A stretch of DNA of 64,000 bases. It comes from Micromonospora chaiyaphumensis. Lineage in GTDB: Bacteria; Actinomycetota; Actinomycetes; Mycobacteriales; Micromonosporaceae. The position numbers and the translations under genes are program-made. The DNA is taken from positions 1 through 64,000 of the forward strand of contig NZ_FMCS01000005.1 in the NCBI RefSeq assembly GCF_900091435.1, in the 5' to 3' direction. The notes below the pieces were generated by a model. It saw only the letters and a program-made list of their open reading frames with translations. It searched no databases and was not told the DNA's origin. Below are positions 1 to 64,000 of this stretch, piece by piece (the stretch's first letter is position 1; the number at the start of each line of letters is the position of its first letter).

Positions 1-928
1 GGGCGTGGTGCAGCAGACCACCGATGTACCAGCGGGCCGTGTCGGACAGGCCGGCGTAGCCGGTCTCGTCGTAGAACAGGGGTTCGCCGCCCAGCCAGAG
101 GCTCTGGTGGGTGTGCATGCCCGAGCCGTTGTCCCCGAACAGCGGCTTCGGCATGAACGTGGCCGTCTTGCCGTTGGCCCACGCCTCGTTCTTCACGATG
201 TACTTGAACAGCTGCAGCTGGTCACCGGCGTGCAGCAGGGTGGAGAACTTGTAGTTGATCTCCGACTGGCCGGCGGTGCCGACCTCGTGGTGTGAGCGCT
301 CCACGGTGAAGCCGGTGTCGACCAGGCGACGCACGATGCTGTCGCGCAGGTCGGCGTAGTGGTCCACCGGCGGCACGGGGAAGTAGCCGCCCTTGTAGGC
401 GGTCTTGTAACCCCGGTTCCCACCGGCCTCCTCACGGCCGGAATTCCAGGCGCCCTCGATGGAGTCGATGTAGTAGAACGACTGGTGCGCCGAGGTTTCG
501 TGGCGGATCGAGTCGAAGATGTAGAACTCGGCCTCGGCGCCGAAGTAGGCGGTGTCGGCGATGCCGCTCGCCGCCAGGAACGCCTCGGCCTTCTTGGCCA
601 CGTTGCGCGGGTCCCGGGAGTAGGCCTCGCGGGTGAACGGGTCGTGGATGAAGAAGTTGAGCGCGAGGGTCTTCTGCGCCCGGAACGGGTCGATGAAGGC
701 GGTCGCCACGTCCGGCAGCAGCAGCATGTCCGACTCGTGGATCGCCTGAAAGCCGCGGATCGACGAACCGTCGAACGCGAGGCCGTCGGTGAACAGGCTG
801 TCGTCGACGGACTCGACCGGCAGGTTGAAGTGCTGCATCACGCCGGGCAGGTCACAGAAACGAACGTCGACGAACCTCACGTCCTCGTTCTTGAGGTAAC
901 GCTGCAGTTCCTCGGGATTGGCGAACAC
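1..928 (-). CDS. glnA: glutamine synthetase type I, 5' part only
   Basis: Converts glutamate, ammonia and ATP to glutamine in the cytosol; the main route of ammonium assimilation. The minus-strand reading frame starts at a GTG (926-928) with an AGGGGG ribosome site 4 nt upstream (933-938). The visible ~309 residues open with [20 protein letters not shown], then the GS-I N-terminal beta-grasp and the start of the catalytic domain, including FDGSSIRGF, the metal-binding AEAEFYIFD segment and [12 protein letters not shown]. The gene runs off the left edge, so the adenylylation-site tyrosine expected near residue 400 cannot be checked. The full family length is about 470 residues. It is separated from helR by a probable terminator, so it likely has its own promoter in the short gap at 929-1024. 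Actinomycetes often carry several glnA paralogues; the opening sequence resembles the main GSI-beta type. Confidence 0.95.
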
Positions 929-959
929 GCATCCCCCTGAATACATCGGCGCGGCGGCT

Positions 960-1019
960 GAGCGCCCGGGAGTACCCGCTTTGCGCCGACCTACACGCGC
1001 GGCGGCCACTCCCGGGCTC
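960..1019 (-). terminator. probable terminator of helR
   Basis: Imperfect inverted repeat: the arm at 960-973 (GAGCGCCCGGGAGT) pairs with 1008-1019 (ACTCCCGGGCTC) apart from a 2-nt bulge, around a 34-nt loop. It sits 6 nt after the helR stop codon on the minus strand. There is no U-tract, as is common in actinomycetes. Confidence 0.45.
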
Positions 1020-1024
1020 AGCGG

Positions 1025-3175
1025 TCAGGAACTGGTGAGGACGACGAGTTGCTGGGTGGCCCGGGTCATGGCGACGTAGCGGTCGACGGCTCCCTCGATG
1101 CCGTCGCCGAGCTCCTCGGGATCGACGAGGACGACGAGGTCGAACTCGAGCCCCTTGGACAACTCGGGGGTCAACGACCGGACGCGGGACGTCGCCGGGA
1201 ACGTGGGGTCGCCGATGACGCAGGCGACACCATCGGCGTGCGCGGCGAGCCAGCCGTCGAGGACCGAGCCCAGGTCGGACACCGATCCGTGTACGACGGG
1301 AACGCCGCCGCGGATGGAGGTCGGCACGTTGGCGTCGGGGAGCACGGCCCGGATGACCGGTTCGGCCTCGGCCATGACCTCCTTCGGCGTCCGGTAGTTG
1401 ATGGTCAGGGTGGCCAGGTCGATCCGGTCGAGCCCGACCCGTTCGAGGCGTTCCCGCCAGGACTCGGTGAACCCGTGCCGGGCCTGGGCGCGGTCCCCGA
1501 CGATGGTGAAGCTTCGGGAGGGGCACCGGAGCAGCAGCATCTGCCACTCCGCGTCGGTCAGTTCCTGGGCCTCGTCCACGACGATGTGCGCGAACGGGCC
1601 GGCGAGCAGGTCCGGGGTGGCGCTGGGCAGCGCGGCCTCGTCGACGAGGGCATCCTGGAGATCCAGTTGACGCAGGCTGGACAGCACCCCCTCCCCGTCG
1701 TCGTAGGCGTGGGCCTCGATCAGCTCGTCGACGACCGTGGCCATGCGCGCGCGTTCGGCGGCCACGGCGGCCTCGTGCCGGCGCTGGCGCCCGGCCGACT
1801 CCGGGTCGCCGAGCCGCTGCCGCGCCGCGTCCAGGAGCGGCAGGTCGGACACCGTCCACGCCTGGGCGTCGGCCCGTTGCAACGCCCGGATCTCGTCGGG
1901 GCTCAACCAGGGCGCGCACTTGCGCAGGTAGGCCGGGACCGACCACAGGTCTCCCACGAGATCGGTCGCGCTCAGCACCGGCCACGCGCGGTTGAAGGCG
2001 CTGTGCAGCTCCCGGTTGCGCAGCAGCGACCGGCGGAGCCGGTCCGTCGGCTCGTCGCCGTCGTACCGGTCCGTGAGGATCGTGAGCAACTCCTCCCAGA
2101 TTTGGTCGCGCGCCTCGTTGTGCGGGGTGCCCGGATCCGGTGCGTCGAACGCCGCGGCCCAGTCGTCGGCGCTCAGCCGGATGTCGGAGTCCTCGGTGGC
2201 GACCGTCATCCCCCTGGCCGGCGGCTCCTCGTAGAACCGGACGGCCGCCTCGATGGCCGTCACGAGGTCCGCGGACGACTTCAGGCGCGCCACGTCCGGG
2301 TCGGTCTCGACGGTCGCCGCGGCGCCCTCGGGGACGAGGTCGCGCAGGGTGCAGATCTGCACGTCCTCCTCGCCGAGGCTGGGCAGGACGTCGCCCACGT
2401 AGGCGAGGTAGGGCTGGTGCGGACCCACGAACAGCACGCCGCCCCGGCGCTGGTTGAGGCGAGGGTCGGCGTAGAGGAGGTACGCGGTGCGGTGCAGGGC
2501 GACGACCGTCTTCCCCGTGCCCGGACCGCCGTCCACGACCAGAGCCCCGCGGGAACCCGCCCGGATGATGGCGTCCTGGTCGGCCTGGATGGTGCCGAGC
2601 ACGTCCCGCATCCGGCTCGACCGGCTGCCGCCCAGGCTGGCGATGAACGCGGACTGGTCGTCGAGTGCCGCGTGCCCCTCCCACCCGTCGGAGGTGAACA
2701 CCTCGTCCCAGTAGTCGGTGATCCGGCCCTGGGTCCAGCGGTACCGGCGGCGGCTCGCCAGGCCCATGGGGTTCGCGTGGGTCGCACCGAAGAACGGCTC
2801 GGCCGCGGGGGAGCGCCAGTCGAGCAACAGCCGGCGGCCCTCGCTGTCCGTGAGGCCACGTCGTCCGATGTACACGGGGTCGCCGCCGTCCGCGCCCACC
2901 ATGCGTCCCAGGCACAGGTCCACGCCGTAGCGGCGCAGGGTGCGCAGCCGGGTGGCCAGCCGGCGGACCTCCATGTCCCGGTCCGACGCCTGCCGGCCCT
3001 TGCCGCCGGGCGCCCGGCGGGCGGTGTCGAGGCGGTCGGACAGGTCGGCGGCCACCCGTTCGAGGTTTTCCGCCATGGCCGCGAAGTGCTCCTCGTCGCG
3101 GCCGATCAGCGCCGGATCGGCCTTGGCGGCGAGACGGTCGGGAAGGTTGAACACGCTGCTGGTCACGGGATTCAA
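1025..3175 (-). CDS. helR: HelR-type RNA polymerase recycling ATPase (HelD-like, superfamily 1)
   Basis: UvrD/Rep-like SF1 protein of the HelD/HelR group, which binds RNA polymerase, dislodges stalled complexes and, for HelR, displaces rifamycins. The 716-residue product starts with an alpha-helical, charged N-terminal region (about 20-90, the arm that enters the polymerase secondary channel in the family). It then has Walker A GGPGTGKTVVALHR (about 218), a large insertion, the Walker B-like VVDEAQELT (about 535), the motif IVGDRAQ and motif IV-like INYRTPKEV. The reading-frame start at 3175 is a TTG with a weak GGA site; a GTG at 3166 is an equally possible start. A minute ATG-GTG-CGT-TGA frame ends on top of the TTG and could influence initiation. 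An RAE-like palindrome lies 110 bp upstream, which supports HelR rather than housekeeping HelD. It has its own terminator and promoter. Confidence 0.85.
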   Translation of the reverse strand: MNPVTSSVFNLPDRLAAKADPALIGRDEEHFAAMAENLERVAADLSDRLDTARRAPGGKGRQASDRDMEVRRLATRLRTLRRYGVDLCLGRMVGADGGDPVYIGRRGLTDSEGRRLLLDWRSPAAEPFFGATHANPMGLASRRRYRWTQGRITDYWDEVFTSDGWEGHAALDDQSAFIASLGGSRSSRMRDVLGTIQADQDAIIRAGSRGALVVDGGPGTGKTVVALHRTAYLLYADPRLNQRRGGVLFVGPHQPYLAYVGDVLPSLGEEDVQICTLRDLVPEGAAATVETDPDVARLKSSADLVTAIEAAVRFYEEPPARGMTVATEDSDIRLSADDWAAAFDAPDPGTPHNEARDQIWEELLTILTDRYDGDEPTDRLRRSLLRNRELHSAFNRAWPVLSATDLVGDLWSVPAYLRKCAPWLSPDEIRALQRADAQAWTVSDLPLLDAARQRLGDPESAGRQRRHEAAVAAERARMATVVDELIEAHAYDDGEGVLSSLRQLDLQDALVDEAALPSATPDLLAGPFAHIVVDEAQELTDAEWQMLLLRCPSRSFTIVGDRAQARHGFTESWRERLERVGLDRIDLATLTINYRTPKEVMAEAEPVIRAVLPDANVPTSIRGGVPVVHGSVSDLGSVLDGWLAAHADGVACVIGDPTFPATSRVRSLTPELSKGLEFDLVVLVDPEELGDGIEGAVDRYVAMTRATQQLVVLTSS

Positions 3176-3285
3176 CGCACCATTTCCGATCTGGGGCCGC
3201 GGCGGTGTCGCCGGATCACCGGCGCCATTCCGCCACCCCGTTTTCGCAGGTTGCTGGCTCAGGCCGGTGATTCTGCGGCACGACC

Positions 3286-3305
3286 GGGGTCTTGCCGCAA
3301 GCCCC
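3286..3305 (-). promoter_or_regulatory. rifamycin-associated element (RAE)-like palindrome before helR
   Basis: On the minus strand this reads GGGGCTTGCGGCAAGACCCC, a near-perfect inverted repeat (GGGG-CTTGC / GCAAG-CCCC). From memory it matches the RAE found upstream of rifamycin-inactivating genes and helR in actinomycetes. A TTGCGG inside it, followed after 19 nt by CAGAAT, could be the -35/-10 pair of the helR promoter, so the element would overlap the -35 box. The family knowledge is recalled, not searched. Confidence 0.7.
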
Positions 3306-3330
3306 CAGGTGCGATATATGTTGAAGGTGG

Positions 3331-3355
3331 AAGGGAGCAGGCGCTCCCTTCTTTT
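3331..3355 (+). terminator. hairpin followed by T-tract, plus strand
   Basis: AAGGGAGC (3331-3338) pairs perfectly with GCTCCCTT (3343-3350) around a 4-nt loop and is followed by CTTTTT. This is the only classical intrinsic terminator shape in the window. It is oriented to stop plus-strand transcripts, yet no plus-strand gene precedes it; it lies just beyond the RAE-like palindrome. Its role is unclear. Confidence 0.4.
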
Positions 3356-3400
3356 TGATTTTCGGCGGGTCTTTTTCGCATTTTCGGCGGACGAATGCCG

Positions 3401-3440
3401 GCCGGTCGCCCCGGCCGGCCGTGCGGCCGGGGCGACCGGC
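3401..3440 (-). terminator. terminator of the chitinase gene
   Basis: Perfect 16-bp stem: 3401-3416 pairs with 3425-3440 around an 8-nt loop (3417-3424). It starts 7 nt after the chitinase stop codon on the minus strand. There is no U-tract, but the stem is long and almost entirely G/C. Confidence 0.75.
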
Positions 3441-3446
3441 GTGCGG

Positions 3447-4985
3447 TCAGGGCAGGGCCTTCAGGAACGGGCCGTGCTGGAGGCGGAACTCCCAGCCGTA
3501 GTACCGGTCCCAGTTGATCGACCACGTCATGAGGCCACGGAAGCCCGGGTTGGTGCCGCTGCGCGGCGTGTAACCGCCGCAGTTCTGGCCCTTGACCAGG
3601 CAGGTGACCGCCTGTTGCACGCCCGCCGGGGCGACGTAGCCGTTGCCGGCGCTGGTCGACGACGGCGCGCCGAAGGCGACCTGGTCCTCCCGCAGCGCCG
3701 GGAACACGGCGTTGGCGTTCCCGGCGACCGGGAAGCCGGCGAGCAGCATGTCGGTCATCGCGATGTGGAAGTCCGCGCCGCCCATGGTGTGGTACTGGTT
3801 GTCCAGCCCCACGATCGGGCCGGAGTTGTAGTCCTGCACGTGCAGCACGGTGAGGATGTCGCGCAGGGCATGGATCACCGGCAGGTACGACCCGGCGCGG
3901 GGGTCCTGCCCGCCCCACGGGCCGGACCCGTAGAACTGGTAGCCGAGCTGCACGAAGAACGTCTCCGGGGCCATCGTGAGGACGAAGCCGGCGCCGTAGC
4001 GCTGCTTGAGGGTCCGGATCGCCGCGATCAGGTTGACGACCACGGGGGTCGTGGGGTTGCGGAAGTCGGTGTCGCCCGTGTTCAGGTAGAGGGAGTGGCC
4101 CTCGAAGTCGATGTCCAGCCCGTCGAGGCCGTACCGGTCGATGATCGCGGACACCGAGCGGACGAAGGTGTCCCGGGCGGCGGTCGTGGTGAGCTGCACC
4201 TGCCCGTTCTGGCCGCCGATGGACAGCAGCACCTTCTTGCCCTGCTGCTGCTTGGCCCGGATGGCGGCGGTGAACTCCGCCTCGCTCTCGACGTTCGGGC
4301 ACTCGGCGACCGGGCAGAGCTGGAAGCGGATGTCGCCGGAGGTGACCGAGGTGGGCTCGCCGAAGGCGAGGTTGACCACGTCCCAGTCGGCGGGCACGTC
4401 GGCCATCCGGACGTAGCCGGAGCCGTTGGCGAAGCTGGCGTGCAGGTAGCCGATCAACGCGTGCTTCGGCAGCCCACCGGTGGGCGGCGGGGTCGTGGGC
4501 GGTGGCGTGGTGGGCGGGGGCGTGGTGGGCGGCGGGGTGGTCGGGGGCGGTGCCGTGGTCGTCGGCGGGGTGGTCGGGGTGCCGCCGCCGCACGGGGCGC
4601 CGTTCAGCGTGCAGTCGGTGGGCGAGCCCGAGCCGGTGGCCAGGAAGCCGAACGACACCGAGGCGCCGGGGGCGATCGTGCCGTTCCAGGACCGGTTCGT
4701 GAACGTGTGCCGCTGGCCGGCGCTGCTGACCGTGGCATCCCAGTAGGAGCCGAGGGTGGTGCCGGCCGGCAGGGTGAAGGCGACCTGCCAGCCGGTCATG
4801 GTGCTGGCGCCGCCGTTGGTGATGGTGTATTTGCCCTCCCAACCGCTGCCCCAGTCGGAGGTCTTGACGAACGTGGCGGTGGGGCCGGCGGCCAGCGCCG
4901 GGCCGGCGAAGGCCACGGTGACCGCGGCGGCGGTGGCGAGCGCCGCGAGAGCGGCCAGGACGGGGGTACGGGCGGTGCGGTGCAT
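3447..4985 (-). CDS. secreted chitinase, CBM2 plus GH18
   Basis: Extracellular endo-acting chitin hydrolase. The start is the ATG at 4985 (MHRTARTPVL), chosen over an upstream in-frame start at 5036 because it has a GGGAGG site and opens directly into a Sec signal peptide ending at about AGPALA|AG. Order in the 512-residue product: signal peptide 1-33; CBM2 carbohydrate-binding domain about 35-135, with conserved Trp residues (WGSGWEGKY, TGWQVAF) and a Cys pair bracketing it (DCTLNGAPC); Pro/Thr linker of tandem TTPPP about 138-172; GH18 barrel to the end. The catalytic motif is DGLDIDFEG, where the final Glu is the proton donor. Downstream QYHTMGGADFHIAMTDM and WSINWD fit the GH18 product and substrate strands. 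A strong terminator follows. Chitinases of this type are usually induced by chito-oligosaccharides, but I did not find a DasR-type site. Confidence 0.95.
   Translation of the reverse strand: MHRTARTPVLAALAALATAAAVTVAFAGPALAAGPTATFVKTSDWGSGWEGKYTITNGGASTMTGWQVAFTLPAGTTLGSYWDATVSSAGQRHTFTNRSWNGTIAPGASVSFGFLATGSGSPTDCTLNGAPCGGGTPTTPPTTTAPPPTTPPPTTPPPTTPPPTTPPPTGGLPKHALIGYLHASFANGSGYVRMADVPADWDVVNLAFGEPTSVTSGDIRFQLCPVAECPNVESEAEFTAAIRAKQQQGKKVLLSIGGQNGQVQLTTTAARDTFVRSVSAIIDRYGLDGLDIDFEGHSLYLNTGDTDFRNPTTPVVVNLIAAIRTLKQRYGAGFVLTMAPETFFVQLGYQFYGSGPWGGQDPRAGSYLPVIHALRDILTVLHVQDYNSGPIVGLDNQYHTMGGADFHIAMTDMLLAGFPVAGNANAVFPALREDQVAFGAPSSTSAGNGYVAPAGVQQAVTCLVKGQNCGGYTPRSGTNPGFRGLMTWSINWDRYYGWEFRLQHGPFLKALP
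4486..4580. repeat. short tandem repeat encoding the Pro/Thr linker
   Basis: About four to five degenerate copies of a 15-bp unit (ggtgggcggnggcgt on the plus strand), encoding the repeated TTPPP linker between the CBM2 and GH18 domains of the chitinase. Such linker repeats can change copy number by slippage. Confidence 0.8.
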
Positions 4986-5129
4986 CCGGTCCTCCCGGTA
5001 CGGGGTGGGCCGTCGGACGTATCGACGGATGCACAATTATTAGGTTTGTTAACTGTAGCTGTCCAGGACCGGCTGTCGCCGCGGTCACGATCGGCGGTGG
5101 ATCCCGTCGGGGCGTGGTTGGATGGCGGG

Positions 5130-5432
5130 ATGGGTTTCACGGTGACGGACGTGCCCGAGCGGGAACGGTTCGAGGCGCGGGACGAGACGGGCACGACGGC
5201 CGGCCTGGTCACCTACCAGTTGACCGGCAACATCATCGCCTACACCCACACCGAGGTCGCCCCGGAGTTCGAGGGGCAGGGCGTGGGCTCGCTCCTGGCC
5301 CGCGCGGTGATGGACGACGCGCGGGCGAACGGGCGGACCGTCGTGCCGATCTGCCCCTTCCTGAGTAGCTGGCTGGAGAAGCATCCCGAGTACGACGGCA
5401 TCGTCGCCCGCTCGACCCGCAAGGTCAGATAG
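5130..5432 (+). CDS. GNAT-like N-acetyltransferase (YjdJ/COG2388 type)
   Basis: A 100-residue protein with a single compact GNAT-like fold. ERFEARDETGTTAGLVTYQLTGN is followed by the acetyl-CoA-binding strand-turn-helix EFEGQGVGSLLARAVMDDARANG, which matches the Q/RxxGxG/A pyrophosphate loop, and by VVPICPFLSSWLEKHPEY, the signature end of this small subfamily. The substrate is unknown for most members. The start is the ATG at 5130. The gene stands alone, divergent from the chitinase, with no partner to suggest a role. It ends 5 nt before the end of a convergent small gene. Confidence 0.85.
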   Translation: MGFTVTDVPERERFEARDETGTTAGLVTYQLTGNIIAYTHTEVAPEFEGQGVGSLLARAVMDDARANGRTVVPICPFLSSWLEKHPEYDGIVARSTRKVR

Positions 5433-5437
5433 CGGCC

Positions 5438-5674
5438 TCAGTCCGCCGAGCGGGTCAGCACCGCCGGCGTCGCGCCGTCCCGGTGGCCCGGGAGCGCCGC
5501 GTCGAACGGGGAGATGCGGGTGTCCGTGCCTCCCCGGGCCGGCAGGCCCGCCGCGCTGTCCTTCCCGGCCTGCCGGCGCCCGGCGCGCACCACCGCTGCC
5601 GCCGCCACCAGTGCCGTCACTGAGATCACCGCTGCCTGCAGCAGCGATCGCCGCCTGCTCCGTCGACGCCTCAT
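5438..5674 (-). CDS. small membrane or secreted protein of unknown function
   Basis: A 78-residue product that I do not recognise. It begins with a very basic tract (MRRRRSRRRS) followed by one hydrophobic helix (LLQAAVISVTALVAAAAVVRAG, about residues 10-31). The tail is polar and Pro/Gly-rich, with no cysteine or motif. This fits an inner-membrane anchor or uncleaved signal anchor. Support for a real gene is the GGGAGG site 7 nt before the ATG and its isolated position between two convergent or co-directional genes. Function cannot be inferred. Confidence 0.6.
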   Translation of the reverse strand: MRRRRSRRRSLLQAAVISVTALVAAAAVVRAGRRQAGKDSAAGLPARGGTDTRISPFDAALPGHRDGATPAVLTRSAD

Positions 5675-5799
5675 GTCGTTGCCTCCCGGCTCTCGCGTCC
5701 CGTCTCGTTGTCATGATGAGCGCGCGACACCGGCAGTTCGGGACATTTCGGAACTTCGCCGCCGTCCGGGTGAGACCGTCGTCCGGACCATCCGGCCCG

Positions 5800-6477
5800 T
5801 CACGCCGGGCCGGGCCGGCCCCGGCGGGGTCGTGCCCGGTCGGTCTCGCCCCGGATGGGCAGCCAGTAGAACGGGATGAACGCGGCGATCACCGCGACGC
5901 CCAGAGCGGGGACCAGGACACCCAGCAGCGTCCCTGCGGCGATCCAGGTGAGGGCGAGCCGGAAGCGCCGGCCGATGGCTCCGGCACCCGCGGCGTCGAG
6001 GGTGCTCACGAGCAGCCGGGGGTGCCGGCGCGCGTACGCCCAGATGATGTTGAACAGGACGGCCGCAAGTTCGAACGTGAGGCCGTGGAGGGCGACGGCG
6101 ACGCGCTCGCCCTGCCCGTCGCGGAACGCCTGGGACAGCACCGAGGCGGCGAAGGGCAGGAACGCGATGTCCATGAGCAGCACCGTGTTGAGGAACAGCA
6201 CCGTGCGGTCGGCGACACGGATCTGGTCGAACATGACGTGGTGGTTGGCCCACACCTGGCCGATCAACATGAACGTGACGACATAGGCCAGGTAGGACGG
6301 CCAGAGCGTGACGAGGCCGTGCAACAGGTGTGCGCTGTCCTCCGGCGGCCGGATCTCCAGGACGAGCAGCGTGACGGCGATGGCGATCACCGCGTCGCTG
6401 AACGCGACGACCCGCGAGGGATCCCGCTCCACGCCGAACGGGGATGACCTTTCGGGCCTGCGGGCAGGTTCTGTCAC
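5800..6477 (-). CDS. TMEM175/DUF1211 family integral membrane protein (potassium-channel-like)
   Basis: A ~225-residue polytopic protein with the DUF1211/TMEM175 hallmark RVVAFSDAVIAIAVTLLVLEI in the first transmembrane helix. The FSD motif lines the K+-selective pore in characterised members. Further helices at about LWPSYLAYVVTFMLIGQVW, TVLFLNTVLLMDIAFLPF, LHGLTFELAAVLFNIIW, LALTWIAAGTLLGVLV and ALGVAVIAAFIPFYWLP give six in all; the tail is Arg/Pro-rich. The start is uncertain: an in-frame ATG at 6528 lies only 19 nt beyond the preceding terminator and has no ribosome site. I therefore prefer the GTG at 6477, although GGGG lies close to it. The physiological role in bacteria is poorly known; membrane-potential control is the usual suggestion. 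Confidence 0.85.
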   Translation of the reverse strand: MTEPARRPERSSPFGVERDPSRVVAFSDAVIAIAVTLLVLEIRPPEDSAHLLHGLVTLWPSYLAYVVTFMLIGQVWANHHVMFDQIRVADRTVLFLNTVLLMDIAFLPFAASVLSQAFRDGQGERVAVALHGLTFELAAVLFNIIWAYARRHPRLLVSTLDAAGAGAIGRRFRLALTWIAAGTLLGVLVPALGVAVIAAFIPFYWLPIRGETDRARPRRGRPGPA

Positions 6478-6546
6478 CGCCCCAGCATCGGGCACCGGCC
6501 GCGGCGGGCCGCGGACGCCGGGCGGCATTTCGCGGCGTCGTACACG

Positions 6547-6590
6547 GAAGGGGTCGACGGGCCGCCGATCAGCGGCCCGTCGACCCCTTC
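6547..6590 (-). terminator. terminator of the M43 protease gene
   Basis: Perfect 19-bp inverted repeat (6547-6565 with 6572-6590) around a 6-nt loop, 12 nt after the metalloprotease stop codon. It separates that gene from the downstream TMEM175-like gene. Confidence 0.85.
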
Positions 6591-6601
6591 AGCCGTGCTG
6601 C

Positions 6602-7561
6602 CTACTTGCCGCCGCCGGACCGGAACGCCACCCAGGCGTCGCTCATCCGGTCCGCCTGGCCGGCGGTGAACATGTCCATGCAGGAGTCCTGCGTGTAGTC
6701 CATGAAGTTGTGGATCGGGTCGAGCCCGGGTGCGGTGCAGGTGTCCGCGCCGACCGGGCAGTTGAACTGCGGCGCCGCCTCACGCGGGGTGTCCGCGACG
6801 AAGTCGCCGGAGGCGGAGCACCCGTGCGCGAAGGTGTGCTCCAGCATCAGCCAGTGCCCGACCTCGTGCGTGAGCGTGTCGCCGAGGGCGTACTTGCCCG
6901 CCGTGCCGCCCGGCATCGACTCGTCGAGCATCACGACGCCGTCGATGTAGTCCCGGCCGTTGTTGTAGCCCTTGGGGAAGTACGCCCAGCCGAGGAGGCC
7001 GCCGCCGATGTTGGCCGCGTACACGTTGAGGGTGCGGGCGTCGCCCGTGTACAGCGCCTTCTTCATGTCGCGCTCGTTCTTGCCGGGCACGACCGTGTAC
7101 CAGTCGCTGTTCACGGTCCACGTCGTGTCGACGAGCGTGAACCGGAACGGCGTGTCGGAGGCGTCGGCCGCCGTCTGGCCCGCGAACGAGTCGTTGAGCA
7201 CCTTCATCTGGGCCGCGATGAGGGTGTTCCACCTGGTCGTCTCGGCCGCGCTGAGGGCGTGGTCGGAGACCATGTGGAAGACGGTGGGGATGGTGACGCT
7301 GCCGTTGGGCAGGCGCGGCGAGTCCTTGATCACGCCGTAGGCGTTCGCCTCGTTCTTGGAGTACAGCTCGGGCTCCTGGGCGGTGGCACCCTCGGCCACG
7401 CGCGCCGCGCCGTGGCCCTCACCCGGCGCACACGCCGCCACGCCGGGGGAGGCGGTCGCGAGTGCCGCCGTGCCCGCCGCCGCGGACGCGCCGCCGGACG
7501 CCAGGAACGTCGCCGCGGTGGCGGTCAGGACCGCCAGCTGGAAGGTGGATCTTCTGTGCAT
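6602..7561 (-). CDS. secreted M43-family zinc metalloprotease
   Basis: A 319-residue extracellular metallopeptidase of the pappalysin-like M43 family. A signal peptide (MHRRSTFQLAVLTATAATFL..ASA, about 1-28) is followed by a propeptide-like region and the catalytic domain. The zinc motif HEVGHWLMLEHTF (HExxHxxxxxH, about residue 230) and the Met-turn sequence NFMDYTQDSCMD (about 287) are both intact. Cys residues around the active site (CSASGDF, NCPVGADTC) fit the two disulfides of ulilysin-like enzymes. The substrate is unknown. The gene is monocistronic with a strong terminator and is divergent from the SCO6745-like gene across a 208-bp spacer. Confidence 0.92.
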   Translation of the reverse strand: MHRRSTFQLAVLTATAATFLASGGASAAAGTAALATASPGVAACAPGEGHGAARVAEGATAQEPELYSKNEANAYGVIKDSPRLPNGSVTIPTVFHMVSDHALSAAETTRWNTLIAAQMKVLNDSFAGQTAADASDTPFRFTLVDTTWTVNSDWYTVVPGKNERDMKKALYTGDARTLNVYAANIGGGLLGWAYFPKGYNNGRDYIDGVVMLDESMPGGTAGKYALGDTLTHEVGHWLMLEHTFAHGCSASGDFVADTPREAAPQFNCPVGADTCTAPGLDPIHNFMDYTQDSCMDMFTAGQADRMSDAWVAFRSGGGK

Positions 7562-7769
7562 CCTTGCACCTTTCGCCGGGATGGAGCCACCGACCGGAGT
7601 GGACAGGGGTCGCCCGCCGGCCGGTCCGTGACATCGTCGTCCCGTATGAGAACACGCCGTTGACCTGAGGAGAAGAACCCATCAGGCAGCGTTCGCCCCC
7701 GGCGGGTGACAGGCCGCCGCTGGCATGGGAACCTACCCGTCGGTAACGTCCTCGGCGGAAGGCAGTGAC

Positions 7770-8705
7770 ATGGCGGACCTGACAGCGCTGGCCGATCCGG
7801 GCGCCCAGCAGCCGGCGGCGCTCGACCCGGCCCTCGTGCGCCGCGCGTGGCGGGTGACCGAGCCCCTGCACGCGATGATCTACTTCGTGCCCGAGGCGCA
7901 CGAGCGGTACGCCGCCCTCGGCCTCCCCGCGCCGGCCGGCTACTTCGCATCCCGCGCGGCCGCCCTCGGACCGGTCGGCCCCGCGCCGGTGGTGGCCACC
8001 TTCTTCAACTTCAGCCCGGACCTCGTGGGCCGGGTGCTGCCGGCCGCCTGGGAGCGGGCGACGCCGGCCGCCGTGCTGGCCGCCCGGCGGGACGCCGCCG
8101 ACGCGGCCCTGACCCGCGCGCTCGGCGACGCGGTGCGGGCCCCGGAGGTGGCCGCGGCCGCCGAGCTGGCCCGGCGCGCCGCCGAGGCCGCCACCGCCCA
8201 CCCGGAGGGGCGGCCCCTGTTCGCCGCCCACGCCGCGCTGCCCTGGCCGGACCAGCCGCACCTGGTCCTCTGGCAGGCCCAGACGCTCCTCCGGGAGTTC
8301 CGCGGCGACGGGCACGTGGCCGCCCTGGTGCTCGCCGGCCTGACCGGGTTGGAGGCGCTGGTGCTGCACGCCGCCTCCGGCGAGGCGTCGGTCCGCTTCC
8401 TGCGCCGCACCCGGGGGTGGACCGGCGAGCAGTGGGCGGACGCGGTCGAGCGGCTGCGCGGGCGCGGGCTGGTCGAGGGCGACGAGCCGACCCTGACCGA
8501 CCGTGGACGGGCGCAGCGCGCGTCGCTCGAAGCGGCCACCGACCGGCTCGCCACGCCCGCGTACGCGGTGCTCGGCGCCGACGGCTGCACCCGGCTCGCC
8601 GAGCTGACCCGGCCGCTGAGCCGGGCCGTTGTCGACGCCGGTCTGCTCGACGTCGACAACGCCGTGCCGCAGCGAGCCGACCGGTCAGCGCCCCGGGCGA
8701 GGTGA
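7770..8705 (+). CDS. SCO6745-family protein
   Basis: A 311-residue soluble, Ala-rich, all-helical protein of the actinobacterial SCO6745 family, whose function is not established. Conserved stretches seen are VTEPLHAMIYFVPEAHERYAALGL near the N-terminus, ATFFNFSPDLVGRVLPAAW, and a C-terminal region (GWTGEQWADAVERLRGRGLVEGDEPTLTDRGRAQRASLE) that looks like a winged-helix/MarR-like fold. The start is the ATG at 7770, with GGAAGG 6 nt upstream; the frame opens earlier but without a ribosome site. It ends 12 nt before the convergent mannosidase gene, with no terminator between them. A regulator or ligand-binding role is possible but unproved. Confidence 0.8.
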   Translation: MADLTALADPGAQQPAALDPALVRRAWRVTEPLHAMIYFVPEAHERYAALGLPAPAGYFASRAAALGPVGPAPVVATFFNFSPDLVGRVLPAAWERATPAAVLAARRDAADAALTRALGDAVRAPEVAAAAELARRAAEAATAHPEGRPLFAAHAALPWPDQPHLVLWQAQTLLREFRGDGHVAALVLAGLTGLEALVLHAASGEASVRFLRRTRGWTGEQWADAVERLRGRGLVEGDEPTLTDRGRAQRASLEAATDRLATPAYAVLGADGCTRLAELTRPLSRAVVDAGLLDVDNAVPQRADRSAPRAR

Positions 8706-8717
8706 GCCGGGCGGCGG

Positions 8718-11465
8718 TCAGGCCAGGTCGAGCTGGACCGTGGCGATCTCCCAGGCCCGCAGCGGCAGCCGGACCAGCCCGTCACCGTCGACCGTGATCG
8801 GCTCGCCCGTCCGGCCGAGCAGGTCGGCCCGCCACGCCCCGCGGATCGTCGCGCCGCCGAGCACGGCGGTGGTGTCGACCGGGGTCTGCGCCACCACGCG
8901 TACCTCGGTGCGGCCGGTTCGGTCCCGCACGCTGGTCAGCGCGACCCCGGGACCGTCGACGGAGAGCCCGACCGCCGGCGCGGGCAGCGCCGTGGCCGGG
9001 TCGGCGGTGCCGGGGAACGCCAGCAGCTCGTGCCGGTACGCCTCGGCCGCCGGCAGGACACCGGCCTCGTGCCAGGCGCCCCGGTACGGCAGCACCGCCA
9101 GCTCGACGGTGCGGAGGCCGCGGCACTGGGCCTCGGGCGTGGGCACCTGCGGACCGGCGGGCTCGTCGCGCAGCGCGTGCCGGTTGCGCGACAGCATCCC
9201 GATCGACCGCAGCACGGTGACCGCCAGCTCGCGGCCCGCGTCGGTCAGCTCGTACTCGGTGGGCTGGGTCAGCAGCACGGCGAGCGCGCCGTCCGGCCCG
9301 CCGGCGGCCACGAAACCGTTCGCCGGGAAGGTGGGCAGCGGCACCTCACCGCCACCGCCCTCGGCCGTCAGGCCGCGCGCCACGACGGCGAACTGCCCCT
9401 CGGCGTACGAGGTGTCGGCCGGCGACGGCAGCGGCAGGTGCAGCCGGACGCGGTGGTCGTCGCAGCGGTTGTCGAACTCGACGCGCAGCCGGACGAAGGC
9501 CTCGCCGCGGCGCAGCTCGACCCGGGTGGTCACGGTGCTCGGCTCCCGGTCCACGGCGCGGGAGCCGGCGTCGACGTCCGCGGCCACCGGCCAGCGGTAC
9601 TCGCGTACCACGTCGAGGACGGCCACCAGCGGCCCGTCGTGGCGCACCACGGTCCGCACCGCCCGCGGCTTGTCGACCAGTTCGTCGGCGGCCGGCGGGG
9701 CGTAGTTGTAGCTGTCGCCCACGTCGCCGCCGTCGACGATCCGGCCGACCCCGTCCACGGTCACCCCGTCCGGGGTGGCCAGGGTCAGGGTGCCGTCCTC
9801 GGCGACGTCGACCCGGAGCAGGCCGTTGTCGAGGCTGCGGCCGGCCACCGTGACCGGGTCCGACGCGGGCGTGCCGGTCGCCGGGAGCGGCGCGGGCCGG
9901 ACCGCGGCGTGCCCCAGCGGCGGCACGTCGACCAGGGCGGCGACGGTGGCCCGGGCGGCCGCGAGGATGCGCACCCGCCACCGGTCGGCCCGGCCGGCGG
10001 CGGCGAGCGTCAGCCGCACGTCCTCGACGTCGAAGGCCGGATCGCCGTGCCGGGCCACGTGGAAGGTGAGAGTGGCGTCCTCGGGCGACACCGACCAGGC
10101 GGTGACCTCCTGGCCGTAGAGCTCCCGGCCGTGCACGCGGGTGAGCACGGCCGGCAGGTCGGCCGCCGGCACCACGTCGTCGGCGAGCAGCGTGCGGCCC
10201 CGGTCGAGGACCTGTGCGGCGACGCTGCGGCCGGCGGCGTCGGTGAGCGCCACACCGCCGTCGTCCGGCAGCGCCACGTCGAGGCGCACCAGGGCGGTAC
10301 GCGCCGCCGGGGAGGGGTTGAACAGCAGGTAGCCGTCCGGGGGCACGGCGGCCGACAGCCGCGCGCCGACCAGGTCGCAGACCGCGCGGCCGAGCTGGTC
10401 GGCCTCGGCGAGCCGGGCGGCGACCTGCTCGGCGGTCTCGTCGCAGCCGCAGCCGGTCACCGAGTCGTGGCAACTCGCGTCGATCAGCCGGGTCCAGGCC
10501 ATGTCGAGGAAGCGCTGCACGGTCCCGTCGTGGGTGAGCGCGGCGAGCGGTTCGGCGTACCGTTCGACGCGCCGCTCGGCGCGGTTCATGGCCTGCTTGA
10601 GGTGGGCGCGGACGGAGATCACGCCGGGCAGGATGTTGGCCCGGGCGTGCGAGCGCAGCTCGCCGCGCACGACGGGCAGGCCGTCGACCGTGGCCGGTTG
10701 GGTGGCGAAGTACTCGGCGAGGGTGCCCAGCCGCAGGCGGGTGCCGGGGACGTCGGCGGTGGCCAGCAGGTCGGGGGCGTCCGGCGCCGGTGCGGCGTGG
10801 TCGGTGCCGTACATGGCCAGGACCGGGGTGTCGTCGCCGGCCGGCCGCCAGCCGGCGAGCCGGTCGGCGAGGTCGCCGGCCCGGCGGGTGACCTGGGCGG
10901 CGTCGTCCATGAGGCCGGCGGCGTTGCCGTAGCCGCCGGGCAGGTACTGCGTGCGGATCGTGGTGCCGTCCGGCGCCTGCCAGGCGAAGGCGTGCCGGTG
11001 CACCCGCTCGGGCACGCCGCGGAACACGCACGCGTGGGCCAGCCCGGCGCCGGCCAGGATCTGCGGCATCTGGGCGATGTGGCCGAACATGTCGGGGAGG
11101 TAGCCGACCGGCATGGCGCCGCCCAGGTCGGCGCTGCGGGCCAGCCCGCGTTCCAGGTTGCGGACGATGTTCTCGCCGGAGCAGAGGAACTCGTCGAGCA
11201 GGATCTGCCAGGGACCCACCGACAGCCGGCCGGCCCGGACCAGATCGATCACCTGCTCCCGCCGTTCCGGGCGGACCTCCAGGTAGTCGTCGACCGCGGC
11301 GAGCTGCCCGTCGAGGGTGAACCGCTGCCGCGGGTCGCGCTCCATCCGGTCGAACACGTCGTCCAGCAGCGCCACCAGCCGCAGCCGGAACCGCTGGAAC
11401 GGCTCGTACCACTCCCGGTCCCAGTGGGTGTGCGGCACCACGATGATCTCGGTCGGTCGCGTCAT
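8718..11465 (-). CDS. GH38 alpha-mannosidase
   Basis: A 915-residue cytosolic glycoside hydrolase (no signal peptide) removing alpha-linked mannose. GH38 landmarks are the N-terminal zinc-binding VPHTHWDREWY, the catalytic-nucleophile segment VGYLPDMFGHIAQMPQIL (Asp) and TDHAAPAPDAP in the catalytic barrel. They are followed by the three-helix bundle and a large beta-sandwich C-terminal half. It is the last gene of an eight-gene operon that begins with an ABC importer. Its ATG shares one base with the stop of the upstream oxidoreductase (TGATG), so translation is coupled. Being intracellular and behind an importer, it probably acts on short imported mannosides rather than polymer. Its pairing with inositol genes suggests a mannosyl-inositol substrate (inference). 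Confidence 0.93.
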   Translation of the reverse strand: MTRPTEIIVVPHTHWDREWYEPFQRFRLRLVALLDDVFDRMERDPRQRFTLDGQLAAVDDYLEVRPERREQVIDLVRAGRLSVGPWQILLDEFLCSGENIVRNLERGLARSADLGGAMPVGYLPDMFGHIAQMPQILAGAGLAHACVFRGVPERVHRHAFAWQAPDGTTIRTQYLPGGYGNAAGLMDDAAQVTRRAGDLADRLAGWRPAGDDTPVLAMYGTDHAAPAPDAPDLLATADVPGTRLRLGTLAEYFATQPATVDGLPVVRGELRSHARANILPGVISVRAHLKQAMNRAERRVERYAEPLAALTHDGTVQRFLDMAWTRLIDASCHDSVTGCGCDETAEQVAARLAEADQLGRAVCDLVGARLSAAVPPDGYLLFNPSPAARTALVRLDVALPDDGGVALTDAAGRSVAAQVLDRGRTLLADDVVPAADLPAVLTRVHGRELYGQEVTAWSVSPEDATLTFHVARHGDPAFDVEDVRLTLAAAGRADRWRVRILAAARATVAALVDVPPLGHAAVRPAPLPATGTPASDPVTVAGRSLDNGLLRVDVAEDGTLTLATPDGVTVDGVGRIVDGGDVGDSYNYAPPAADELVDKPRAVRTVVRHDGPLVAVLDVVREYRWPVAADVDAGSRAVDREPSTVTTRVELRRGEAFVRLRVEFDNRCDDHRVRLHLPLPSPADTSYAEGQFAVVARGLTAEGGGGEVPLPTFPANGFVAAGGPDGALAVLLTQPTEYELTDAGRELAVTVLRSIGMLSRNRHALRDEPAGPQVPTPEAQCRGLRTVELAVLPYRGAWHEAGVLPAAEAYRHELLAFPGTADPATALPAPAVGLSVDGPGVALTSVRDRTGRTEVRVVAQTPVDTTAVLGGATIRGAWRADLLGRTGEPITVDGDGLVRLPLRAWEIATVQLDLA

Positions 11466-12610
11466 CAGCTCGCCGCCTCTCCGCCGATCGCCGCCCCGGT
11501 CAGCTCACCGTAGCGGCGTACCACCTGCTGGCTGGTCCGTACGTCGGCCGCGCCCTCGGCGATGCCGGTGAGCGGCGCGGCGCCCGCCGTGACCATCGCG
11601 TGGAACGCGACAAGTTCCTGCTCGAACGCCTCGGTCACCGACCGGTACGCGGTCCGCCGCTCGCCGCCGCCGTGCTCGTCCACCACGGTGAGCGTGGTCG
11701 GCGCGTTGAGCAGGTACGGCGAGGGGAACACCAGCTCCAGCGAGCCGCGCGCGTGGTGCAGGGTGACCGTCTCCCGGTAGGCGGGGTAGTCGGGCAGGTT
11801 GAGCCACCGGATGCCGTAGCGGGCACCGTCCGGCAGCCGCCCGCTGATCTCCACCGACGGCTCGGCCGGGCCGTCCGGCGTGAGCGGCCAGGTGGCGACC
11901 TGCTCCACGGTGGCCGGTGCGCCGGTGAACAGCCGAAGCAGGGACAGGTCGTGGGAGATGCTGTTGATCAGGATCTGGTAGAGGGCGCGGGCGCCCGGGT
12001 CGGTGCCGACGGCCGCGTCGAGCAGCGCCCGGTCGGCGGCGGAGAACCGGGCCACCTCCTCGGCCGGCACGTCGCCGGCGGCCGGTGGCAGGTTGGCGAA
12101 GCGCAGCTGCCGGTCGCCACCGGCGTGCAGCACGGTCACCTCCACGGCGTGCACCAGCTCCGGTCCGCCGAGTTCCGCCAGCAGCCGCGCGGCCTCGGCC
12201 ACCGCCGGGTCGTACTGCTTCATGTACCCGACCATCAGCGCCGGGCTGCCGGCGCCCAGCTCGGCCAGCCGGGCCGTCTCGGCGCGCGTGTAGGCCAGCG
12301 GCTTCTCGCACAGCACGGGCAGGCCGGCGCGCAGCGCCAGCGCCGCCAGGTCGCCGTGCGAGCCGGACGTGGCCAGCAGCACGGCGTCGCAGCCGCCGTC
12401 GGTCACCATCCGGGCCGCGTCGGTGTAGCGGCGGGCGGGCTCGACGCCGTACCGCTCGCCCAGCTCGGTCATCCGGGACGGCGACAGGTCGGCCAGCGCG
12501 ACGATCTCGAACAGGTCGCTCCGGCGCTGCAGCAGCGGCAGGTGCACGGTGCGGGCGATGATGCCCAGCCCGGCAACCGCGATCCGGATCCGCTTGCCCG
12601 GCTCGGTCAT
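11465..12610 (-). CDS. Gfo/Idh/MocA-family NAD(P)-dependent oxidoreductase (candidate inositol dehydrogenase)
   Basis: A 381-residue sugar or cyclitol dehydrogenase. The N-terminal Rossmann fold has IAVAGLGIIARTVHLPLL (GxGxxA/G type), the nicotinamide-proximal CEKPLAYT with the conserved EKP lysine, and the C-terminal beta-sheet domain begins near MVGYMKQYDPAV. A His near the NSISHDLSLLRLF segment is the likely catalytic residue. The start ATG at 12610 overlaps the upstream stop as ATGA. Together with the neighbouring IolE-like protein, and opposite iolC-B-D, it is the best candidate for the myo-inositol 2-dehydrogenase step (IolG). The family is broad, so other sugars remain possible. I give no gene symbol for that reason. 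Confidence 0.85.
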   Translation of the reverse strand: MTEPGKRIRIAVAGLGIIARTVHLPLLQRRSDLFEIVALADLSPSRMTELGERYGVEPARRYTDAARMVTDGGCDAVLLATSGSHGDLAALALRAGLPVLCEKPLAYTRAETARLAELGAGSPALMVGYMKQYDPAVAEAARLLAELGGPELVHAVEVTVLHAGGDRQLRFANLPPAAGDVPAEEVARFSAADRALLDAAVGTDPGARALYQILINSISHDLSLLRLFTGAPATVEQVATWPLTPDGPAEPSVEISGRLPDGARYGIRWLNLPDYPAYRETVTLHHARGSLELVFPSPYLLNAPTTLTVVDEHGGGERRTAYRSVTEAFEQELVAFHAMVTAGAAPLTGIAEGAADVRTSQQVVRRYGELTGAAIGGEAAS

Positions 12611-13515
12611 CGCAGCGCCTCCTCGAGCCACCGCCGGTTCTCGTGCTGGTCGGCGCGGATCCGGTCGAGGTCCCCGCCCTCGGGGGCGTCCTGCTCGACG
12701 ACCAGCCAGCCGGTGTAGCCGATGTCGTCGAGGGCGGCGAACACCCCGGCGAAGTCGACGTCGCCGCGGCCCAGGGCGCAGAAGCCGCCGGCGGCGACCA
12801 CGTCCATGAGGCCCCCGCCGGCCTCCCGGGCCCGCGCGTGGGCGGCGAGGTCGGCGTCCTTCAGGTGCACCTGGCCGATCCGGCCGGCCCAGCGGCGTAC
12901 GGCGGCCACCGGGTCGCCGCCGGCCAGCGCCAGGTGGCCGGTGTCCAGGCAGACGGCGATGTCGGTGAGGTCGAGCAGCCGGTCGGCCTCCGCCTCCGTC
13001 TCCACGTCGGTGCCGAGGTGGTAGTGGAACACCGGTTCCAGGCCGCGCTCCCGGCACCGGTCGGCGGCCTGCTGCACCCGGGCGGCGAAGTCCGGCCAGG
13101 CAGCGGCGGGCAGCGCCGACGCCAGGTCGGTCGGTGTGCCCGGGCGGGCCATCCGGCCCGGGTTGCCGGGGCAGGCCAGGGTCGGCCGGGGCGCGAACCG
13201 GGCGTCGTCGACCGGCGCGGCCGTGAACACGTCGAGCGCGGCGTCGAGCTGGGCCAGGTCCTCGGCGAAGCCGTCCGCGTCGGCGAACCGCAGGTCGACC
13301 CAGCCGCCGGCCAGGCCGATGCCGGCCGTGGCCAGCCGGCGTGCGAGGGTCTCGCCGGTGCCGAGGTAGCCGATCGGGCCGGAGTCCACCCCGGTGTAGC
13401 CGTCGCGGGCCAGCGCCGCGAGCAGCTCGTCGGGGCCGACGGGTGCGCCGGTGGGCTGGTAGATGCCGTAGTTGACGGGGGCGCCGGCCACCCGTGTGCG
13501 TGCGGTCAGCTGCAC
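12607..13515 (-). CDS. sugar phosphate isomerase/epimerase-fold protein, IolE-like dehydratase candidate
   Basis: A 302-residue TIM-barrel protein of the AP-endonuclease-2/xylose-isomerase-like superfamily. Conserved metal-site segments are PVFHYHLGTDVETEAE, AVCLDTGHLALAGGDP and GQVHLKDAD, and the C-terminal YTGWLVVEQDAP is shared with inosose dehydratase (IolE). The start is the GTG at 13515, preceded by GGAGGTGAT; the frame extends further upstream without a ribosome site. It overlaps the PHP gene by 10 nt and the oxidoreductase by 4 nt. Inosose dehydration is the step missing from the divergent iolC-B-D operon, so IolE is the economical assignment. General epimerase activity cannot be excluded. 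Confidence 0.82.
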   Translation of the reverse strand: MQLTARTRVAGAPVNYGIYQPTGAPVGPDELLAALARDGYTGVDSGPIGYLGTGETLARRLATAGIGLAGGWVDLRFADADGFAEDLAQLDAALDVFTAAPVDDARFAPRPTLACPGNPGRMARPGTPTDLASALPAAAWPDFAARVQQAADRCRERGLEPVFHYHLGTDVETEAEADRLLDLTDIAVCLDTGHLALAGGDPVAAVRRWAGRIGQVHLKDADLAAHARAREAGGGLMDVVAAGGFCALGRGDVDFAGVFAALDDIGYTGWLVVEQDAPEGGDLDRIRADQHENRRWLEEALR

Positions 13516-14714
13516 AGTGCGATCACCTCCATGCGGTGGGACTCCAGGACGTGCAGCCCGTCGCCGGCCGGCAGCAGGCACCGGTCGCCGCGGACCAGCC
13601 GGTGCCGGCCGTCCGGGTAGGCCAGCAGCGCGCCGTCGGCGTCGAGCGCCAGCAGCTCGTCACCGAGGCGCAGCAGCAGCGGCCCGCCGGGGTCGGCGGA
13701 GATCGCGGTACGGCCGCCGCGCAGGGCGCCCAGCACGGCGTCGCCGGGTGCCTCGTCGCGGTCGGCGAGCACCCAGGTGGTGGGGGAGCCGGGCGGCGCG
13801 TCGTTACCGGGGCGGTGGAAGTCGCTGCCGCCGATCGCCACGACGTCCGGCCGCCAGGCCCGCGCCCAGGCGAGCGGGGCGCCCCAGGTGCGGTCCCACC
13901 AGCCGGAGTGCCACACCTCGACCAGCGTGGTGCGCTCGGTCAGCGGCTGCCGCCAGGCGCAGTCGCCGCCGAGGGGGTGGTTGACCGACATGAGCCCGCC
14001 GTCGCGCCGGGCTCCGGCGAGCCACTCGTCCGGCGGGCGGCGGAAGTCGACCCAGCTCACCGGACCGAACACGTTGGCGTGCCCCCGATCGGTGGTCACC
14101 TCCTGACCGGGCAGCAGGGTGATGTCGTAGCGGTCGGAGGCGGCCGGCAGCCACGGGTGGTGGCTCACCGTGTTGTGGTCGGTGACGGCGAGGAAGTCCA
14201 GGCCGCGGCCGGCGGCGAGCGCGGCCAGCTCGTCGATGGTCTGGCTGCCGTCGCTGTGCACGGTGTGCGCGTGCAGGTCGCCGGCGAGCCAGTGCCGGCC
14301 GTCGACGGCGGGCAGGTCGCGCCGGGGCGGGCGGTCGGGGCGGGGCGGCGCCGCCGGTGCCGCCGGCGCGGGCGGCGGCGTGGTGCTGGTGGTGGCGGTG
14401 ACCTCGTAGGCCAGCCCGTCGGGCGGGATGCGGTGCAACCGCAGCAGCACCTGCCACTCGCCGGGTTCCAGCTCGCCGGGCAGGTAGCCGGGAGTGGCCC
14501 AGTCGGCGGCGACGGTGTAGCCGTCGCGGGCGCCGCCCGACCAGCCCCGGAAGCCGTCCGGCCCGACGCAGCCCAGGTCGAGCACCCCGGCCTCGCGGGG
14601 ATAGTCCAGCCGGACGGTGAGCGCGGCGGTGCCCGGCGCGACCGTGACCGGCAGGGCGCGCAGCACGTCGTCGGCCCGGTCCTGCAGGGTCCACCTGCCA
14701 CGGTGCACGACCAC
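13506..14714 (-). CDS. CehA/McbA-family PHP metallohydrolase
   Basis: A 402-residue cytosolic protein. Residues 1-125 form a beta-rich domain, then a Pro/Ala-rich linker leads to a PHP (polymerase and histidinol phosphatase) domain. The metal-binding signature WLAGDLHAHTVHSDGSQ is followed by FLAVTDHNTVSHHPW, PGQEVTTDRGHANVFG, SVNHPLGGDCAW and IGGSDFHRPG, so the metal ligands appear complete. Members cleave phosphoesters or carbamates. The start GTG at 14714 lies 2 nt after the ABC ATPase stop, with GGAG 7 nt upstream. In this operon a phosphodiesterase or phosphatase that removes a phosphate-linked group from the imported substrate would make sense (inference). Confidence 0.85.
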   Translation of the reverse strand: MVVHRGRWTLQDRADDVLRALPVTVAPGTAALTVRLDYPREAGVLDLGCVGPDGFRGWSGGARDGYTVAADWATPGYLPGELEPGEWQVLLRLHRIPPDGLAYEVTATTSTTPPPAPAAPAAPPRPDRPPRRDLPAVDGRHWLAGDLHAHTVHSDGSQTIDELAALAAGRGLDFLAVTDHNTVSHHPWLPAASDRYDITLLPGQEVTTDRGHANVFGPVSWVDFRRPPDEWLAGARRDGGLMSVNHPLGGDCAWRQPLTERTTLVEVWHSGWWDRTWGAPLAWARAWRPDVVAIGGSDFHRPGNDAPPGSPTTWVLADRDEAPGDAVLGALRGGRTAISADPGGPLLLRLGDELLALDADGALLAYPDGRHRLVRGDRCLLPAGDGLHVLESHRMEVIALCS

Positions 14715-14716
14715 GC

Positions 14717-15889
14717 TCAGCTCCGCACGGTGGCGTCGGCGCGTGGGGCCGGCACGCCGGCCGCGGCGGTGACGAGGTTCCCGTCCCGGTAGAGCAGGGA
14801 CCGGCCGGGACGGGGCACCGCCCAGCCGGTGTCGCCCGGTTCGGGTTCACCTCCCTCGGGCACGACGACCTGCACGCTCGTGCGGCCCGCGCCGCTGTCG
14901 TCGCCCGCCCCGGCCTCGTCGCTCGCCCCGGCGTGGTCGCCGGGCACGTCCAGCGAGACCAGGGAGACGCTGCCCAGGTTCTCCACGACGACGACCTCGC
15001 CGGTCAGGGCGCCGGGGACCGCGGTGGGGGAGTAGTCGAGGTATTCGGGGCGGATGCCGTAGACCAGTCGCTCGCCGTCGCTGACCTGGCCGGGTGCGCC
15101 GTCGGGCAGCGGCAGCCGGGCACCGGCCACGGCCAGTTCGTCGCCGTGCACCCGCGCGTCGATCAGGTTCATGGGGGTGGAGCCGATGAAGCCGGCCACG
15201 AAGGTGTTGGCGGGCCGGCGGAACACCTCGGTGGGGGTGCCGACCTGGCGGATCCGGCCGCCCTCCATCACGGCGATCCGGTCGGCCAGGGCGAGCGCCT
15301 CGGCCTGGTCGTGGGTGACGAAGACGGTGGTGACGCCCAGCTCCCGCTGGAGACGCTTGAGGAAGGTCCGGGCCTCCAGCCGCAGCCGGGCGTCGAGGTT
15401 GGACAGCGGCTCGTCGAGCAGGAACACCTGCGGGTGGCAGGCCATCGCCCGGGCCAGTGCGACGCGCTGCTGCTGGCCGCCGGAGAGCTGCCCGGGGCGG
15501 CGCTCCAGCAGCCCGGACAGGCCGAGCTCGTCGGCGGTGTCGGCGGCCTTGCTGCCCCGGCTGCGCCGGTCGACCTTCTTGATCCGCAGCGGATAGGCGA
15601 TGTTGTCCCGCACGGTCATGTGCGGGAACAGCGCGTAGTCCTGGAAGACCATGGCCACGTCGCGCTTGCCCGGCGGCAGGTTGGTGACGTCGCGCCCGCC
15701 GATGCGCACGCTGCCGGCGGAGGCGACCTCCAGACCGGCGATGGTGCGCAGCAGGGTGGTCTTGCCGCAGCCGGACGGGCCGAGCAGGGCGAAGAACTCG
15801 CCGTCGGCGATCTCCAGGTCGAGGGCGTCCAGGGCGCGTACCCCGCCGGGGTAGACCTTGGTCAGCTCCCGCATCGTGATGGCGGACAT
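14717..15889 (-). CDS. sugar ABC transporter ATP-binding protein (MsmK/UgpC type)
   Basis: A 390-residue ATPase of the carbohydrate-uptake CUT1 class. Walker A GPSGCGKTTLLRTIAGL, Q-loop VFQDYALFPHMTV, signature LSGGQQQRVALARAM, Walker B VFLLDEPLSNLD and switch His VTHDQAEAL are all intact. A C-terminal TOBE/regulatory domain follows from about residue 240, with a charged Ala/Gly/Asp insertion (GDHAGASDEAGAGDDSGAG) that is unusual. The ATG shares a base with the upstream permease stop (TGATG). It energises the two permeases encoded just upstream. Unlike most actinobacterial CUT1 operons, which rely on a distant shared ATPase such as MsiK, this one carries its own. Confidence 0.95.
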   Translation of the reverse strand: MSAITMRELTKVYPGGVRALDALDLEIADGEFFALLGPSGCGKTTLLRTIAGLEVASAGSVRIGGRDVTNLPPGKRDVAMVFQDYALFPHMTVRDNIAYPLRIKKVDRRSRGSKAADTADELGLSGLLERRPGQLSGGQQQRVALARAMACHPQVFLLDEPLSNLDARLRLEARTFLKRLQRELGVTTVFVTHDQAEALALADRIAVMEGGRIRQVGTPTEVFRRPANTFVAGFIGSTPMNLIDARVHGDELAVAGARLPLPDGAPGQVSDGERLVYGIRPEYLDYSPTAVPGALTGEVVVVENLGSVSLVSLDVPGDHAGASDEAGAGDDSGAGRTSVQVVVPEGGEPEPGDTGWAVPRPGRSLLYRDGNLVTAAAGVPAPRADATVRS

Positions 15890-16752
15890 CAGCGCTTGAT
15901 CCCTCCGTGGAAGCGGAATCCGTACCGGCTGCTGACGAAGACGAACATGAGCGCCACCGGCAGCGAGTAGAGCAGGGAGAAGGTCGAGAGCAGCCGCAGG
16001 TCGGCCTGCCCGCCCTCGGTGTAGAGCGTGTACATGATCACCGCGGCGGGGGCCTTGTCCGGCCCGCGCAGCAGCAGGAACGGCACCAGGAAGTTGCCCC
16101 AGACGTTGGCCACGGCCCACACCCCGACGGTGGCCAGGCCGGGGCGGACCAGCGGCACCACGATGTGCCGCATGATCTGCAACGGGCTGGCGCCGAAGAC
16201 CCGGGCCGACTCCTCGTAGGACGTCGGGGTGGAGTCCATGAAGTCCTTGAGGATGAAGATGGCCGCCGGCAGCAGCCCGCCGCTGAGGATCAGGATGACG
16301 CCGAGCCGGGAGTCGATCAGGTTGAGCCGGAAGGCCAGCTCGAACAGCGGCACCATGGTGGCGGTGCCCGTGACGATCGACGACAGCAGCAGCAGCCCGT
16401 AGAGCAGCGCGTCGCGGCCGGGCACCCGGACCCGGCTCAGCGCGTACGCGGCGAGCGCCGCGAAGGTCACCACCAGCGCCGCGGTGCCGGCCGCCAGGTA
16501 GACGGAGTTGAGCAGCGAGCCCAGCGCGTACGGGTTGTCCAGCAGCGCCCGGAAGTTGTCCAGGGTGAACCGCGGCAGCGAGGCGGTGACCGTCGGGGTG
16601 TCGTCGAACGGGGCGGTGGCCAGCCACAGCAGCGGCAGCGCGAAGAACGCCAGCACGGCGCAGAGGAACGTGTAGCGGCCGATCCGGGCGAGCACGTGGC
16701 GTACCGCGACGGTGGGCCGGGTCGGCTCGACGGTCGCCGTGTCGGTGGTCAC
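15889..16752 (-). CDS. carbohydrate ABC transporter permease (MalG type)
   Basis: A 287-residue inner-membrane permease with about six transmembrane helices, the first near YTFLCAVLAFFALPLLWLA. The EAA loop that contacts the ATPase reads SYEESARVFGASPLQIMRHIVVPLVRPGL, with the family EAAxxDGA replaced by ESARVFGA. The C-terminus ends in SSRYGFRFHGGIKR, typical of MalG-like subunits. The start is a GTG at 16752 that overlaps the stop of the first permease by 4 nt (GTGA). It forms the translocation pore with the upstream permease. Confidence 0.93.
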   Translation of the reverse strand: MTTDTATVEPTRPTVAVRHVLARIGRYTFLCAVLAFFALPLLWLATAPFDDTPTVTASLPRFTLDNFRALLDNPYALGSLLNSVYLAAGTAALVVTFAALAAYALSRVRVPGRDALLYGLLLLSSIVTGTATMVPLFELAFRLNLIDSRLGVILILSGGLLPAAIFILKDFMDSTPTSYEESARVFGASPLQIMRHIVVPLVRPGLATVGVWAVANVWGNFLVPFLLLRGPDKAPAAVIMYTLYTEGGQADLRLLSTFSLLYSLPVALMFVFVSSRYGFRFHGGIKR

Positions 16753-17696
16753 GCCGACTCCTTCCGCCGGCCCAGCATGCGCAGGTAGACCAGCGCGATG
16801 ACCAGGTTGATCAGCAGCATGACGAACGAGATGGCGGCGCCGAAGCCGAGCTCGCCGCCGGAGAGCGCCACCTTGTAGACGTAGACCGGCAGGATCTCCG
16901 AGCGCTGCTCGGGCCCGCCCGCGGTGATGAGGAACGGCGCGAAGTCGTTGAACGTCCAGAGGCTGATGAGCAGCAGGTTGGTCAGCACGTGCCCGCGGAT
17001 GCGGGGGAAGACCACGTCGCGCAGCTGCTGCCAGGTCGAGGCACCGGCCAGCCGGGCGGTCTCCAGGTGTGAGCGGGGGACGTTCTCCAGCGCGGCGGCG
17101 TAGAGCATCATCGAGAACGCCGTGCCGCGCCAGGTGTTGAAGACGATGATCGACAGCATCGGGTGGTCCAGCAGCCACGCCGTCCCGGGGATGCCGAGCA
17201 GCGCGTTGAGCGTGCCGGCGTCCCGGTCGAGCAGGGCGATCCACAGGAAGGCCACCACCGAGCTGGGCAGGATCCAGGAGAGCAGCACGAACCCCTCGAC
17301 CACCCGGCGCAGCGGGCCGCGGCGGTCGCGCAGCGCGAAGGCGATGGCGAAGCCGAGCCCGGCCTGGCCGATGACCGCCGAGCCGAGGACGAACTGCAGG
17401 GTCAGCAGCAGGGAGGTGCGGAACCGTTCGTCGCCGAGTGCCCGGGTGTAGTTGTCCAGGCCGACCACCTCGGGGTGGGCGGCGGCCAGGCCGGTGAGCC
17501 GGTAGTTGGTCACGCCCAGGTAGATGGTCCAGGCGGCCGGCACCACGAGGAAGACCAGGATGAGCACCATGGCCGGGACGAGGAACCCGGTGGCCCGGGC
17601 CCGGCCGAGCCCGGCGGCGTCGGGGGCCGGGGAGGCGCCCGTGACCGGGCGCGCTCCCTCGACCACCTCGTCAGGAGGTGACGTTACCTGGACCAC
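16749..17696 (-). CDS. carbohydrate ABC transporter permease (MalF/UgpA type)
   Basis: A 315-residue integral membrane subunit with about six helices after a 35-residue cytosolic N-terminus (ATGFLVPAMVLILVFLVVPAAWTIYLGV is the first). The EAA loop is HLETARLAGASTWQQLRDVVFPRIRGHV. The start GTG at 17696 lies inside the end of the binding-protein gene (26-nt overlap), with GAAGGG about 9 nt upstream. A GTG at 17666 is an alternative but has no ribosome site. It is the partner of the MalG-type permease encoded next. Confidence 0.92.
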   Translation of the reverse strand: MVQVTSPPDEVVEGARPVTGASPAPDAAGLGRARATGFLVPAMVLILVFLVVPAAWTIYLGVTNYRLTGLAAAHPEVVGLDNYTRALGDERFRTSLLLTLQFVLGSAVIGQAGLGFAIAFALRDRRGPLRRVVEGFVLLSWILPSSVVAFLWIALLDRDAGTLNALLGIPGTAWLLDHPMLSIIVFNTWRGTAFSMMLYAAALENVPRSHLETARLAGASTWQQLRDVVFPRIRGHVLTNLLLISLWTFNDFAPFLITAGGPEQRSEILPVYVYKVALSGGELGFGAAISFVMLLINLVIALVYLRMLGRRKESA

Positions 17697-19068
17697 CGAC
17701 GAACCCTTCGACCTTCTTCTGGTACTCGGCGGCCGCCTCGTCGGGGCTCTTGCCCGCCGTGGCGGCGGCGGTGGCCTCCTGGAGCGCCACCGACACCTGC
17801 GGGTACACCGCCAGCGGCGGCCGGTACGCGGTCAGCGGCAGCACCTTCTCGGTGATGAAGCTGAGCATCGGGTCGCCCGCGAGGACCTCCTTGTTGACGT
17901 CCTGCCGCGCGGTGATCCGCGCCTCGCCGGCGAGTTCGGCCTTGACCGCCTCCGCCGAGTGCATGAACGACAGCAGTTCCCAGGCCTGAGCGGGGAACTT
18001 GGAGTTGGGGTTGATCGTCCGCACCCCGCCGCCGGACATGCTGACGAAGTCCTGGCCGCGGATGCCGGCGCCGGGCTGCTTGGCCGGGATCATCGCGTAC
18101 CCGACGGTGGTGTCCCGGTCGGCCATCTTGGCGATGCCGTCCTTCGGGTTGATGACGCTGCGCCAGAAATAGTCGCCCTCGGCGAGGATGCCGATCTTGC
18201 CGGCGGCGAACTCGGCGAACGACTTGTCGCGACCCTTGGCCTCCTGCTGGAGCTTCGGGTCGCCCAGGCCGCCACCGTAGACCTTGCCGTAGAAGTCGAG
18301 CATGTCCTTCACCGGCTGGGTGGCGCCGGACCACTTCCCGTCCTTGTAGACCTCGCCGCCGGCGCCGACCAGCAACGGCAGGGCACCCTGCATCGAGGTC
18401 GCCTCGCCCATCGCGGTGCCGGCGTTGATCTGGATCGGGGTCACCCCGGGCAGCGCCTTGAGCTTGGCGCCCGCGTCGAGGATCTCCTGCCAGCTCTTCG
18501 GCTGCCAGTCGGCGGGCAGGCCGGCCCGGGCGAAGAGCTTCTTGTTGTAGTAGAGGACCCGGCCGTCGGTGCCGAGCGGGATGGCGTAGCGCTTGTCCTC
18601 GAAGGAGCCGAGCCCCTGGACGCTGTCCGGGATCTGGGACCAGCCCTCCCAGGAGTCGACCTGGTCACCGGCGACCTCGGACAGCGGCTTGAGGTAGCCG
18701 GCCTGGGCGAACTCGCCGACCCAGATGCCGTCGACGGCGATGACGTCGGCGCCGCCCTTGGAGCGCAGGTCGAGGGCCAGCTTGGTCTTGTACACCTCGT
18801 CGTCGACGCCGCTGGACGTGAACGTCACCTTGGCGGTGACGCCCTTGGCCTTCTGCGCCTCGATGAACTTGGGGATGACCCATTTCTCGATCCACTCCGC
18901 GCCCGCGGAGTTCTTACCGCCGACGATCGAGTTGGCGGAGATGGTGAGGGTGATGTTCTTGGCGTCCTTGCCGGCGGGCTCGTCGGAGCCGCCGCAGGCG
19001 GTGGCGGCGAGGGCGACGGCGGTGAACGCGGCGAGCACGCCGGCGGCGCGTCTCGGCTTGGCTGACAT
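17671..19068 (-). CDS. sugar ABC transporter substrate-binding lipoprotein
   Basis: A 465-residue extracellular solute-binding protein (family 1, MalE-like). It starts at the ATG at 19068 (MSAKPRR), with GAAGGG about 8 nt upstream. A lipoprotein signal peptide ends at a lipobox-like AATAC|GGS, so the mature Cys is about residue 26. Recognisable family segments are DVIAVDGIWVGEFAQAGYLKPL, YAIPLGTDGRVLYYNKKLFARAGLP and GIRGQDFVSMSGGGVRTINPNS. It is the first gene of the importer operon. The 154-bp leader holds the palindrome TGTCATGACA, the putative GntR operator. The ligand is unknown; the downstream GH38 and inositol genes suggest a mannoside or inositol conjugate. Confidence 0.94.
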   Translation of the reverse strand: MSAKPRRAAGVLAAFTAVALAATACGGSDEPAGKDAKNITLTISANSIVGGKNSAGAEWIEKWVIPKFIEAQKAKGVTAKVTFTSSGVDDEVYKTKLALDLRSKGGADVIAVDGIWVGEFAQAGYLKPLSEVAGDQVDSWEGWSQIPDSVQGLGSFEDKRYAIPLGTDGRVLYYNKKLFARAGLPADWQPKSWQEILDAGAKLKALPGVTPIQINAGTAMGEATSMQGALPLLVGAGGEVYKDGKWSGATQPVKDMLDFYGKVYGGGLGDPKLQQEAKGRDKSFAEFAAGKIGILAEGDYFWRSVINPKDGIAKMADRDTTVGYAMIPAKQPGAGIRGQDFVSMSGGGVRTINPNSKFPAQAWELLSFMHSAEAVKAELAGEARITARQDVNKEVLAGDPMLSFITEKVLPLTAYRPPLAVYPQVSVALQEATAAATAGKSPDEAAAEYQKKVEGFVGGPGNVTS

Positions 19069-19161
19069 GGGCTGTTTCCCTTCGCAAGGAGGAACTTCGA
19101 AGAGACTCGCGGGTCGCCCCGTCGGCCGCAGGTCCGCCGCCGGCGGTGCTTGCGGCCACAA

Positions 19162-19171
19162 TGTCATGACA
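19162..19171. promoter_or_regulatory. putative GntR operator, site 1 (before the ABC importer operon)
   Basis: Perfect 10-bp palindrome TGTCATGACA, 94 bp upstream of the binding-protein start and downstream of the regulator stop. The identical sequence occurs at 20046-20055 before the divergent inositol operon. I noticed no other copy in the window. Confidence 0.6.
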
Positions 19172-19221
19172 GCCTGACGACGTAAATACCTGTCACTGAA
19201 ATGAGCGCGAAACATCCACCG

Positions 19222-19959
19222 TCACCGCTCGGCGACGGTCACCTCGAGGGAGTAGCGGCTGGCGCGGTAGATGTGCGCGCCGTGCTCGACATAGCGGCCC
19301 TGGTCGTCGTAGGCGGTGCGGGTCATGGTGAGCAGCGGCGCGCCGCGCCGCTCGCCGAGCATCTGCGCCTCGGCGGCGGTGGCGGCCCGGGCGCCGATCC
19401 GCTGGTTGGCGCCCCGGATCCGCCGTCCGCCGGCCCGCAGGATCGCGTAGAGGCCGTCGGCCTGCAACGCCGCCATGGTGATCCGCGGCAGGTCGACCGG
19501 CAGCCAGTTCTCCATCAGAGCCAGGGGTTCCCCGTCGGAGAACCGCAGCCGGCGCAGGTGCTGCACCTCGCCGCCGGGTGGCACGCCGAGCGCCGCGGCG
19601 ACCGCCGGCGGGCAGGCCACGGTGGCCAGTTCCAGCACCGAGGTGGACGGCCGCTGACCGGCCCGGACCAGGTCGTCGTGCAGGCTGGTCAGCTCGACGG
19701 CCCGGCGCACCTCGCCCCGCACCACCTGGGTGCCCACGCCCCGGCGGCGGATGATCAGTCCCTTGTCGACGAGGTGCTGGATCGCCTGCCGCACGGTGGG
19801 CCGGGACAGCCCCAGCCGGTCGGCCAGTTGCAGCTCGCTGTCCAGGCGGTCACCCGGGGCCAGCTCACCCCGCTGGATCGCCGCGGCGAACTGCTCCGCG
19901 ACCTGGAAGTAGAGCGGGACCGGGCTGCTGCGGTCGACCGCGATCTCGGGACCGGTCAC
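19222..19959 (-). CDS. GntR-family (HutC subfamily) transcriptional regulator
   Basis: A 245-residue repressor-type regulator. The N-terminal winged helix-turn-helix is about residues 12-78 (PLYFQVAEQFAAAIQRGELAPGD, SELQLADRLGLSRPTVRQAIQHLVDKGL, RRRGVGTQVV). The C-terminal UTRA ligand-binding domain of the HutC/DasR type includes LRRLRFSDGEPLALMENWLP and TRTAYDDQGRYVEHGAHIYRASRYSLEV. The start is the GTG at 19959 with AGGAGG 6 nt upstream, although the frame stays open much further. The gene lies between the importer operon (same strand, downstream) and the iol operon (divergent). Identical palindromes in both control regions make it the obvious regulator of both, with autoregulation likely. 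The inducer is probably a sugar or inositol intermediate (inference). Confidence 0.93.
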   Translation of the reverse strand: MTGPEIAVDRSSPVPLYFQVAEQFAAAIQRGELAPGDRLDSELQLADRLGLSRPTVRQAIQHLVDKGLIIRRRGVGTQVVRGEVRRAVELTSLHDDLVRAGQRPSTSVLELATVACPPAVAAALGVPPGGEVQHLRRLRFSDGEPLALMENWLPVDLPRITMAALQADGLYAILRAGGRRIRGANQRIGARAATAAEAQMLGERRGAPLLTMTRTAYDDQGRYVEHGAHIYRASRYSLEVTVAER

Positions 19960-20045
19960 GGAAACCTCCTCGCTGCGGCTGAGCGGGATCGGGCGTGCTG
20001 ATGCGCGCCACTGTACCGAAGCGATCACGGAGCGCAGAGCACGGA

Positions 20046-20055
20046 TGTCATGACA
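20046..20055. promoter_or_regulatory. putative GntR operator, site 2 (between gntR and iolC)
   Basis: Second copy of TGTCATGACA. It sits 5 bp upstream of a TTGACA -35 box (20061-20066) for the iolC operon and 86 bp upstream of the divergent regulator start. A bound dimer would block the iolC promoter and could also control the regulator gene. Confidence 0.6.
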
Positions 20056-20060
20056 ACACA

Positions 20061-20090
20061 TTGACACAACTCGCAGAGCACTGTTACCAA
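20061..20090 (+). promoter_or_regulatory. predicted promoter of the iolC-B-D operon
   Basis: TTGACA (20061-20066) and TACCAA (20085-20090), 18 nt apart, lie 59 nt before the iolC start. The -35 box is a perfect consensus; the -10 box is weaker. The adjacent TGTCATGACA palindrome supports this as the regulated promoter. Confidence 0.5.
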
Positions 20091-20148
20091 TCAGGGACGG
20101 AGTCGAGCTGGCGGACACGCCGACGCCGGCCGGGACGGAGGGCGCCGC

Positions 20149-21120
20149 ATGCTCGATGTGCTCACCATCGGCCGGGTCGGGGTGGACATCTATCCGTTGC
20201 AGGTCGCCACGCCGCTGGCCGAGGTCGAGACGTTCGGCCGGTTCCTCGGCGGCAGCCCCACCAACGTGGCGGTCGCGGCCAGCCGCCAGGGCCTGCGCGC
20301 CGGGCTGATCACCCGCACCGGCGCCGACGCCTTCGCCGGCTACGTGCACCGGGCGCTGCGTGAGTTCGGTGTGGACGACAGCCAGGTCCAGCCCGTCGAC
20401 GGGCTGCCCACCCCGATCACCTTCTGCGAGATCTTCCCGCCGGACCACTTCCCGCTGTGGTTCTACCGCACCCCCACCGCGCCGGACCTCCAGATCCGCC
20501 CCGAGGAGCTGGACCTCGACGCGATCACGTCGGCACGCGTCTTCTGGCTGACCGGCACCGGCCTGTGCCAGCAGCCCAGCCGCGACGCGCACACCGCCGC
20601 GCTCGCCGCCCGGGCCGGCCGCCCGCACACGGTGCTGGACCTGGACTACCGGCCGATGTTCTGGCCGGACCCGGCGGCCGCGACCGCGGCCGTGGCCGAG
20701 GCGCTGCCCCGGGTCACCGTCGCCGTCGGCAACCTCGACGAGGTGGAGATCGCGGTCGGCACCCGCGACCCCGACCGGGCCGCCGACCTGCTGCTCGAAC
20801 GCGGCCCCCGGCTCGCCGTGGTCAAGCTCGGCCCCGCGGGCGTGCTGGCCCGCACGGCGGAGCAGAGCGTGCGGGTGCCGCCGGTGCCGGTGGACGTGGT
20901 CAACGGCCTGGGCGCCGGCGACGCCTTCGGCGGCGCGCTCTGCCTGGGGCTGCTGCGCGGCTGGCCGCTGGAGCGGACCATCCGCTTCGCCAACGCCGCC
21001 GGCGCGATCGTCGCCTCCCGGCTGGCCTGCTCCGCCGCCATGCCCGACTACGCCGAGACCGCGGCGCTGGCCGGGGACGCCGCGTCGCCGACCGCCGTCC
21101 TGACAGGAGAAGACCGGTGA
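20149..21120 (+). CDS. iolC: 5-dehydro-2-deoxygluconokinase
   Basis: Phosphorylates 2-deoxy-5-keto-D-gluconate in myo-inositol catabolism. The 323-residue PfkB/ribokinase-family product has the N-terminal GGSPTNVAVAASRQGL and the C-terminal anion-hole/catalytic motif VVNGLGAGDAFGGAL, in which the Asp of GAGD is the base. FCEIFPPDHFPLWFYR and LDLDYRPMFW are segments I associate with IolC rather than other PfkB kinases. The start ATG has GGAGGG 7 nt upstream. It is the first gene of a four-gene operon and overlaps the next by 4 nt (GTGA). A putative operator and a TTGACA promoter precede it. Confidence 0.9.
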   Translation: MLDVLTIGRVGVDIYPLQVATPLAEVETFGRFLGGSPTNVAVAASRQGLRAGLITRTGADAFAGYVHRALREFGVDDSQVQPVDGLPTPITFCEIFPPDHFPLWFYRTPTAPDLQIRPEELDLDAITSARVFWLTGTGLCQQPSRDAHTAALAARAGRPHTVLDLDYRPMFWPDPAAATAAVAEALPRVTVAVGNLDEVEIAVGTRDPDRAADLLLERGPRLAVVKLGPAGVLARTAEQSVRVPPVPVDVVNGLGAGDAFGGALCLGLLRGWPLERTIRFANAAGAIVASRLACSAAMPDYAETAALAGDAASPTAVLTGEDR

Positions 21121-22004
21121 GCACCGAGTACGACGCGCTGACCCGCACCCGCGCGCACCGGCCGCAGGCGATCGCCGAAGCCGCCGCCCGCCGTACCCGC
21201 CGGCCCTGGCCCGAACCCGGCCGGCCGCTGTTCGTCATCGCCGCCGACCACCCGGCCCGCGGCGCCCTCGGGGTGCGGGACCGGCCGATGGCCATGGCCG
21301 GGCGCGCCGACCTGCTCGACCGGCTGCGCGTGGCGCTGTCCCGGCCCGGCGTCGACGGCGTGCTCGGCACCCCCGACATCCTGGAGGACCTGCTGCTGCT
21401 CGGCGCGCTGGAGAACCGCCTGGCCATCGGCTCGATGAACCGTGGCGGCCTCTCCGGCGCCGCCTTCGAACTCGACGACCGGTTCACCGCCTACGACGCC
21501 GACAGCATCGCCGCGATGCGCTACGACGGCGGCAAGATGCTCTGCCGGATCGACCCGGACGACCCGGCCACCGCCGCCACCCTCCAGGCCTGCGCCCAGG
21601 CGGTCACCGCGCTCGCCGCGCACCGCACCGTGGCCCTCGTCGAACCGCTGTGGGTGGCCCGCGACGGGGGCCGGGTGAGCGCCGACCTGCGCCCGGAGTC
21701 GGTCATCAAGGGTGTGAGCGTCGGGCAGGCGCTCGGCGCAACCAGCGCGTACACCTGGTTGAAGCTGCCCGCCGTCGACGAGATGGAGCGGGTGATGGCC
21801 GCGACCACGCTGCCGGTCCTGCTCCTCGGCGGCGACCCGGTGGAGGCGCCCGACGTGGTGTACGCCCGGTGGGCGCGGGCACTGCGGCTGCCCGGCGTGC
21901 GCGGCCTGGTGGTCGGCCGGGCGCTGCTCTACCCGCCCGACGACGACGTGGCCGCCGCCGTGGACCTGGCCGGCTCGCTGCTGCCCACCGGGCAGGACGC
22001 GTGA
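21117..22004 (+). CDS. Cgl0159-like (beta/alpha)8 aldolase, probable IolJ-type step
   Basis: A 295-residue TIM-barrel protein resembling the Cgl0159-type proteins of corynebacterial inositol clusters and DeoC/LacD-like aldolases. Conserved parts are LFVIAADHPARGALG, DGVLGTPDILEDLLLLG, GSMNRGGLSGAAFELDDRFT, GGKMLCRIDPDDP, VEPLW and TAYTWLKLPAVDEMERVM. The last carries a candidate Schiff-base Lys in WLKLP. By position, between iolC and iolB, it would cleave the phosphorylated deoxyketogluconate to dihydroxyacetone phosphate and malonate semialdehyde. The family has no firmly assigned reaction known to me, so this is inference. It starts at a GTG overlapping the iolC stop, with AGGAGA 7 nt upstream. 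Confidence 0.82.
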   Translation: MSTEYDALTRTRAHRPQAIAEAAARRTRRPWPEPGRPLFVIAADHPARGALGVRDRPMAMAGRADLLDRLRVALSRPGVDGVLGTPDILEDLLLLGALENRLAIGSMNRGGLSGAAFELDDRFTAYDADSIAAMRYDGGKMLCRIDPDDPATAATLQACAQAVTALAAHRTVALVEPLWVARDGGRVSADLRPESVIKGVSVGQALGATSAYTWLKLPAVDEMERVMAATTLPVLLLGGDPVEAPDVVYARWARALRLPGVRGLVVGRALLYPPDDDVAAAVDLAGSLLPTGQDA

Positions 22005-22897
22005 GGACCCCCGACGCCCACCTGCCCTGGGGCGGCACCGCCCGTGGGCCGTGGGCGCTGGAGGTCACCCCCGAGCGGGCCGGCTGGACCTACGCCGGGC
22101 TGCGGGTGCTCACCCTGCCGACCGGTGGCGAGGTCAGCTTCGCCACCGGCGACGAGGAGATGCTGGTGCTGCCGCTGTCCGGCGCCGCCACCGTGCGGTG
22201 CGACGGGTTGCGGCTCGCCCTGACCGGGCGGGCGTCGGTGTTCGCCGCCGTCACCGACTTCGCCTACCTCCCCCGCGACGCCGAGGTGACGATCAGCGGC
22301 ACCGGCCGCTTCGCGCTGCCGTCGGCGCGGGCCACCCGCCGCCTGTCGCCCCGCTACGGCGCGGCCCGGGACGTGCCGGTGGAACTGCGCGGCGCCGGGG
22401 CGGCCAGCCGGCAGGTCAACAACTTCTGCGCGCCGGACGCCTTCGACTGCGACCGGCTGGTCGCCGTGGAGGTGCTCACGCCCGGGGGGAACTGGTCGTC
22501 GTACCCGCCCCACAAGCACGAGCAGGACCGGGCGTACGACGACGGGCGGGTCGAGGCCGCGCTGGAGGAGGTCTACTACTTCGAGGTGGCCGGCGGCGAT
22601 CCCGGCGACGGTCCGGTGGGCTACCAGCGGGTCTACGGCACCGCCGACCGGCCGATCGACGTGCTCGCCGAGGTGCGCACCGGCGATGTTGTGCTCGTCC
22701 CGTACGGCTACCACGGGCCGTCGATGGCCGCGCCCGGCTACGACCTCTACTACCTGAACGTGCTGGCCGGACCCGGGGCCGCCCGGACCATGGCCTGTGT
22801 GGACGATCCCCGGCACGGCTGGATCCGGGGCAGCTGGGCCGACCAGGCGGTGGACCCGCGACTGCCGCTGACCCGGCCCGGAACGAAAGAGGCGTGA
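22001..22897 (+). CDS. iolB: 5-deoxy-glucuronate isomerase
   Basis: Isomerises 5-deoxy-D-glucuronate to 2-deoxy-5-keto-D-gluconate. The 298-residue product is a double cupin. The second cupin carries the metal-binding SSYPPHKHEQD and the downstream EEVYYFEV, with GDVVLVPYGYHGPSMAAPGYDLYYLNVLAG completing the His/Glu ligand set typical of IolB. The GTG at 22001 overlaps the upstream stop by 4 nt, and its own TGA shares a base with the iolD ATG (TGATG). Length and order match actinobacterial iolB. Confidence 0.92.
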   Translation: MRTPDAHLPWGGTARGPWALEVTPERAGWTYAGLRVLTLPTGGEVSFATGDEEMLVLPLSGAATVRCDGLRLALTGRASVFAAVTDFAYLPRDAEVTISGTGRFALPSARATRRLSPRYGAARDVPVELRGAGAASRQVNNFCAPDAFDCDRLVAVEVLTPGGNWSSYPPHKHEQDRAYDDGRVEAALEEVYYFEVAGGDPGDGPVGYQRVYGTADRPIDVLAEVRTGDVVLVPYGYHGPSMAAPGYDLYYLNVLAGPGAARTMACVDDPRHGWIRGSWADQAVDPRLPLTRPGTKEA

Positions 22898-24741
22898 TGC
22901 CCAGGTTGACGGTGGCGCAGGCGGTGGTGGCCTTCCTGGCCCGGCAGTTCTCCGAACGCGACGGGCGGCGGCAACGACTCATCCCGGCCTGCTTCGGCAT
23001 CTTCGGCCACGGCAACGTCGCCGGGCTCGGCGAGGCCCTGGCGACCGCGGGCGCGGACCTGCCCTACCACCTGTGCCGCACCGAGCAGGGCATGGTGCAC
23101 ACCGCGGCGGCGTACGCCCGGATGACCGACCGGCTCAGCACCCTGGCCTGCACCACCTCGATCGGCCCCGGCGCCACGAACCTGGTCACCGGGGCCGCCG
23201 GCGCCACCATCAACCGGCTGCCCGTGCTGCTGCTGCCCGGCGATCTCTTCGCCACCCGGGTGGCCAACCCGGTGCTCCAGGAACTGGAGGACCCCCGCTC
23301 GCACGACGTCAGCGTCACCGACGCGCTGCGGCCGGTCTCCCGCTACTGGGACCGGATCAACCGGCCGGAACAGCTGCCGGCGGCGCTGCTGGCGGCCATG
23401 CGGGTGCTGACCGACCCGGCGGAGACCGGCGCGGTCACCCTCGCGCTGCCGCAGGACGTGCAGGCCGAGGCGTACGACTGGCCCGACGAGCTGTTCGCCG
23501 AACGGGTCTGGCACGTGCCGCGCCCCCGCGCCGACGAGGCGGCGCTGATCCGGGCCGCCGACATCGTGCGGGCGGCCCGCCGCCCCCTGCTGGTGGCCGG
23601 CGGCGGGGTGATCTACAGCGGCGCCACCGGGGCGCTGCGCCGGTTCGCCGAGGAACACGGCGTGCCGGTGGCCGAGTCCCAGGCCGGCACCGGCGCGCTG
23701 CCGCACGGCCACCCGCTCGCCCTCGGCGCGATCGGCGTCACCGGCACCACGGCGGCCAACGAGATCGCGGCCGGCGCGGACGTGGTCATCGGGGTGGGCA
23801 CCCGCTACAGCGACTTCACCACCGCCTCCGGCACCCTCTTCGGCGACGGGGCGCGCTTCGTCAACCTCAACGTCACCCGCTTCGACGCGGCGAAGCTGTC
23901 CGGCACGCAGGTCGTCGGCGACGCGCGGGAGAGCCTCACGGCCCTCGACGGGGCCTGCGCCGGCTGGGGCACCGAGCCCGCGTACCGGGAGTCGGTGGCC
24001 CGGCTGCGCGAGCGCTGGACGGCCGTGGCGGACTCCGCCCGGCACGCCGACCCGGACGCGCCGCCCACCCAGACCGCGGTCATCGGCGCCGTCAACGACG
24101 CCGCCGGCCCCCGCGGCGTGGTCGTGTGCGCCGCCGGGTCGATGCCCGGTGACCTGCACCGGCTGTGGCGCAGCCGCGACCCCAAGAGCTACCACGTCGA
24201 GTACGGCTACTCCTGCATGGGCTACGAGATCGCCGGCGGGATCGGGGTGAAGCTGGCCGCGCCCGAGCGCGAGGTGTTCGTGCTGGTCGGTGACGGGTCC
24301 TACCTCATGCTGCCGAGCGAGCTGGCGACCGCGGTCGCCGAGGGTGTCAAGCTCGTCGTGGTGCTGGTCGACAACGCGGGCTTCGCCTCGATCGGCCGGC
24401 TGTCGGAGAGCGTCGGCGCGCACCGGCTCGGCACCGCCTACGTCGACCGCACCGGGGAGCCGCTGCCGATCGACCTCGGCGCCAACGCGGCCAGCCTCGG
24501 CGCCGACCTCATCCGGGTGTCCACCATGGAGGAGCTGCGGGCGGCACTGGCCACGGCGACGGCGGCCACCCGGACCACCGTGGTGCACGTGCGGACCGAC
24601 CGGTTCGAGGCGGGTCCGGACGCCGGCGCCTGGTGGGACGTGCCGGTCGCCGAGGTCTCCACCACGGATCAGGGGCGGGCCGCCCGGGCCGCGTACGAGG
24701 CGGGGCGCAAGACCCGCCGCACCCACCTGCGTCCCGGCTGA
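22897..24741 (+). CDS. iolD: 3D-(3,5/4)-trihydroxycyclohexane-1,2-dione acylhydrolase (ThDP-dependent)
   Basis: Opens the cyclitol ring by hydrolysis of the dione to 5-deoxyglucuronate. The 614-residue enzyme has the three-domain acetolactate-synthase fold. The N-terminal Pyr domain holds the catalytic Glu (CRTEQGMVHTAAAYAR), a central domain follows, and the C-terminal PP domain carries the ThDP/Mg motif GDGSYLMLPSELATAVAEGVKLVVVLVDN (GDG-N). GIFGHGNVAGLGEAL near residue 35 is typical of IolD. The start ATG overlaps the iolB stop. It is the last gene of the operon. iolA (malonate-semialdehyde dehydrogenase) is absent here and presumably lies elsewhere. Confidence 0.94.
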   Translation: MPRLTVAQAVVAFLARQFSERDGRRQRLIPACFGIFGHGNVAGLGEALATAGADLPYHLCRTEQGMVHTAAAYARMTDRLSTLACTTSIGPGATNLVTGAAGATINRLPVLLLPGDLFATRVANPVLQELEDPRSHDVSVTDALRPVSRYWDRINRPEQLPAALLAAMRVLTDPAETGAVTLALPQDVQAEAYDWPDELFAERVWHVPRPRADEAALIRAADIVRAARRPLLVAGGGVIYSGATGALRRFAEEHGVPVAESQAGTGALPHGHPLALGAIGVTGTTAANEIAAGADVVIGVGTRYSDFTTASGTLFGDGARFVNLNVTRFDAAKLSGTQVVGDARESLTALDGACAGWGTEPAYRESVARLRERWTAVADSARHADPDAPPTQTAVIGAVNDAAGPRGVVVCAAGSMPGDLHRLWRSRDPKSYHVEYGYSCMGYEIAGGIGVKLAAPEREVFVLVGDGSYLMLPSELATAVAEGVKLVVVLVDNAGFASIGRLSESVGAHRLGTAYVDRTGEPLPIDLGANAASLGADLIRVSTMEELRAALATATAATRTTVVHVRTDRFEAGPDAGAWWDVPVAEVSTTDQGRAARAAYEAGRKTRRTHLRPG

Positions 24742-24780
24742 CGGGTTTCCTGTCACGATCGGTGCCCGACCGGACATGGG

Positions 24781-25353
24781 ATGGACGTGAGCCCCGGGAC
24801 CGCGCACGAGGACCGCTTCCGACGCGCCTACGCCGCCGACTTCGAGCCGCTGCTGGCGTACGCCCTGCGCCGCGTCGCGGACCCCGAGGACGCGGCCGAC
24901 GTCGTCGCCGAGACCTTTCTCGTCGCCTGGCGCCGAAGACGCGACCTGCCGGCCGACGGCGAGGCCCGGCTCTGGCTCTACGGCGTCGCCCGCCGCGTGC
25001 TCGCCAACCACCACCGTGGCGGCGTACGCCGGCAGCGGCTGGGGGAGCGGCTCCGCCAGCGGATCACCGCGGTGCTCGGTGGCGACCCGGGCAGCGAGGT
25101 GCCGGAACGGCTCGCCGTCCGGGCCGCGCTCGCCCGGCTCGGCGACCTGGACCGCGAGGTGCTGCTGCTCACCGTGTGGGAGGGCCTGGAACCGCGCGAG
25201 GCCGCCGAGGTCCTCGGGGTGAGCCCGGCCGCGGTCCGCACCCGCCTGTCGCGGGCGCGGTCCCGGCTCCGCGAACTCGTCGGTGACGACCTGGGCCCAC
25301 CCGGACATGTACTCGACGTCCTGACCGCACCCGCCCCGAAGGAGGGCAGATGA
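24781..25353 (+). CDS. ECF-type RNA polymerase sigma factor
   Basis: A 190-residue sigma-70-family factor. Region 2 (RFRRAYAADFEPLLAYALRRVADPEDAADVVAETFLVAWRRR) contains the DAADVVAETF helix that binds core polymerase. Region 4 (ALARLGDLDREVLLLTVWEGLEPREAAEVLGVSPAAVRTRLSRARSRL) is the -35 reader. The start is the ATG at 24781 or the GTG six bases on; neither has a convincing ribosome site. The stop overlaps the ATG of the next gene (ATGA). That gene encodes a single-pass membrane protein, the usual place for an anti-sigma partner. Target promoters are unknown. Confidence 0.92.
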   Translation: MDVSPGTAHEDRFRRAYAADFEPLLAYALRRVADPEDAADVVAETFLVAWRRRRDLPADGEARLWLYGVARRVLANHHRGGVRRQRLGERLRQRITAVLGGDPGSEVPERLAVRAALARLGDLDREVLLLTVWEGLEPREAAEVLGVSPAAVRTRLSRARSRLRELVGDDLGPPGHVLDVLTAPAPKEGR

Positions 25354-26441
25354 CCGAGGAGCACGTCGACCGGCTGGTCCGCGACGCCGACCCCTACCGG
25401 CCCGAGGTCATCAGGCACCTCGACGGGGCCGAGCAGGCTCTCCTGGAGGAGATCATGTCCGAACCGACGCCCGACCGCGTCGCCGATGCACCGCGCCGCT
25501 CCCGGACGCGCCGCGGCCTGGTTCGCCGCCTCGCCGGCCCGCTGACCGCGGCCGCGGCACTCATCGGCGTCCTCGCGGTGGTCACCGTCTACGGCGAGCC
25601 TCCGGGCGACCGTCGGGCGGCTCCCACGGAGACGGTCGCGCCGACCAGCGCCGGGCCGACCACGTCGATCGTGTTCTCGCCCGTGGCGTTGAAGGCCGCC
25701 GAGGAGAACCCCCGGTTGCTGATCGACGAGCCCGGCTGGCAGGTGACCACCGTCTACGGGTTCGCCGAGAAGCAGGGCACCATCGCGTTCCGCAACGGCG
25801 GACAGCAGATGGACATGAACTGGTACCCGGCGGACCAGTACGCCGGCTACCACGCGGACCGGCGCAACGTCAGCGCCCCGGAGGCGGTGAAGGTGGACGG
25901 ATGGTCGGGTGACCTGTTCCGCTACAGCGCCGAGGACTTCGCGGTCCTGCTCCGCCCCCGCGACGGCGTCTTCGTCGAACTGCGCGCCGGGGGCGGGAAC
26001 CGCACCGAGTTCGACCGGCTCCTCACCCACGTCGTCCGCGTCGACGTGCGTACCTGGCTGGCCGCGCTCCCGCCGGAGATCGTCACGCCGGCCCGGGTGG
26101 ACGAGCAGGCCGCGAAGGTGCTCGCCGACATTCCGCTGCCACCGGACTTCGACCGGGCCGCGCTGGCCGGCCTCGGCACCAACGACGCGTACCAGTTCGG
26201 CGCGCAGGTCACGTCCCGGGTCGGCTGCGCCTGGATCGCCGAATGGCAGCGCGCGAAACGGGCCGGCGACGACGCCGCCCTCCGGCGGGCCGCCGACGCG
26301 CTGCGCAGCAGCCACAAGTGGCAGGTGCTGCACCAGATGAACGACGAGGGCGACTGGCCGGAGGTGTTCTGGGAGACCGCCGACAAGGTCGCGGCCGGAG
26401 ACCTGCCGCGCGGCTACGACCAGGCGTTGGGCTGCGCCTGA
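25350..26441 (+). CDS. single-pass membrane protein, CU044_5270-like, probable anti-sigma partner
   Basis: A 363-residue protein translated with the sigma factor (ATGA overlap, GGAGGGC site). A cytosolic N-terminal stretch of ~65 residues (EEHVDRLVRDADPYRPEVIRHLDGAEQALLEEIMSEPTP) precedes one transmembrane helix (LTAAAALIGVLAVVTVYG) and a large extracytoplasmic domain. The N-terminal VRDADPYRP pattern is what I know from CU044_5270-type proteins encoded beside ECF sigma factors. There is no HxxxCxxC zinc motif, so it is not a ZAS anti-sigma factor. Regulation by sequestering the sigma factor is inferred from context only. A strong terminator follows. Confidence 0.75.
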   Translation: MTEEHVDRLVRDADPYRPEVIRHLDGAEQALLEEIMSEPTPDRVADAPRRSRTRRGLVRRLAGPLTAAAALIGVLAVVTVYGEPPGDRRAAPTETVAPTSAGPTTSIVFSPVALKAAEENPRLLIDEPGWQVTTVYGFAEKQGTIAFRNGGQQMDMNWYPADQYAGYHADRRNVSAPEAVKVDGWSGDLFRYSAEDFAVLLRPRDGVFVELRAGGGNRTEFDRLLTHVVRVDVRTWLAALPPEIVTPARVDEQAAKVLADIPLPPDFDRAALAGLGTNDAYQFGAQVTSRVGCAWIAEWQRAKRAGDDAALRRAADALRSSHKWQVLHQMNDEGDWPEVFWETADKVAAGDLPRGYDQALGCA

Positions 26442-26448
26442 CCAACCC

Positions 26449-26489
26449 GGCCACGCCGGCACTCGCGCCTGGTGGGTGCCGGCGTGGCC
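26449..26489 (+). terminator. terminator of the sigma/anti-sigma operon
   Basis: Perfect 14-bp stem (26449-26462 with 26476-26489) around a 13-nt loop, 8 nt after the stop codon. Confidence 0.75.
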
Positions 26490-26503
26490 CGTAGGGTGGG
26501 GCC

Positions 26504-26821
26504 GTGATCACCTGCGTCGTGCACTACACCATCGACCCCGCGCAGATCGAGGCGTTCGAACGCTTCGCCAGCGAGTGGATGCGGCTGGTCGCCAAGCACG
26601 GCGGCGTGCACCACGGCTACTTCCTGCCCGCCGAGGGCGCCAGCGACCGGGCCGAGGCGCTGTTCAGCTTCGACAGCCTGGCGGCGTACGAGCGCTACCG
26701 CGCACGGTTCGGTGCGGACCCGGAGTTCGTGGCGGCCGACCGCATCCGCGACGACTCGGGCTGCGTCCTCCGCTACGAGCGCACCTTCATGCGCCCACTC
26801 CTGCCGACCGACTCTCGTTGA
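26504..26821 (+). CDS. NIPSNAP family protein
   Basis: A 105-residue protein with a ferredoxin-like dimeric alpha/beta-barrel fold. It opens ITCVVHYTIDPAQIEAFERFASEWMRLVAKHGGVHHGYFLPAEG and ends with FVAADRIRDDSGCVLRYERTFMRPL, both typical of NIPSNAP members. The start GTG at 26504 lies 14 nt after the terminator stem, with GGGTGGGG as a possible ribosome site; the promoter must therefore overlap the terminator or the preceding gene. Function in bacteria is not established. Confidence 0.88.
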   Translation: MITCVVHYTIDPAQIEAFERFASEWMRLVAKHGGVHHGYFLPAEGASDRAEALFSFDSLAAYERYRARFGADPEFVAADRIRDDSGCVLRYERTFMRPLLPTDSR

Positions 26822-26894
26822 CCCGGCATCGCGATGTTTCCTACGGTTCACCTCACGATGACGCCCGCGCCGCCCGCAGTGAGGAGACCCCCGC

Positions 26895-28412
26895 ATGGCT
26901 GACTTCGTCGGCGCCGTGGACCAGGGCACGACCAGCACCCGATTCATGATCTTCGACCACGGTGGCAACGAGGTCGGCCGCCACCAGCTCGAACACCAGC
27001 AGATCATGCCGCGGGCGGGCTGGGTCGAGCACAACCCGCTGGAGATCTGGGAACGGACCCAGACGGTGATCCAGACCGCGATGAACGAGCACGGCCTGGC
27101 CGGCTCCGACCTGGCCGCGCTCGGCATCACCAACCAGCGCGAGACCACGGTGGTGTGGAACCGCCGGACCGGCCGGCCCTACCACAACGCGATCGTCTGG
27201 CAGGACACCCGCACCGACCGGATCGCCTCGGCGCTGGAACGCGAGGGCAAGGGCGACGTGATCCGGCGCAGGGCGGGACTGCCGCCGGCCACGTACTTCT
27301 CGGCCGGGAAGATCCAGTGGATCCTGGAGAACGTCGACGGGGTCCGGGAGGCCGCCGAGCGGGGCGAGGCCGTCTTCGGCAACACCGACACGTGGCTGCT
27401 CTGGAACCTGACCGGCGGCACCGAGGGCGGCGTGCACGTCACCGATCCCACCAACGCCAGCCGCACCATGCTCATGAACCTGGAGACGCTGGACTGGGAC
27501 GACGAGCTGCTCTCGTTCTTCGGCATCCCGCGGGCCATGCTGCCGGAGATCCGGCCGTCCTCCGACCCGCGCTCGTACGGCAGCACCGTGCCGCACGGGC
27601 CGTTCACCGGGCCGGTCCGGATCACCGGTGACCTGGGCGACCAGCAGGCGGCCACGGTCGGGCAGGTCTGCTTCGCGCCGGGCGAGGCGAAGAACACCTA
27701 CGGCACCGGCAACTTCCTGCTGCTCAACACCGGCACCGACATCGTGCGGTCGAAGGCCGGGCTGCTCACCACGGTCTGCTACCAGTTCGGTGACGACGCG
27801 CCGGTCTACGCGCTGGAGGGCTCTATCGCGGTCACCGGTTCGGCGGTGCAGTGGCTGCGCGACCAGCTCAAGATCATCAGCACGGCCGCGCAGAGCGAGA
27901 TCCTGGCCCGCCAGGTCGAGGACAGCGGCGGGGTGTACTTCGTGCCGGCGTTCTCCGGCCTGTTCGCCCCGTACTGGCGCTCCGACGCCCGCGGCGCCAT
28001 CGTCGGGCTGTCCCGGTTCAACACCGACGCGCACATCGCCCGGGCCACCCTGGAGGCGATCTGCTACCAGAGCCGGGACGTGGCCGAGGCCATGGAGCAG
28101 GACTGCGGGGTGCCCCTGGAGTGCCTGAAGGTCGACGGCGGCGTCACCGTCAACGACCTGTGCATGCAACTCCAGGCGGACATCCTCGGCGTGCCGGTCA
28201 GCCGGCCGGTGGTCGCCGAGACCACCGCCCTCGGCGCGGCCTACGCGGCCGGGCTCGCCGTCGGGTTCTGGAAGAGCACCGACGAACTGCGGGAGAACTG
28301 GAACGAGAGCCGGCGCTGGCAGCCGACCTGGTCGCCGGAACAGCGTGAGACCGGCTACGCCCGCTGGAAGAAGGCGGTGGGCCGCACCCTCGACTGGGTC
28401 GACGTCGACTGA
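26895..28412 (+). CDS. glpK: glycerol kinase
   Basis: Phosphorylates glycerol to sn-glycerol-3-phosphate with ATP in the cytosol. The 505-residue product has the FGGY-family architecture. It shows phosphate-1 loop [16 protein letters not shown] at the N-terminus, substrate-binding [56 protein letters not shown], and the C-terminal ATP-binding [31 protein letters not shown] lies 10 nt before the ATG. No glpF or glpD neighbour is seen, so it is a stand-alone gene here. Confidence 0.97.
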
Positions 28413-28440
28413 GGCCGCGTCGGTACCGCGCGGGGTCCGG

Positions 28441-28902
28441 TCAGCTCAGCGCCATGGTCACGGTGGCGGTCGTGCCGTCGGCGCGTCGGTGGAGGGACAG
28501 TGAGTCGGCCAGGTGGTCGGCCAGCCAGAGGCCCCGGCCGCCGGCCGCGTCGCCGGCGACCTGCCGGATCGGCGGTGCCTCGACACCCGGACCGTGATCG
28601 ACGACGTCGCAGGTCAGGAGGTCGCCCTGCCGGCGGAGGTGCAGGTGACCCGTGCCGCCGCCGTGGCGTACCGCGTTGGTGACCAGCTCGTGGACGGCCA
28701 GGACGAAGTCCTCGGCCCGCGCGCCGGCCAGCCCGGCCGCCGCGACGGCCGCGGTGACGGCGTGCCGCAGCTCGGTGATGGTGGCGGAGGTGAAGTCCCG
28801 GGAGAGCAGCGACGAGGCCTCGCGTCGCGTGTGCCCGGCCCTCGTGGAGTTGATCCCGGCCGGCGGCCCGAAACCGCCCATGGCAAAAGAGGCTACCTGC
28901 AT
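28441..28902 (-). CDS. RsbW/SpoIIAB-like anti-sigma regulatory kinase (HATPase_c)
   Basis: A ~153-residue serine-protein kinase of the GHKL fold. The N-box VLAVHELVTNAVRHGGG (Glu/Asn), the G1 box VVDHGPGVEAPP and the G2 box GGRGLWLADHLADSL are intact. The start is uncertain: ATG at 28902 (MQVASFAMGG) or ATG at 28881 (MGGFGPP), neither with a good ribosome site. The gene lies 38 nt downstream of a SpoIIE-type phosphatase on the same strand. The pair forms the kinase and phosphatase arms of a partner-switching system; no STAS antagonist gene lies next to it. Confidence 0.85.
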   Translation of the reverse strand: MQVASFAMGGFGPPAGINSTRAGHTRREASSLLSRDFTSATITELRHAVTAAVAAAGLAGARAEDFVLAVHELVTNAVRHGGGTGHLHLRRQGDLLTCDVVDHGPGVEAPPIRQVAGDAAGGRGLWLADHLADSLSLHRRADGTTATVTMALS

Positions 28903-28940
28903 TCCGGATATTGCCGGGCGGCACCCCGGCGGCGCCCGCC

Positions 28941-30578
28941 CTACCCGGGGACGCCGGGGGGCTCCGGCGGAATCCGCAGCACGACCAGGGCGATGTCGTC
29001 GTCGCTGCCGGGGGCGAAGCGGGCCAGCAGCTCGTCGCAGAGCTGCTCGGCGGTCGACCCGTGCCGGCCCGTGAGGCTGCCCACCAGCGCCGCCAGCCCG
29101 TCGTCGATGATCGCGTCGCGCCGGTCGATCAGGCCGTCGGTGTACAGGACGACGGCGCAGCCGGGCGCGAGGGTGACCCGGTGAGCACTCCGCGCGACAC
29201 CGGGCCGGACACCCAGCAGCATCTCCGGCGGCGTGCGCAGCAGCGTCGCGGCCCCGTCGGGCGTCACGAGCACCGGTGGCAGGTGGCCGGCGTTGGACCA
29301 CGTCAGGGTGCGGGTGCCGTCCCGGGGCCGCGCCTCGTCCTGTTCCACCCGGGCCAGGACCGCAGTCGCCAGGGCGTCCACGCCCAGGCCCCGCATCGTC
29401 GCCTCCAGGCCCTCCAACACCCCGCCCGGTGGCTTCCGCGCCGCGTACGCGACGCCGCGGAGCAGGTTGCGGATCTGCGCCATGGTCGCGGCGGCCTGCT
29501 GGTCGTGGCCCGCCACGTCGCCGATCACCAGCGTCAGCGAGCCGTCGCTCTCCTGGAACGAGTCGTACCAGTCACCGCCGATCCGCGCCCGTTCGATCGC
29601 CGGCTGGTAGCGGACCGCCACCTCCGTCCCCGGCGGCTGGGCGGGTGGGGTCAGCAGGCTGCGTTGGAGTCGCTCCGACAGGTCCCGTTCCAGGGTCGCG
29701 ACCCGCCGCTCGGCCTGCCGGGTCTGCGCCCGCTGCAGCGCCTGCGCCACCGTCGCACCCGCCAGCCGCACGAACCCGACATAGCCGTCGTCGAGGGGGA
29801 GGTGCTGGCTCAGCCGCGCCACCAGGACCGTCTCCGCGTACGGCGGCGGGCCCGGCAGCCGCACCCGCAGCACGGGGACATCCGCCGTCGTCTCCAGCAC
29901 GAAGTCCCCATCCCGGAAGATCGTCGACGGCACGGCGGGCAGGGGCGGGCGACCGGCGCCGGCGGTGGCGTCCGGCACGAGGATGTCGACGTCCGGCAGG
30001 TCCTCGGGGTCGCTGCGCAGCACCCGCACCGCCCGTTCGAGGATCTCCGCCGGGTCGTCGAGGCTGCTCAGGGCGTCGCTGAGCCCGACCAGCATGATCA
30101 ACCGTCGCTGCGACAGCACCTGCGCGGTGGTCTCGGTCGCGATGTCGATGACGCCCTCGACCTCGCCGTCCGGGTTGCGGACCGCGGAGTAGGAGAACGT
30201 GAAGAAGCACTCCTCGGGGTAGCCGCGCCGGTCCATCAGCAGCCGCATGTCCTGCGTCCAGGTCGCGCGCCGGGTCGACCGCACCGAGCGGAGCATCGGC
30301 CCGATGACGTCCCAGATCTCGGCGAACACCCGCGCCGCCGGGGCGCCGAGCGCGGCCGGGTGCTTGTGCCCGATCATCTCGACGTAGGCCTGGTTGTAGA
30401 CCATGACGAACTCCGGGCCCCAGAACAGCGTCACCGGGAACCGGGAGTGCAGGGTGAGGTCGACGGCGGCGCGCAGCGTCGGACTCCAGCCGGACGCCGC
30501 ACCCAGTGGCGTCGACGCCCAGTCGACCCCCCGGTACGCCGCGCGGAGCGTCCCGGCCGCCTCGAACAGCTCATCCAC
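28941..30578 (-). CDS. PAS/GAF-containing SpoIIE-type PP2C phosphatase
   Basis: A 545-residue cytosolic sensor phosphatase. Domains are a PAS-like sensor about 20-150 (FPVTLFWGPEFVMVYNQAYVEMIGHKHPAALG), a GAF-like region about 165-310, a short coiled stretch (QALQRAQTRQAERRVATLERDL) and the PP2C catalytic domain about 325-540. Metal-binding acidic residues are seen in GGDWYDSFQ, VIGDVAGHDQQAAATMAQ, YTDGLIDRRD and GSDDDIALVVL. It probably dephosphorylates an STAS anti-anti-sigma protein in response to an unknown signal, opposing the kinase encoded downstream. No transmembrane helix is present. The start ATG at 30578 opens the frame. Confidence 0.92.
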   Translation of the reverse strand: MDELFEAAGTLRAAYRGVDWASTPLGAASGWSPTLRAAVDLTLHSRFPVTLFWGPEFVMVYNQAYVEMIGHKHPAALGAPAARVFAEIWDVIGPMLRSVRSTRRATWTQDMRLLMDRRGYPEECFFTFSYSAVRNPDGEVEGVIDIATETTAQVLSQRRLIMLVGLSDALSSLDDPAEILERAVRVLRSDPEDLPDVDILVPDATAGAGRPPLPAVPSTIFRDGDFVLETTADVPVLRVRLPGPPPYAETVLVARLSQHLPLDDGYVGFVRLAGATVAQALQRAQTRQAERRVATLERDLSERLQRSLLTPPAQPPGTEVAVRYQPAIERARIGGDWYDSFQESDGSLTLVIGDVAGHDQQAAATMAQIRNLLRGVAYAARKPPGGVLEGLEATMRGLGVDALATAVLARVEQDEARPRDGTRTLTWSNAGHLPPVLVTPDGAATLLRTPPEMLLGVRPGVARSAHRVTLAPGCAVVLYTDGLIDRRDAIIDDGLAALVGSLTGRHGSTAEQLCDELLARFAPGSDDDIALVVLRIPPEPPGVPG

Positions 30579-31092
30579 CGCCCGACCATAGCCGCACGGC
30601 CGGACCCCGGCCGGGCGTCGAGCTCAGGCGGTGCCGACGCTCACGCGGTCGTCCCGACGGGGTCCGGGTGCCGGGCGGCAGGTCGCCGGCCGACACGAAC
30701 ACGGTGCCGCACCACGGCCGGCCGTGCGACGTGGCGGGGTCGCTTGCCGGAAAGGACGGGAAGGGGTTTGCGAATAGCTGGTGAAATTTGCGCGACGGTG
30801 CCCGGGAAAGGCGAGCAGTTGTCTAATCCCGGCACGTATTCCCGACAGTCCGGCGAAATTGCAGATGATGGCATTGCCAAGGCATCTTCCCAGGTCAACG
30901 AACCGGCAATGGTCGCACGGCGCCCCCTTTGAAGTAAATGGCTGAGTCCGTTTGGCAGCAGGAGCCTGGTGAATGGGATTCACCGCCGCAGAATTCGAGT
31001 CGACCGGGGGAATTGTCACCCCGGCGGCTCTCATCTGCAGGAGGTACGTCTCCATGAGTCACATGACATCGGGCGGACGCGGAGGTACGGTC
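30579..31092. other. 514-bp intergenic region before the secreted protease, lower GC
   Basis: No convincing gene; an open frame on the minus strand (30624-31055) lacks any family resemblance and a ribosome site. Much of 30740-31010 is noticeably richer in A/T than the rest of the window. A hairpin with arms 30798-30807 and 30827-30835 (GTGCCCGGGA / TCCCGGCAC) could be structured RNA or a weak terminator. I could not match it to a known riboswitch. The divergent promoters of the phosphatase and protease genes must lie here. Confidence 0.5.
31040..31085 (+). promoter_or_regulatory. two successive GGAGGTACG ribosome-binding sites
   Basis: GGAGGTACG occurs at 31040-31048 and again at 31081-31089. 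Each is followed at proper spacing by an in-frame ATG (31054 and 31093). The downstream ATG begins the signal peptide directly, so it is preferred for the protease. The upstream one would add 13 residues. Confidence 0.6.
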
Positions 31093-32295
31093 ATGCGCCG
31101 TACCATTCTCGCGTTGGCCGCCGCGATCGTCGCCACCGGCGCCCTCGCGGCCCCGGCGGTGGCCGACGGCAAACCCGTCACGCCGTCGGCCCAGCCGGCC
31201 GAGGCCGTGCCGGGCGGGTTCGCCAGCTGGCGCGCGCTGTTCGCGGCGCAGGACCGGCTCAACGCGGCGGCCGGCGAGATCACGGCCGCGCGCGGCGCGG
31301 GCTTCGCGGGCGTGGTGGCCGCGCCGGAGTCCCGCAGGCTCACCGTCTACTGGAAGGGACGGGTGCCCGGGGCCGTCCGCGACCTGGCCGAGCGGCTCGA
31401 CGTGCCGGTGACGTTCAAGCCGGCCCGGTTCCACCAGCGCGAGATGGACGCCGAGGCCCGGCGGCTCGCCGCCGACCCGCGGGCCGTCTCGGTGGCCGCC
31501 AAGGTCGACGGCAGCGGGCTCGCCGTGACCGTCACCGGCAAGGCGCTCGCGTCCGGCAAGCGGGACCTCCTGGGCACCGCGCGGCTGCCGTTGAGCGTGC
31601 GCACCACGCCGAGCGCCACGCTGCTCAACCGCCAGAACGACTTCGCCCCCTACTGGGGCGGGGCGCGGTACTACGCGGGCGGTGGCTGCACCACCGGCTT
31701 CGGGGTCTACTGGAACGACGCCCGGCAGATCCTCAGCGCCGGGCACTGCGGCGCGAACGGCCAGGTCGCCTACGACGGTGGTGGCCCCACCAACACCATG
31801 GGCCCGATCATCAACGACAACAACCCGCGGGACACCCTGATGATCAGGGTCGCGGCGGGCGGCCGGATCTACACCGGGGCGTACAACGCGGCGACCAGCA
31901 TCGGCGTCGGCGGGGCCGCCTCGGACTACGTCGGCAACTACGTGTGCACCGGCGGCTCCTCCAGCGGTGAGCACTGCAGCCTGCGGGTCGACGTGGTCAA
32001 CCAGTTCGTCAACGTCGGCTACGTGATCGGGCCGGTGACCCAGGCCAACCACATCGTCGCCGGGGGCTGCGCCGCCGCGCCGGGCGACAGCGGCGGGCCG
32101 GTCTACTCGTACCGGTCGGACGGGCGGATCGACGCGCGTGGCACCGTCTCCGCCGGGGTGACCGGCACGGCGGTCTGCCCCGGCGTGAGCCCCAACGGCT
32201 CCCGGACCGTCTGGTACGCCCCGCTGCTGCGGCCGGTCGGTGACGCGCAGATCGGTTCGCTGACCTACTACGGCGCCTCGCTCATCCAGGGCTGA
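31093..32295 (+). CDS. secreted S1-family (streptogrisin-like) serine protease
   Basis: A 400-residue pre-pro-protease. The signal peptide MRRTILALAAAIVATGALAAPAVA (about 1-24) is followed by a ~140-residue alpha-lytic-protease-type propeptide (GFAGVVAAPESRRLTVYWKG). The chymotrypsin-fold domain carries the triad: His in LSAGHCGANG, Asp in NPRDTLMIRV and Ser in APGDSGGPVYSY. Cys pairs around the His (GGCTTGF...GHCG) and near the Ser (GGCAAAPGDSGG) fit conserved disulfides. An alternative start at 31054 is possible. It is monocistronic, with a strong terminator just downstream. Confidence 0.92.
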   Translation: MRRTILALAAAIVATGALAAPAVADGKPVTPSAQPAEAVPGGFASWRALFAAQDRLNAAAGEITAARGAGFAGVVAAPESRRLTVYWKGRVPGAVRDLAERLDVPVTFKPARFHQREMDAEARRLAADPRAVSVAAKVDGSGLAVTVTGKALASGKRDLLGTARLPLSVRTTPSATLLNRQNDFAPYWGGARYYAGGGCTTGFGVYWNDARQILSAGHCGANGQVAYDGGGPTNTMGPIINDNNPRDTLMIRVAAGGRIYTGAYNAATSIGVGGAASDYVGNYVCTGGSSSGEHCSLRVDVVNQFVNVGYVIGPVTQANHIVAGGCAAAPGDSGGPVYSYRSDGRIDARGTVSAGVTGTAVCPGVSPNGSRTVWYAPLLRPVGDAQIGSLTYYGASLIQG

Positions 32296-32303
32296 GGCGA
32301 CCA

Positions 32304-32336
32304 GCGTGGGCCGGTCCACAGGGGACCGGCCCACGC
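32304..32336 (+). terminator. terminator of the S1 protease gene
   Basis: Perfect 14-bp stem (32304-32317 with 32323-32336) with a 5-nt loop, 8 nt after the stop codon. Confidence 0.85.
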
Positions 32337-32409
32337 CGGCGCCTTAGGTGGCCGTTAAGAAGCGGTTCCGGCCGGTTCATCCGTCGGGGGGCGCTGGCAG
32401 ACTGGGGCG

Positions 32410-34056
32410 ATGCCCTCCGCCGATCCGTCCGTACCGCCCGTTCCCCACCGCCGCACCCGGGCGCTCGTCGCGGTGGTCGTCGCGCTCGCCGTGGTGGCCG
32501 CGGTCGGTGCCTGGTCGCTGCGGGACCGGGTCACCGGCGACGGTGGCCGGGCGGAACCGGCTGACGCGGCCGCGGTCGCCGCGGCGGGCGGTGGCCGGGA
32601 CTGCGCGGGCCGGCCGGTCCGGGCGACCCGCGAGGTGCGCGGCATGTGGATCACGACGGTGAACAACATCGACTGGCCGAGCCGGCGGGGGCTGCCGGCC
32701 GAGGCGGCGCGGGCCGAGTTCCGCGGCTGGCTCGACCTGGCGGTGCGCCGCAACCACAACGCGGTCTTCGTGCACGTGCGGCCGAGTGGGGACGCGCTCT
32801 GGCCGTCGGCCTACGCGCCGTGGTCGGAGTGGCTGACCGGGCGCCGCGACGGCCGCGACCCGGGCTGGGACCCGATGGAGTTCATGGTCGCCGAGGCCCA
32901 TGCCCGCAACCTGGAGTTCCACGCCTGGTTCAACCCCTACCGCGGCGGCCAGCCGGCCACGGTGGGCGGGCCGGGCCCCCGGCTGGACCAGCTCGCGCCG
33001 ACCCACCCGCTGCGACGGCACCGCGACTGGGTGGTGACCTACCCCAGCGCCGACCGGCCCGGCAGTCGCCTCTACTTCAACCCCGGCATCCCCGAGGCGC
33101 GCAAGTTCGTCGAGGACGCCATGCTGGAGGCGGTCCAGCGGTACGACGTCGACGGGGTGCACTTCGACGACTTCTTCTACCCCTATCCGGAGGCGGGGCA
33201 GGACTTCCCGGACGACGCGGCGTTCGCCCGCTACGGCCGGGGGTTCGCCGACCGGCACGCCTGGCGCCGGGACAACGTGAACACCCTGGTCCGCGAGATG
33301 AGCGAGCGGATCAAGGCGATGAAGCCGTGGGTGAAGTTCGGCATCAGCCCGTTCGGCATCTGGCGCAACGAGCGCACCGACCCGGCCGGCTCGCCCACCG
33401 CGGGCCTGCAGAGCTACGACGACATCTACGCCGACACCCGGCTGTGGGTACGCCGGCAGTGGCTGGACTACGTGGTGCCGCAGCTCTACTGGCACATCGG
33501 CTTCGGCAAGGCCGACTACGCCAAGCTGCTGCCGTGGTGGGCGGCCACGGTCCGGGGCACCCGGGTGCAGCTCTACATCGGCCAGGCCGACTACCGGGTC
33601 GGTGAGCGCGGCGCCTGGCGGGATCCGGCCGAGCTGGACCGCCAGCTCGCCCTGAACCGGCGGTACGGGGTGAGCGGGAGCGTGCACTTCAGCGCCCGGC
33701 AGGTGCGCGCCGACAAGCTCGGTGCGGTCAGCCGGTACAGCCGGGCGCACTACGCCGCTCCCGCGCTGCCGCCCACGATGGCCCAGCTGCCGGTCGCGCC
33801 GCCGCCCGCACCCGCGATCACCGGCGCCCGGCGTCCGGACACCGGCGGGGTGGCGCTGACCTGGCGCGGCGACGCCGCCGTGAGCTTCGCCGTCTACCGC
33901 GTCGAGGGCGGCGTCGCCCGGCTCGTCGGCACCACCCGTGGAGGTGACTGGGTGGACCCGGCCGCCCCGGCCGGCCAGCCGCTCACCTACTGCGTCGCCG
34001 GGCTGGACCGCAGCGGCAACCAGGGCCCGCTCAGCGCCCCGGCGCCGGTCGCGTGA
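32410..34056 (+). CDS. GH10-like (DUF187/GHL10) glycoside hydrolase, membrane-anchored
   Basis: A 548-residue protein with a short cytosolic N-terminus, one hydrophobic helix (ALVAVVVALAVVAAVGAWSL, about 18-37) acting as signal anchor, and a family-10-like TIM barrel from about residue 75. Landmarks are EVRGMWITTVNNIDWPS, AVFVHVRPSGDALWPSAYAPWS, EFHAWFNPYR, YDVDGVHFDDFFYPYPE, KFGISPFGIWRN and VPQLYWHIGF. The acidic pair in HFDDFF is a plausible catalytic site. From about residue 460 a fibronectin-III-like beta-domain follows (ITGARRPDTGGVALTWRG..FAVYRVEGG). Members are suspected cell-wall glycan hydrolases; the substrate here is unknown. The end overlaps the convergent DUF817 gene by 26 nt. 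Confidence 0.85.
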   Translation: MPSADPSVPPVPHRRTRALVAVVVALAVVAAVGAWSLRDRVTGDGGRAEPADAAAVAAAGGGRDCAGRPVRATREVRGMWITTVNNIDWPSRRGLPAEAARAEFRGWLDLAVRRNHNAVFVHVRPSGDALWPSAYAPWSEWLTGRRDGRDPGWDPMEFMVAEAHARNLEFHAWFNPYRGGQPATVGGPGPRLDQLAPTHPLRRHRDWVVTYPSADRPGSRLYFNPGIPEARKFVEDAMLEAVQRYDVDGVHFDDFFYPYPEAGQDFPDDAAFARYGRGFADRHAWRRDNVNTLVREMSERIKAMKPWVKFGISPFGIWRNERTDPAGSPTAGLQSYDDIYADTRLWVRRQWLDYVVPQLYWHIGFGKADYAKLLPWWAATVRGTRVQLYIGQADYRVGERGAWRDPAELDRQLALNRRYGVSGSVHFSARQVRADKLGAVSRYSRAHYAAPALPPTMAQLPVAPPPAPAITGARRPDTGGVALTWRGDAAVSFAVYRVEGGVARLVGTTRGGDWVDPAAPAGQPLTYCVAGLDRSGNQGPLSAPAPVA

Positions 34057-34984
34057 CGGTGGCCGGTCCGGTCGCCGCGTCGGCCAGGCCGGGGTCCCTC
34101 GCCGTGGCCGGCTGCGGCTCGTCGGGCGGCTGCGGCGGGGAGATCCAGGTGACCAGCACCACCGAGATGATCATGAGAAGGAACCACGACGCGAGCTTCG
34201 CGGGCGAGACGAGGTGCCAGCCGCCCAGCTGGCTGGGATAGAGCCAGGCGTTGGACCAGGTGGCGATGTTCTCGGCGAGCCAGATGAAGAAGGCGACCAG
34301 GAGGAACGCCAGCAGCAGCGGCATGCGCCACCGGAACCGGAAGATGCGGAACTGCATGACGCAGCGCCCGAACACGAGCGCGACGGCGGCGATGAGCAGC
34401 CACCGCACGTCGAACAGGTAGTGGTTGGTGAAGAAGTTGGCGTAGATGGCGGCGGCCAGCACCGCCGTCACCCAGCGCCTCGGGTAGCGGGTGAAACGCA
34501 GGTCGAACAGCCGGTACACCCGGACCAGGTAGGAGCCCACCGCGGCGTACATGAAGCCGCTGAAGAGGGGCACCGCGCCGATCCTCAGCACGCCCTCGGG
34601 CGCGTAGGACCAGGAGCCCACCTCGGTCTTGAACAACTCCATGGCCGTGCCGACGAGGTGGAACAGCACCACCACCCGCAGCTCGCGCAGGGTCTCCAGG
34701 CGCCCGGCCACCATGGCGATCTGGATGGCGACCGCCGCGAGCGTCAGGAAGTCGTTGCGGGCGAACGCGGCGTCGCCCGGGTACCACAGATGCGCCGCGA
34801 AGATGACCGCCAGCATCGCCCCACCGAAGACGCAGGCCCAGGCCTGCTTGAACCCGAAGACCGCGAACTCGGTGAGCCAGCCGGCCGGCCCGCGCCGGGG
34901 CAGCCGGGCGAGCACCGCCCGGAAGCGGGCGTCGATCGCGCGTTCGGCCGTGGTGAGGGCGGCGGGTCCGGACGGGTTGTGCAT
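34031..34984 (-). CDS. DUF817 family integral membrane protein
   Basis: A 317-residue polytopic protein with about eight to nine predicted helices. It has the DUF817 landmarks EFAVFGFKQAWACVFGGAML, FHLVGTAMELFKTEVGSWSYAPE, GVLRIGAVPLFSGFMYAAVGSY and AENIATWSNAWLYPSQ. The conserved polar residues inside helices (Lys/Glu/Trp) suggest a membrane enzyme or transporter, but no function is established. The start ATG at 34984 has a GGG-containing site upstream (AGGGGGATGC). Its 3' end overlaps the GH10-like gene tail to tail. Confidence 0.85.
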   Translation of the reverse strand: MHNPSGPAALTTAERAIDARFRAVLARLPRRGPAGWLTEFAVFGFKQAWACVFGGAMLAVIFAAHLWYPGDAAFARNDFLTLAAVAIQIAMVAGRLETLRELRVVVLFHLVGTAMELFKTEVGSWSYAPEGVLRIGAVPLFSGFMYAAVGSYLVRVYRLFDLRFTRYPRRWVTAVLAAAIYANFFTNHYLFDVRWLLIAAVALVFGRCVMQFRIFRFRWRMPLLLAFLLVAFFIWLAENIATWSNAWLYPSQLGGWHLVSPAKLASWFLLMIISVVLVTWISPPQPPDEPQPATARDPGLADAATGPATVTRPAPGR

Positions 34985-34994
34985 CCCCCTGACG

Positions 34995-36194
34995 CTATCG
35001 CGCGCCGACCCGCGTCTCCCGGCCCGTGCGGCGCAGCGCGAGCAGGGCGACCACGGCGAGCACGAGGACGGCGACCGTGTACTCCTCGGCGGTCCGGCGC
35101 AGGCCGCCGCCGTGGACCACGAGGAACCCGGCGATCACCGTGGGCAGGCCGAAGCCGACGTAGGAGATGATGTAGAGCAGCGAGAGCACGCCGGCGCGCT
35201 CGTGCGCCTCGACCAGCGGCGTGACGGTCTTGAGGCTGCCCTGGAAGCCGCCACCGAAGCCGACGCCCCCGAACGCGAGACCGACGAAGAAGCCGGCGAT
35301 GGAATCGGCGGAGACCGACACCAGCGTGATGACCATGCCGACGACGAGCGCGGCGACGCCGGTGAGCATGACGGTTCGCGCGGGCCGGTCGCGCAGCACG
35401 AGGATGGCGGCGGACCCGAAGACGGCGAAGACGAAGATGCTCAGGCCCCCGAGCACGATCGAGGAGTTCATGAGGGCACGCACGAGCGCCGGGCCGAGCG
35501 CGGCGAAGAACCCCGCGAGGGCCCAGACGGCGAAGGCGACCGGGGCGACGGCCAGCAGGGGCCCGCGTACCGCGGGGGGCAGCCGGATCTCCGGCCGCAG
35601 GCTCCGCAGGGCTCCCGCCATCGGTGTGACCGTCTCCGGCATCAGCAGGACCCCGATGCCCTGGATGAGCAGGACCACGAGCAGGACGAGGTACACCAGA
35701 CGCGTCGGTGCGGGCAGGTACTGGACGAGCAGCGCGGAGAGCAGCGCACCGACGCCGGTGCCGATCCCTGGGGCGATCGAGTTGGCGAGCGTGCCGCGGG
35801 ACCGGTCGACGTCGAGCATGCCGGCGGCCGCCGCGCCGGTGGCGGCGCCGGCCGCGATGCCCTGGACGACGCGCGCGGCCACCAGCTCGGGTACGCCGCC
35901 GGCGAGGACGAAGATGACCAGCGAGATCATCTGGACCGCGATCGCGGCGAGCAGGACCGGGCGCCGCCCGACATGGTCGGAGAGCTTGCCCACGGTGAGC
36001 AGGGACGCCAGCACCGCGGCGGCGTAGACGGCGAACACCAGGGTGGTGGTGATCGACGAGAAGTGCCAGCGCGCCTGGTAGATCCCGTACAGGGGGCTCG
36101 GGGCCGTCGACGCGGCGACGAACGACACGATGATCGAGGCGAGCAGGAACAGGGCGACGTCCGGCGTGAGGCGCTGCTGCTGGCCGATGCTCAT
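34995..36194 (-). CDS. MFS transporter
   Basis: A 399-residue major-facilitator protein with 12 predicted helices. Motif A in loop 2-3 reads GKLSDHVGRRPVLL, and the sugar/drug-exporter-like start is SIIVSFVAASTAPSPLYGIYQARW. FGGVGFGGGFQGSLKTVTPLVEAHERAGVLSLLYI is typical of actinobacterial drug-efflux-like members. It starts at the ATG at 36194 with GAGGAG 9 nt upstream; the frame continues further upstream without function. It lies downstream of the DUF1223 gene (38-nt gap), so the two may be co-transcribed. The substrate is unknown. It is close to the NRPS cluster but separated by two genes. Confidence 0.9.
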   Translation of the reverse strand: MSIGQQQRLTPDVALFLLASIIVSFVAASTAPSPLYGIYQARWHFSSITTTLVFAVYAAAVLASLLTVGKLSDHVGRRPVLLAAIAVQMISLVIFVLAGGVPELVAARVVQGIAAGAATGAAAAGMLDVDRSRGTLANSIAPGIGTGVGALLSALLVQYLPAPTRLVYLVLLVVLLIQGIGVLLMPETVTPMAGALRSLRPEIRLPPAVRGPLLAVAPVAFAVWALAGFFAALGPALVRALMNSSIVLGGLSIFVFAVFGSAAILVLRDRPARTVMLTGVAALVVGMVITLVSVSADSIAGFFVGLAFGGVGFGGGFQGSLKTVTPLVEAHERAGVLSLLYIISYVGFGLPTVIAGFLVVHGGGLRRTAEEYTVAVLVLAVVALLALRRTGRETRVGAR

Positions 36195-36232
36195 CAGGCA
36201 GTGCTCCTCGGGTGTGCGGCGCGCGGCCGGGC

Positions 36233-36949
36233 TCAGGCGGACACGTCGACGGCCGCGGCGCCGACGACGGCCCGTTCCCCCTCCTGCTGCACGTAGCCGA
36301 TCACCGACGCCTGCGCGGGATCGAGGTCCGGCGGCACGGACAGCTCCACCCGGCCCTCCTCGGCGTTCAGGCCGACCGAGGTGAAGGCCCGCACGACGTT
36401 GTCCTGCCGCAACCGGCGGCCGGCGTTCTCGCCCCGGGGCACGTCGTTCTCCAGGCCGCGCTCCACGACCGCCACGTGCAGCATGCCCCGCGCGGGCGGC
36501 CGGTCGACCCGGTAGTCCACGGCCACGTGCCCGCCGCCCGCGTTCCCGACCGTCAGGGCGAGCGGCGCGGTGGCCGCCGCCGACAGCGCGGAGGTGATCG
36601 CGTCGGCCGCCCGCCGCCGGTCGGAGCCGACGAACTCGGCGGTGCCGTTGACCACCATCTGCGGCGTGTAGAGGTGCCCGGTGCCGAACGCCCGCGCGTA
36701 CGCCTCCTGCCGGGCCGTGTACGCCGCGGCCGCGTAGGGATCGGGCCAGCCCAGGTGGTCCCAGTAGTCGACGTGGAAGCCGAGGGCGAAGACGGGCTCG
36801 CCCCGCCGGCGGGCGTCCCGCTCGATCTCGGTCAGCACCTCCTCGGCGGGCGGGCAGCTCTCGCAGCCCTGCGAGGTGAACATCTCCACGACGGCGAAGC
36901 CGCCGTCGCCCGCCTGCGGCGGCGACCCGGTGGGCGAGAGGTCCGTCAT
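36233..36949 (-). CDS. DUF1223 thioredoxin-fold protein
   Basis: A 238-residue protein of the DUF1223 family. The opening strand carries the CxxC-type site FTSQGCESCPPAEEVL, then FHVDYWDHLGWPDPYAA, the cis-Pro region YTPQMVVNG, and a beta-sandwich C-terminal half. There is no signal peptide at the chosen ATG (36949, AGGAG site), so it is predicted cytosolic, although many homologues are exported. A redox role is inferred from the CxxC. It is 86 nt downstream of the PLP enzyme that ends the NRPS operon, so read-through from that cluster is possible. Confidence 0.85.
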   Translation of the reverse strand: MTDLSPTGSPPQAGDGGFAVVEMFTSQGCESCPPAEEVLTEIERDARRRGEPVFALGFHVDYWDHLGWPDPYAAAAYTARQEAYARAFGTGHLYTPQMVVNGTAEFVGSDRRRAADAITSALSAAATAPLALTVGNAGGGHVAVDYRVDRPPARGMLHVAVVERGLENDVPRGENAGRRLRQDNVVRAFTSVGLNAEEGRVELSVPPDLDPAQASVIGYVQQEGERAVVGAAAVDVSA

Positions 36950-37035
36950 GGCGTGGCTCCTGGCGTCCGTCGGTGCTGCTGGCGGCACTCCGATTCCCGT
37001 TGCCGCCCGGACCATGCACCGGCGCCCGCCCCGCG

Positions 37036-38208
37036 TCAGGTCGGTACGGTGTCCAGCGCCGCCCGGAAGTCGTCCACCAGGTCGGACGTGTCCTCGATGC
37101 CGGTGGACACGCGGACCAGCCCCTCCCCGATGCCGGTGGCTGCCAGCTGGCCGGCGTCCACGATCCCCGCCCACATCGACCGGGGATGCACCACCAGCGT
37201 GCTGACGCTGCCCAGGCTGGCCGCGCGCTTCGCCAGCCGCAGCCCGGCCAGCAGGGCGGCGGCCCCCGCCCGGCCCGCCGCGAGGTCGACGCCGAGCACC
37301 CCGCCGAAACCGGTCATCTGCCGGCGCGCCAGGTCGTGCTGGGGGTGCGACGGCAGCCCGGGGTAGCGGACCCGGGCCACCGCCGGGTGCCCCTCCAGGG
37401 CCCGGGCCAGGGCGAGGGCGTTGTCGTTGTGCCGCTGCACCCGCAGCGGCAGCGTGCGGATGCCGCGCAGCAGGAGCCAGGCGTCCACCGGGCCGAGCGT
37501 GCTGCCGGTGACGATCGACGTCCGCCACACCCGCTCGACGAGCCCGGCGGGGCCGACGACCACGCCGGCCGACACGTCGGAGTGACCGCCGAGGAACTTG
37601 GTGCCGCTGTGCCAGACCAGGTCCGCCCCGGCGCCCAGCGGCCGCTGGTTGACCGGCGTGGCGAAGGTGTTGTCGACCACCACGAGCGCGCCCGCCGCGT
37701 GGGCCGAGGCGGCCACCGCCGCCAGGTCGGTCAGCTCCAGCAGCGGGTTGCTCGGCGTCTCCACCAGCACCAGGCGGGTCTCCGGGCGCAGCGCCCGCTC
37801 GAACGCCCCGCTGTCGGTCTGGTCGACCTGGGTGCAGGACACCCCGAAGCGCGGCAGCAGGCCGGTGGCCAGCGAGGTGGTGCCGCCGTACGTGCTGCGC
37901 TGCACCACCACGTGGTCGCCGGCGGAGAGCAGGGCCAGGGCGATCGTGCTGATCGCGCCCATGCCGGAGGCGGTGACCAGGCCCGTCTCCGCCCCCTCCA
38001 GCTCGGCGACCACGGCCGCCACCTGGGCGTGGTTCGGGTTGCCGTAGCGGGTGTAGAAGGCGCTGCCCCGGGCCTCGGTGGCGATCTCGGTGAACCGCTC
38101 GTCGGACTCGGCGCTGAACGTCGCGCTCTGCACGATCGGCGGCGCCACGGCCCCACCGGGGACCAGGCCGTCGTCGCCGTGCACGGCGGCCGTGCCGGGG
38201 CCGGTCAT
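37036..38208 (-). CDS. PLP-dependent Cys/Met-metabolism (cystathionine gamma-lyase/synthase family) enzyme of the NRPS cluster
   Basis: A 390-residue fold-type-I PLP enzyme. It shows YTRYGNPNHAQVAAVVAELEGAETG (cofactor phosphate region), VETPSNPLLELTDLAAVA, VVDNTFATPVNQRPL (the Asp pairs with the pyridine N) and the Schiff-base lysine in VWHSGTKFLGGHSD. Family members do gamma-elimination or gamma-replacement on homoserine or cysteine derivatives. The ATG at 38208 overlaps the NRPS stop (ATGA), so it belongs to the biosynthetic operon rather than to primary sulfur metabolism. Its likely job is making a non-proteinogenic amino-acid precursor or modifying a carrier-bound one (inference). No met or cys genes lie nearby. 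Confidence 0.88.
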   Translation of the reverse strand: MTGPGTAAVHGDDGLVPGGAVAPPIVQSATFSAESDERFTEIATEARGSAFYTRYGNPNHAQVAAVVAELEGAETGLVTASGMGAISTIALALLSAGDHVVVQRSTYGGTTSLATGLLPRFGVSCTQVDQTDSGAFERALRPETRLVLVETPSNPLLELTDLAAVAASAHAAGALVVVDNTFATPVNQRPLGAGADLVWHSGTKFLGGHSDVSAGVVVGPAGLVERVWRTSIVTGSTLGPVDAWLLLRGIRTLPLRVQRHNDNALALARALEGHPAVARVRYPGLPSHPQHDLARRQMTGFGGVLGVDLAAGRAGAAALLAGLRLAKRAASLGSVSTLVVHPRSMWAGIVDAGQLAATGIGEGLVRVSTGIEDTSDLVDDFRAALDTVPT

Positions 38209-41200
38209 GAGCGCGCCACCCGGTCCACCAGCGCCCCGTAGCTGCCCAGCGCCGTGAACTCGGGCAGCGTGAGGTCGCTGCCGTGGCGCTGCCGCAGCAC
38301 GGTGACCAGCCGCAGGGCGCGCAGCGAGTCCCCGCCGGCGGCCAGGAAGTCGGTGCCCGGATCACGCGGCGCGGCACCGAGCACCTCCTGCCAGGCGCCC
38401 GCCACCCGGGTGGCCCACTCGCCGCGCGCGTCGCCGGCCGCCGGCCCGGCGGGGGCGACGGGCGGCAGGGGCGCGGCCGGGTCGGCGGCCAGCAACCGGC
38501 GGAAGCCGTCGGCCAGGGCGTCCACCCGTTCCGCGGGAACGTGCCGGTGGTCGTACTGGACGGTGAGGGCCAGCCGGCCGGTCCCGGCGTCCAGTTCGGC
38601 GTCGACGGCGAGGCTGAACGCCACGTCGACGGTGATGCCCCGGCTGTCCACGATGCGGCTGCCGCCGTCGGCGGGACCGTGCGGGAAGTGCGTCCAGTTG
38701 AAGAAGTGGTCGAAGCGGGGGCCGGCGCCGCCCGCGCGGACGATCTCGGCGAGCGGGAACCGGTGGTGCCCCATCAGCTCCCGTTCCGCCCGCCACACCT
38801 CGGCGGCCAGTTCGGCGGGGGACCGGGTGCCCAGCGCCACGCGCACCGGCAGGGTGTTGAGGAACAGGCCCAGGGTGGCGTCGCTGCCCTCGCCCTCCGG
38901 CCGGCCGCCGACGACCAGGCCGCTGACCACGTCGTCCCGGCCGGCCAGTTCGCCGATCAGCCGCAGGTGGGCGGCGAACAGCCAGGACTTGACCGGGACG
39001 CCGGCTGCCCGGGCCGCCGCGCCGACGGCCTCCGTGGTGCCCGCCCGCAGCGGCACCCGCTGGGTGGTGGTGGTCCGCGGCTGCGCCCCGCCGAGCAGCA
39101 GCGGCCGTGCCGAGCCGGCCCCGTCCAGCCAGAACCGGCGGGTGGCCGGGTCGGCCAGGGCGCGCCGCTCCGCCGCCACGTACTCCCGGAACGGCAGGCC
39201 GGGATCGGCCGGGCGGGCCCGGCCGGCCCGCTCACCGTCGTACGCGGCGAGCAGGTCGGTGAGGAACCGGTGCAGGCTCCAGCCGTCGAGGATGCCGTGG
39301 TACTCGGCGACGATCAGCGTGAACGCGTCGTCGTCCTCCCGCACGGCGTGCAGGCGCAGCAACGGCGGGCGGGCCCAGTCGAACGGGCGTGCCCGCTCCT
39401 CGGCGACGAGGTCGTCGATGCGCGCCCGGCGGGCCTGCGGGTCGGCGCCGGCCAGGTCGGTCACCGGCACCTCGACCGGCACGTCCGCGTGCACGAGCTG
39501 CAACGGCTCGGAGTACGCGCCCAGCGCGAACCCGGTCCGCAGCACCGGATGGGCGGCCACCAGCCCGGCCAGCGCGCGGCGCAGCGCCGCCGCGTCCAGC
39601 GGTGCGGCGACCCGGTGCGCCGTGACGTTGTGGTACATGGCCGGGTCGCCGGTCAGCTCGCCGTGGTAGACCATGCCCTGCTGGAGCGCGGTCATCGGGT
39701 ACGCGTCGGCGAGCCCGCCCGGCAGCCGTTCCCGGTCGGCGGCGGACACCAGCGCGAACCGCCCGGTCTCCGCCACGCCGGGCCCGGTCTCGACGCCGTC
39801 GAGGTTGAGCTGCCCGTGCTCGACCAGCTCCCGGATCGTCTGGTGGGTGAAGATGTCGTTGAGCTGGAAGGACAGCCCGCGCTTCTGCGCCGCCACCTGC
39901 ATCTGGATGCTGCGGATCGAGTCCCCGCCCAGGGCGAAGAAGCTGTCGGTCACCCCGAAGTCGGCCACCCCGAGCACCTCGCGCCACGCCTCGACCAGGA
40001 TCTCCTCGGCCCGGTTGGCGGGGGAGACGCCCGCGCCGGGCCGGCCGAGGCGTGGCGCGGGCAGCGCCGCGCGGTCGAGCTTGCCGTTGCGGGTCAGCGG
40101 CAGCTCGTCGAGGAGCACGACCGCGGCCGGGAGCAGGTGGGCGGGAAGCCGGTCGGCCAGCCAGCCGGACAGCCGCTCGGACAGCGGGCCGCCCGCCGGT
40201 GCGGCCGCCGTGACCACCGCGGGTCGCGGGTCGTCGGCGTACCCGGGACGCACGGCGTGCAGCGTGTGCCGGTCGGTGCCGGCCAGCAGGTCGTCCTGCC
40301 GGGTGACCACGGTGAAGCCACGCGCCTCGAAGAGGGCGACCAGCTCGGCGAGCCGGCCCGCGGTGTCGGCACCGGGCGCGTCGTGCACCTCCATGGCGAC
40401 CTGCGCGATGAGCGGCCAGTGCCGGTCCTCCAGCCCGGCCAGCACGTCCGCCTCGGCCCGCTGCACGTCGATCTTCAGCAGGTCGATCCGCTCCGGGGCG
40501 AGCTCGTCCAGGACGGCCGAGAGCGGCCGCACCGGCACGGTGAGCTGCCGGCCGGCGAAGCGCTCGGCGAGCAGTTCGTCCACCCGGCCGAGCAGGACGT
40601 CCCGCTCGTCCGCGCCGGCGTCGCGCTCGTTGGTCAGGTACCGCTTGATCACCGCGACCTCGGCGTCCGGGTCGGCGTAGGCGGCGTGGCCGGACATCAT
40701 CGAGTAGCCCGGGTAGTAGGTGAAGGACACCTCCCCGGCCGCCCGGGCCAGCCCGAACCCGTGCACGGTGGCCGGCACGCCGAACTCGGCGACGTTGCGG
40801 CGCAGCACGTCCACCACCGACGGCACCGGCTCGAACGCGTGGATCGTCGCGTCCGGACAGACGGCGTGGACGAAGAGCGAGAACATGCCGATGTTCGCGC
40901 CCACGTCGAGCACTGTCGCACCGGGCCGCAGCACGATGCCGTCGCGCAGGTAGACCTGCTGCACGAAGATCTCGTCGTACAGGTAGCGGGTCTCGTGGGG
41001 GTTGACCCCGGCGATCCGGTCGACGTCGACGGCCGGGGCCGGCCGCTCGCCGGGCCGGACGTAGGCGACGAGCCGGTCGCCGTACCCGTCGTCGTCGCGG
41101 GCGACCACCGCGGCGTCGGCGACCTCGGGGTGCCCGCGCAGGACGGCGGCGACCTCGCCCGGCTCCACCCGGAACCCGTGGATCTTCACCTGGTCGTCCA

Positions 41201-43484
41201 GGCGGCCCAGGTAGCGCAGCCGCCGGTCGGCGTCGAAACGGACCCGGTCGCCGGTCCGGTAGACCCGCGCGGTGCCACCGGACGGCAAGGCCACCTCGAC
41301 GAAGCGCCGGGCCGTGGCCTCCGGGTTGCCCAGGTAGCCGTCGGCGAGCTGCGGGCCGCTGACGCAGAGTTCGCCGGCCACGCCCGGCGGCACCGGCCGC
41401 AGGCGCTCGTCCAGCACCCACACCCGGACGCCCGGCAGCGGCCGGCCGATGGTCGGGGCGTCCCCGGCGCGGATCTCCGCGGCGCTGGTGTCCACGGTGC
41501 ACTCGGTCGGGCCGTACAGGTTGACGGCGCGGACGCCGGGCAGCGCCGCGACCGTGTCCCACAGGTCCGGCGGGACCGCCTCGCCGCCGAGCAGCAGCAG
41601 GCCGGGCAGCCGGGTGTCCCCGGCACCGGCGAGCAGGATGCGCAGCTGGGCGGGGGTCAGGTCGAGCACGTCGACGCCGTTGCCGGCCAGCGCGGCGGCG
41701 AGCGCCGCGCCGTCCCGGCGGACCTCCTCGGGCACCAGGTAGAGGCTGCGGCCGTGGCCGAGCTGCACGAGCTGCTTGACCGAGGCGTCGAAGGTGAGCG
41801 GGGCGTTCACGGCCACCCGCAGGCCGGGGTGGCTGCCCGCGTACACGGTCTGCTCCAGCGCGCCGGCGAGGTGCGCCGCGGCGCCGTGCGACACCTGGAC
41901 CGGGCGGGGCGTGCCGGTGGAACCCGACGTGAAGATCACGTACGCCGGGTCGGCCGGGACCGGCGCCGCGGCGGGCGGCGGACCGCCGGCCGCGACCAGG
42001 TCCGCGACGCTCACGGTCGCCGGGCCGCCGGCGCCGACGACGACCTCCGCGCCGACCGCCCGGAGCTGGGCGGCCAGGCGCGGCGCCGGGGCGTCCGGGT
42101 CCAGCGGCACGAACACGGCCCCGGCCCGCAGCACGCCGAGGAACGCCACGACGGTCTCCCGGGACCGGGCGGCCAGCACCCCGACCGGAGCGCCGGCGAG
42201 GCCACGCGCCGCGAGGGCACCGGCCACCCGGCCGGCCCGTTCGCGCAGCTCGTCGGCGGTGTACGCGCCGTCCGCGGCGACCACCGCCGGGGCATCCGCG
42301 GCCATCCCGGCGAGGCCCGCGTCCAGCAGGTCCACGAGGGTACGCGCGGCCACCTCGGAGGGGGTTCCGGCCGCGTCGGACAGCCAGCTGGCCTCCCCGT
42401 CGCCGAGGACGGCGAGCGGGGCGCCGTCGGTGAGCGCGGCGGGCAGGCTGCGCAGGACGGCCAGCAGCGCGTCGAGCAGCCACTGCCCGCCGATCACCCG
42501 CAGGACGACCCGGTCGCCCTCGGCCAGCGCGGTGAGCTGCGGGCCGGCAGCCGGTGCCGGGTCGGCGACCGTCACCTGCACGGCGCCGAGACCGGCCACC
42601 GTGGACGCGTCCACGGCGGGCAGCAGCGCGAAACCGGCGACCGCCCCGGACTGCTCGTCCACCGGGTCGACCAGGTGGAACGTCTCCTCGGCGGCGACCT
42701 CGGCGGCGCGGACGCCGGCCAGCAGGTCGGCGGGGGCGGCCGGCAACGGCAGGGCCAGCCGCAGCGGGCCGTAGCCGCCCAGCGGGCCCACCACCCCGGC
42801 GGTGCCGTCGGCCTGCCGGCCGTCGCTCCACCGGGCCAGCACCAGGTCCGCCTCGTCGGCCCCGTCCGGCGCCTCGGCCCGGCGGGACACGGCGACAGCC
42901 CAGGCGGCGAGCAGCACGGTGCCCGGCTCGACGCCCGCGGCCCGGGCCGCGTCGGCGAGCGCGGCGGCCGGCACCGTCGCGGTGACGATCGCGCTCGGGT
43001 CGTCCCCGGCCGGCGTGACCAGCCGGGCGGCCGGCGCGGCCGGCGCGCGGGCCGGCGCCTGCTCCCGCTCCTCCAGCTGCCACTCGGCGACGTCGAGGAA
43101 CTGCAACGCCTCCGGGTCCTCCGGCAGCACCTCGCCGGCGTACGCCTGAGCCAGGTCGGCCAGGACCAGCCGGAGGCTCGCCGGGTCGGCGATCAGCGGG
43201 GTGGCGGCCAGCTCCAGCGCGTCGTCGGTCAGCGTGACCGACAGGTCGCCCTGGGCCCCGACCGTCACGGCGCGGGCGTCGTCCACGTCCTGCAGCGGCA
43301 CCCGCAGCCCGGGGTGGTGCACCAGGGTCAGCCGCAGCGCCTCGTGCCGGGCCACCACCGTGTCGACGGCGGCCTGCAACCGGGCCCGGTCCAGCGGCCG
43401 GCCGAGCCGGACCCGCGCCCGGACCAGGTCCTGCTTCCCGGCCCAGGCCAGGCGCTGGATCGGCGACAGACGGTATCCGTTCAC
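38205..43484 (-). CDS. NRPS: degenerate C, A(Glu-like) interrupted by FkbM methyltransferase, T, C, T
   Basis: A 1,759-residue synthetase. Residues 1-360 are a shrunken condensation-like domain lacking HHxxxDG. The A domain runs from about 385 (YVIFTSGSTGTP; NLYGPTECTVDTS), and its hand-read code DAKDLGLVDK is one change from the glutamate code DAKDLGVVDK. Between A8 (RLDDQVKIHGFRVEPGEV) and A9 (LPAHLLP) sits an FkbM-type SAM methyltransferase, about 820-1090 (VLDVGANIGMFSLF, IDLLKIDVQRAEADVL). Next are a T domain (LGGDSIRSIQ, about 1189), a C domain with EYHGILDGWS in place of the canonical HHxxxDG, and a final T (AAGGDSLRAL, about 1720) with no A domain of its own and no TE. The start GTG overlaps the oxygenase stop by 4 nt. 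Confidence 0.93.
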   Translation of the reverse strand: MNGYRLSPIQRLAWAGKQDLVRARVRLGRPLDRARLQAAVDTVVARHEALRLTLVHHPGLRVPLQDVDDARAVTVGAQGDLSVTLTDDALELAATPLIADPASLRLVLADLAQAYAGEVLPEDPEALQFLDVAEWQLEEREQAPARAPAAPAARLVTPAGDDPSAIVTATVPAAALADAARAAGVEPGTVLLAAWAVAVSRRAEAPDGADEADLVLARWSDGRQADGTAGVVGPLGGYGPLRLALPLPAAPADLLAGVRAAEVAAEETFHLVDPVDEQSGAVAGFALLPAVDASTVAGLGAVQVTVADPAPAAGPQLTALAEGDRVVLRVIGGQWLLDALLAVLRSLPAALTDGAPLAVLGDGEASWLSDAAGTPSEVAARTLVDLLDAGLAGMAADAPAVVAADGAYTADELRERAGRVAGALAARGLAGAPVGVLAARSRETVVAFLGVLRAGAVFVPLDPDAPAPRLAAQLRAVGAEVVVGAGGPATVSVADLVAAGGPPPAAAPVPADPAYVIFTSGSTGTPRPVQVSHGAAAHLAGALEQTVYAGSHPGLRVAVNAPLTFDASVKQLVQLGHGRSLYLVPEEVRRDGAALAAALAGNGVDVLDLTPAQLRILLAGAGDTRLPGLLLLGGEAVPPDLWDTVAALPGVRAVNLYGPTECTVDTSAAEIRAGDAPTIGRPLPGVRVWVLDERLRPVPPGVAGELCVSGPQLADGYLGNPEATARRFVEVALPSGGTARVYRTGDRVRFDADRRLRYLGRLDDQVKIHGFRVEPGEVAAVLRGHPEVADAAVVARDDDGYGDRLVAYVRPGERPAPAVDVDRIAGVNPHETRYLYDEIFVQQVYLRDGIVLRPGATVLDVGANIGMFSLFVHAVCPDATIHAFEPVPSVVDVLRRNVAEFGVPATVHGFGLARAAGEVSFTYYPGYSMMSGHAAYADPDAEVAVIKRYLTNERDAGADERDVLLGRVDELLAERFAGRQLTVPVRPLSAVLDELAPERIDLLKIDVQRAEADVLAGLEDRHWPLIAQVAMEVHDAPGADTAGRLAELVALFEARGFTVVTRQDDLLAGTDRHTLHAVRPGYADDPRPAVVTAAAPAGGPLSERLSGWLADRLPAHLLPAAVVLLDELPLTRNGKLDRAALPAPRLGRPGAGVSPANRAEEILVEAWREVLGVADFGVTDSFFALGGDSIRSIQMQVAAQKRGLSFQLNDIFTHQTIRELVEHGQLNLDGVETGPGVAETGRFALVSAADRERLPGGLADAYPMTALQQGMVYHGELTGDPAMYHNVTAHRVAAPLDAAALRRALAGLVAAHPVLRTGFALGAYSEPLQLVHADVPVEVPVTDLAGADPQARRARIDDLVAEERARPFDWARPPLLRLHAVREDDDAFTLIVAEYHGILDGWSLHRFLTDLLAAYDGERAGRARPADPGLPFREYVAAERRALADPATRRFWLDGAGSARPLLLGGAQPRTTTTQRVPLRAGTTEAVGAAARAAGVPVKSWLFAAHLRLIGELAGRDDVVSGLVVGGRPEGEGSDATLGLFLNTLPVRVALGTRSPAELAAEVWRAERELMGHHRFPLAEIVRAGGAGPRFDHFFNWTHFPHGPADGGSRIVDSRGITVDVAFSLAVDAELDAGTGRLALTVQYDHRHVPAERVDALADGFRRLLAADPAAPLPPVAPAGPAAGDARGEWATRVAGAWQEVLGAAPRDPGTDFLAAGGDSLRALRLVTVLRQRHGSDLTLPEFTALGSYGALVDRVARS

Positions 43485-44497
43485 ACCACACTCCGATTGA
43501 CGTAGAGGTCGGACATGGCGACCAGGATCTGCCGGTCGCCGCTGAAGGGTTCCCGGCCGTGGGTGGCCAGGAAGTTGTCCACCACCAGCACGTCGCCGCG
43601 CTGCCAGGGCACCGAGACGGCGTGCTGCCGGTACAGCTCACGGATGCCGGTGACCACCTCGTCGGGGATCGGCTCGCCGTCGCCGTAGTAGGCGTTGCGC
43701 GGCAGGCCGTCCGGGCCGTACTCGCGCAGCAGCGCGCCGGACACCTCGGCCGGCATGTTGGAGACGTGGAACAGGTGGGCGTGGTTGAACCAGACCGTCT
43801 CCCCGGTCCGCGGGTGCGTGGCGACCGCCTGCCGCCGGGCCCGGGTCCGCAGCCCGTCCCCGCCCAGCCAGGTGAACTCGGTCGCCGAGGCGGCGCAGTA
43901 CGCCTCCACCTCGGCCCGGTCGGTCGTCTGGAAGGCCTCCTGCCAGGGCAGGTCCAGGTGCGGGCCGTAGTTGCGCACGTAGCTGACGCCGGCGCGGAGG
44001 AACCGCTCCCGCACGTCGGCCGGGATCAGCGGGGTGATGACCCGCTCGCTGGCCAGCGGGGTGGCCCCGCCGCTGCCGGTGGCCGGCTGCGCGCACCAGA
44101 AGTAGAGGAGGGTGGGCCAGTTGTGCGAGTACGACATCTCGTGGTGCAGCGGGATCCACTGCTCGGCGTTGAACTCGGTGGAGGTGAACACCCGGTCGGC
44201 GACCTCGTGCCGGGGGGCGGCCCGCTCCAGGTAGCCGAGCAGGTCCGGGCTGACCGCGCGGGCGGCCAGGCTGAAGTCGTCGGGGGTGCGCACCTCGAAG
44301 CCGCGGAAGAACACCGCGCCGTGGCGGTCCAGGTCGGCCAGCAGCTCGTCGTGGCGGCCGGCGAGCCAGGCCGCCAGGTCGAGGTCGGGCACGGCGGCCT
44401 CGACGAGCAGCACGAACTCCTCGTCCACGAGCACCCGCCGGGTCACCGGTGCGGTGACCGTGCCGGTGGCGCGCCGCCGCGGCCCCGGCCCGCTCAC
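43481..44497 (-). CDS. TauD/SyrP-like Fe(II)/2-oxoglutarate oxygenase, copy 1
   Basis: A 338-residue non-haem iron oxygenase. A probable facial triad is formed by His/Glu in IPLHHEMSYSHNWP (HxE) and the distal His in NFLATHGREPFSGDRQIL, with Arg as the 2-oxoglutarate anchor in the same segment. The overall layout (GAVFFRGFEV, WFNHAHLFHVSNMP) resembles SyrP-type amino-acid beta-hydroxylases that act on carrier-bound substrates. The start GTG at 44497 has GGGAGG 7 nt upstream and overlaps the stop of the other oxygenase (GTGA); its own stop overlaps the following NRPS start. It presumably hydroxylates a T-bound residue such as Asp/Asn or Glu (inference). Confidence 0.9.
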   Translation of the reverse strand: MSGPGPRRRATGTVTAPVTRRVLVDEEFVLLVEAAVPDLDLAAWLAGRHDELLADLDRHGAVFFRGFEVRTPDDFSLAARAVSPDLLGYLERAAPRHEVADRVFTSTEFNAEQWIPLHHEMSYSHNWPTLLYFWCAQPATGSGGATPLASERVITPLIPADVRERFLRAGVSYVRNYGPHLDLPWQEAFQTTDRAEVEAYCAASATEFTWLGGDGLRTRARRQAVATHPRTGETVWFNHAHLFHVSNMPAEVSGALLREYGPDGLPRNAYYGDGEPIPDEVVTGIRELYRQHAVSVPWQRGDVLVVDNFLATHGREPFSGDRQILVAMSDLYVNRSVV

Positions 44498-45567
44498 GCC
44501 CGGCCTCCCGCCGGGGTCGCCACGGCGCCCGCATCCAGAGCCCCGGTCAGCTCGGGCGCGGCGACCGGGTCGGACATCGCGGTGAGGATCCGCCGGGGCG
44601 AGGTGAACGGCTCCCGGGCGTGCGCGGCCAGCATGTTCTCCACCAGCAGCACGTCGCCGCGCTGCCAGGCGAAGGAGCGGGTCTCCGCGGCGTACGCGGC
44701 CCGCAGCTCGGCCAGCACGTCGTCGGGGATGGGCGTGCCGTCCCCGTACGCGGTCTGGTAGGGCAGGTCCTCGTCGCTCAGGGCGGCGCGCAGGCCGGCG
44801 CTGACGTCGTCGGGCAGCGAGGTGACGTGGAAGAACAGCGCGTGGTTGAACCAGGTCCGCTCCCCGGTGACGGGGTGGCGGCGCACCGCGGGACGGACCT
44901 GCCGGGTGCGCAGCTGCCGGTTGCCCACCCACTCCACGTCGATGAGCGCCCGGGCGCAGTACGCCTCGACCTCCTCGCGCCGCTCGGTCTGGAACGCGGT
45001 CTGCCAGGAGAGGCTGATGCCGGGCAGGTAGTTGCGCCGGTAGAGCACGCCGCGCCGCTCGAACTCGGCGACCGTCCCGGGGCGGAGCCGGGCCAGCACC
45101 CGGCGGCTGTCCGCGAGGGGGGTACGCCCGCCGGCGCCCGGCTCGACCTCGCAGTGGAAGACGATCCGCAGCGGCCAGTTCACCGTGTACGACTGCTCGT
45201 TGTGCAGCACGATCGGCTGGTCGGCCGGGTGCTCGGTGGAGGTGTACACCCCCTCGGTGATCTGGCTGCGCGGTGAGGAGCGTTCGCCGTAGGAGAGCAC
45301 GTCGTCGGAGAGGGCGGCCATCACGGTGCGGAAGTCGTCGGCGCCGGCCACGGCGAAGCCGCGGAACAGCACCGCCCCGGCCCGCCGGGCCAGCTCGTCG
45401 ACCTCGTCGCGGTGGCCGGCCAGCCAGCCGGGGAGGTCGACGTCGGGCACGTTGGCCCGCACCAGCGCCGGCAGCGGCCCGCCGGGCCAGTCGGGGCGCA
45501 CGTCCACCAGGTTCCGCTCGCGGCCGCGCCGGGGGATGGTCCGCGCGACCCGGTTCTGCTCAGTCAT
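44494..45567 (-). CDS. TauD/SyrP-like Fe(II)/2-oxoglutarate oxygenase, copy 2
   Basis: A 357-residue paralogue of the adjacent oxygenase. It has the same architecture: VLFRGFAVAGADDF, iron-binding IVLHNEQSYTVNWP (HxE), WFNHALFFHVTSLP, and distal His/Arg in NMLAAHAREPFTSPRRIL. The two copies are clearly related along their whole length but divergent, so this is an old tandem duplication rather than a recent one. It begins 3 nt after the stop of the A-T-C NRPS. Two hydroxylases imply two different hydroxylated positions or substrates in the product. SyrP-like activity is inferred from family resemblance. Confidence 0.9.
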   Translation of the reverse strand: MTEQNRVARTIPRRGRERNLVDVRPDWPGGPLPALVRANVPDVDLPGWLAGHRDEVDELARRAGAVLFRGFAVAGADDFRTVMAALSDDVLSYGERSSPRSQITEGVYTSTEHPADQPIVLHNEQSYTVNWPLRIVFHCEVEPGAGGRTPLADSRRVLARLRPGTVAEFERRGVLYRRNYLPGISLSWQTAFQTERREEVEAYCARALIDVEWVGNRQLRTRQVRPAVRRHPVTGERTWFNHALFFHVTSLPDDVSAGLRAALSDEDLPYQTAYGDGTPIPDDVLAELRAAYAAETRSFAWQRGDVLLVENMLAAHAREPFTSPRRILTAMSDPVAAPELTGALDAGAVATPAGGRA

Positions 45568-45570
45568 CTC

Positions 45571-48500
45571 TCACTCTCCAGCGGTGTCGGCGCAGTCGGC
45601 GAGACTGCGCCGGGGGTCGGCGGCGGCGGTACCCAGCACCGCGCCGAAGCGGCGGTGCCACGCGACCACGCCGTCGTGGTCGAACAGGTCGGTGCGGTAG
45701 GTCCAGAGCGCCTCGAGCCCGTCCCGCCGCTCGTCGAGCCAGAGGGTCAGGTCGAGCCGGGCGGTGTCCGGGGTGAGTTCCACACCGGTGAACTCGATTC
45801 CGGCCGCGCCCCGGTGCCGGGCCGGCGGGGCGTTCTGCACCCCGAAGGCCACCTGGACGAGGGGGTTGCGCCGGGGCCGGCGGGTGGGCCGCAGCCGCTC
45901 CACCAGCAGGTCGAAGGGCACGTCCTGGTGGGCGGCGGCGAACAGGGTGACCCGGCGGGCCTCGGCGAGGAGGTCGGCGAAGCTGCGCCCGGGGGCCGGC
46001 CGCAGCCGCAGCGGCAGGGTGTTGACGTGGCAGCCGACGCTCTGCTCGGCAGCGAGGCTGGTCCGTCCCGCGAAGGCGACACCGACGAGCAGGTCGCGCC
46101 GGCCGGTGGCGGCGCCGAGCAGGGTGGCGAACGCGGCCAGCCCGACCATGTGCAGGCTGGCGCGCCCGGCCCGGGCCAGGTCGCGGGCCGCTCCGGCGGT
46201 GGCGGCGTCCAGGGTGGTCCGCAGCGCGGCACCGGGCGGCGGGCCGTCCTGTGCGTCCAGGGTGGTCCGTGGCGCGGCGCCGGGTGGCGAGCCGTCGCCG
46301 GGTCGGCCGGCGGGCGGCGTGTTCCGCGTCGGCGCGGCGGCCGGAGCGGTCCAACCCTGCCGCGGTGGGGTGGTGGGGGGGTCGAGCAGGTCGGGGGCGC
46401 CGCGCACCTCGTCCAGCACCTCGGCGACCGCCCGCCGACCGGCCGGCCCGGCCAGCCAGTCGCGCTGGGCAACGGCGAACGCCGCCGGGCCGACCGCCGG
46501 CCGGTCGGGCGCCGCCGCCGGGTCGCCCGCGCGGTCGTACGCCTCGGCGAGGTCCCGCACGAGCACGCCGAACGACCAGTCGTCGCAGACGATGTGGTGC
46601 ACGACCAGCAGCAGCGCCAGCGCCCGGCCGGTGCCGTCCGGCACGAGGTGGGCGCGGAGCAGCGGGCCGGCGGCCAGGTCCATGGGCGCCCGGGTGGCCC
46701 CGGCGGCGAGCCGGCGCAGCCGCGCGTCGAGCGGCGCGCCCGGATCGGCGGGCGCGAGGACCGGCGCGGTGCCGGCGGCGGGGCGGACGTGCTGCACCGG
46801 CCCGTCCGGGCCGGACGGGAAGACCGTGCGCAGCGCCGGGTGCCGGTCCACCACCCGGCGCAGCGCCCGGGCCAGCCGGTCCGGGTCCAGCGGCGTGGCG
46901 AACCGGACCGCGAAGGCCAGCAGGTAGGAGGTGTCGGCCGGGTCGAGCCGGTGGAGGAACCAGAGCCGGGTCTGCGCGGCGGAGAGCGGGGCGGGACCGG
47001 CCGGCGCGGGGCCGGCCGGCTCGGCGACCGGCTCCGCGCCCTCGGCCAGCCCGTCGAGGTGGGCGGCCAGCGCGGCGACGGTCGGGTGGGCGAAGAGGTC
47101 GCCCGGCCGGACCGGCCGGCCGGTGGCGGCGGCCAGCCGGGTGGCGCAGCGGACCGCGAGCAGGGAGTCCCCGCCGAGGGCGAGGAAGTCGCTGTCGGCG
47201 CCGGTCACCGGCACCCCGAGCAGCTCCCGCCAGACCGTGGCCACCGTGCCGGCCGTGCCGTCGAGCGCGGCGGATGTGCCGTCGCCGAGGGCCGGTGCGG
47301 GCAGGGCCGAGCGGTCCACCTTGCCGTTGGGCAGGGTGGGCAGCCGGTCCAGCCACACCACGGCCGCGGGGACCAGCGGGGCGGGCAGCGCCTCGGCCAG
47401 CCGGGCGCGGACGTCGTCGCGCCGCTCGCCCACCAGGTAGCCGACCAGCAGCGGGTCTCCGCTCGGTCCGGGCCGCACGGCGGCGGTCGCCTCGCGTACG
47501 CCGGGCAGGGCGGCGAGGCGGGCCGCCACCTCGCCCAGCTCGATCCGGTAGCCCCGCAGCTTCACCTGGTCGTCGAGCCGGCCCAGGTACGCGAGCTGCC
47601 CGTCCGGCCGCAGCCGGACCCGGTCTCCGGTGCGGTACATCCGCTCGCCGGGCCGGAACGGGTCCGGCAGGAACCGGGCGTCGGTCTCCTCCGGCCGGTC
47701 GAGATAGCCCCGGGCCAGGCCCGCCCCGGCCAGGTGCAGCTCGCCCGGCTCGCCGGGCGGGACCGGCTGGCCGGCCGGGTCGAGGACGTAGGCGCGGGTC
47801 CGCGGCAGCGGCCGGCCGATCGGCGTCCGGCGGCACCTCGGCCCAGGTCGAGTAGGTGGTGTCCTCCGACGGGCCGTAGAGGTTGCAGAGCCGGCGGACG
47901 TGCGGGCGGGACCAGACGCGGGCGGCCAGTGCGGCGGTCAGCGGCTCGCCGGCCAGGCAGACGGTGCGCACGCTCGCCGGCAGGGCCTCCGCGGTGAGCA
48001 GTTCGCCCATGGCCGAGGGCACGGTGTTGACCAGCGTGACCGGCAGCCGCTCGGCGCCGGGGGCCGCGAGCGCCAGCACGTCGTCGACCAGCAGCACCCG
48101 GCCGCCCCAGCAGAGCGGGCCGAAGATCTCGAACACCGACAGGTCGAAGCAGACCGAGGTGGCGGCGAGCAGGCCGCCCAGTTCGGCGTCGTCGAAGGTC
48201 TGCCGGACCCAGTGCATGAGCACTGAGGCCGAGCGGTGCTCGATGGCCACACCCTTGGGCCGTCCGGTGGATCCCGAGGTGTAGATGACGTACGCCAGGT
48301 CCGCCGGTGTGACGGGCGCCGTCGGGTCGGTCGGGTCCTCGACCGGGTCGAGCCGGTCGACGGGGACGGCCGTCTCGGGGAACCGGCCGGCGAGGTCGGT
48401 GCGGGTCAGCACCAGCCGCACGCCGGAGTCGGCGGTCATGAACGCCACCCGGGCCGGCGGGTACGCCGGGTCCAGCGGCACGTAGGCGGCGCCGGCCTTG

Positions 48501-48793
48501 AGCACGGCGAGCAGGGCGACCACCAGCTCGGGGGTCCGCGGCAGGCAGACGCCCACCCGGTCCTCCCGGGTCACCCCGCGCCGCAGCAGCACCCGGGCCA
48601 GGCGGTTCGCCGCCTCGTCCAGCTCCTGGTAGGACAGTGCGTGGTCGCCGTGCCGGACCGCCTCGGCCTCCGGGGTGCGGGCGGCCTGCGCGGCCACCAT
48701 CCGGTGCAGGCAGTCCACGGTGGCCGGACCGCCGGTCGCGCGGCGGCCGGTGCTCCGGCGGGTCGGGCCGGCGGGCCGGGTGGGGGCGCTCAC
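45571..48793 (-). CDS. NRPS A(Ala-like)-T-C, frameshifted in this sequence
   Basis: About 1,070 residues if the frame is restored. The frame from the GTG at 48793 (AAGGGG site; overlaps the megasynthase stop by 4 nt) encodes an A domain through [14 protein letters not shown] and [19 protein letters not shown]. At about 47820 the coding signal jumps to another minus-strand frame, which continues [15 protein letters not shown], then [28 protein letters not shown], a T domain ([10 protein letters not shown]) and a C domain with HHIVCDDWS, to the stop at 45571. The hand-read code DLFNCALTYK fits alanine-type codes. As an A-T-C protein it is a natural loading module. Either the gene is broken, or there is a base-call error in a GC-rich stretch; intact domains on both sides favour the latter or a very recent mutation. 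Confidence 0.88.
47812..47836 (-). other. frameshift site inside the NRPS A domain
   Basis: Between A-domain cores A5 and A6 the codons GTG-CCG-CCG-GAC are followed by one extra base relative to CCG-ATC-GGC-CGG-CCG (PIGRP). The net shift is +1 (or -2). The surrounding sequence is a GC-rich run of CGGCCGGCCG, prone to sequencing error. Confidence 0.8.
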
Positions 48794-51700
48794 CGGCGGG
48801 CCCCTTCGCTGCGCAGCAGCGCGAGCCGCCGATCGGCCTCCTCCTGGAGCCGGTCCTTGTCGGCCAGGATGATCGTGCCGGGGTCGTTGTCGGGCAGTTC
48901 GTCCTCCACGTTCCGGATCGGCCGGTAGGCGATGCCCGCGGCGGCCAGGGCCAGCGCGCACAGCCCGGCCACGATCGCCGCGAGGGCCATGCCGCGTCCG
49001 GGGCCGGTGCCGACGACGCCGGCCAGCACGCCGCCGGGAGCGGCCAGCGGGGCGAAGACGTGCTCGGCGAGCGGGCCGGCGCTGAGGAAGCCGGCCGGCA
49101 CCATGAGCCAGGACAGCATCTGCCCCATGGACAGCACCCGGCCCTGGAGTTCGAGCCCCACCTTGGCCTGCACGATGGCGAGCCAGTGGGTGTTCACGAG
49201 CGCCGTGGCCAGGCCCATGCCGAACAGGCCGAGCGCCGGGAACAGCGGGCTGGGACGCAGGCCGACGGTGAGCAGCGAGACGCCCAGCAGCACGACGCCG
49301 GCCAGGATCCCGGTGGTACGCCGGGCCGTGCCGCCCCACACGCCCATGAGCACCGAGCCGACCACCATGCCCACGCCGCTGGCGGCGAGCACCCGGCCGA
49401 GCACCGCCGGGTCGCCGAAGGACAGCGTCAGCGGGGTGACCAGGACCTCGACCATGGCGAAGAAGTAGTTCAGCGACGCGACCAGCACCACGAGGGCGAC
49501 CAGGCCGTGCCGGCGGACGATGAACCGCCAGCCGCCGAGGACCTCCCGCCGGAACGGCTCCTCCCGCTTGACGAACAGGGTGTCCGGGAAGCGGACCGAC
49601 AGGGTGACGAGCACCGCCACGGCGAAGGTGAGCAGGTCGATGACGACGATCCCGCGCAGCCCGACGGCGATCACCAGCGCGCCACCGACCAGTGGCGCCA
49701 GCACGGTGCTGGTGGCCGTGCCGAGCGAGACGATGCCGTTGGCCCGCCCGTAGTACCGCTTCGGCACCAGTTGCGTGACGGCCGCCAGGTAGGCGGGTTG
49801 CTGGAACGCGGTGGCCACCGCCGTGACGGTGATCGCCGTGAACACCTGCCAGAGCTGGAGCTGACCGAGCCAGAGCAGCAGCGCGAGGCTCACCGTGCCG
49901 GTGGCGGCCAGGCAGTCCGCGAGGATCATGATGCGTCTGCGGTCCCACCGGTCGGCGAGCGCGCCGGCGACGGGGGACAGGACCACGGCGGGCAGCAGCG
50001 CCAGCACGGTGGCCGTGGCGAACAGCGACACCGACCCGGTGCGCTGGTAGACCCACAGGCTCATGCCGAAACCGGTGAGCCCGCTGCCGATGAGCGAGAC
50101 GAGCTGACCGATCGCGATGAGGTAGAACACCGCCAGGCTCGGCATGGCGCGGCGCGGGGCCGCCGGCTGCTCGCGCGGTGGCGCGGGCGCGGGTTCGGGC
50201 CCGGGCGCGGCCTCCGGCGTCACGGGCGGCGCGGCGCAGTGCGCCAGGATGATGTCCGCCAGTTCGGCCGGCTGGTGCTTGGCGAAGTAGTGGCCGGCGC
50301 CTTCGATGACCTCCAGCGACACCCGGTCGGCGAAGAACTCCCACTCCAGGTACCGCTCCTGGTACAACTCCGTGGCACGGTCGCCGCTACCCACGACGCT
50401 GACCAGCGGCGCCGACAGCTTCCGGGGCAGGCCCCCGGCGTAGGCGTCGGTGTAGTAGTCCTCGCCCTTCGCCGAGTCGGCCAGGACCACGCGCATCACG
50501 AAGTCCTTCTCGTTCTCGTCGAAGACCTCGGTGAAGAAGCCCATGGCGCGCAGCGACTCCAGGGTGCGCCGCTTCGACGTCCAGCGCTCCACCGGGAACC
50601 ACCGCCGCAGCCAGCCGAACACCCGGCCGGGCAGCCGCGGGGCGGGGAAGTGGGCCCCGATGACCACGCCGGTCACCTCGACGCCGGCCACCTCCAGCCG
50701 GCGGGCCAGCTCGACCGCCTCGGCGCCGCCCACACAGTGCCCGTACACCGCCACCGGGCCGGTGATGTTCTCGACCACCTCGGCCACGCAGCCGTCGACC
50801 AGCTCGTCCAGGCCGAGCAGGGGCTCGTCCGGTCGGTTCACGTCGTGGCCGGGGCGCTCCAGGGCGTGGAGCGAGACACCCGCCGGCAACGCGTCGGCCA
50901 GGGGCTGGAACGTGACGGCGCTGCCGCCACCGAACGGTACGCAGACCAGGGTGAGCGTCGTCGGCGTGCCCGGCCGAGCCGGGGTCAGCTCGTGCAGCAG
51001 GCGCCCGACGGAGCCCCCGGTCGCCGCCAGGTGCTCGGTCAGGCCCCGGATCGTCGGGTGGCGGAACAGGTCGAGGACACTGATCGCCGGGTCGCTGCCG
51101 GCCAGGGCCTTGATCGCCTTGAACGAGTCGCCGCCGAGGTCGAAGAAGTCGTCGTCGATGCCGACGCTGCCGTACCCGAGGACCGCCGCCCACCGTTCGG
51201 CCAGGGCCCTGCGCAGCGGGGTGTCCGGCGGGGCGGCGCCGACGGCGGCCCCACCGCGGCGGGGCGCGGGCAGGGCCGACCGGTCGACCTTGCGGTTGGC
51301 GTTGAGCGGCATCCGGTCGAGCACCACGAACGCCGACGGCACCATGTAGTCCGGCAGGTAGGTGCGGGCGAAGGCCCGCCACGGCGCTGCGTCGACATCG
51401 AAGTCCGCGGTGACCTCCGGCGGCTCCGGGCCGGCGTCGCCGCCGGGGCCGGTCAGGGTCAGGTACGCCACGATGGACTTCTCGTCGCCGTCCTCGCGGA
51501 CCACCACGGCGGCGTCGCGGACCGACTCGTGGCGGCGCAGCACCGCCTCGATCTCGCCCAGTTCGATGCGGAACCCGCGCACCTTGACCTGCGAGTCGGT
51601 GCGGCCGACGAACTCGATGCGGCCGTCGGCCAGCCGCCGGCCGAGGTCGCCCGTGCGGTAGAGCCGTCCGCCGCCGTCCGGGTCCGGCACGAAACGCTGG

Positions 51701-54700
51701 GCGGTCAGCGCCGCGTCGCCGTGGTAGTCGCGGGCCAGCCCGGCGCCGCCCAGGTACAGCTCACCCAGCACGCCCACCGGGGTGGGGGCGAGCCGCGCGT
51801 CGAGCACGTGCACGCGCATGTTGCCGATCGGGCGGCCGATGGTGAGCCGCGTGAAGCCCGGCTCGATCCGCTCCATGGTGGACCAGACGGCCGCCTCGGT
51901 CGGGCCGTAGAGGTTCCACAGCGCGTCCACCCGTTCGGCCAGTTGCCGGGCCAGCGGCGCCGACACCGCCTCGCCGCCGCACACCGCGGTCAGGCCGGGC
52001 GTCCCGGCCCAGCCGGACTCGATGAGCAGCCGCCAGGTCGCCGGGGTGCCCTGGGCCAGGGTGACCCCCTCGGTGCGCAGCAGGCCGGCCAGCCGGGGCG
52101 CGTCGTAGGCGACGTCGCGGCCCACCAGCAGCATCCGGGCGCCGACCACCAGGGGCAGGAACAGCTCCGGCACCGACATGTCGAAGGCGAAGCTCGCCAT
52201 CGCGAGCATGGTGCCGTCGCCGGTCAGGCCGGGCCGCTCGCGCATGGTCGCCAGGGTGTTCACCACGGCGCCGTGGCTCACCCGAACCCCCTTGGGGCGG
52301 CCCGTCGAGCCGGACGTGTAGATGACGTACGCGAGGTCGTCCGGACCGGCCGCCACCTCGGGGTCGGTCGCCGGCTCGGCGTCCAGCGCCGCGCCTCCGC
52401 ACACCACCTCGCCCGCGAAACCGGTGAACCGGTCCGCCAGGCCCGCCTCGGTGACCAGCACCCGGGCGTCGCTGTGCGCCAGCACGTACCGCTGCCGCTC
52501 GACCGGGTAGTCGGGGTCCACCGGCACGTACGCGCCGCCGGCCTTGAGCACGCCGAGCAGGGTGACCGGCAGTTCCTCCGAGCGGTGCAGGCAGACCGCC
52601 ACCGTGACGTCCGGCCCGACGCCCGCCCGGCGGAGCCGGTGCGCGAGCCGGTTGGCACGGGCGTTCAGCTCGGCGTAGCTGAGCGTGGTCGCACCGAAGG
52701 CCACGGCGGGGCGGTCGGGCCGCGTCGCGACCTGGTGGGCGATCAGGTCCACCAGGGTGGGCCGGCCCGGCACCGGCCAGCCCGGCTCGGTGGCGGTGTC
52801 GTTCCACCCGGCGAACCGGTCCCGCTCGGCGGGGGTGAGCACGGCCAGGTCCGCGAGCCGGACGTCGGGGTCGGCGACGGCCGCGGCCAGCAGCGTCTCC
52901 AGGTGCCCCATCATCCGCTCGGCGGTCCCGGCGTCGTACAGCGCGGTGTTGTACTCCAGCCGGAACCGCAGCCCCTCGTCCACCTCGTACGCGTAGAGGG
53001 CCAGGTCCTGCTGCGCGATGCCCGGCTCGACGGCGAACGGGACCATCCGCAGCCCGGTCGTGCCCAGCTCCCGCTGCTCGGGCACGTTGAGCAGGTTGAA
53101 CATCACCTGGAACAGCGGGTTCCGGCTGAGGTCGCGGGGCGCGTCGACGAGGTCCACGAGCCGCTCGAACGGCACCTCCTGGTGGTCGTACGCCCCCAGC
53201 GCCGTGCGCCGCACCTCGCCGAGCAGTTCGGCGAAGGTCCAGTCGCCGTCGAGCACGGTGCGCAGCGGCAGCATGTTGACGAAGAAGCCGACCATCGGTT
53301 CGAGCTCGGCGCGGACCCGCCCGGCGACCGGCGTGCCGACGCAGATGTCGCGCTGCCCGGTGTAGCGCCAGAGCAGGGCCTTCAGCGCGGCCAGCACGGT
53401 CATGGCCAGGGTGGCGCCCCGGGCCTGGCTGAACCGGCGCAGCCCGTCGGCGGCCCCCGCCGGCAGGAGCCGGGTGCTGACCGCGCCGTCGAAGGTCTGC
53501 ACGGGTGGGCGGGGCCGGTCGGTGGGCACCTCCAGCACGCTCGCCACCCCGTCGAGCTGCCCGCGCCACCAGCGCAGGTCGTCGTTGTCCGGGTCGGCCA
53601 GCCGGCCGCGCTGCCAGCGCGCGTAGTCGCCGTACTGCACGGCCAGGTCGGGCAGCGGCGCGGGGCGGCCCTCCCGGGCGGCGTCGTAGAGGGTCGCGAG
53701 TTCGCCGGCGATGATACCGAGCGACCACCCGTCGGAGACGTTGTGGTGCATGGTCAGCGAGAGCACGTGCCGGTCGTCGGCGACGCGGAGCAGCACGGCC
53801 CGGAACAGCGGCCCGGCGGCCAGGTCGAAGGGGCGCCGGACGTCGGCGGCCAGCGCCGCGTGCACCCAGCCGGGCAGCGCGTCGGCGACCGCCGGCTCCA
53901 CGATGCTCCGCGGGGCCGGCGCGTCGTCCGCGTCGTCGGGGGCGGTCAGCACCGGCAGGTCGACCGGTCCGGCCGGCCGGACCTCCTGGACCGGGTCGCC
54001 GTCGGGGCCGGGCGGGAACACGGTACGCAGCGACTCGTGCCGCCGGACCAGCTCGGCGAGGGCCCCGCGCAGCGCGCCGACGTCGAGGTCCCCGTCCAGC
54101 AGCAGCGCGGTGCTTACCGTGTACGCGTTCTGCGCGTACGCCTGGTCGAGGAACCACAGGCGGTGCTGGCCGGAGGAGAGCGGCGCCGGACCGGCGCCGG
54201 GATCGGCGCGGGGGATGGCCGGTTCCACGGGCGCGGCGGGGGCCGGCTCGGCCACGGCGGGCGCGGCGGGCGCGCCGACGGTCGCCGGCAGCGCCGCCGC
54301 GATCCCGGCGACGGTCGGCTGGGCGAAGACCGTCTCCAGCGGCAGCGCCACGCCGAGCCGGGCCCGCAGCCGCACCACGACCTGGGTGGCGAGCAGGGAG
54401 TGCCCGCCCAGCTCGAAGAAGTTGTCGTGTGCCCCGATCGGCCGGATGCCGAGCAGTTCGGCCCAGATCTCCGCCACGCGTTCCTGCGCCGGCGTGCCGG
54501 GGGCGACGTAGGCGGTGCTCAGGGCCGGCCGGTTGCCGGCGTCGACGGGCTCGGGGGCGGCCGGCGCGTCCGGTGCTTCGGGCCCCGGGAGGGTCGCCGC
54601 GCCGGAGCGCGGGGCCGCGTCCACCCAGTACCGCCGCCGTTCGAACGGGTAGCCGGGCAGGGCCAGCCGGCGGCGCCCGCCGCCGTGGAACCGGGCCCAG

Positions 54701-57700
54701 TCGACCGGCGCGCCGGCCAGCCACAGCCGGCCGACCGCGTCGAGCAGCGTGGTGAGGTCGTCGGCGTCGCCGCGCGGGTGCCGCATGGCCGCCACGGCCT
54801 GGCCCGGTCGCAGGCCGGCCAGCCGGGCCAGGCCCCCGAGGGCGTGCCCGGGGCCCAGCTCCGCGAGGACCACGTCCTGCTCGGCGAGGAGCGCGGCCGA
54901 CTCGGCGAACCGCACCGGCTCGCGCATGTGCCGCACCCAGTACGCCGGGTCGGTGACCTGCCCCGGGGTGACCGGGCCGCCGGTGAGGTTGCTCAGGTAG
55001 GGGCGCTCCGGCTCGTGGTAGGTGACCCGGCGGGCGTGCTCCGCGAACTCGTCGAGCACCGGGTCGAGCAGGGCCGAGTGGTAGCCGCGGGCGACCCGCA
55101 GGGGCCGGCAGTCGACCCCGTCGGCGATGAGCCGCTCCCGCAGCGCCCCGACCGCCTCCGGGTCACCGGAGACCACGCACAGCTCCGGGGCGTTGACGGC
55201 GGCCAGCGCGATCCGGTCGTCCAGCAGGACGGCCACCGCGGCCTCGGGCCGGCTCACGGCGAGCATCGCCCCGGCCGGCGTCCGCTCGACCAGCGCGCCC
55301 CGGGCGCAGACCAGGCGCAGCGCGTCCTCCAGCGAGAAGACGCCGGCCAGGCAGGCCGCCACGTACTCGCCGAGGCTGTGCCCCACCATGAGGTCCGGGG
55401 TCACGCCCCGGGCGAGCAGCGACCGGGCGAGCGCGTACCCGGTGACGAAGAGCGCGGGCTGCACGAGCCGGGGCTGCGCGAGCAGCCGCTCGGCCCCGGT
55501 GTGGCCGTCCGGTGCCGGGCAGAGCACCGTGCGCAGGTCCAGCCCCAGGTCGTCGCGGACCAGGTCGGCGCACTCGTCCACCACGGCCCGGTAGGTCGGC
55601 TCGTCGCGGTAGAGGCCGGCGCCCATCGCCACGTGCTGGGCGCCGTGCCCGGGGAAGGCGAACACGAGCGGCCGCCGGCCGCCGGGGTGCACGCCGGTGA
55701 ACTGCCGCTGCGGCGTGTCGAGGGCGGCCAGCGCGTCGGCGCGGTCCGCCGCGACGAGGAACCGCCGGTGGGGCATGGACTGGCGGCGGCCCAGGTTGGC
55801 CGCGACGTCGGCGAGCTCCACCTCGGGCCGCCCGGCGAGCCAGTCGCGGAGCCGGTGGGCCTGCCGGTCCAGCGCCTCACCGGTACGCGCCGACACGACC
55901 AGCAGGTGCGGCCCCGCGACCGGCTCGACCGGCGGCGCCGGTGTGGCCGGCGGCTCCTCCAGCACCACGTGCGCGTTGGTGCCGCCCATGCCGAACGAGC
56001 TGACCCCGGCCCGGCGCGGGCCGTCGACGGTCCACGGACGGGCGCTGTCGGTGAGGTAGAACGGGCTGCCCGCGAAGTCGATCGCCGGGTTGGGCTCGCT
56101 CACGTTGATCGCCGGCGGCAGCGTACGGCTCCACAGGGCCATGACCGTCTTGATGAGACCGGCCACCCCGGCGGCGGCGTCGGTGTGCCCGATGTTGGCC
56201 TTGACCGAGCCGAGGGCGCAGAAGCCGCGGTCGTCCGTGCCGCGCCGGAACGCCTCGGTCAGCGCGGCCACCTCGATGGGGTCGCCGAGGCTGGTGCCCG
56301 TCCCGTGTGCCTCGACGTAGCTCACCGAGCGGGGGTCCACGCCGGCCGTGGCCAGCGCGCTGCTGACCACCTCGACCTGGCCCGCGACGCCGGGCGCCGT
56401 GTAGCCGGTGCGGCGCGCCCCGTCGTTGTTGATCGCGGAACCGCGGATCACCGCGTAGACCGTGTCGCCGTCGGCGACCGCGTCCTCCAGCCGCTTCAGC
56501 GCGACGATGCCGACCCCGCTGGACTCGATGCTGCCGCGCGCGTCCGCGCTGAACGGGCGGCAGTGCCCGTCGGGGGAGTAGATCCCGCCGTCGTGGTAGA
56601 GGTAGCCGCGGCGCTGGGCCGGGAAGATGCTGACACCGCCGGCCAGGACCAGGTCGGACTCGCCGGTCAGCAGGCTCTGCCGGCCGAGGTGCACAGCCAC
56701 CAGCGACGTCGAGCAGGCCGTGGCGACGGTGACCGCCGGGCCGGTGAGGTCGAGCTTGTAGGCGACCCGGCTGAGCAGGAAGTCCTTGTCGTTGCTGATC
56801 GAGAGCTGGTGCTCGCCGATGGTGCCGGCCAGCTCGGGGTGGCCGCTCAGGTGGTCGAGCAGGTAGCTGCTGCGTCCCGATCCGGCGAAGAGGCCGACCC
56901 GGCCGGGACGGCGGGACGGGTCGTGGCCGGCGTGCTCCAGCGCGTGCCAGGCGCACTCCAGCAGCAGCCGGTGCTGCGGGTCGAGGGTCTGCGCCTCCCG
57001 GGGCGTGATCCCGAAGAAGGCCGCGTCGAACTCGTCGATGCCCGGCAGCCAGGTGCCGGCCCGGACGTACGCCGGGTCGCCCAGCCGGTCGGGGTCCGCC
57101 CCGGCGGCGAGCATCTCCTCGACGCTGAACTCCCGGACCGACTCGACGCCGGTGCGGATGTTGTGCCAGTACTCGTCGACGGTGCGCGCGCCGGGGAAGC
57201 GGCAGGCCATGCCGACGACGGCGATGAGGCCGCCCGGCCGGCCGGTGTCCTCGTGGGCGCCGACGCGGGCGGCCGGGGCCGGCGCTGCGGCCGGCGCGGG
57301 CGCCCCGGTGGTGGCGGTGGTCAGGAACGTGGCCAGGGACTCGACCGTGGGGTGCCGGAACAGGTCGGTGACCGTGACGACGTCGCCGAGCCGGTCGCGC
57401 AGCCGTTCGAGGACGGCGAGCAGCCGCATCGAGTGGCCGCCGAGGTCGAAGAAGGTGTCCCGCACCCCGACCCGGTCGACGCCGAGCACGTCGCGCCACA
57501 CGTCCATGACCAGCCGCTCCAGGCGGACCCGGGCCGCGTCCCACCCGTCGGGCGCGGGTGCCGGCGGTGCGGGGGCGACCGGCCGGGGCTCGGGTGCGGA
57601 CCGCTGCCGGGGCACGTCCGCCGCGCGTCCGGGAGCGGGCAGCGCTGCGGTGTCCACCTTGCCGTTGCCGGTCAGCGGCAGCGCGTCGAGCCGGACGAAC

Positions 57701-60597
57701 GCGGCGGGCACCAGATAGGACGGCAGGTCGGCGGCGAGCGCCGCGCGCAGGTCCGCGACGTCGGTCCCGGTCCCGCCCGCGAGGTACGCGACGAGCTGCG
57801 GGTCGTCCGGATCGTCCCGGCGCAGCTGCACCGTCACGTCCAGCTCCGGCCGGCAGCGGCGGACGGCCGCCTCGATCTCGCCGCACTCCACGCGGTAGCC
57901 GCGCAGCTTGACCTGGCGGTCGGTGCGGCCGAGGTATTCGAGGTGCCCGTCCGGACGCAGGCGGACCAGGTCGCCGGTGCGGTAGAGCCGGGCGCCGGGC
58001 ACCGCCGAGAACGGGTCCGGGACGAACCGCTCGGCCGTCAACCGCGGCTGGTTCAGGTAGCCGCGCGCCACGCCGGCCCCGCCGACGTACAGCTCGCCGA
58101 CCACGCCCGCCGGGACCGGGTTCCGCCACGCGTCGAGCACGTACAGCCGGGTGTTGGCGATCGGCCGTCCGACGGGGACGGAGCCGTCCTCGGGCGAGGC
58201 GGGATCGACCTCGTACGCGGCGCAGCCCACCACGGTCTCCGTCGGCCCGTACTCGTTGACCAGCGCGGTGCCGGGCGCGTGGGCCCGCCACGGCGCCACC
58301 TGGTCGGCGCGCAGGTTCTCGCCGCCGATCACGAAACACCGGGTGCGGCCGGCCAGCTCGGCGGGGCGGAGCTGGTGGCGGACCAGGTCGAGCTGCGCCG
58401 GGGTGATCTTGACGAGCCCGAACGGGGTCCGCTGCTCGCGCAGCGCCTCGCCCAGTGCCTCGGGGCCGAGGTGCTCGCCGATCATCCGCACGGTCGCCCC
58501 GCTGACCAGCGGAACCAGCAGGCTCGTCACGGTCAGGTCGAACCCGATCGACGAGTGCAGCGGGACGACGTCACCGGGCCGCAGCCGGTAGGCCTGGGCG
58601 GCCCAGCGCACGTAGTTGCACACGCCGCGGTGGGTGACCATGACACCCTTGGGGCGGCCGGTGGAGCCGGAGGTGTGGATGACGTACGCCAGGTCGTCCG
58701 CCGACGGCTGCGGCCGGCGGCGGGCGCGCCGCCGCGGCCCGCCGTTCCGGGCCGGTTCGACGGCTGGGACCGGCGTGTCGGGACCCGGCACCAGAAGCGC
58801 CGTGCCGTCGGGCACCAGGTGCGCCAGCTCGGCGCAGGTCAGCACGACCGGCGCGGCGGCGTCCGCGATCAGGTACCGCAGCCGGGCCGGCGGGTTGGCC
58901 GGATCCATGGGTACGTAGGCGGCGCCGGTCCGCAGCACGGCGAGGACCGCCACGGCGAACGGGACCGCGCGGGGCAGCAGCACCCCCACCAGGCTGCCGA
59001 TGCCGACGCCCCGCCCGCGCAGCGTCTCCGCCAGCGCCTCGGCCCGGGTGTGCAGCTCCTGGTAGCTCAGCGCGGCGGAGCCGTCGGTCACCGCCACGGC
59101 GGCCGGGGTCTCCCGCGCCTGTCGCTCGATCAGCAGGTGGACCAGGTCGTCGGGCTCGGCGGGCGTGGCCGTGCGGTTCCACTCGCCCACGAGCTGCCGG
59201 TGTTCGTCGGGGGTGAGCATCGCGGCCGCGCCGACCGGCGCGCCCGGGTCGGCCAGCAGCGAGCGCAGCAGCGTCCGGAAGTGCCCGGCGAGGCGGGCCA
59301 TGGCGTCGGCGTCGAACAGGTCGGTGCGGTATTCCAGCGCCGTGCGCAGGCCGTCGGCGTTCTCGCGGACCGCGACCGTGAGGTCGAACTTGGCGGTGTC
59401 GATCGGCACCTCGACCGGGGTGACCTGGAGGTCGTCCAGGCGCGGGGGCGTGGCCTCGCGGCCGTAGACGAACATCACCTGGAACAGCGGGGTGTAGCCG
59501 GGCCGGCGGGGTGGGCGCAGCGCCTCCAGCACCGTCCCGAAGGGAAGCTCCTCCCGGCTCAGGCCCTCCAGCGCGGCGGTGCGCACCCGCCCGAGCAGCG
59601 TCTCGAACGACGGGTCGTCGTCCAGGCGGGCCCGGACGGCGACGGTGTTCAGCAGCAGCCCGACGAGCCGCTGCGTCTCGGGCCGCCGCCGGTTGGCCAC
59701 CGGCGTGCCCACCACGATGTCGCGCTGCCCCGTCCACCGCGCCAGCAGCACGTGCAGCGTGGCCAGCAGGACCATGTACGGGGAGACCCGCGCCCGGTGG
59801 CACAGCGCCGCGAGCGCCTCGGCGTCGACGTCGAGCGGCACCGACAGGGTGGCTCCCGCGCTGGACGGAACGGTGGGACGCGGCGCCCGGGTGGGCAGCT
59901 CCAGCACGGCCGGCGCGTCCGCGAACTCGGTGCGCCAGTGGTCGAGCTGGGCGGCCGCCTCCGGACCGTCGAGCCACTCCCGCTGCCGGACCGCGTGGTC
60001 GCGGCAGTCGGCCTCGACGGGGTCGAGGTGCGCCGGCCGGCCGGCGCGGTGCGCGGCGTAGAGCCGTTCCCACTCGTCGTGCAGGAGCCCGAGCGACCAC
60101 TCGTCGACCGCGACGTGGTGGAAGGTCAGCAGGAGGACGTGCTCCTCCGGGGCGCACCGCAGCAGGAGGGCGCGGACCACGGGGCCGCGCTCGAGGTCCA
60201 CGGGGGTGTGCGCCTCGGCGTGCATCCGGGCCTGGAGCTCCTGGTCGCGCTGCCAGGTGGGCAGCCCGCTCAGGTCGTGCACGCGCAGGAGCCCCGGGCG
60301 GGCCTCGTGGACCACCTGGACCAGGTGCCCCGCGTCGTCGCCGGGCGCGCCGTCGCCCGCCGGGGCGAGGGTGGTACGCAGGGCGGCGTGCCGGGCGACC
60401 AGGTCGTCGAAGGTGGCCGACAGGGCCGCCACGTCCAGCGGGCCGTGCAGCCGGTACGCCAGCGGCACCAGGTAGGTGGTCGTCCCCGGGTCGAGTCGGC
60501 TCAGCTGCCACATCTGGTGTTGTGCCGCGGAGGCCGGAGCAGGAGTCGCGTCGGCCAGAAAATTGCCGGCGTCGACCCTTGTGATCAGTGTTTTCAT
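48790..60597 (-). CDS. hybrid NRPS/PKS megasynthase C-A-T-KS-AT-T-C-A-T-TE fused to an MFS exporter
   Basis: About 3,935 residues from the ATG at 60597 ([11 protein letters not shown]); an upstream ATG at 60642 is possible, and neither has a strong ribosome site. Residues below count from 60642. C1 is 30-470 (HHVAVDEW), A1 490-1000 (code DLTKVGEVGK, Asn/Asp type), T1 LGGHSMRLL near 1071. KS is 1135-1560 with Cys1310 in TACSTSL plus EAHGTGT and NIGHT. AT is about 1640-2005 (PGHGAQ, GHSLGEY Ser1756, RGYH in place of HAFH; malonyl likely). There is no KR, DH or ER. T2 is near 2082, C2 2120-2560 (HHNVSDGWS), A2 2580-3090 (code DMPQVGLVWK, uncertain, Gly-like), T3 [10 protein letters not shown] near 3170. 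The TE is 3220-3470, with Cys3303 in YGHCVGG and His in GAGHYF. A Pro/Ala linker then leads to a 12-TM MFS domain (3500-3920; motif [12 protein letters not shown]). It is the first gene of the operon. Confidence 0.95.
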
Positions 60598-61118
60598 AAG
60601 ACAGGTGCAGATCCCTCGATAGGAATTTCCTGTCCACATCATCGGCAGCGGTGATCTTCGGCGGGATCCCCGGATCGGACGGCCGTCGATGCGTTCGGCC
60701 GACGGGCTCGCACGTTCGTCTATTTTTTCGGCGGCGGTAACCTAGGCGACTGCACGGGCCCGTCGACCTCGCCTCCGAATGGTCGCCACACCGCCCGTAC
60801 CAGGGGATTTGACCTCGTCGGGCAGGCCCGGAGGGCGGTGTCGCCGGCCCTGTCACGGCTCGCTGGCACCACTGTTGACAATCCGACTCCGGGGCCGTGG
60901 GTGTCCCGTCGGTGCGTTTTGGCCGGATGCACACGGCCATATCCTCCCTATGCGTCTGTGCCACTCCTATGTCGACTTGACGCAGGCATTTCAGGAGACG
61001 GGCTCCCCATGAGCATTTCCGGCAGTTCGGTGACGAACTGGGACCGTGGCGGGCGAGGCGTGCGGTGCCGTCGTGTGGTCAAGGGATGGCGGTCCTCGGT
61101 GCGGGGGAGGATGTGACC
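60598..61118. promoter_or_regulatory. divergent control region of the NRPS/PKS operon
   Basis: About 520 bp between the megasynthase start and the divergent epimerase gene; no believable gene on either strand. It includes an A/T tract at 60718-60728 (tctattttttc), unusual for this genome, and TTGACA at 60875-60880 on the plus strand without a convincing -10 partner. No clear operator palindrome was identified, and no pathway regulator gene lies in or next to the cluster. Confidence 0.5.
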
Positions 61119-62021
61119 ATGAGTGGTCACGAAGCAGTTGTTCCCACGCGGGTCGTCGTCACCGGCGCCGCCGGAAAGCTCGGTCGCGCGGTGGTCGCGC
61201 ACCTGCGCGCGGCGGGCGTCGACGTGCTCGCCGTCGACCGTGCGGGCGGGCGCGACCCGCGCGACGTCGACGGCGAGTTCCTCCAGGTCGACCTCACCGA
61301 CTACGGGCAGGTGGTGGAGGCGTTCACCGGCGGCGCCGACGAGCACGCCGGCGGCGTCGGGGCGGTGGTGCACCTGGCGGCGGTCCCGGCGCCCGGGCTG
61401 CTGCCCAACGCGGTGACCTTCGCGAACAACTCGGCCGCGACCTACAACGTCTTCGCCGCCGCCCGGGCGGCCGGGATCAAGCGGGTCGTGTGGGCGTCCA
61501 GCGAGACCGTGTTGGGCCTGCCGTTCGACACCCCGCCGCGGTACGCGCCGGTGGACGAGGAGTACCCGCCGCGCCCGGAGTCGACCTACTCGCTCAACAA
61601 GGCCCTTGAGGAGGAGATGGCGCGGCACTTCTGCCGCTGGGACCCCGAGCTGGTGATGGTCGGCCTGCGCTTCTCCAACGTGATGGACGTCGAGGACTAC
61701 GCGGCGTTCCCCGCCTTCCAGGCCGACCCACGGCTGCGCCGCTGGAACCTGTGGGGCTACATCGACGCCCGCGACGGCGCCCAGGCGGTCGAGCGGGCGC
61801 TCGCCCACGACCACCCCGGCGCCGACGTCTTCATCATCGCCAACGCCGACACCGTGATGACCAGGTCCAGTGCCGGCCTCATGGCCGAGGTCTACCCGGG
61901 CGTCGAGATCCGCGGGGAGCTCGGGGAACACGAGACGCTGCTGAGCATCGACAAGGCCCGCCGGGTGCTGGGCTACGAGCCGCGGCACTCCTGGCGGGAC
62001 CACGTCGATCCCGCCGGTTGA
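61119..62021 (+). CDS. NAD(P)-dependent epimerase/dehydratase (extended SDR)
   Basis: A 300-residue extended short-chain dehydrogenase/reductase. The Rossmann GxxGxxG motif is VVVTGAAGKLGRAVV. VVHLAAVPAPG, VWASSETVLG (Ser) and the catalytic YxxxK in STYSLNKALEEEMARHF follow. GLRFSNVMD and the C-terminal LGYEPRHSWRDHV resemble nucleotide-sugar or uronate-type dehydrogenases. The start ATG at 61119 has GGGGGAGG 8 nt upstream. It is divergent from the NRPS operon, and whether it belongs to that pathway cannot be told from sequence. No glycosyltransferase is near. Confidence 0.88.
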   Translation: MSGHEAVVPTRVVVTGAAGKLGRAVVAHLRAAGVDVLAVDRAGGRDPRDVDGEFLQVDLTDYGQVVEAFTGGADEHAGGVGAVVHLAAVPAPGLLPNAVTFANNSAATYNVFAAARAAGIKRVVWASSETVLGLPFDTPPRYAPVDEEYPPRPESTYSLNKALEEEMARHFCRWDPELVMVGLRFSNVMDVEDYAAFPAFQADPRLRRWNLWGYIDARDGAQAVERALAHDHPGADVFIIANADTVMTRSSAGLMAEVYPGVEIRGELGEHETLLSIDKARRVLGYEPRHSWRDHVDPAG

Positions 62022-62271
62022 TCCGCCGATCAGGCGGCCGGGGCTCCGGTGAGCAGGGCTCCGCCATCCGATCGGGGGAACGGGCCTGCATCGGAAGGTG
62101 GGGCGGCCCGCCGGTGTGGCCGGAATTGGGGCCGTGCGGTGGAATCCGGGTGCGGCGCGGTACCGCGAGAGGACCTTGCCTTCTACGGTGACGTCCGGCA
62201 CGCGGGCGGGTGGACGTTGCCGGGGACCGACCCGGTGGTGCCGTATCGGGCGTTCACAGGGAGTTGACTGG

Positions 62272-64000
62272 ATGCAGGTCTGGAGTCGCACCGTCGCGGG
62301 TCTGGTCGCCGGGGCCGTCGTGGTGATGGGCGTACCGGCGGTCGCGGGCACCGTGGCGACGAAGCTCACCGCCACGGGCGCCGGCAGCACCGTGCAAACC
62401 GGCGCGGCGGCGATGAGCGGCGGCGCCGCACTGGGCGCGGCGCGCACGGTCGCCACCGCGGCGCAGGTGGTGCCGGGTGACACCCGGCTGGTGCCGACGG
62501 CGCCGCGTACCGACACGCCGCGGATCACCAACGGCGAGATCAAGGACCTGGAGGTGATCGGCAACCGGGTCTTCATCGCCGGCACCTTCACCTCGATCGC
62601 CAACGTCGGCGGGGCGACCATCGCGCAGAAGTCGCTGGCCTCGTACAACCTGGACACCGGCAAGGTCGACACCGGCTTCAAGCCGACGTTCGACGGGTCC
62701 GTCGAGGCCGTCGAGGCGGCGCCCGACGGGTCGGCGCTCTACGTCGCCGGGTCCTTCAACACGGTCGGCGGCGTCACGAAGCGGAAGATCGTGAAGCTCA
62801 ACCCGACCACCGGCGCGCCGATCGCGGCGTTCACGGCGACCGCGAACGCCCGCGCGACCGCGCTGGCCGTGAGCGGCACCGCGGTCTACGTGGGCGGCCA
62901 GTTCACCACGGTCAACGGGGTCAGCCGCCCCGGCCTGGTCGCGCTCAACCCGATCACGGGCGCCGTGGACACCGGCTTCAACCTGCCGCTCACCGGTGGC
63001 ATCGGCGTCGGCGGCATGCTCACCGTGCAGCAGCTCAAGCTGACCCACGACCGGAGCAAGCTGCTCGTCGTCCACACCGGCCGGCAGATCGCGGGCCAGG
63101 ACCGTTACGGCGTCGCCCTGATCAACACCGCCACCAAGGCCCTGCTGCCGTGGCGTACCCGGCTCTGGGAGGACAACCTCTCCTTCGTCGGTGGCATCCA
63201 GCGGGTGTTCGCCGGTGACATCGCGCCGGACGACTCCTACTTCGTCGTCACCAGCGGCTCGGGCGGCGACCGCCCGCCGATCAACGACACCGCCATCGCG
63301 TACCCGCTGACCGGCGCCGACAACGTCCAGCCGCTCTGGGTGTCGCGGCACTTCGACAGCGTCTACTCGGTCGCCATCACGGCCACCGCCGTCTACGTCG
63401 GCGGCCACTTCAGCTGGCAGGAGTCGCCGACCTCCAACGTCCCCTGGCCCGGCCTGGACAACGTCGGCTACGGCACCGGCCAGGGCCTGAGCGGCTACGG
63501 CCTCGGCGACCAGGTGGTCCGCCGCGACCATCTCGGCGCGCTCGACCCGAAGACCGGCACCGCGCTGGAGTGGAACCCCGGCTCCAACTCGTACGAGGGT
63601 GAGAAGGCCATGCTGGCCACCGCGCGGGGTCTCCTCGTCGGCGGCGACGGCAACGTCAAGGGCGGCAAGACCGTGGGCCGGGTCGGCTTCTTCGACCTGA
63701 ACACGGTGCCGGCGCCGTCGGCGGTGGACACCACCATCGTCACGCCCATCGAGGGCGCGGTGAAGCAGGCCAACGAGTCGTTCACGCTGGGCGGCCAGGC
63801 GCTCGCCCCGGCCGGCGTCACCCGGGTCCAGATCGAGATCCAGAACCGGAACACCAGCCAGTACCTCCAGGACGACATGACGACGTGGGGCGCGTCCAAC
63901 AGCATCAACGCCACGGTCGCCGCCGTGAACGCCACCTCGACGACGTGGACGCTCCCGGTGTCGCTGCCCTCCGGCGTCTACCAGATCCAGGCGAAGACCT
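62272..64000 (+). CDS. secreted beta-propeller-like repeat protein, 3' end outside window
   Basis: 576 residues visible. The start ATG at 62272 has AGGGAG 8 nt upstream. The signal peptide is MQVWSRTVAGLVAGAVVVMGVPAVAG. From about residue 90 it carries repeated ~45-residue blades: IKDLEVIGNRVFIAGTFTSI, VEAAPDGSALYVAGSFNTVGG, ALAVSGTAVYVGGQFTTVNGV, SVAITATAVYVGGHFSWQ and ATARGLLVGGDGNVKGG. This is the delta-60/DUF5122-type propeller pattern (YVGGxF repeat). After about residue 490 an Ig-like module seems to begin (IVTPIEGAVKQANESFTLGG). I recognise the repeat type but not the function; it is likely a cell-surface or extracellular protein. It is truncated by the window edge. Confidence 0.85.
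   Translation, partial: MQVWSRTVAGLVAGAVVVMGVPAVAGTVATKLTATGAGSTVQTGAAAMSGGAALGAARTVATAAQVVPGDTRLVPTAPRTDTPRITNGEIKDLEVIGNRVFIAGTFTSIANVGGATIAQKSLASYNLDTGKVDTGFKPTFDGSVEAVEAAPDGSALYVAGSFNTVGGVTKRKIVKLNPTTGAPIAAFTATANARATALAVSGTAVYVGGQFTTVNGVSRPGLVALNPITGAVDTGFNLPLTGGIGVGGMLTVQQLKLTHDRSKLLVVHTGRQIAGQDRYGVALINTATKALLPWRTRLWEDNLSFVGGIQRVFAGDIAPDDSYFVVTSGSGGDRPPINDTAIAYPLTGADNVQPLWVSRHFDSVYSVAITATAVYVGGHFSWQESPTSNVPWPGLDNVGYGTGQGLSGYGLGDQVVRRDHLGALDPKTGTALEWNPGSNSYEGEKAMLATARGLLVGGDGNVKGGKTVGRVGFFDLNTVPAPSAVDTTIVTPIEGAVKQANESFTLGGQALAPAGVTRVQIEIQNRNTSQYLQDDMTTWGASNSINATVAAVNATSTTWTLPVSLPSGVYQIQAKT

Follow-up and report, generated by a model that had tools for sequence, protein, structure and literature searches.

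A thioesterase and an MFS transporter joined in one continuous assembly-line protein of Micromonospora chaiyaphumensis, and a recurrent family of such fusions

The route by which a non-ribosomal peptide synthetase (NRPS) product leaves its final carrier domain and then the cell is mostly unknown; the transporter is as a rule encoded by a gene of its own and is assigned to a synthetase by guesswork from gene neighbourhood. In the soil bacterium Micromonospora chaiyaphumensis, a stretch of 64,000 nucleotides (contig NZ_FMCS01000005.1, positions 1 to 64,000; the window) encodes an assembly line whose thioesterase (TE) appeared to run on into an MFS transporter, raising the questions of whether the two are one protein, how they came together and whether release and export are coupled. 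An earlier note on this DNA had read TE, Pro/Ala linker and MFS in one frame with no stop codon, and this was confirmed as a single ORF of 3950 residues with the domain order C-A-T-KS-AT-T-C-A-T-TE-MFS and no internal stop (Table 1). Pfam matches in the ORF were Condensation (two), AMP-binding (two), KS, AT, PP-binding (three), Thioesterase (from residue 3231) and MFS_1 (3509-3847)/MFS_3 (3504-3869), with C-A-T-TE on one polypeptide as in a terminal NRPS module with a type I TE. The linker contained 11 Pro and 8 Ala among its 29 residues. An AlphaFold2 model from a 51-sequence alignment (mean pLDDT 88.3) gave a TE, a low-confidence linker (about 61-66) and an MFS fold, the orientation of TE to MFS carrying no confidence, so that no docking was read from it. 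Codes of the adenylation domains were obtained by alignment to a GrsA reference, which returned its own known code, and the substrate names used here are our reading of those codes.

Table 1. The fusion gene and its parts, with positions in the window and residues of the encoded protein.
Feature	Position	Strand	Remarks
NRPS-PKS-TE-MFS fusion protein, 3950 aa	48790..60642	-	single ORF, ATG start
Condensation domain 1	59203..60546	-	residues ~33-480, approximate
Adenylation domain 1	57643..59127	-	residues ~506-1000; code DLTKVGEVCK, Asn/Asp-like
Ketosynthase	56101..57225	-	residues 1140-1514
Acyltransferase	54853..55665	-	residues 1660-1930; no ketoreductase before next carrier domain
Carrier domain	54289..54483	-	residues 2054-2118
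Condensation domain 2	52819..54186	-	residues 2153-2608
Adenylation domain 2	51289..52740	-	residues 2635-3118; code DMPQVGLVWK, nearest Gly-like codes
Last carrier domain	51025..51207	-	residues ~3146-3206
ObiF-type thioesterase (assigned from sequence)	50233..51015	-	residues 3210-3470
Nucleophile Cys3303 codon (GHCVGG)	50734..50736	-	from alignment
Triad Asp3421 codon (position II)	50380..50382	-	from alignment
Triad His3451 codon	50290..50292	-	from alignment
Pro/Ala linker	50146..50232	-	residues 3471-3499
In-frame ATG (Met3500), MFS start	50143..50145	-	without SD-like sequence; not conserved
MFS exporter domain (predicted)	48793..50145	-	residues 3500-3950

Third-position GC, taken in blocks of 25 codons, was 0.92-1.0 throughout the last T domain, TE, linker and MFS. 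Compared with a 95% relative, dN/dS was 0.17 for the TE and 0.11 for the MFS against 1.05 for the linker, which indicates that both domains are kept whilst the linker drifts yet stays open, and among about 100 frames of relatives the linker ranged from 13 to 89 residues with the frame never broken. The earlier note had named two ways in which the fusion could prove false, an independent translation start before position 50145 giving a separate MFS protein and a sequencing error hiding a stop, and both were tested. For the first, an in-frame ATG does mark the very first codon of the MFS domain, both in the window and in the relatives L003 and L004, but the sequence upstream of it in the window (GCCCCGCGCCG) had nothing Shine-Dalgarno (SD)-like in it and the Met was not conserved, the residue at this place in L005-L008 being A, T, T and R. 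Among 104 distinct fused frames, only two combined an ATG and an SD-like sequence close to the junction, and 15 had no ATG, GTG or TTG in the region; the uniform codon bias across the linker also speaks against a separate start. Internal initiation was rejected as a general explanation on the missing SD and the unconserved Met, and we regard a separate MFS made from ATG 50145 as very improbable. A stop hidden by sequencing or assembly error is of negligible probability: 11 bases are missing from the adjacent NRPS gene, perhaps through an assembly error, but the TE-MFS junction was open in orthologues (95, 91 and 88%) and in about 100 further TE-MFS frames of relatives from other assemblies, which rules out an error at this point. 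An apparent stop within the relative G022:C1:6331595 was an alignment effect, its frame being open. At the level of sequence, the fusion of TE and MFS in one continuous protein is confirmed, and from it follows that the TE of the assembly line is anchored to the membrane, as was also put forward before.

The solved structure closest to the TE by sequence was ObiF1 (6n8e, E 1.5e-36), which was also the best TE match by structure (Z 33.4, rmsd 2.0 over 242 residues, 35% identity), with the SulM thioesterase at a Z of about 30; NcmC was absent from the PDB sequence matches to the window's TE at E<=0.001. Cys3303, Asp3421 and His3451 aligned with the ObiF triad, Cys1146-Asp1254-His1284 (PMC6668435; the ObiF chain in the PDB match is numbered 20 higher), and were invariant in alignments A1 and A5. 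Cys3303 lies in a GHCxG motif as does the nucleophile of ObiF/SulM-type enzymes, and Asp3421 occupies position II (after strand beta-7), which among NRPS TE structures is the Asp position of ObiF1 and SulM only (PMC11298585); in the AlphaFold2 model, it follows strand 204-209 and there is no Asp after strand 114-120. By these sequence features, the TE is assigned as ObiF-type, with a Cys nucleophile and its Asp in the rare position II. ObiF1 (obafluorin, a beta-lactone) and SulM (sulfazecin, a beta-lactam) share both of these features with it, but the papers on them describe no fused transporter and the terminal residues predicted for the window differ from theirs. GHC was the motif in 105 of the 106 fused TE sequences that were counted; the one with GHS (L120, Streptomyces sp. 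NRRL S-31) was nested within the fused clade, as a natural Cys-to-Ser change. The Cys was also found in unfused sister TEs (L134-L137, Azospirillum, Caballeronia and Vibrio), so it predates the fusion and is alone no argument for coupling.

The previous description of the C-terminal part as a full MFS protein held, with a complete MFS domain (MFS_1, 114 bits against a cut-off of 33.4, covering 1-343 of 347) and SotB, a drug:proton antiporter, as the nearest structure (Z 34.6, 368 residues); a PDB sequence search with the MFS gave no match. The best NCBIfam match, along the full model, was the H+ antiporter family TIGR00900 (2A0121; E 8e-63), at 212.9 bits against a curated cut-off of 319.6, a resemblance and not membership, and further matches were to MefA (121 bits) and, via its MFS part, to the LplT-Aas model (PRK08633). 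The EntS equivalog model scored 85.4 bits against a cut-off of 324. The earlier label of an EntS-like drug exporter therefore fits only loosely: judged by these scores, the domain is no EntS orthologue and resembles drug:H+ antiporters (TIGR00900, SotB) rather than EntS proper. A siderophore pathway with an EntS-type exporter was rejected on the missed EntS cut-off, and the neighbours of the Asp, Orn, Gly and Ser subfamilies held no siderophore signature among the 25 families listed per group, a weak indication.

By phylogeny, the fused TEs formed one clade (SH-aLRT 98), in which the sole 'unfused' member, L012, was cut by a contig end, and all 41 fused MFS domains in the MFS tree likewise formed one clade (99) with subclades as in the fused TE clade. 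The TE and MFS trees agree, and on this evidence the fusion seems to have had a single origin. Pairwise identities across 81 fused proteins correlated at 0.81 for TE with MFS (Mantel test, 0 of 500) and 0.80 for A with C, compared with 0.59-0.64 across the two blocks; the higher TE-MFS value suggests that TE and MFS act as a cassette, in part decoupled from the C-A block that precedes them. Terminal A codes across the fused subfamilies were DVWHISLIDK (Ser), DLTKIAHVSK (Asp-like), DMGEIGAVDK (Orn-like) and DILQLGMIWK (Gly-like), and the proteins ranged from a single-module C-A-T-TE-MFS to KS-containing hybrids. Among the nearest unfused MFS relatives were two from Nostocaceae (AVA_RS27930/AVA_RS27925 and L6494_RS27260/L6494_RS27265), 42 and 38% identical and directly downstream of a TE-ending NRPS; unlike in the window, NRPS and MFS have a gene each, with 14 and 1 bases between the two, and the TE is of Ser type (GWSMGG, GYSFGS). 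Ancestry aside, such an adjacent pair could be what the arrangement looked like before fusion. In another genome of the genus an unfused MFS of the wider family adjoins a free-standing thioesterase with the motif YGASMG (L132, 6851-9268).

That NRPS-MFS fusions are rare, as had been supposed, did not hold, since the fusion recurs: relatives were present in 60 of 101 genomes of the genus (E<=1e-100), and a scan with one genome per species gave 488, of which 80 were kept, all 80 covering TE and MFS. In these 80 of 488, from which the list of taxa was drawn, the carriers were mostly Actinomycetota (Micromonospora, Nonomuraea, Streptosporangium, Amycolatopsis, Nocardia, Streptomyces, Kitasatospora, Frankia and others), the non-actinomycete ones being two Paenibacillus (Bacillota) and Chloroflexota and Moraxellaceae MAGs, where binning may err. 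Among 396 evenly drawn Actinomycetota genomes the fusion was found in the window's own genome only, which indicates that it is bound to certain clades, and named loci with a TE-MFS part at least 70% identical to that of the window were all from Micromonospora. The window's genome has a second TE-MFS fusion on another contig (L039, G000:C2:271651-273840), C-A(Ser code)-T-TE-MFS, of a fused subfamily common in the genus. In Streptomyces shenzhenensis (L108, 11251-12543) and Frankia tisae (L118, 2600-3805) a methyltransferase domain follows the MFS (TE-MFS-MT), placing the exporter mid-way in a biosynthetic polypeptide.

The reading that we favour, and consider fairly probable, is that a ring-closing Cys TE held at the membrane hands its product to its own MFS exporter, forming a release-and-export cassette. 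The chain would pass from the last carrier domain to Cys3303 and would be released by attack from within the molecule, closing a ring, and not by water; with the TE sitting at the inner membrane face, the product would be freed close to the transporter and would be expelled through proton antiport by the attached MFS. The cell would gain in two ways, the cytosol being spared a reactive product and pump and synthetase being held at a 1:1 ratio. The MFS probably exports an antibiotic-like molecule released by the fused TE, and this TE is likely the final step of the whole pathway, as no second TE was found in the NRPS genes examined of the cluster, which encodes three NRPS proteins. That release and export may be mechanistically coupled is only indirectly supported, through the single origin, the co-divergence and the purifying selection on both domains.

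These observations bear also on a simpler role for the MFS, as an anchor or dosage device which holds the synthetase at the membrane in fixed stoichiometry while the product diffuses and is exported without a hand-over from TE to MFS. A linker that drifts freely and varies this much in length implies that no precise docking geometry is required, and the cereulide synthetase is membrane-held by a transporter that it needs for its location (PMC7527721). The closer divergence of TE and MFS with each other than with A or C suggests a shared substrate and argues against mere anchoring, but would also fit mere physical linkage; we judge an anchor-only MFS to be rather unlikely. In both CesAB-CesCD (cereulide, ABC transporter) and PpsE-MmpL7 an assembly line touches a transporter at the membrane (PMC7527721), as proposed for the window, but these contacts are non-covalent, involve other transporter families and, for CesAB, are made via C domains and not the TE.

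As to what the TE of this release-and-export cassette would make, no KR was present in any of the 27 KS-bearing fused frames (window included), and a KS-AT-T without KR followed by C-A-T-TE predicts a beta-ketoacyl-aminoacyl chain on the TE (a KR in trans being possible). Such a thioester is the usual precursor of 3-acyl tetramates, and malonomycin, a tetramate from a similar module order, may offer a lead. Dieckmann condensation to a 3-acyl tetramate is tentatively the likeliest closure for the window's clade, a prediction from module order that stands somewhat short of an even chance. TE-like Dieckmann cyclases use Cys-Asp-His (PMC10956176), and the tetramate cyclases NcmC, TrdC and BpdE share this triad and the alpha/beta-hydrolase fold with the window's TE, acting on the substrate class that is predicted for its clade (PMC10956176), but they are free-standing and have a four-helix-bundle subdomain. 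The main chemical rival to a tetramate is a beta-lactone, which ObiF chemistry would form if the terminal residue were beta-hydroxylated, with the exporter protecting the cell from the electrophile. This would fit ObiF1 being the closest relative by sequence and fold with the same triad, the two TauD-type dioxygenases in the cluster and the terminal Ser code of another fused subfamily; however, the code of the window's terminal A domain lies close to Gly-like ones and that of a related clade is read as Gly, a residue that has no beta-hydroxyl, and a ring would close more easily by way of the KS module that lacks a KR. The existence of a Gly-like clade speaks against a beta-lactone as the general outcome, and for the window we think it unlikely. 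Ring closure in the other fused subfamilies, with Ser, Asp-like, Orn-like or Gly-like terminal A domains, may differ.

Quite improbable is a task for the MFS other than export of the TE product, such as conferring self-resistance or taking up either a precursor or the product itself; the likeness to drug-efflux pumps such as MefA, and a second, separate MFS gene in the cluster, would suit it, but in all fused relatives read the MFS follows the release domain, and this and the H+ antiporter likeness favour export. The separate MFS makes up the C-terminal part of the ORF 34995-37019, at the cluster's far end, so the cluster may hold two exporters.

The gene next after the fusion encodes an A-T-C NRPS (45571-48793, minus strand), its GTG start overlapping the fusion's stop as GTGA. 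Compared with a 95% relative (L032), its A domain has lost 11 bases near 47826, giving a frameshift, and related genomes are without this deletion; the gene may be a pseudogene or carry an assembly error. If the deletion is real, the pathway in this strain may be dead or silent with the fusion gene intact. The NRPS genes are followed by two tandem TauD-type dioxygenase genes (43481-45567), whose products possibly hydroxylate a carrier-bound residue. In the NRPS at 38205-43484, an FkbM-type methyltransferase lies next to AMP-binding C-terminal pieces, in what may be an interrupted A domain; the N-terminus of the protein is only vaguely C-domain-like.

Known systems offer partial likenesses. EntF of the enterobactin pathway has the same C-A-T-TE order and EntS weakly matches the window's MFS, but EntF and EntS are separate proteins, the window's MFS falls below the EntS cut-off, and the EntF TE nucleophile is a Ser. 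The LplT-Aas fusion (PRK08633) also joins a transporter to an enzyme acting on its substrate, as does MprF, a transporter/flippase; these belong to lipid metabolism, and LplT-Aas has no assembly line and matches through its MFS part only. A relation to detoxin/rimosamide was dropped, no MFS being mentioned in the paper on these that was searched. Some database entries carry names such as 'non-ribosomal peptide synthetase/MFS transporter', and no description of an NRPS-TE-MFS fusion was found in the literature searched, a search with many subscription papers outside it. As far as found, what is new is a recurrent and apparently unstudied NRPS-TE-MFS architecture, its domains and the TE type being known.

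It is conceivable, if somewhat doubtful, that TE-MFS proteins constitute a distinct 'export-terminated' class of assembly line, in which a Cys TE would pass a strained or reactive product into the attached antiporter, making release and export one step, and in which the cassette would have been passed among assembly lines whose terminal modules differ. As synthetase and transporter are covalently bonded, the pump for a given release enzyme is known and coupling becomes directly testable. In engineering, the TE-MFS cassette might be built into assembly lines that are meant to secrete what they make, and the TE-MFS junction together with the GHC motif provides a search handle for some hundreds of clusters for which no description was found.

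Follow-up and report, generated by a model that had tools for sequence, protein, structure and literature searches.

A hybrid NRPS/PKS encoded in the window (the whole 64,000-nucleotide stretch of Micromonospora chaiyaphumensis DNA analysed here; 74% GC) ends in a thioesterase (TE) that carries a cysteine in place of the nucleophilic serine and is fused to a predicted MFS exporter. Based on the organization of its last modules, the chances are about even that this domain is a Dieckmann TE of the Cys type, embedded in a module and coupled to an exporter of its own. A broader reading, more tentative and with chances somewhat short of even, is that the module-embedded Cys-TE yields a tetramic acid by Dieckmann closure, that it derives from the same stock as the Cys-TEs that form beta-lactones and beta-lactams, that the last module determines which ring forms (a tetramate where Gly follows a beta-keto unit, possibly beta-lactones where Ser or Thr is loaded in sister proteins), and that the TE and MFS domains act as a covalent release-and-export unit in the Actinomycetota, Chloroflexota, and Bacillota.

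The 3,950 aa protein is encoded on the minus strand (48790..60642) by a single uninterrupted ORF (GC3 0.97) and, based on Pfam matches, has the domain order C-A-T-KS-AT-T-C-A-T-TE-MFS. The first A domain (57640..59145, minus strand, as are all domains of this protein) has the Asn-type code DLTKVGEVG and lies upstream of a PKS module, KS-AT-T, without a KR (54289..57225), in which the KS and AT active-site motifs are present and the AT-to-T linker is ~75 aa. A terminal C domain (52819..54186; Pfam and a check of its motif, HHNVSDG), a terminal A domain with the code DMPQVGLVW (51289..52740), the TE (50236..50958; Pfam Thioesterase), and the MFS domain (49102..50118; PF07690, also PF05977 MFS_3) complete the protein. 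As an earlier note on this DNA had claimed, the TE elbow holds a Cys where the nucleophilic Ser is expected: minus strand positions 50725-50745 read TAC GGG CAC TGT GTG GGC GGC, or YGHCVGG (GHCVG core, 50728-50742), with the TGT codon for Cys75 of the TE at exactly 50734..50736. The exporter domain does not figure in that note. The His that the same note had put forward in GAGHYF is TE residue 223 (50290..50292) and the triad base; it is invariant across 46 aligned sequences, as are Cys75 and the triad acid, Asp193 (50380..50382). With positions I and II defined as in PMC11298585 and PMC6668435, Asp193 (Cys+118) lies after a later beta strand and aligns with Asp1254 of ObiF1 at position II, and position I, at Ala102-His103 (50650..50655), has no Asp, Ala102 aligning with Gly1173 of ObiF1.

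The proposed kinship with the Cys-TEs of obafluorin and sulfazecin biosynthesis is borne out, as ObiF1 and SulM are the nearest solved TEs by sequence, catalytic layout, and predicted fold. A PDB profile search with the TE returned ObiF1 first (E = 5.7e-57) and the SulM TE third (1.1e-24), and the AF2 model (pLDDT 89) compared best with ObiF1 (Z 29.8; rmsd 2.2 over 228 residues) and SulM (Z 27.8), followed by type II TEs (RedJ, 24.6; others, such as RifR, below). Among NRPS TEs, ObiF1 and SulM have been singled out for the layout of a Cys with a position-II Asp (PMC11298585). The ObiF1 TE (obafluorin beta-lactone synthase; PDB 6n8e) shares ~36% identity, the Cys in YGHC, the position-II Asp, and a position I without Asp, but what it releases is a beta-hydroxy-alpha-amino acid, and the next domain is an MbtH domain, whereas here a Gly-like residue follows a beta-keto unit and an MFS exporter follows the TE. 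The SulM TE (sulfazecin beta-lactam; PDB 8w2c/8w2d) shares the Cys nucleophile and the position-II Asp, but at ~21% identity, and neither its Gln-Cys-Asn motif (His-Cys-Val here) nor its terminal diaminopropionate is present. In a tree of 74 TEs (quick IQ-TREE search; SH-aLRT support only) both ObiF1 and SulM sit on long branches and their placement is unsure.

Searches with the whole protein against 160 same-genus and 394 same-class genomes, which are not biased towards Cys, recovered GHC in every examined relative of at least ~36% identity, nearly all of which have a post-TE extension of ~450-550 aa, the size of an MFS domain. A full TE match of at least 85% identity occurred in 26 of the 160 same-genus genomes. 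Only three loci, all distant (~32-34% identity; L078, L079, and L081), have Ser versions (GHS, in GHSSG), and these lack the MFS domain and any C-terminal extension, while one distant relative without an MFS domain still carries the Cys; the Ser relatives bear on the timing of the Ser/Cys exchange and of the exporter fusion. Judged from these sequences, the Cys is a fixed trait of the family and not a product of chance. A scan of named genomes with the pattern GP..YGHC matched 437 loci, a count that is no measure of Cys conservation since the pattern itself contains the Cys, such that the conservation claim is drawn from the whole-protein searches. Among the best 80 of the 437 loci, 79 had an MFS domain, the lone exception ending at a contig edge, and the TE-MFS loci belonged to the Actinomycetota, Chloroflexota (Herpetosiphon, Anaerolineae), and Bacillota (Paenibacillus, Fontibacillus, Brevibacillus). 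A prior description of an NRPS TE-MFS fusion was not found in a literature search of limited journal coverage, so that both the fusion and the cluster may already have been described elsewhere. Two variants of the architecture were observed. Five Cys-TE-MFS proteins (L098, L168, L170, L172, and L179) have a last module apparently without an A domain (C-T-TE-MFS). Additionally, one short assembly line is common to Herpetosiphon (Chloroflexota) and Paenibacillus/Fontibacillus (Bacillota; L143, L146, L148, L150-L153, L155, L156, and L158), consisting of A(DASTVAAVC-type)-T, ~1.6 kb unmatched by the queries, and C-A(DLTKIAHVS-type)-T-TE-MFS, and looks like a case of inter-phylum horizontal transfer.

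The residue carried to the TE is predicted to be Gly. The code DMPQVGLVW is identical in all orthologs with a readable terminal A domain, and the nearest A domains, found at the same place in sister proteins, have the codes DILQFGLVW (64% identity) and DILQLGMIW or DILQLGLIW (54-57%). These codes are the recognised glycine pattern, of which DMPQVGLVW would be a variant, a point that counts against the Gly call. Over the full range, identity to canonical Gly A domains is ~53-64%, compared to no more than 50% for A domains of other positions or clades. Upstream, both the KS and the C domain of this protein retain intact active-site motifs, and relatives carry AT motifs of the malonyl type (HAFH). 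Pfam found no KR in the three proteins examined, and 20 of 21 loci have an AT-to-T linker of 51-82 aa, the remaining one having a partial AT match; a ketoreductase may act in trans. As a KS-AT-T without a KR precedes a predicted Gly module, the chain reaching Cys75 should end in -CO-CH2-CO-NH-CH2-CO-S-. The module order expected ahead of a tetramate-forming terminal TE, KS-AT-T without a KR followed by C-A-T-TE, is thus present, and the beta-keto unit beside the predicted Gly points to ring closure by C-C bond formation (Dieckmann).

In the 74-TE tree, the TEs that follow KS-AT-T-C-A(Gly)-T group as a single clade of 24 loci (SH-aLRT 96) from Micromonospora, Nonomuraea, Streptosporangium, and Amycolatopsis, the terminal A domains of which are all Gly-like. 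The trait changes once on the tree, compared to a mean of 9.5 changes for shuffled labels, and none of 500 shuffles was as low. Elsewhere in the family, the last A-domain codes are Ser-like (DVWHISLID), Thr-like (DFWNVGMVH), Asp-like (DFTKIGHVG), and others. Columns specific to the clade include His103, directly after position I, which is found in 100% of its members and is rare elsewhere (mostly Ser, Thr, Gly, or Met), and Leu159, which is replaced by Arg or Lys in the rest of the family. Such columns are consistent with, but no proof of, a changed chemistry. Two of the Cys-TE-MFS proteins with the Thr-type last code DFWNVGMVH (L104 in G138 and L054 in G102) represent a possible threonine beta-lactone system.

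The NRPS/PKS gene heads a conserved cluster of six genes on the minus strand. It is followed by a second NRPS (45571..48790), A-T-C, with the Ala-type code DLFNCALTY, which is syntenic and in one frame in relatives and is frameshifted in this assembly near 47820, inside the A domain, either by a sequencing error or by a recent mutation. The two oxygenases that had been noticed nearby are both of the Fe/2-oxoglutarate type (TauD family); the first (44494..45567) has an H-N-E metal motif and the clavaminate-synthase-like 1y0z as its nearest PDB entry, and the second (43481..44458) has an H-H-E motif in its translation and a weak match to clavaminate synthase. A third NRPS (38205..43484) has the order C-like domain, A (DAKDLGLVD) with an FkbM methyltransferase inserted in it, T, C, and T, the insertion suggesting O-methylation of a loaded residue, and a PLP enzyme of Cys/Met metabolism (37036..38208; domain match and synteny) is the last gene. 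The order of all six genes is kept at orthologous Micromonospora loci, and the flanking genes vary between strains. Membership in the detoxin/rimosamide family was considered and rejected: those NRPS-PKS hybrids likewise combine a TauD oxygenase and a TE, but their PKS module is KR-T-TE with no amino acid module after it, whereas here there is no KR and a C-A-T lies between the PKS module and the TE (PMC9503745).

N-(beta-ketoacyl)aminoacyl thioesters are established precursors of 3-acyl tetramic acids via Dieckmann closure. The closing enzyme is either a TE domain or a TE-like Cys-Asp-His Dieckmann cyclase, and N-acetoacetyl-glycyl-SNAC is converted by one of these cyclases (PMC4979870; PMC10956176). 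The Cys89Ser variant of one such cyclase, BpdE, failed to restore production (PMC10956176), and ring closure by ObiF1 needs its Cys, with the Cys-to-Ser variant mainly hydrolysing the substrate (PMC6668435). From these two outcomes and the known tetramate precursor, we infer that the chain is transferred to Cys75 as a thioester, attacked by its own enolate, and released as a tetramate. The mature chain, peptidyl-Asn-CO-CH2-CO-NH-CH2-CO-S-T, would pass to Cys75 by an energy-neutral transthioesterification, and the acyl-enzyme, remaining a thioester with Cys rather than Ser, would stay open to an internal nucleophile and be shielded from water. His223 and Asp193, perhaps together with His103, would deprotonate the acidic carbon that is flanked by two carbonyls, and this carbon would then attack the thioester in a Dieckmann condensation to give a 3-acyl tetramic acid with no substituent at C5. 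The attached MFS domain would export the tetramate, and the TauD oxygenases would act on upstream residues and not on the terminal one. The conserved six-gene cluster contains no other release enzyme.

The free-standing Dieckmann cyclases (TrdC, NcmC, and BpdE) have the same alpha/beta hydrolase fold, Cys-Asp-His residues, and beta-ketoacyl-aminoacyl thioester substrates (here predicted), but are separate proteins, described as having a four-helix bundle (PMC10956176), and place the Asp at Cys+27, which by residue spacing (Cys88-Asp115; PMC4979870) is position I. Cys+27 is Ala102 in this TE, so the TrdC/NcmC-type position-I Asp is not found; that NcmC is not among the 50 structural matches listed for the AF2 model carries no weight either way. 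Module-embedded tetramate-forming TEs of bacterial PKS-NRPSs also follow a PKS step and an amino acid module as the terminal domain, but they are described as Ser-type (Ser-Asp-His), which counts against a Dieckmann role for the present domain (PMC10956176). Further, some relatives have this Cys-TE-MFS module without a neighbouring beta-keto unit, so Dieckmann chemistry does not follow from the Cys by itself. We know of no fused exporter on a module-embedded tetramate-forming TE. Two candidate parallels were set aside: the ring of malonomycin is assigned to a C-terminal condensation-like domain and not to a TE, and the nucleophile of the legonindolizidine TEII is Ser77 and not a Cys (PMC8748450).

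The shift of the ObiF1 Cys-to-Ser variant towards hydrolysis also bears on the alternative that the TE only hydrolyses its chain, giving a linear N-(beta-ketoacyl)glycine acid, with the Cys a lineage feature devoid of special chemistry. Hydrolysis is common among TEs, and the predicted fold is also near the type II editing TEs RedJ and RifR, but given the fate of that variant the retention of Cys in every close relative recovered by the unbiased searches argues for cyclisation, and a purely hydrolytic role appears unlikely. Macrocyclisation would have an upstream hydroxyl or amine, made by a TauD oxygenase or provided by an Asn or Glu side chain, attack the Gly thioester to form a macrolactone or macrolactam. 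The conservation of both oxygenases in the cluster and the frequency of macrocyclising TEs speak for such a release, but the pockets of ObiF1 and SulM are small and constrained and their substrates small (PMC11298585), and no upstream nucleophile stands out in the sequence, making this alternative rather improbable. The suggestion that a residue hydroxylated by the two oxygenases closes the ring is not supported, as the terminal residue is predicted to be Gly and TauD hydroxylation would be confined to upstream residues (Asn-, Ala-, and Glu-like codes), allowing macrolactones at most. The closure of a strained four-membered ring (beta-lactone or beta-lactam) on the terminal residue, as first read from this DNA, is highly unlikely despite the formation of such rings by ObiF1 and SulM with the same Cys and position-II Asp, because the terminal A domain nests with canonical Gly A domains, Gly has no beta-OH or beta-N nucleophile, and the SulM motif is absent; of that reading, the Cys type and the relationship to ObiF1 and SulM are supported and the strained closure is not.

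The strained-ring idea is better suited to other branches of the family, including one in the same genome, where a second Cys-TE-MFS NRPS (G000:C2:273091-273789; L085:11600-17089, minus strand) has the order C-A-T-TE-MFS and a Ser-specific last module (DVWHISLID), making it, from its code, a better candidate for a serine beta-lactone than the 3,950 aa protein. PKS genes with KR and DH lie near this paralog on the same strand, and the Ser-terminal Cys-TE-MFS group to which it belongs is common in the genus Micromonospora.

The near-universal fusion to an exporter suggests that the release of a reactive product and its export may be physically coupled. For genome mining, GHCxG-TE-MFS proteins sorted by their last A-domain code provide a handle on new tetramates and possible Ser/Thr beta-lactones. 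Both Cys-TEs of the clan with chemistry found in the literature, ObiF1 and SulM, make strained, reactive rings, and the question is whether a Cys with a position-II Asp signifies a strained ring or, more broadly, attack by an internal nucleophile and not by water. As clades within this family differ in their terminal residue and in the PKS step ahead of it, the meaning of the pair can be tested clade by clade.
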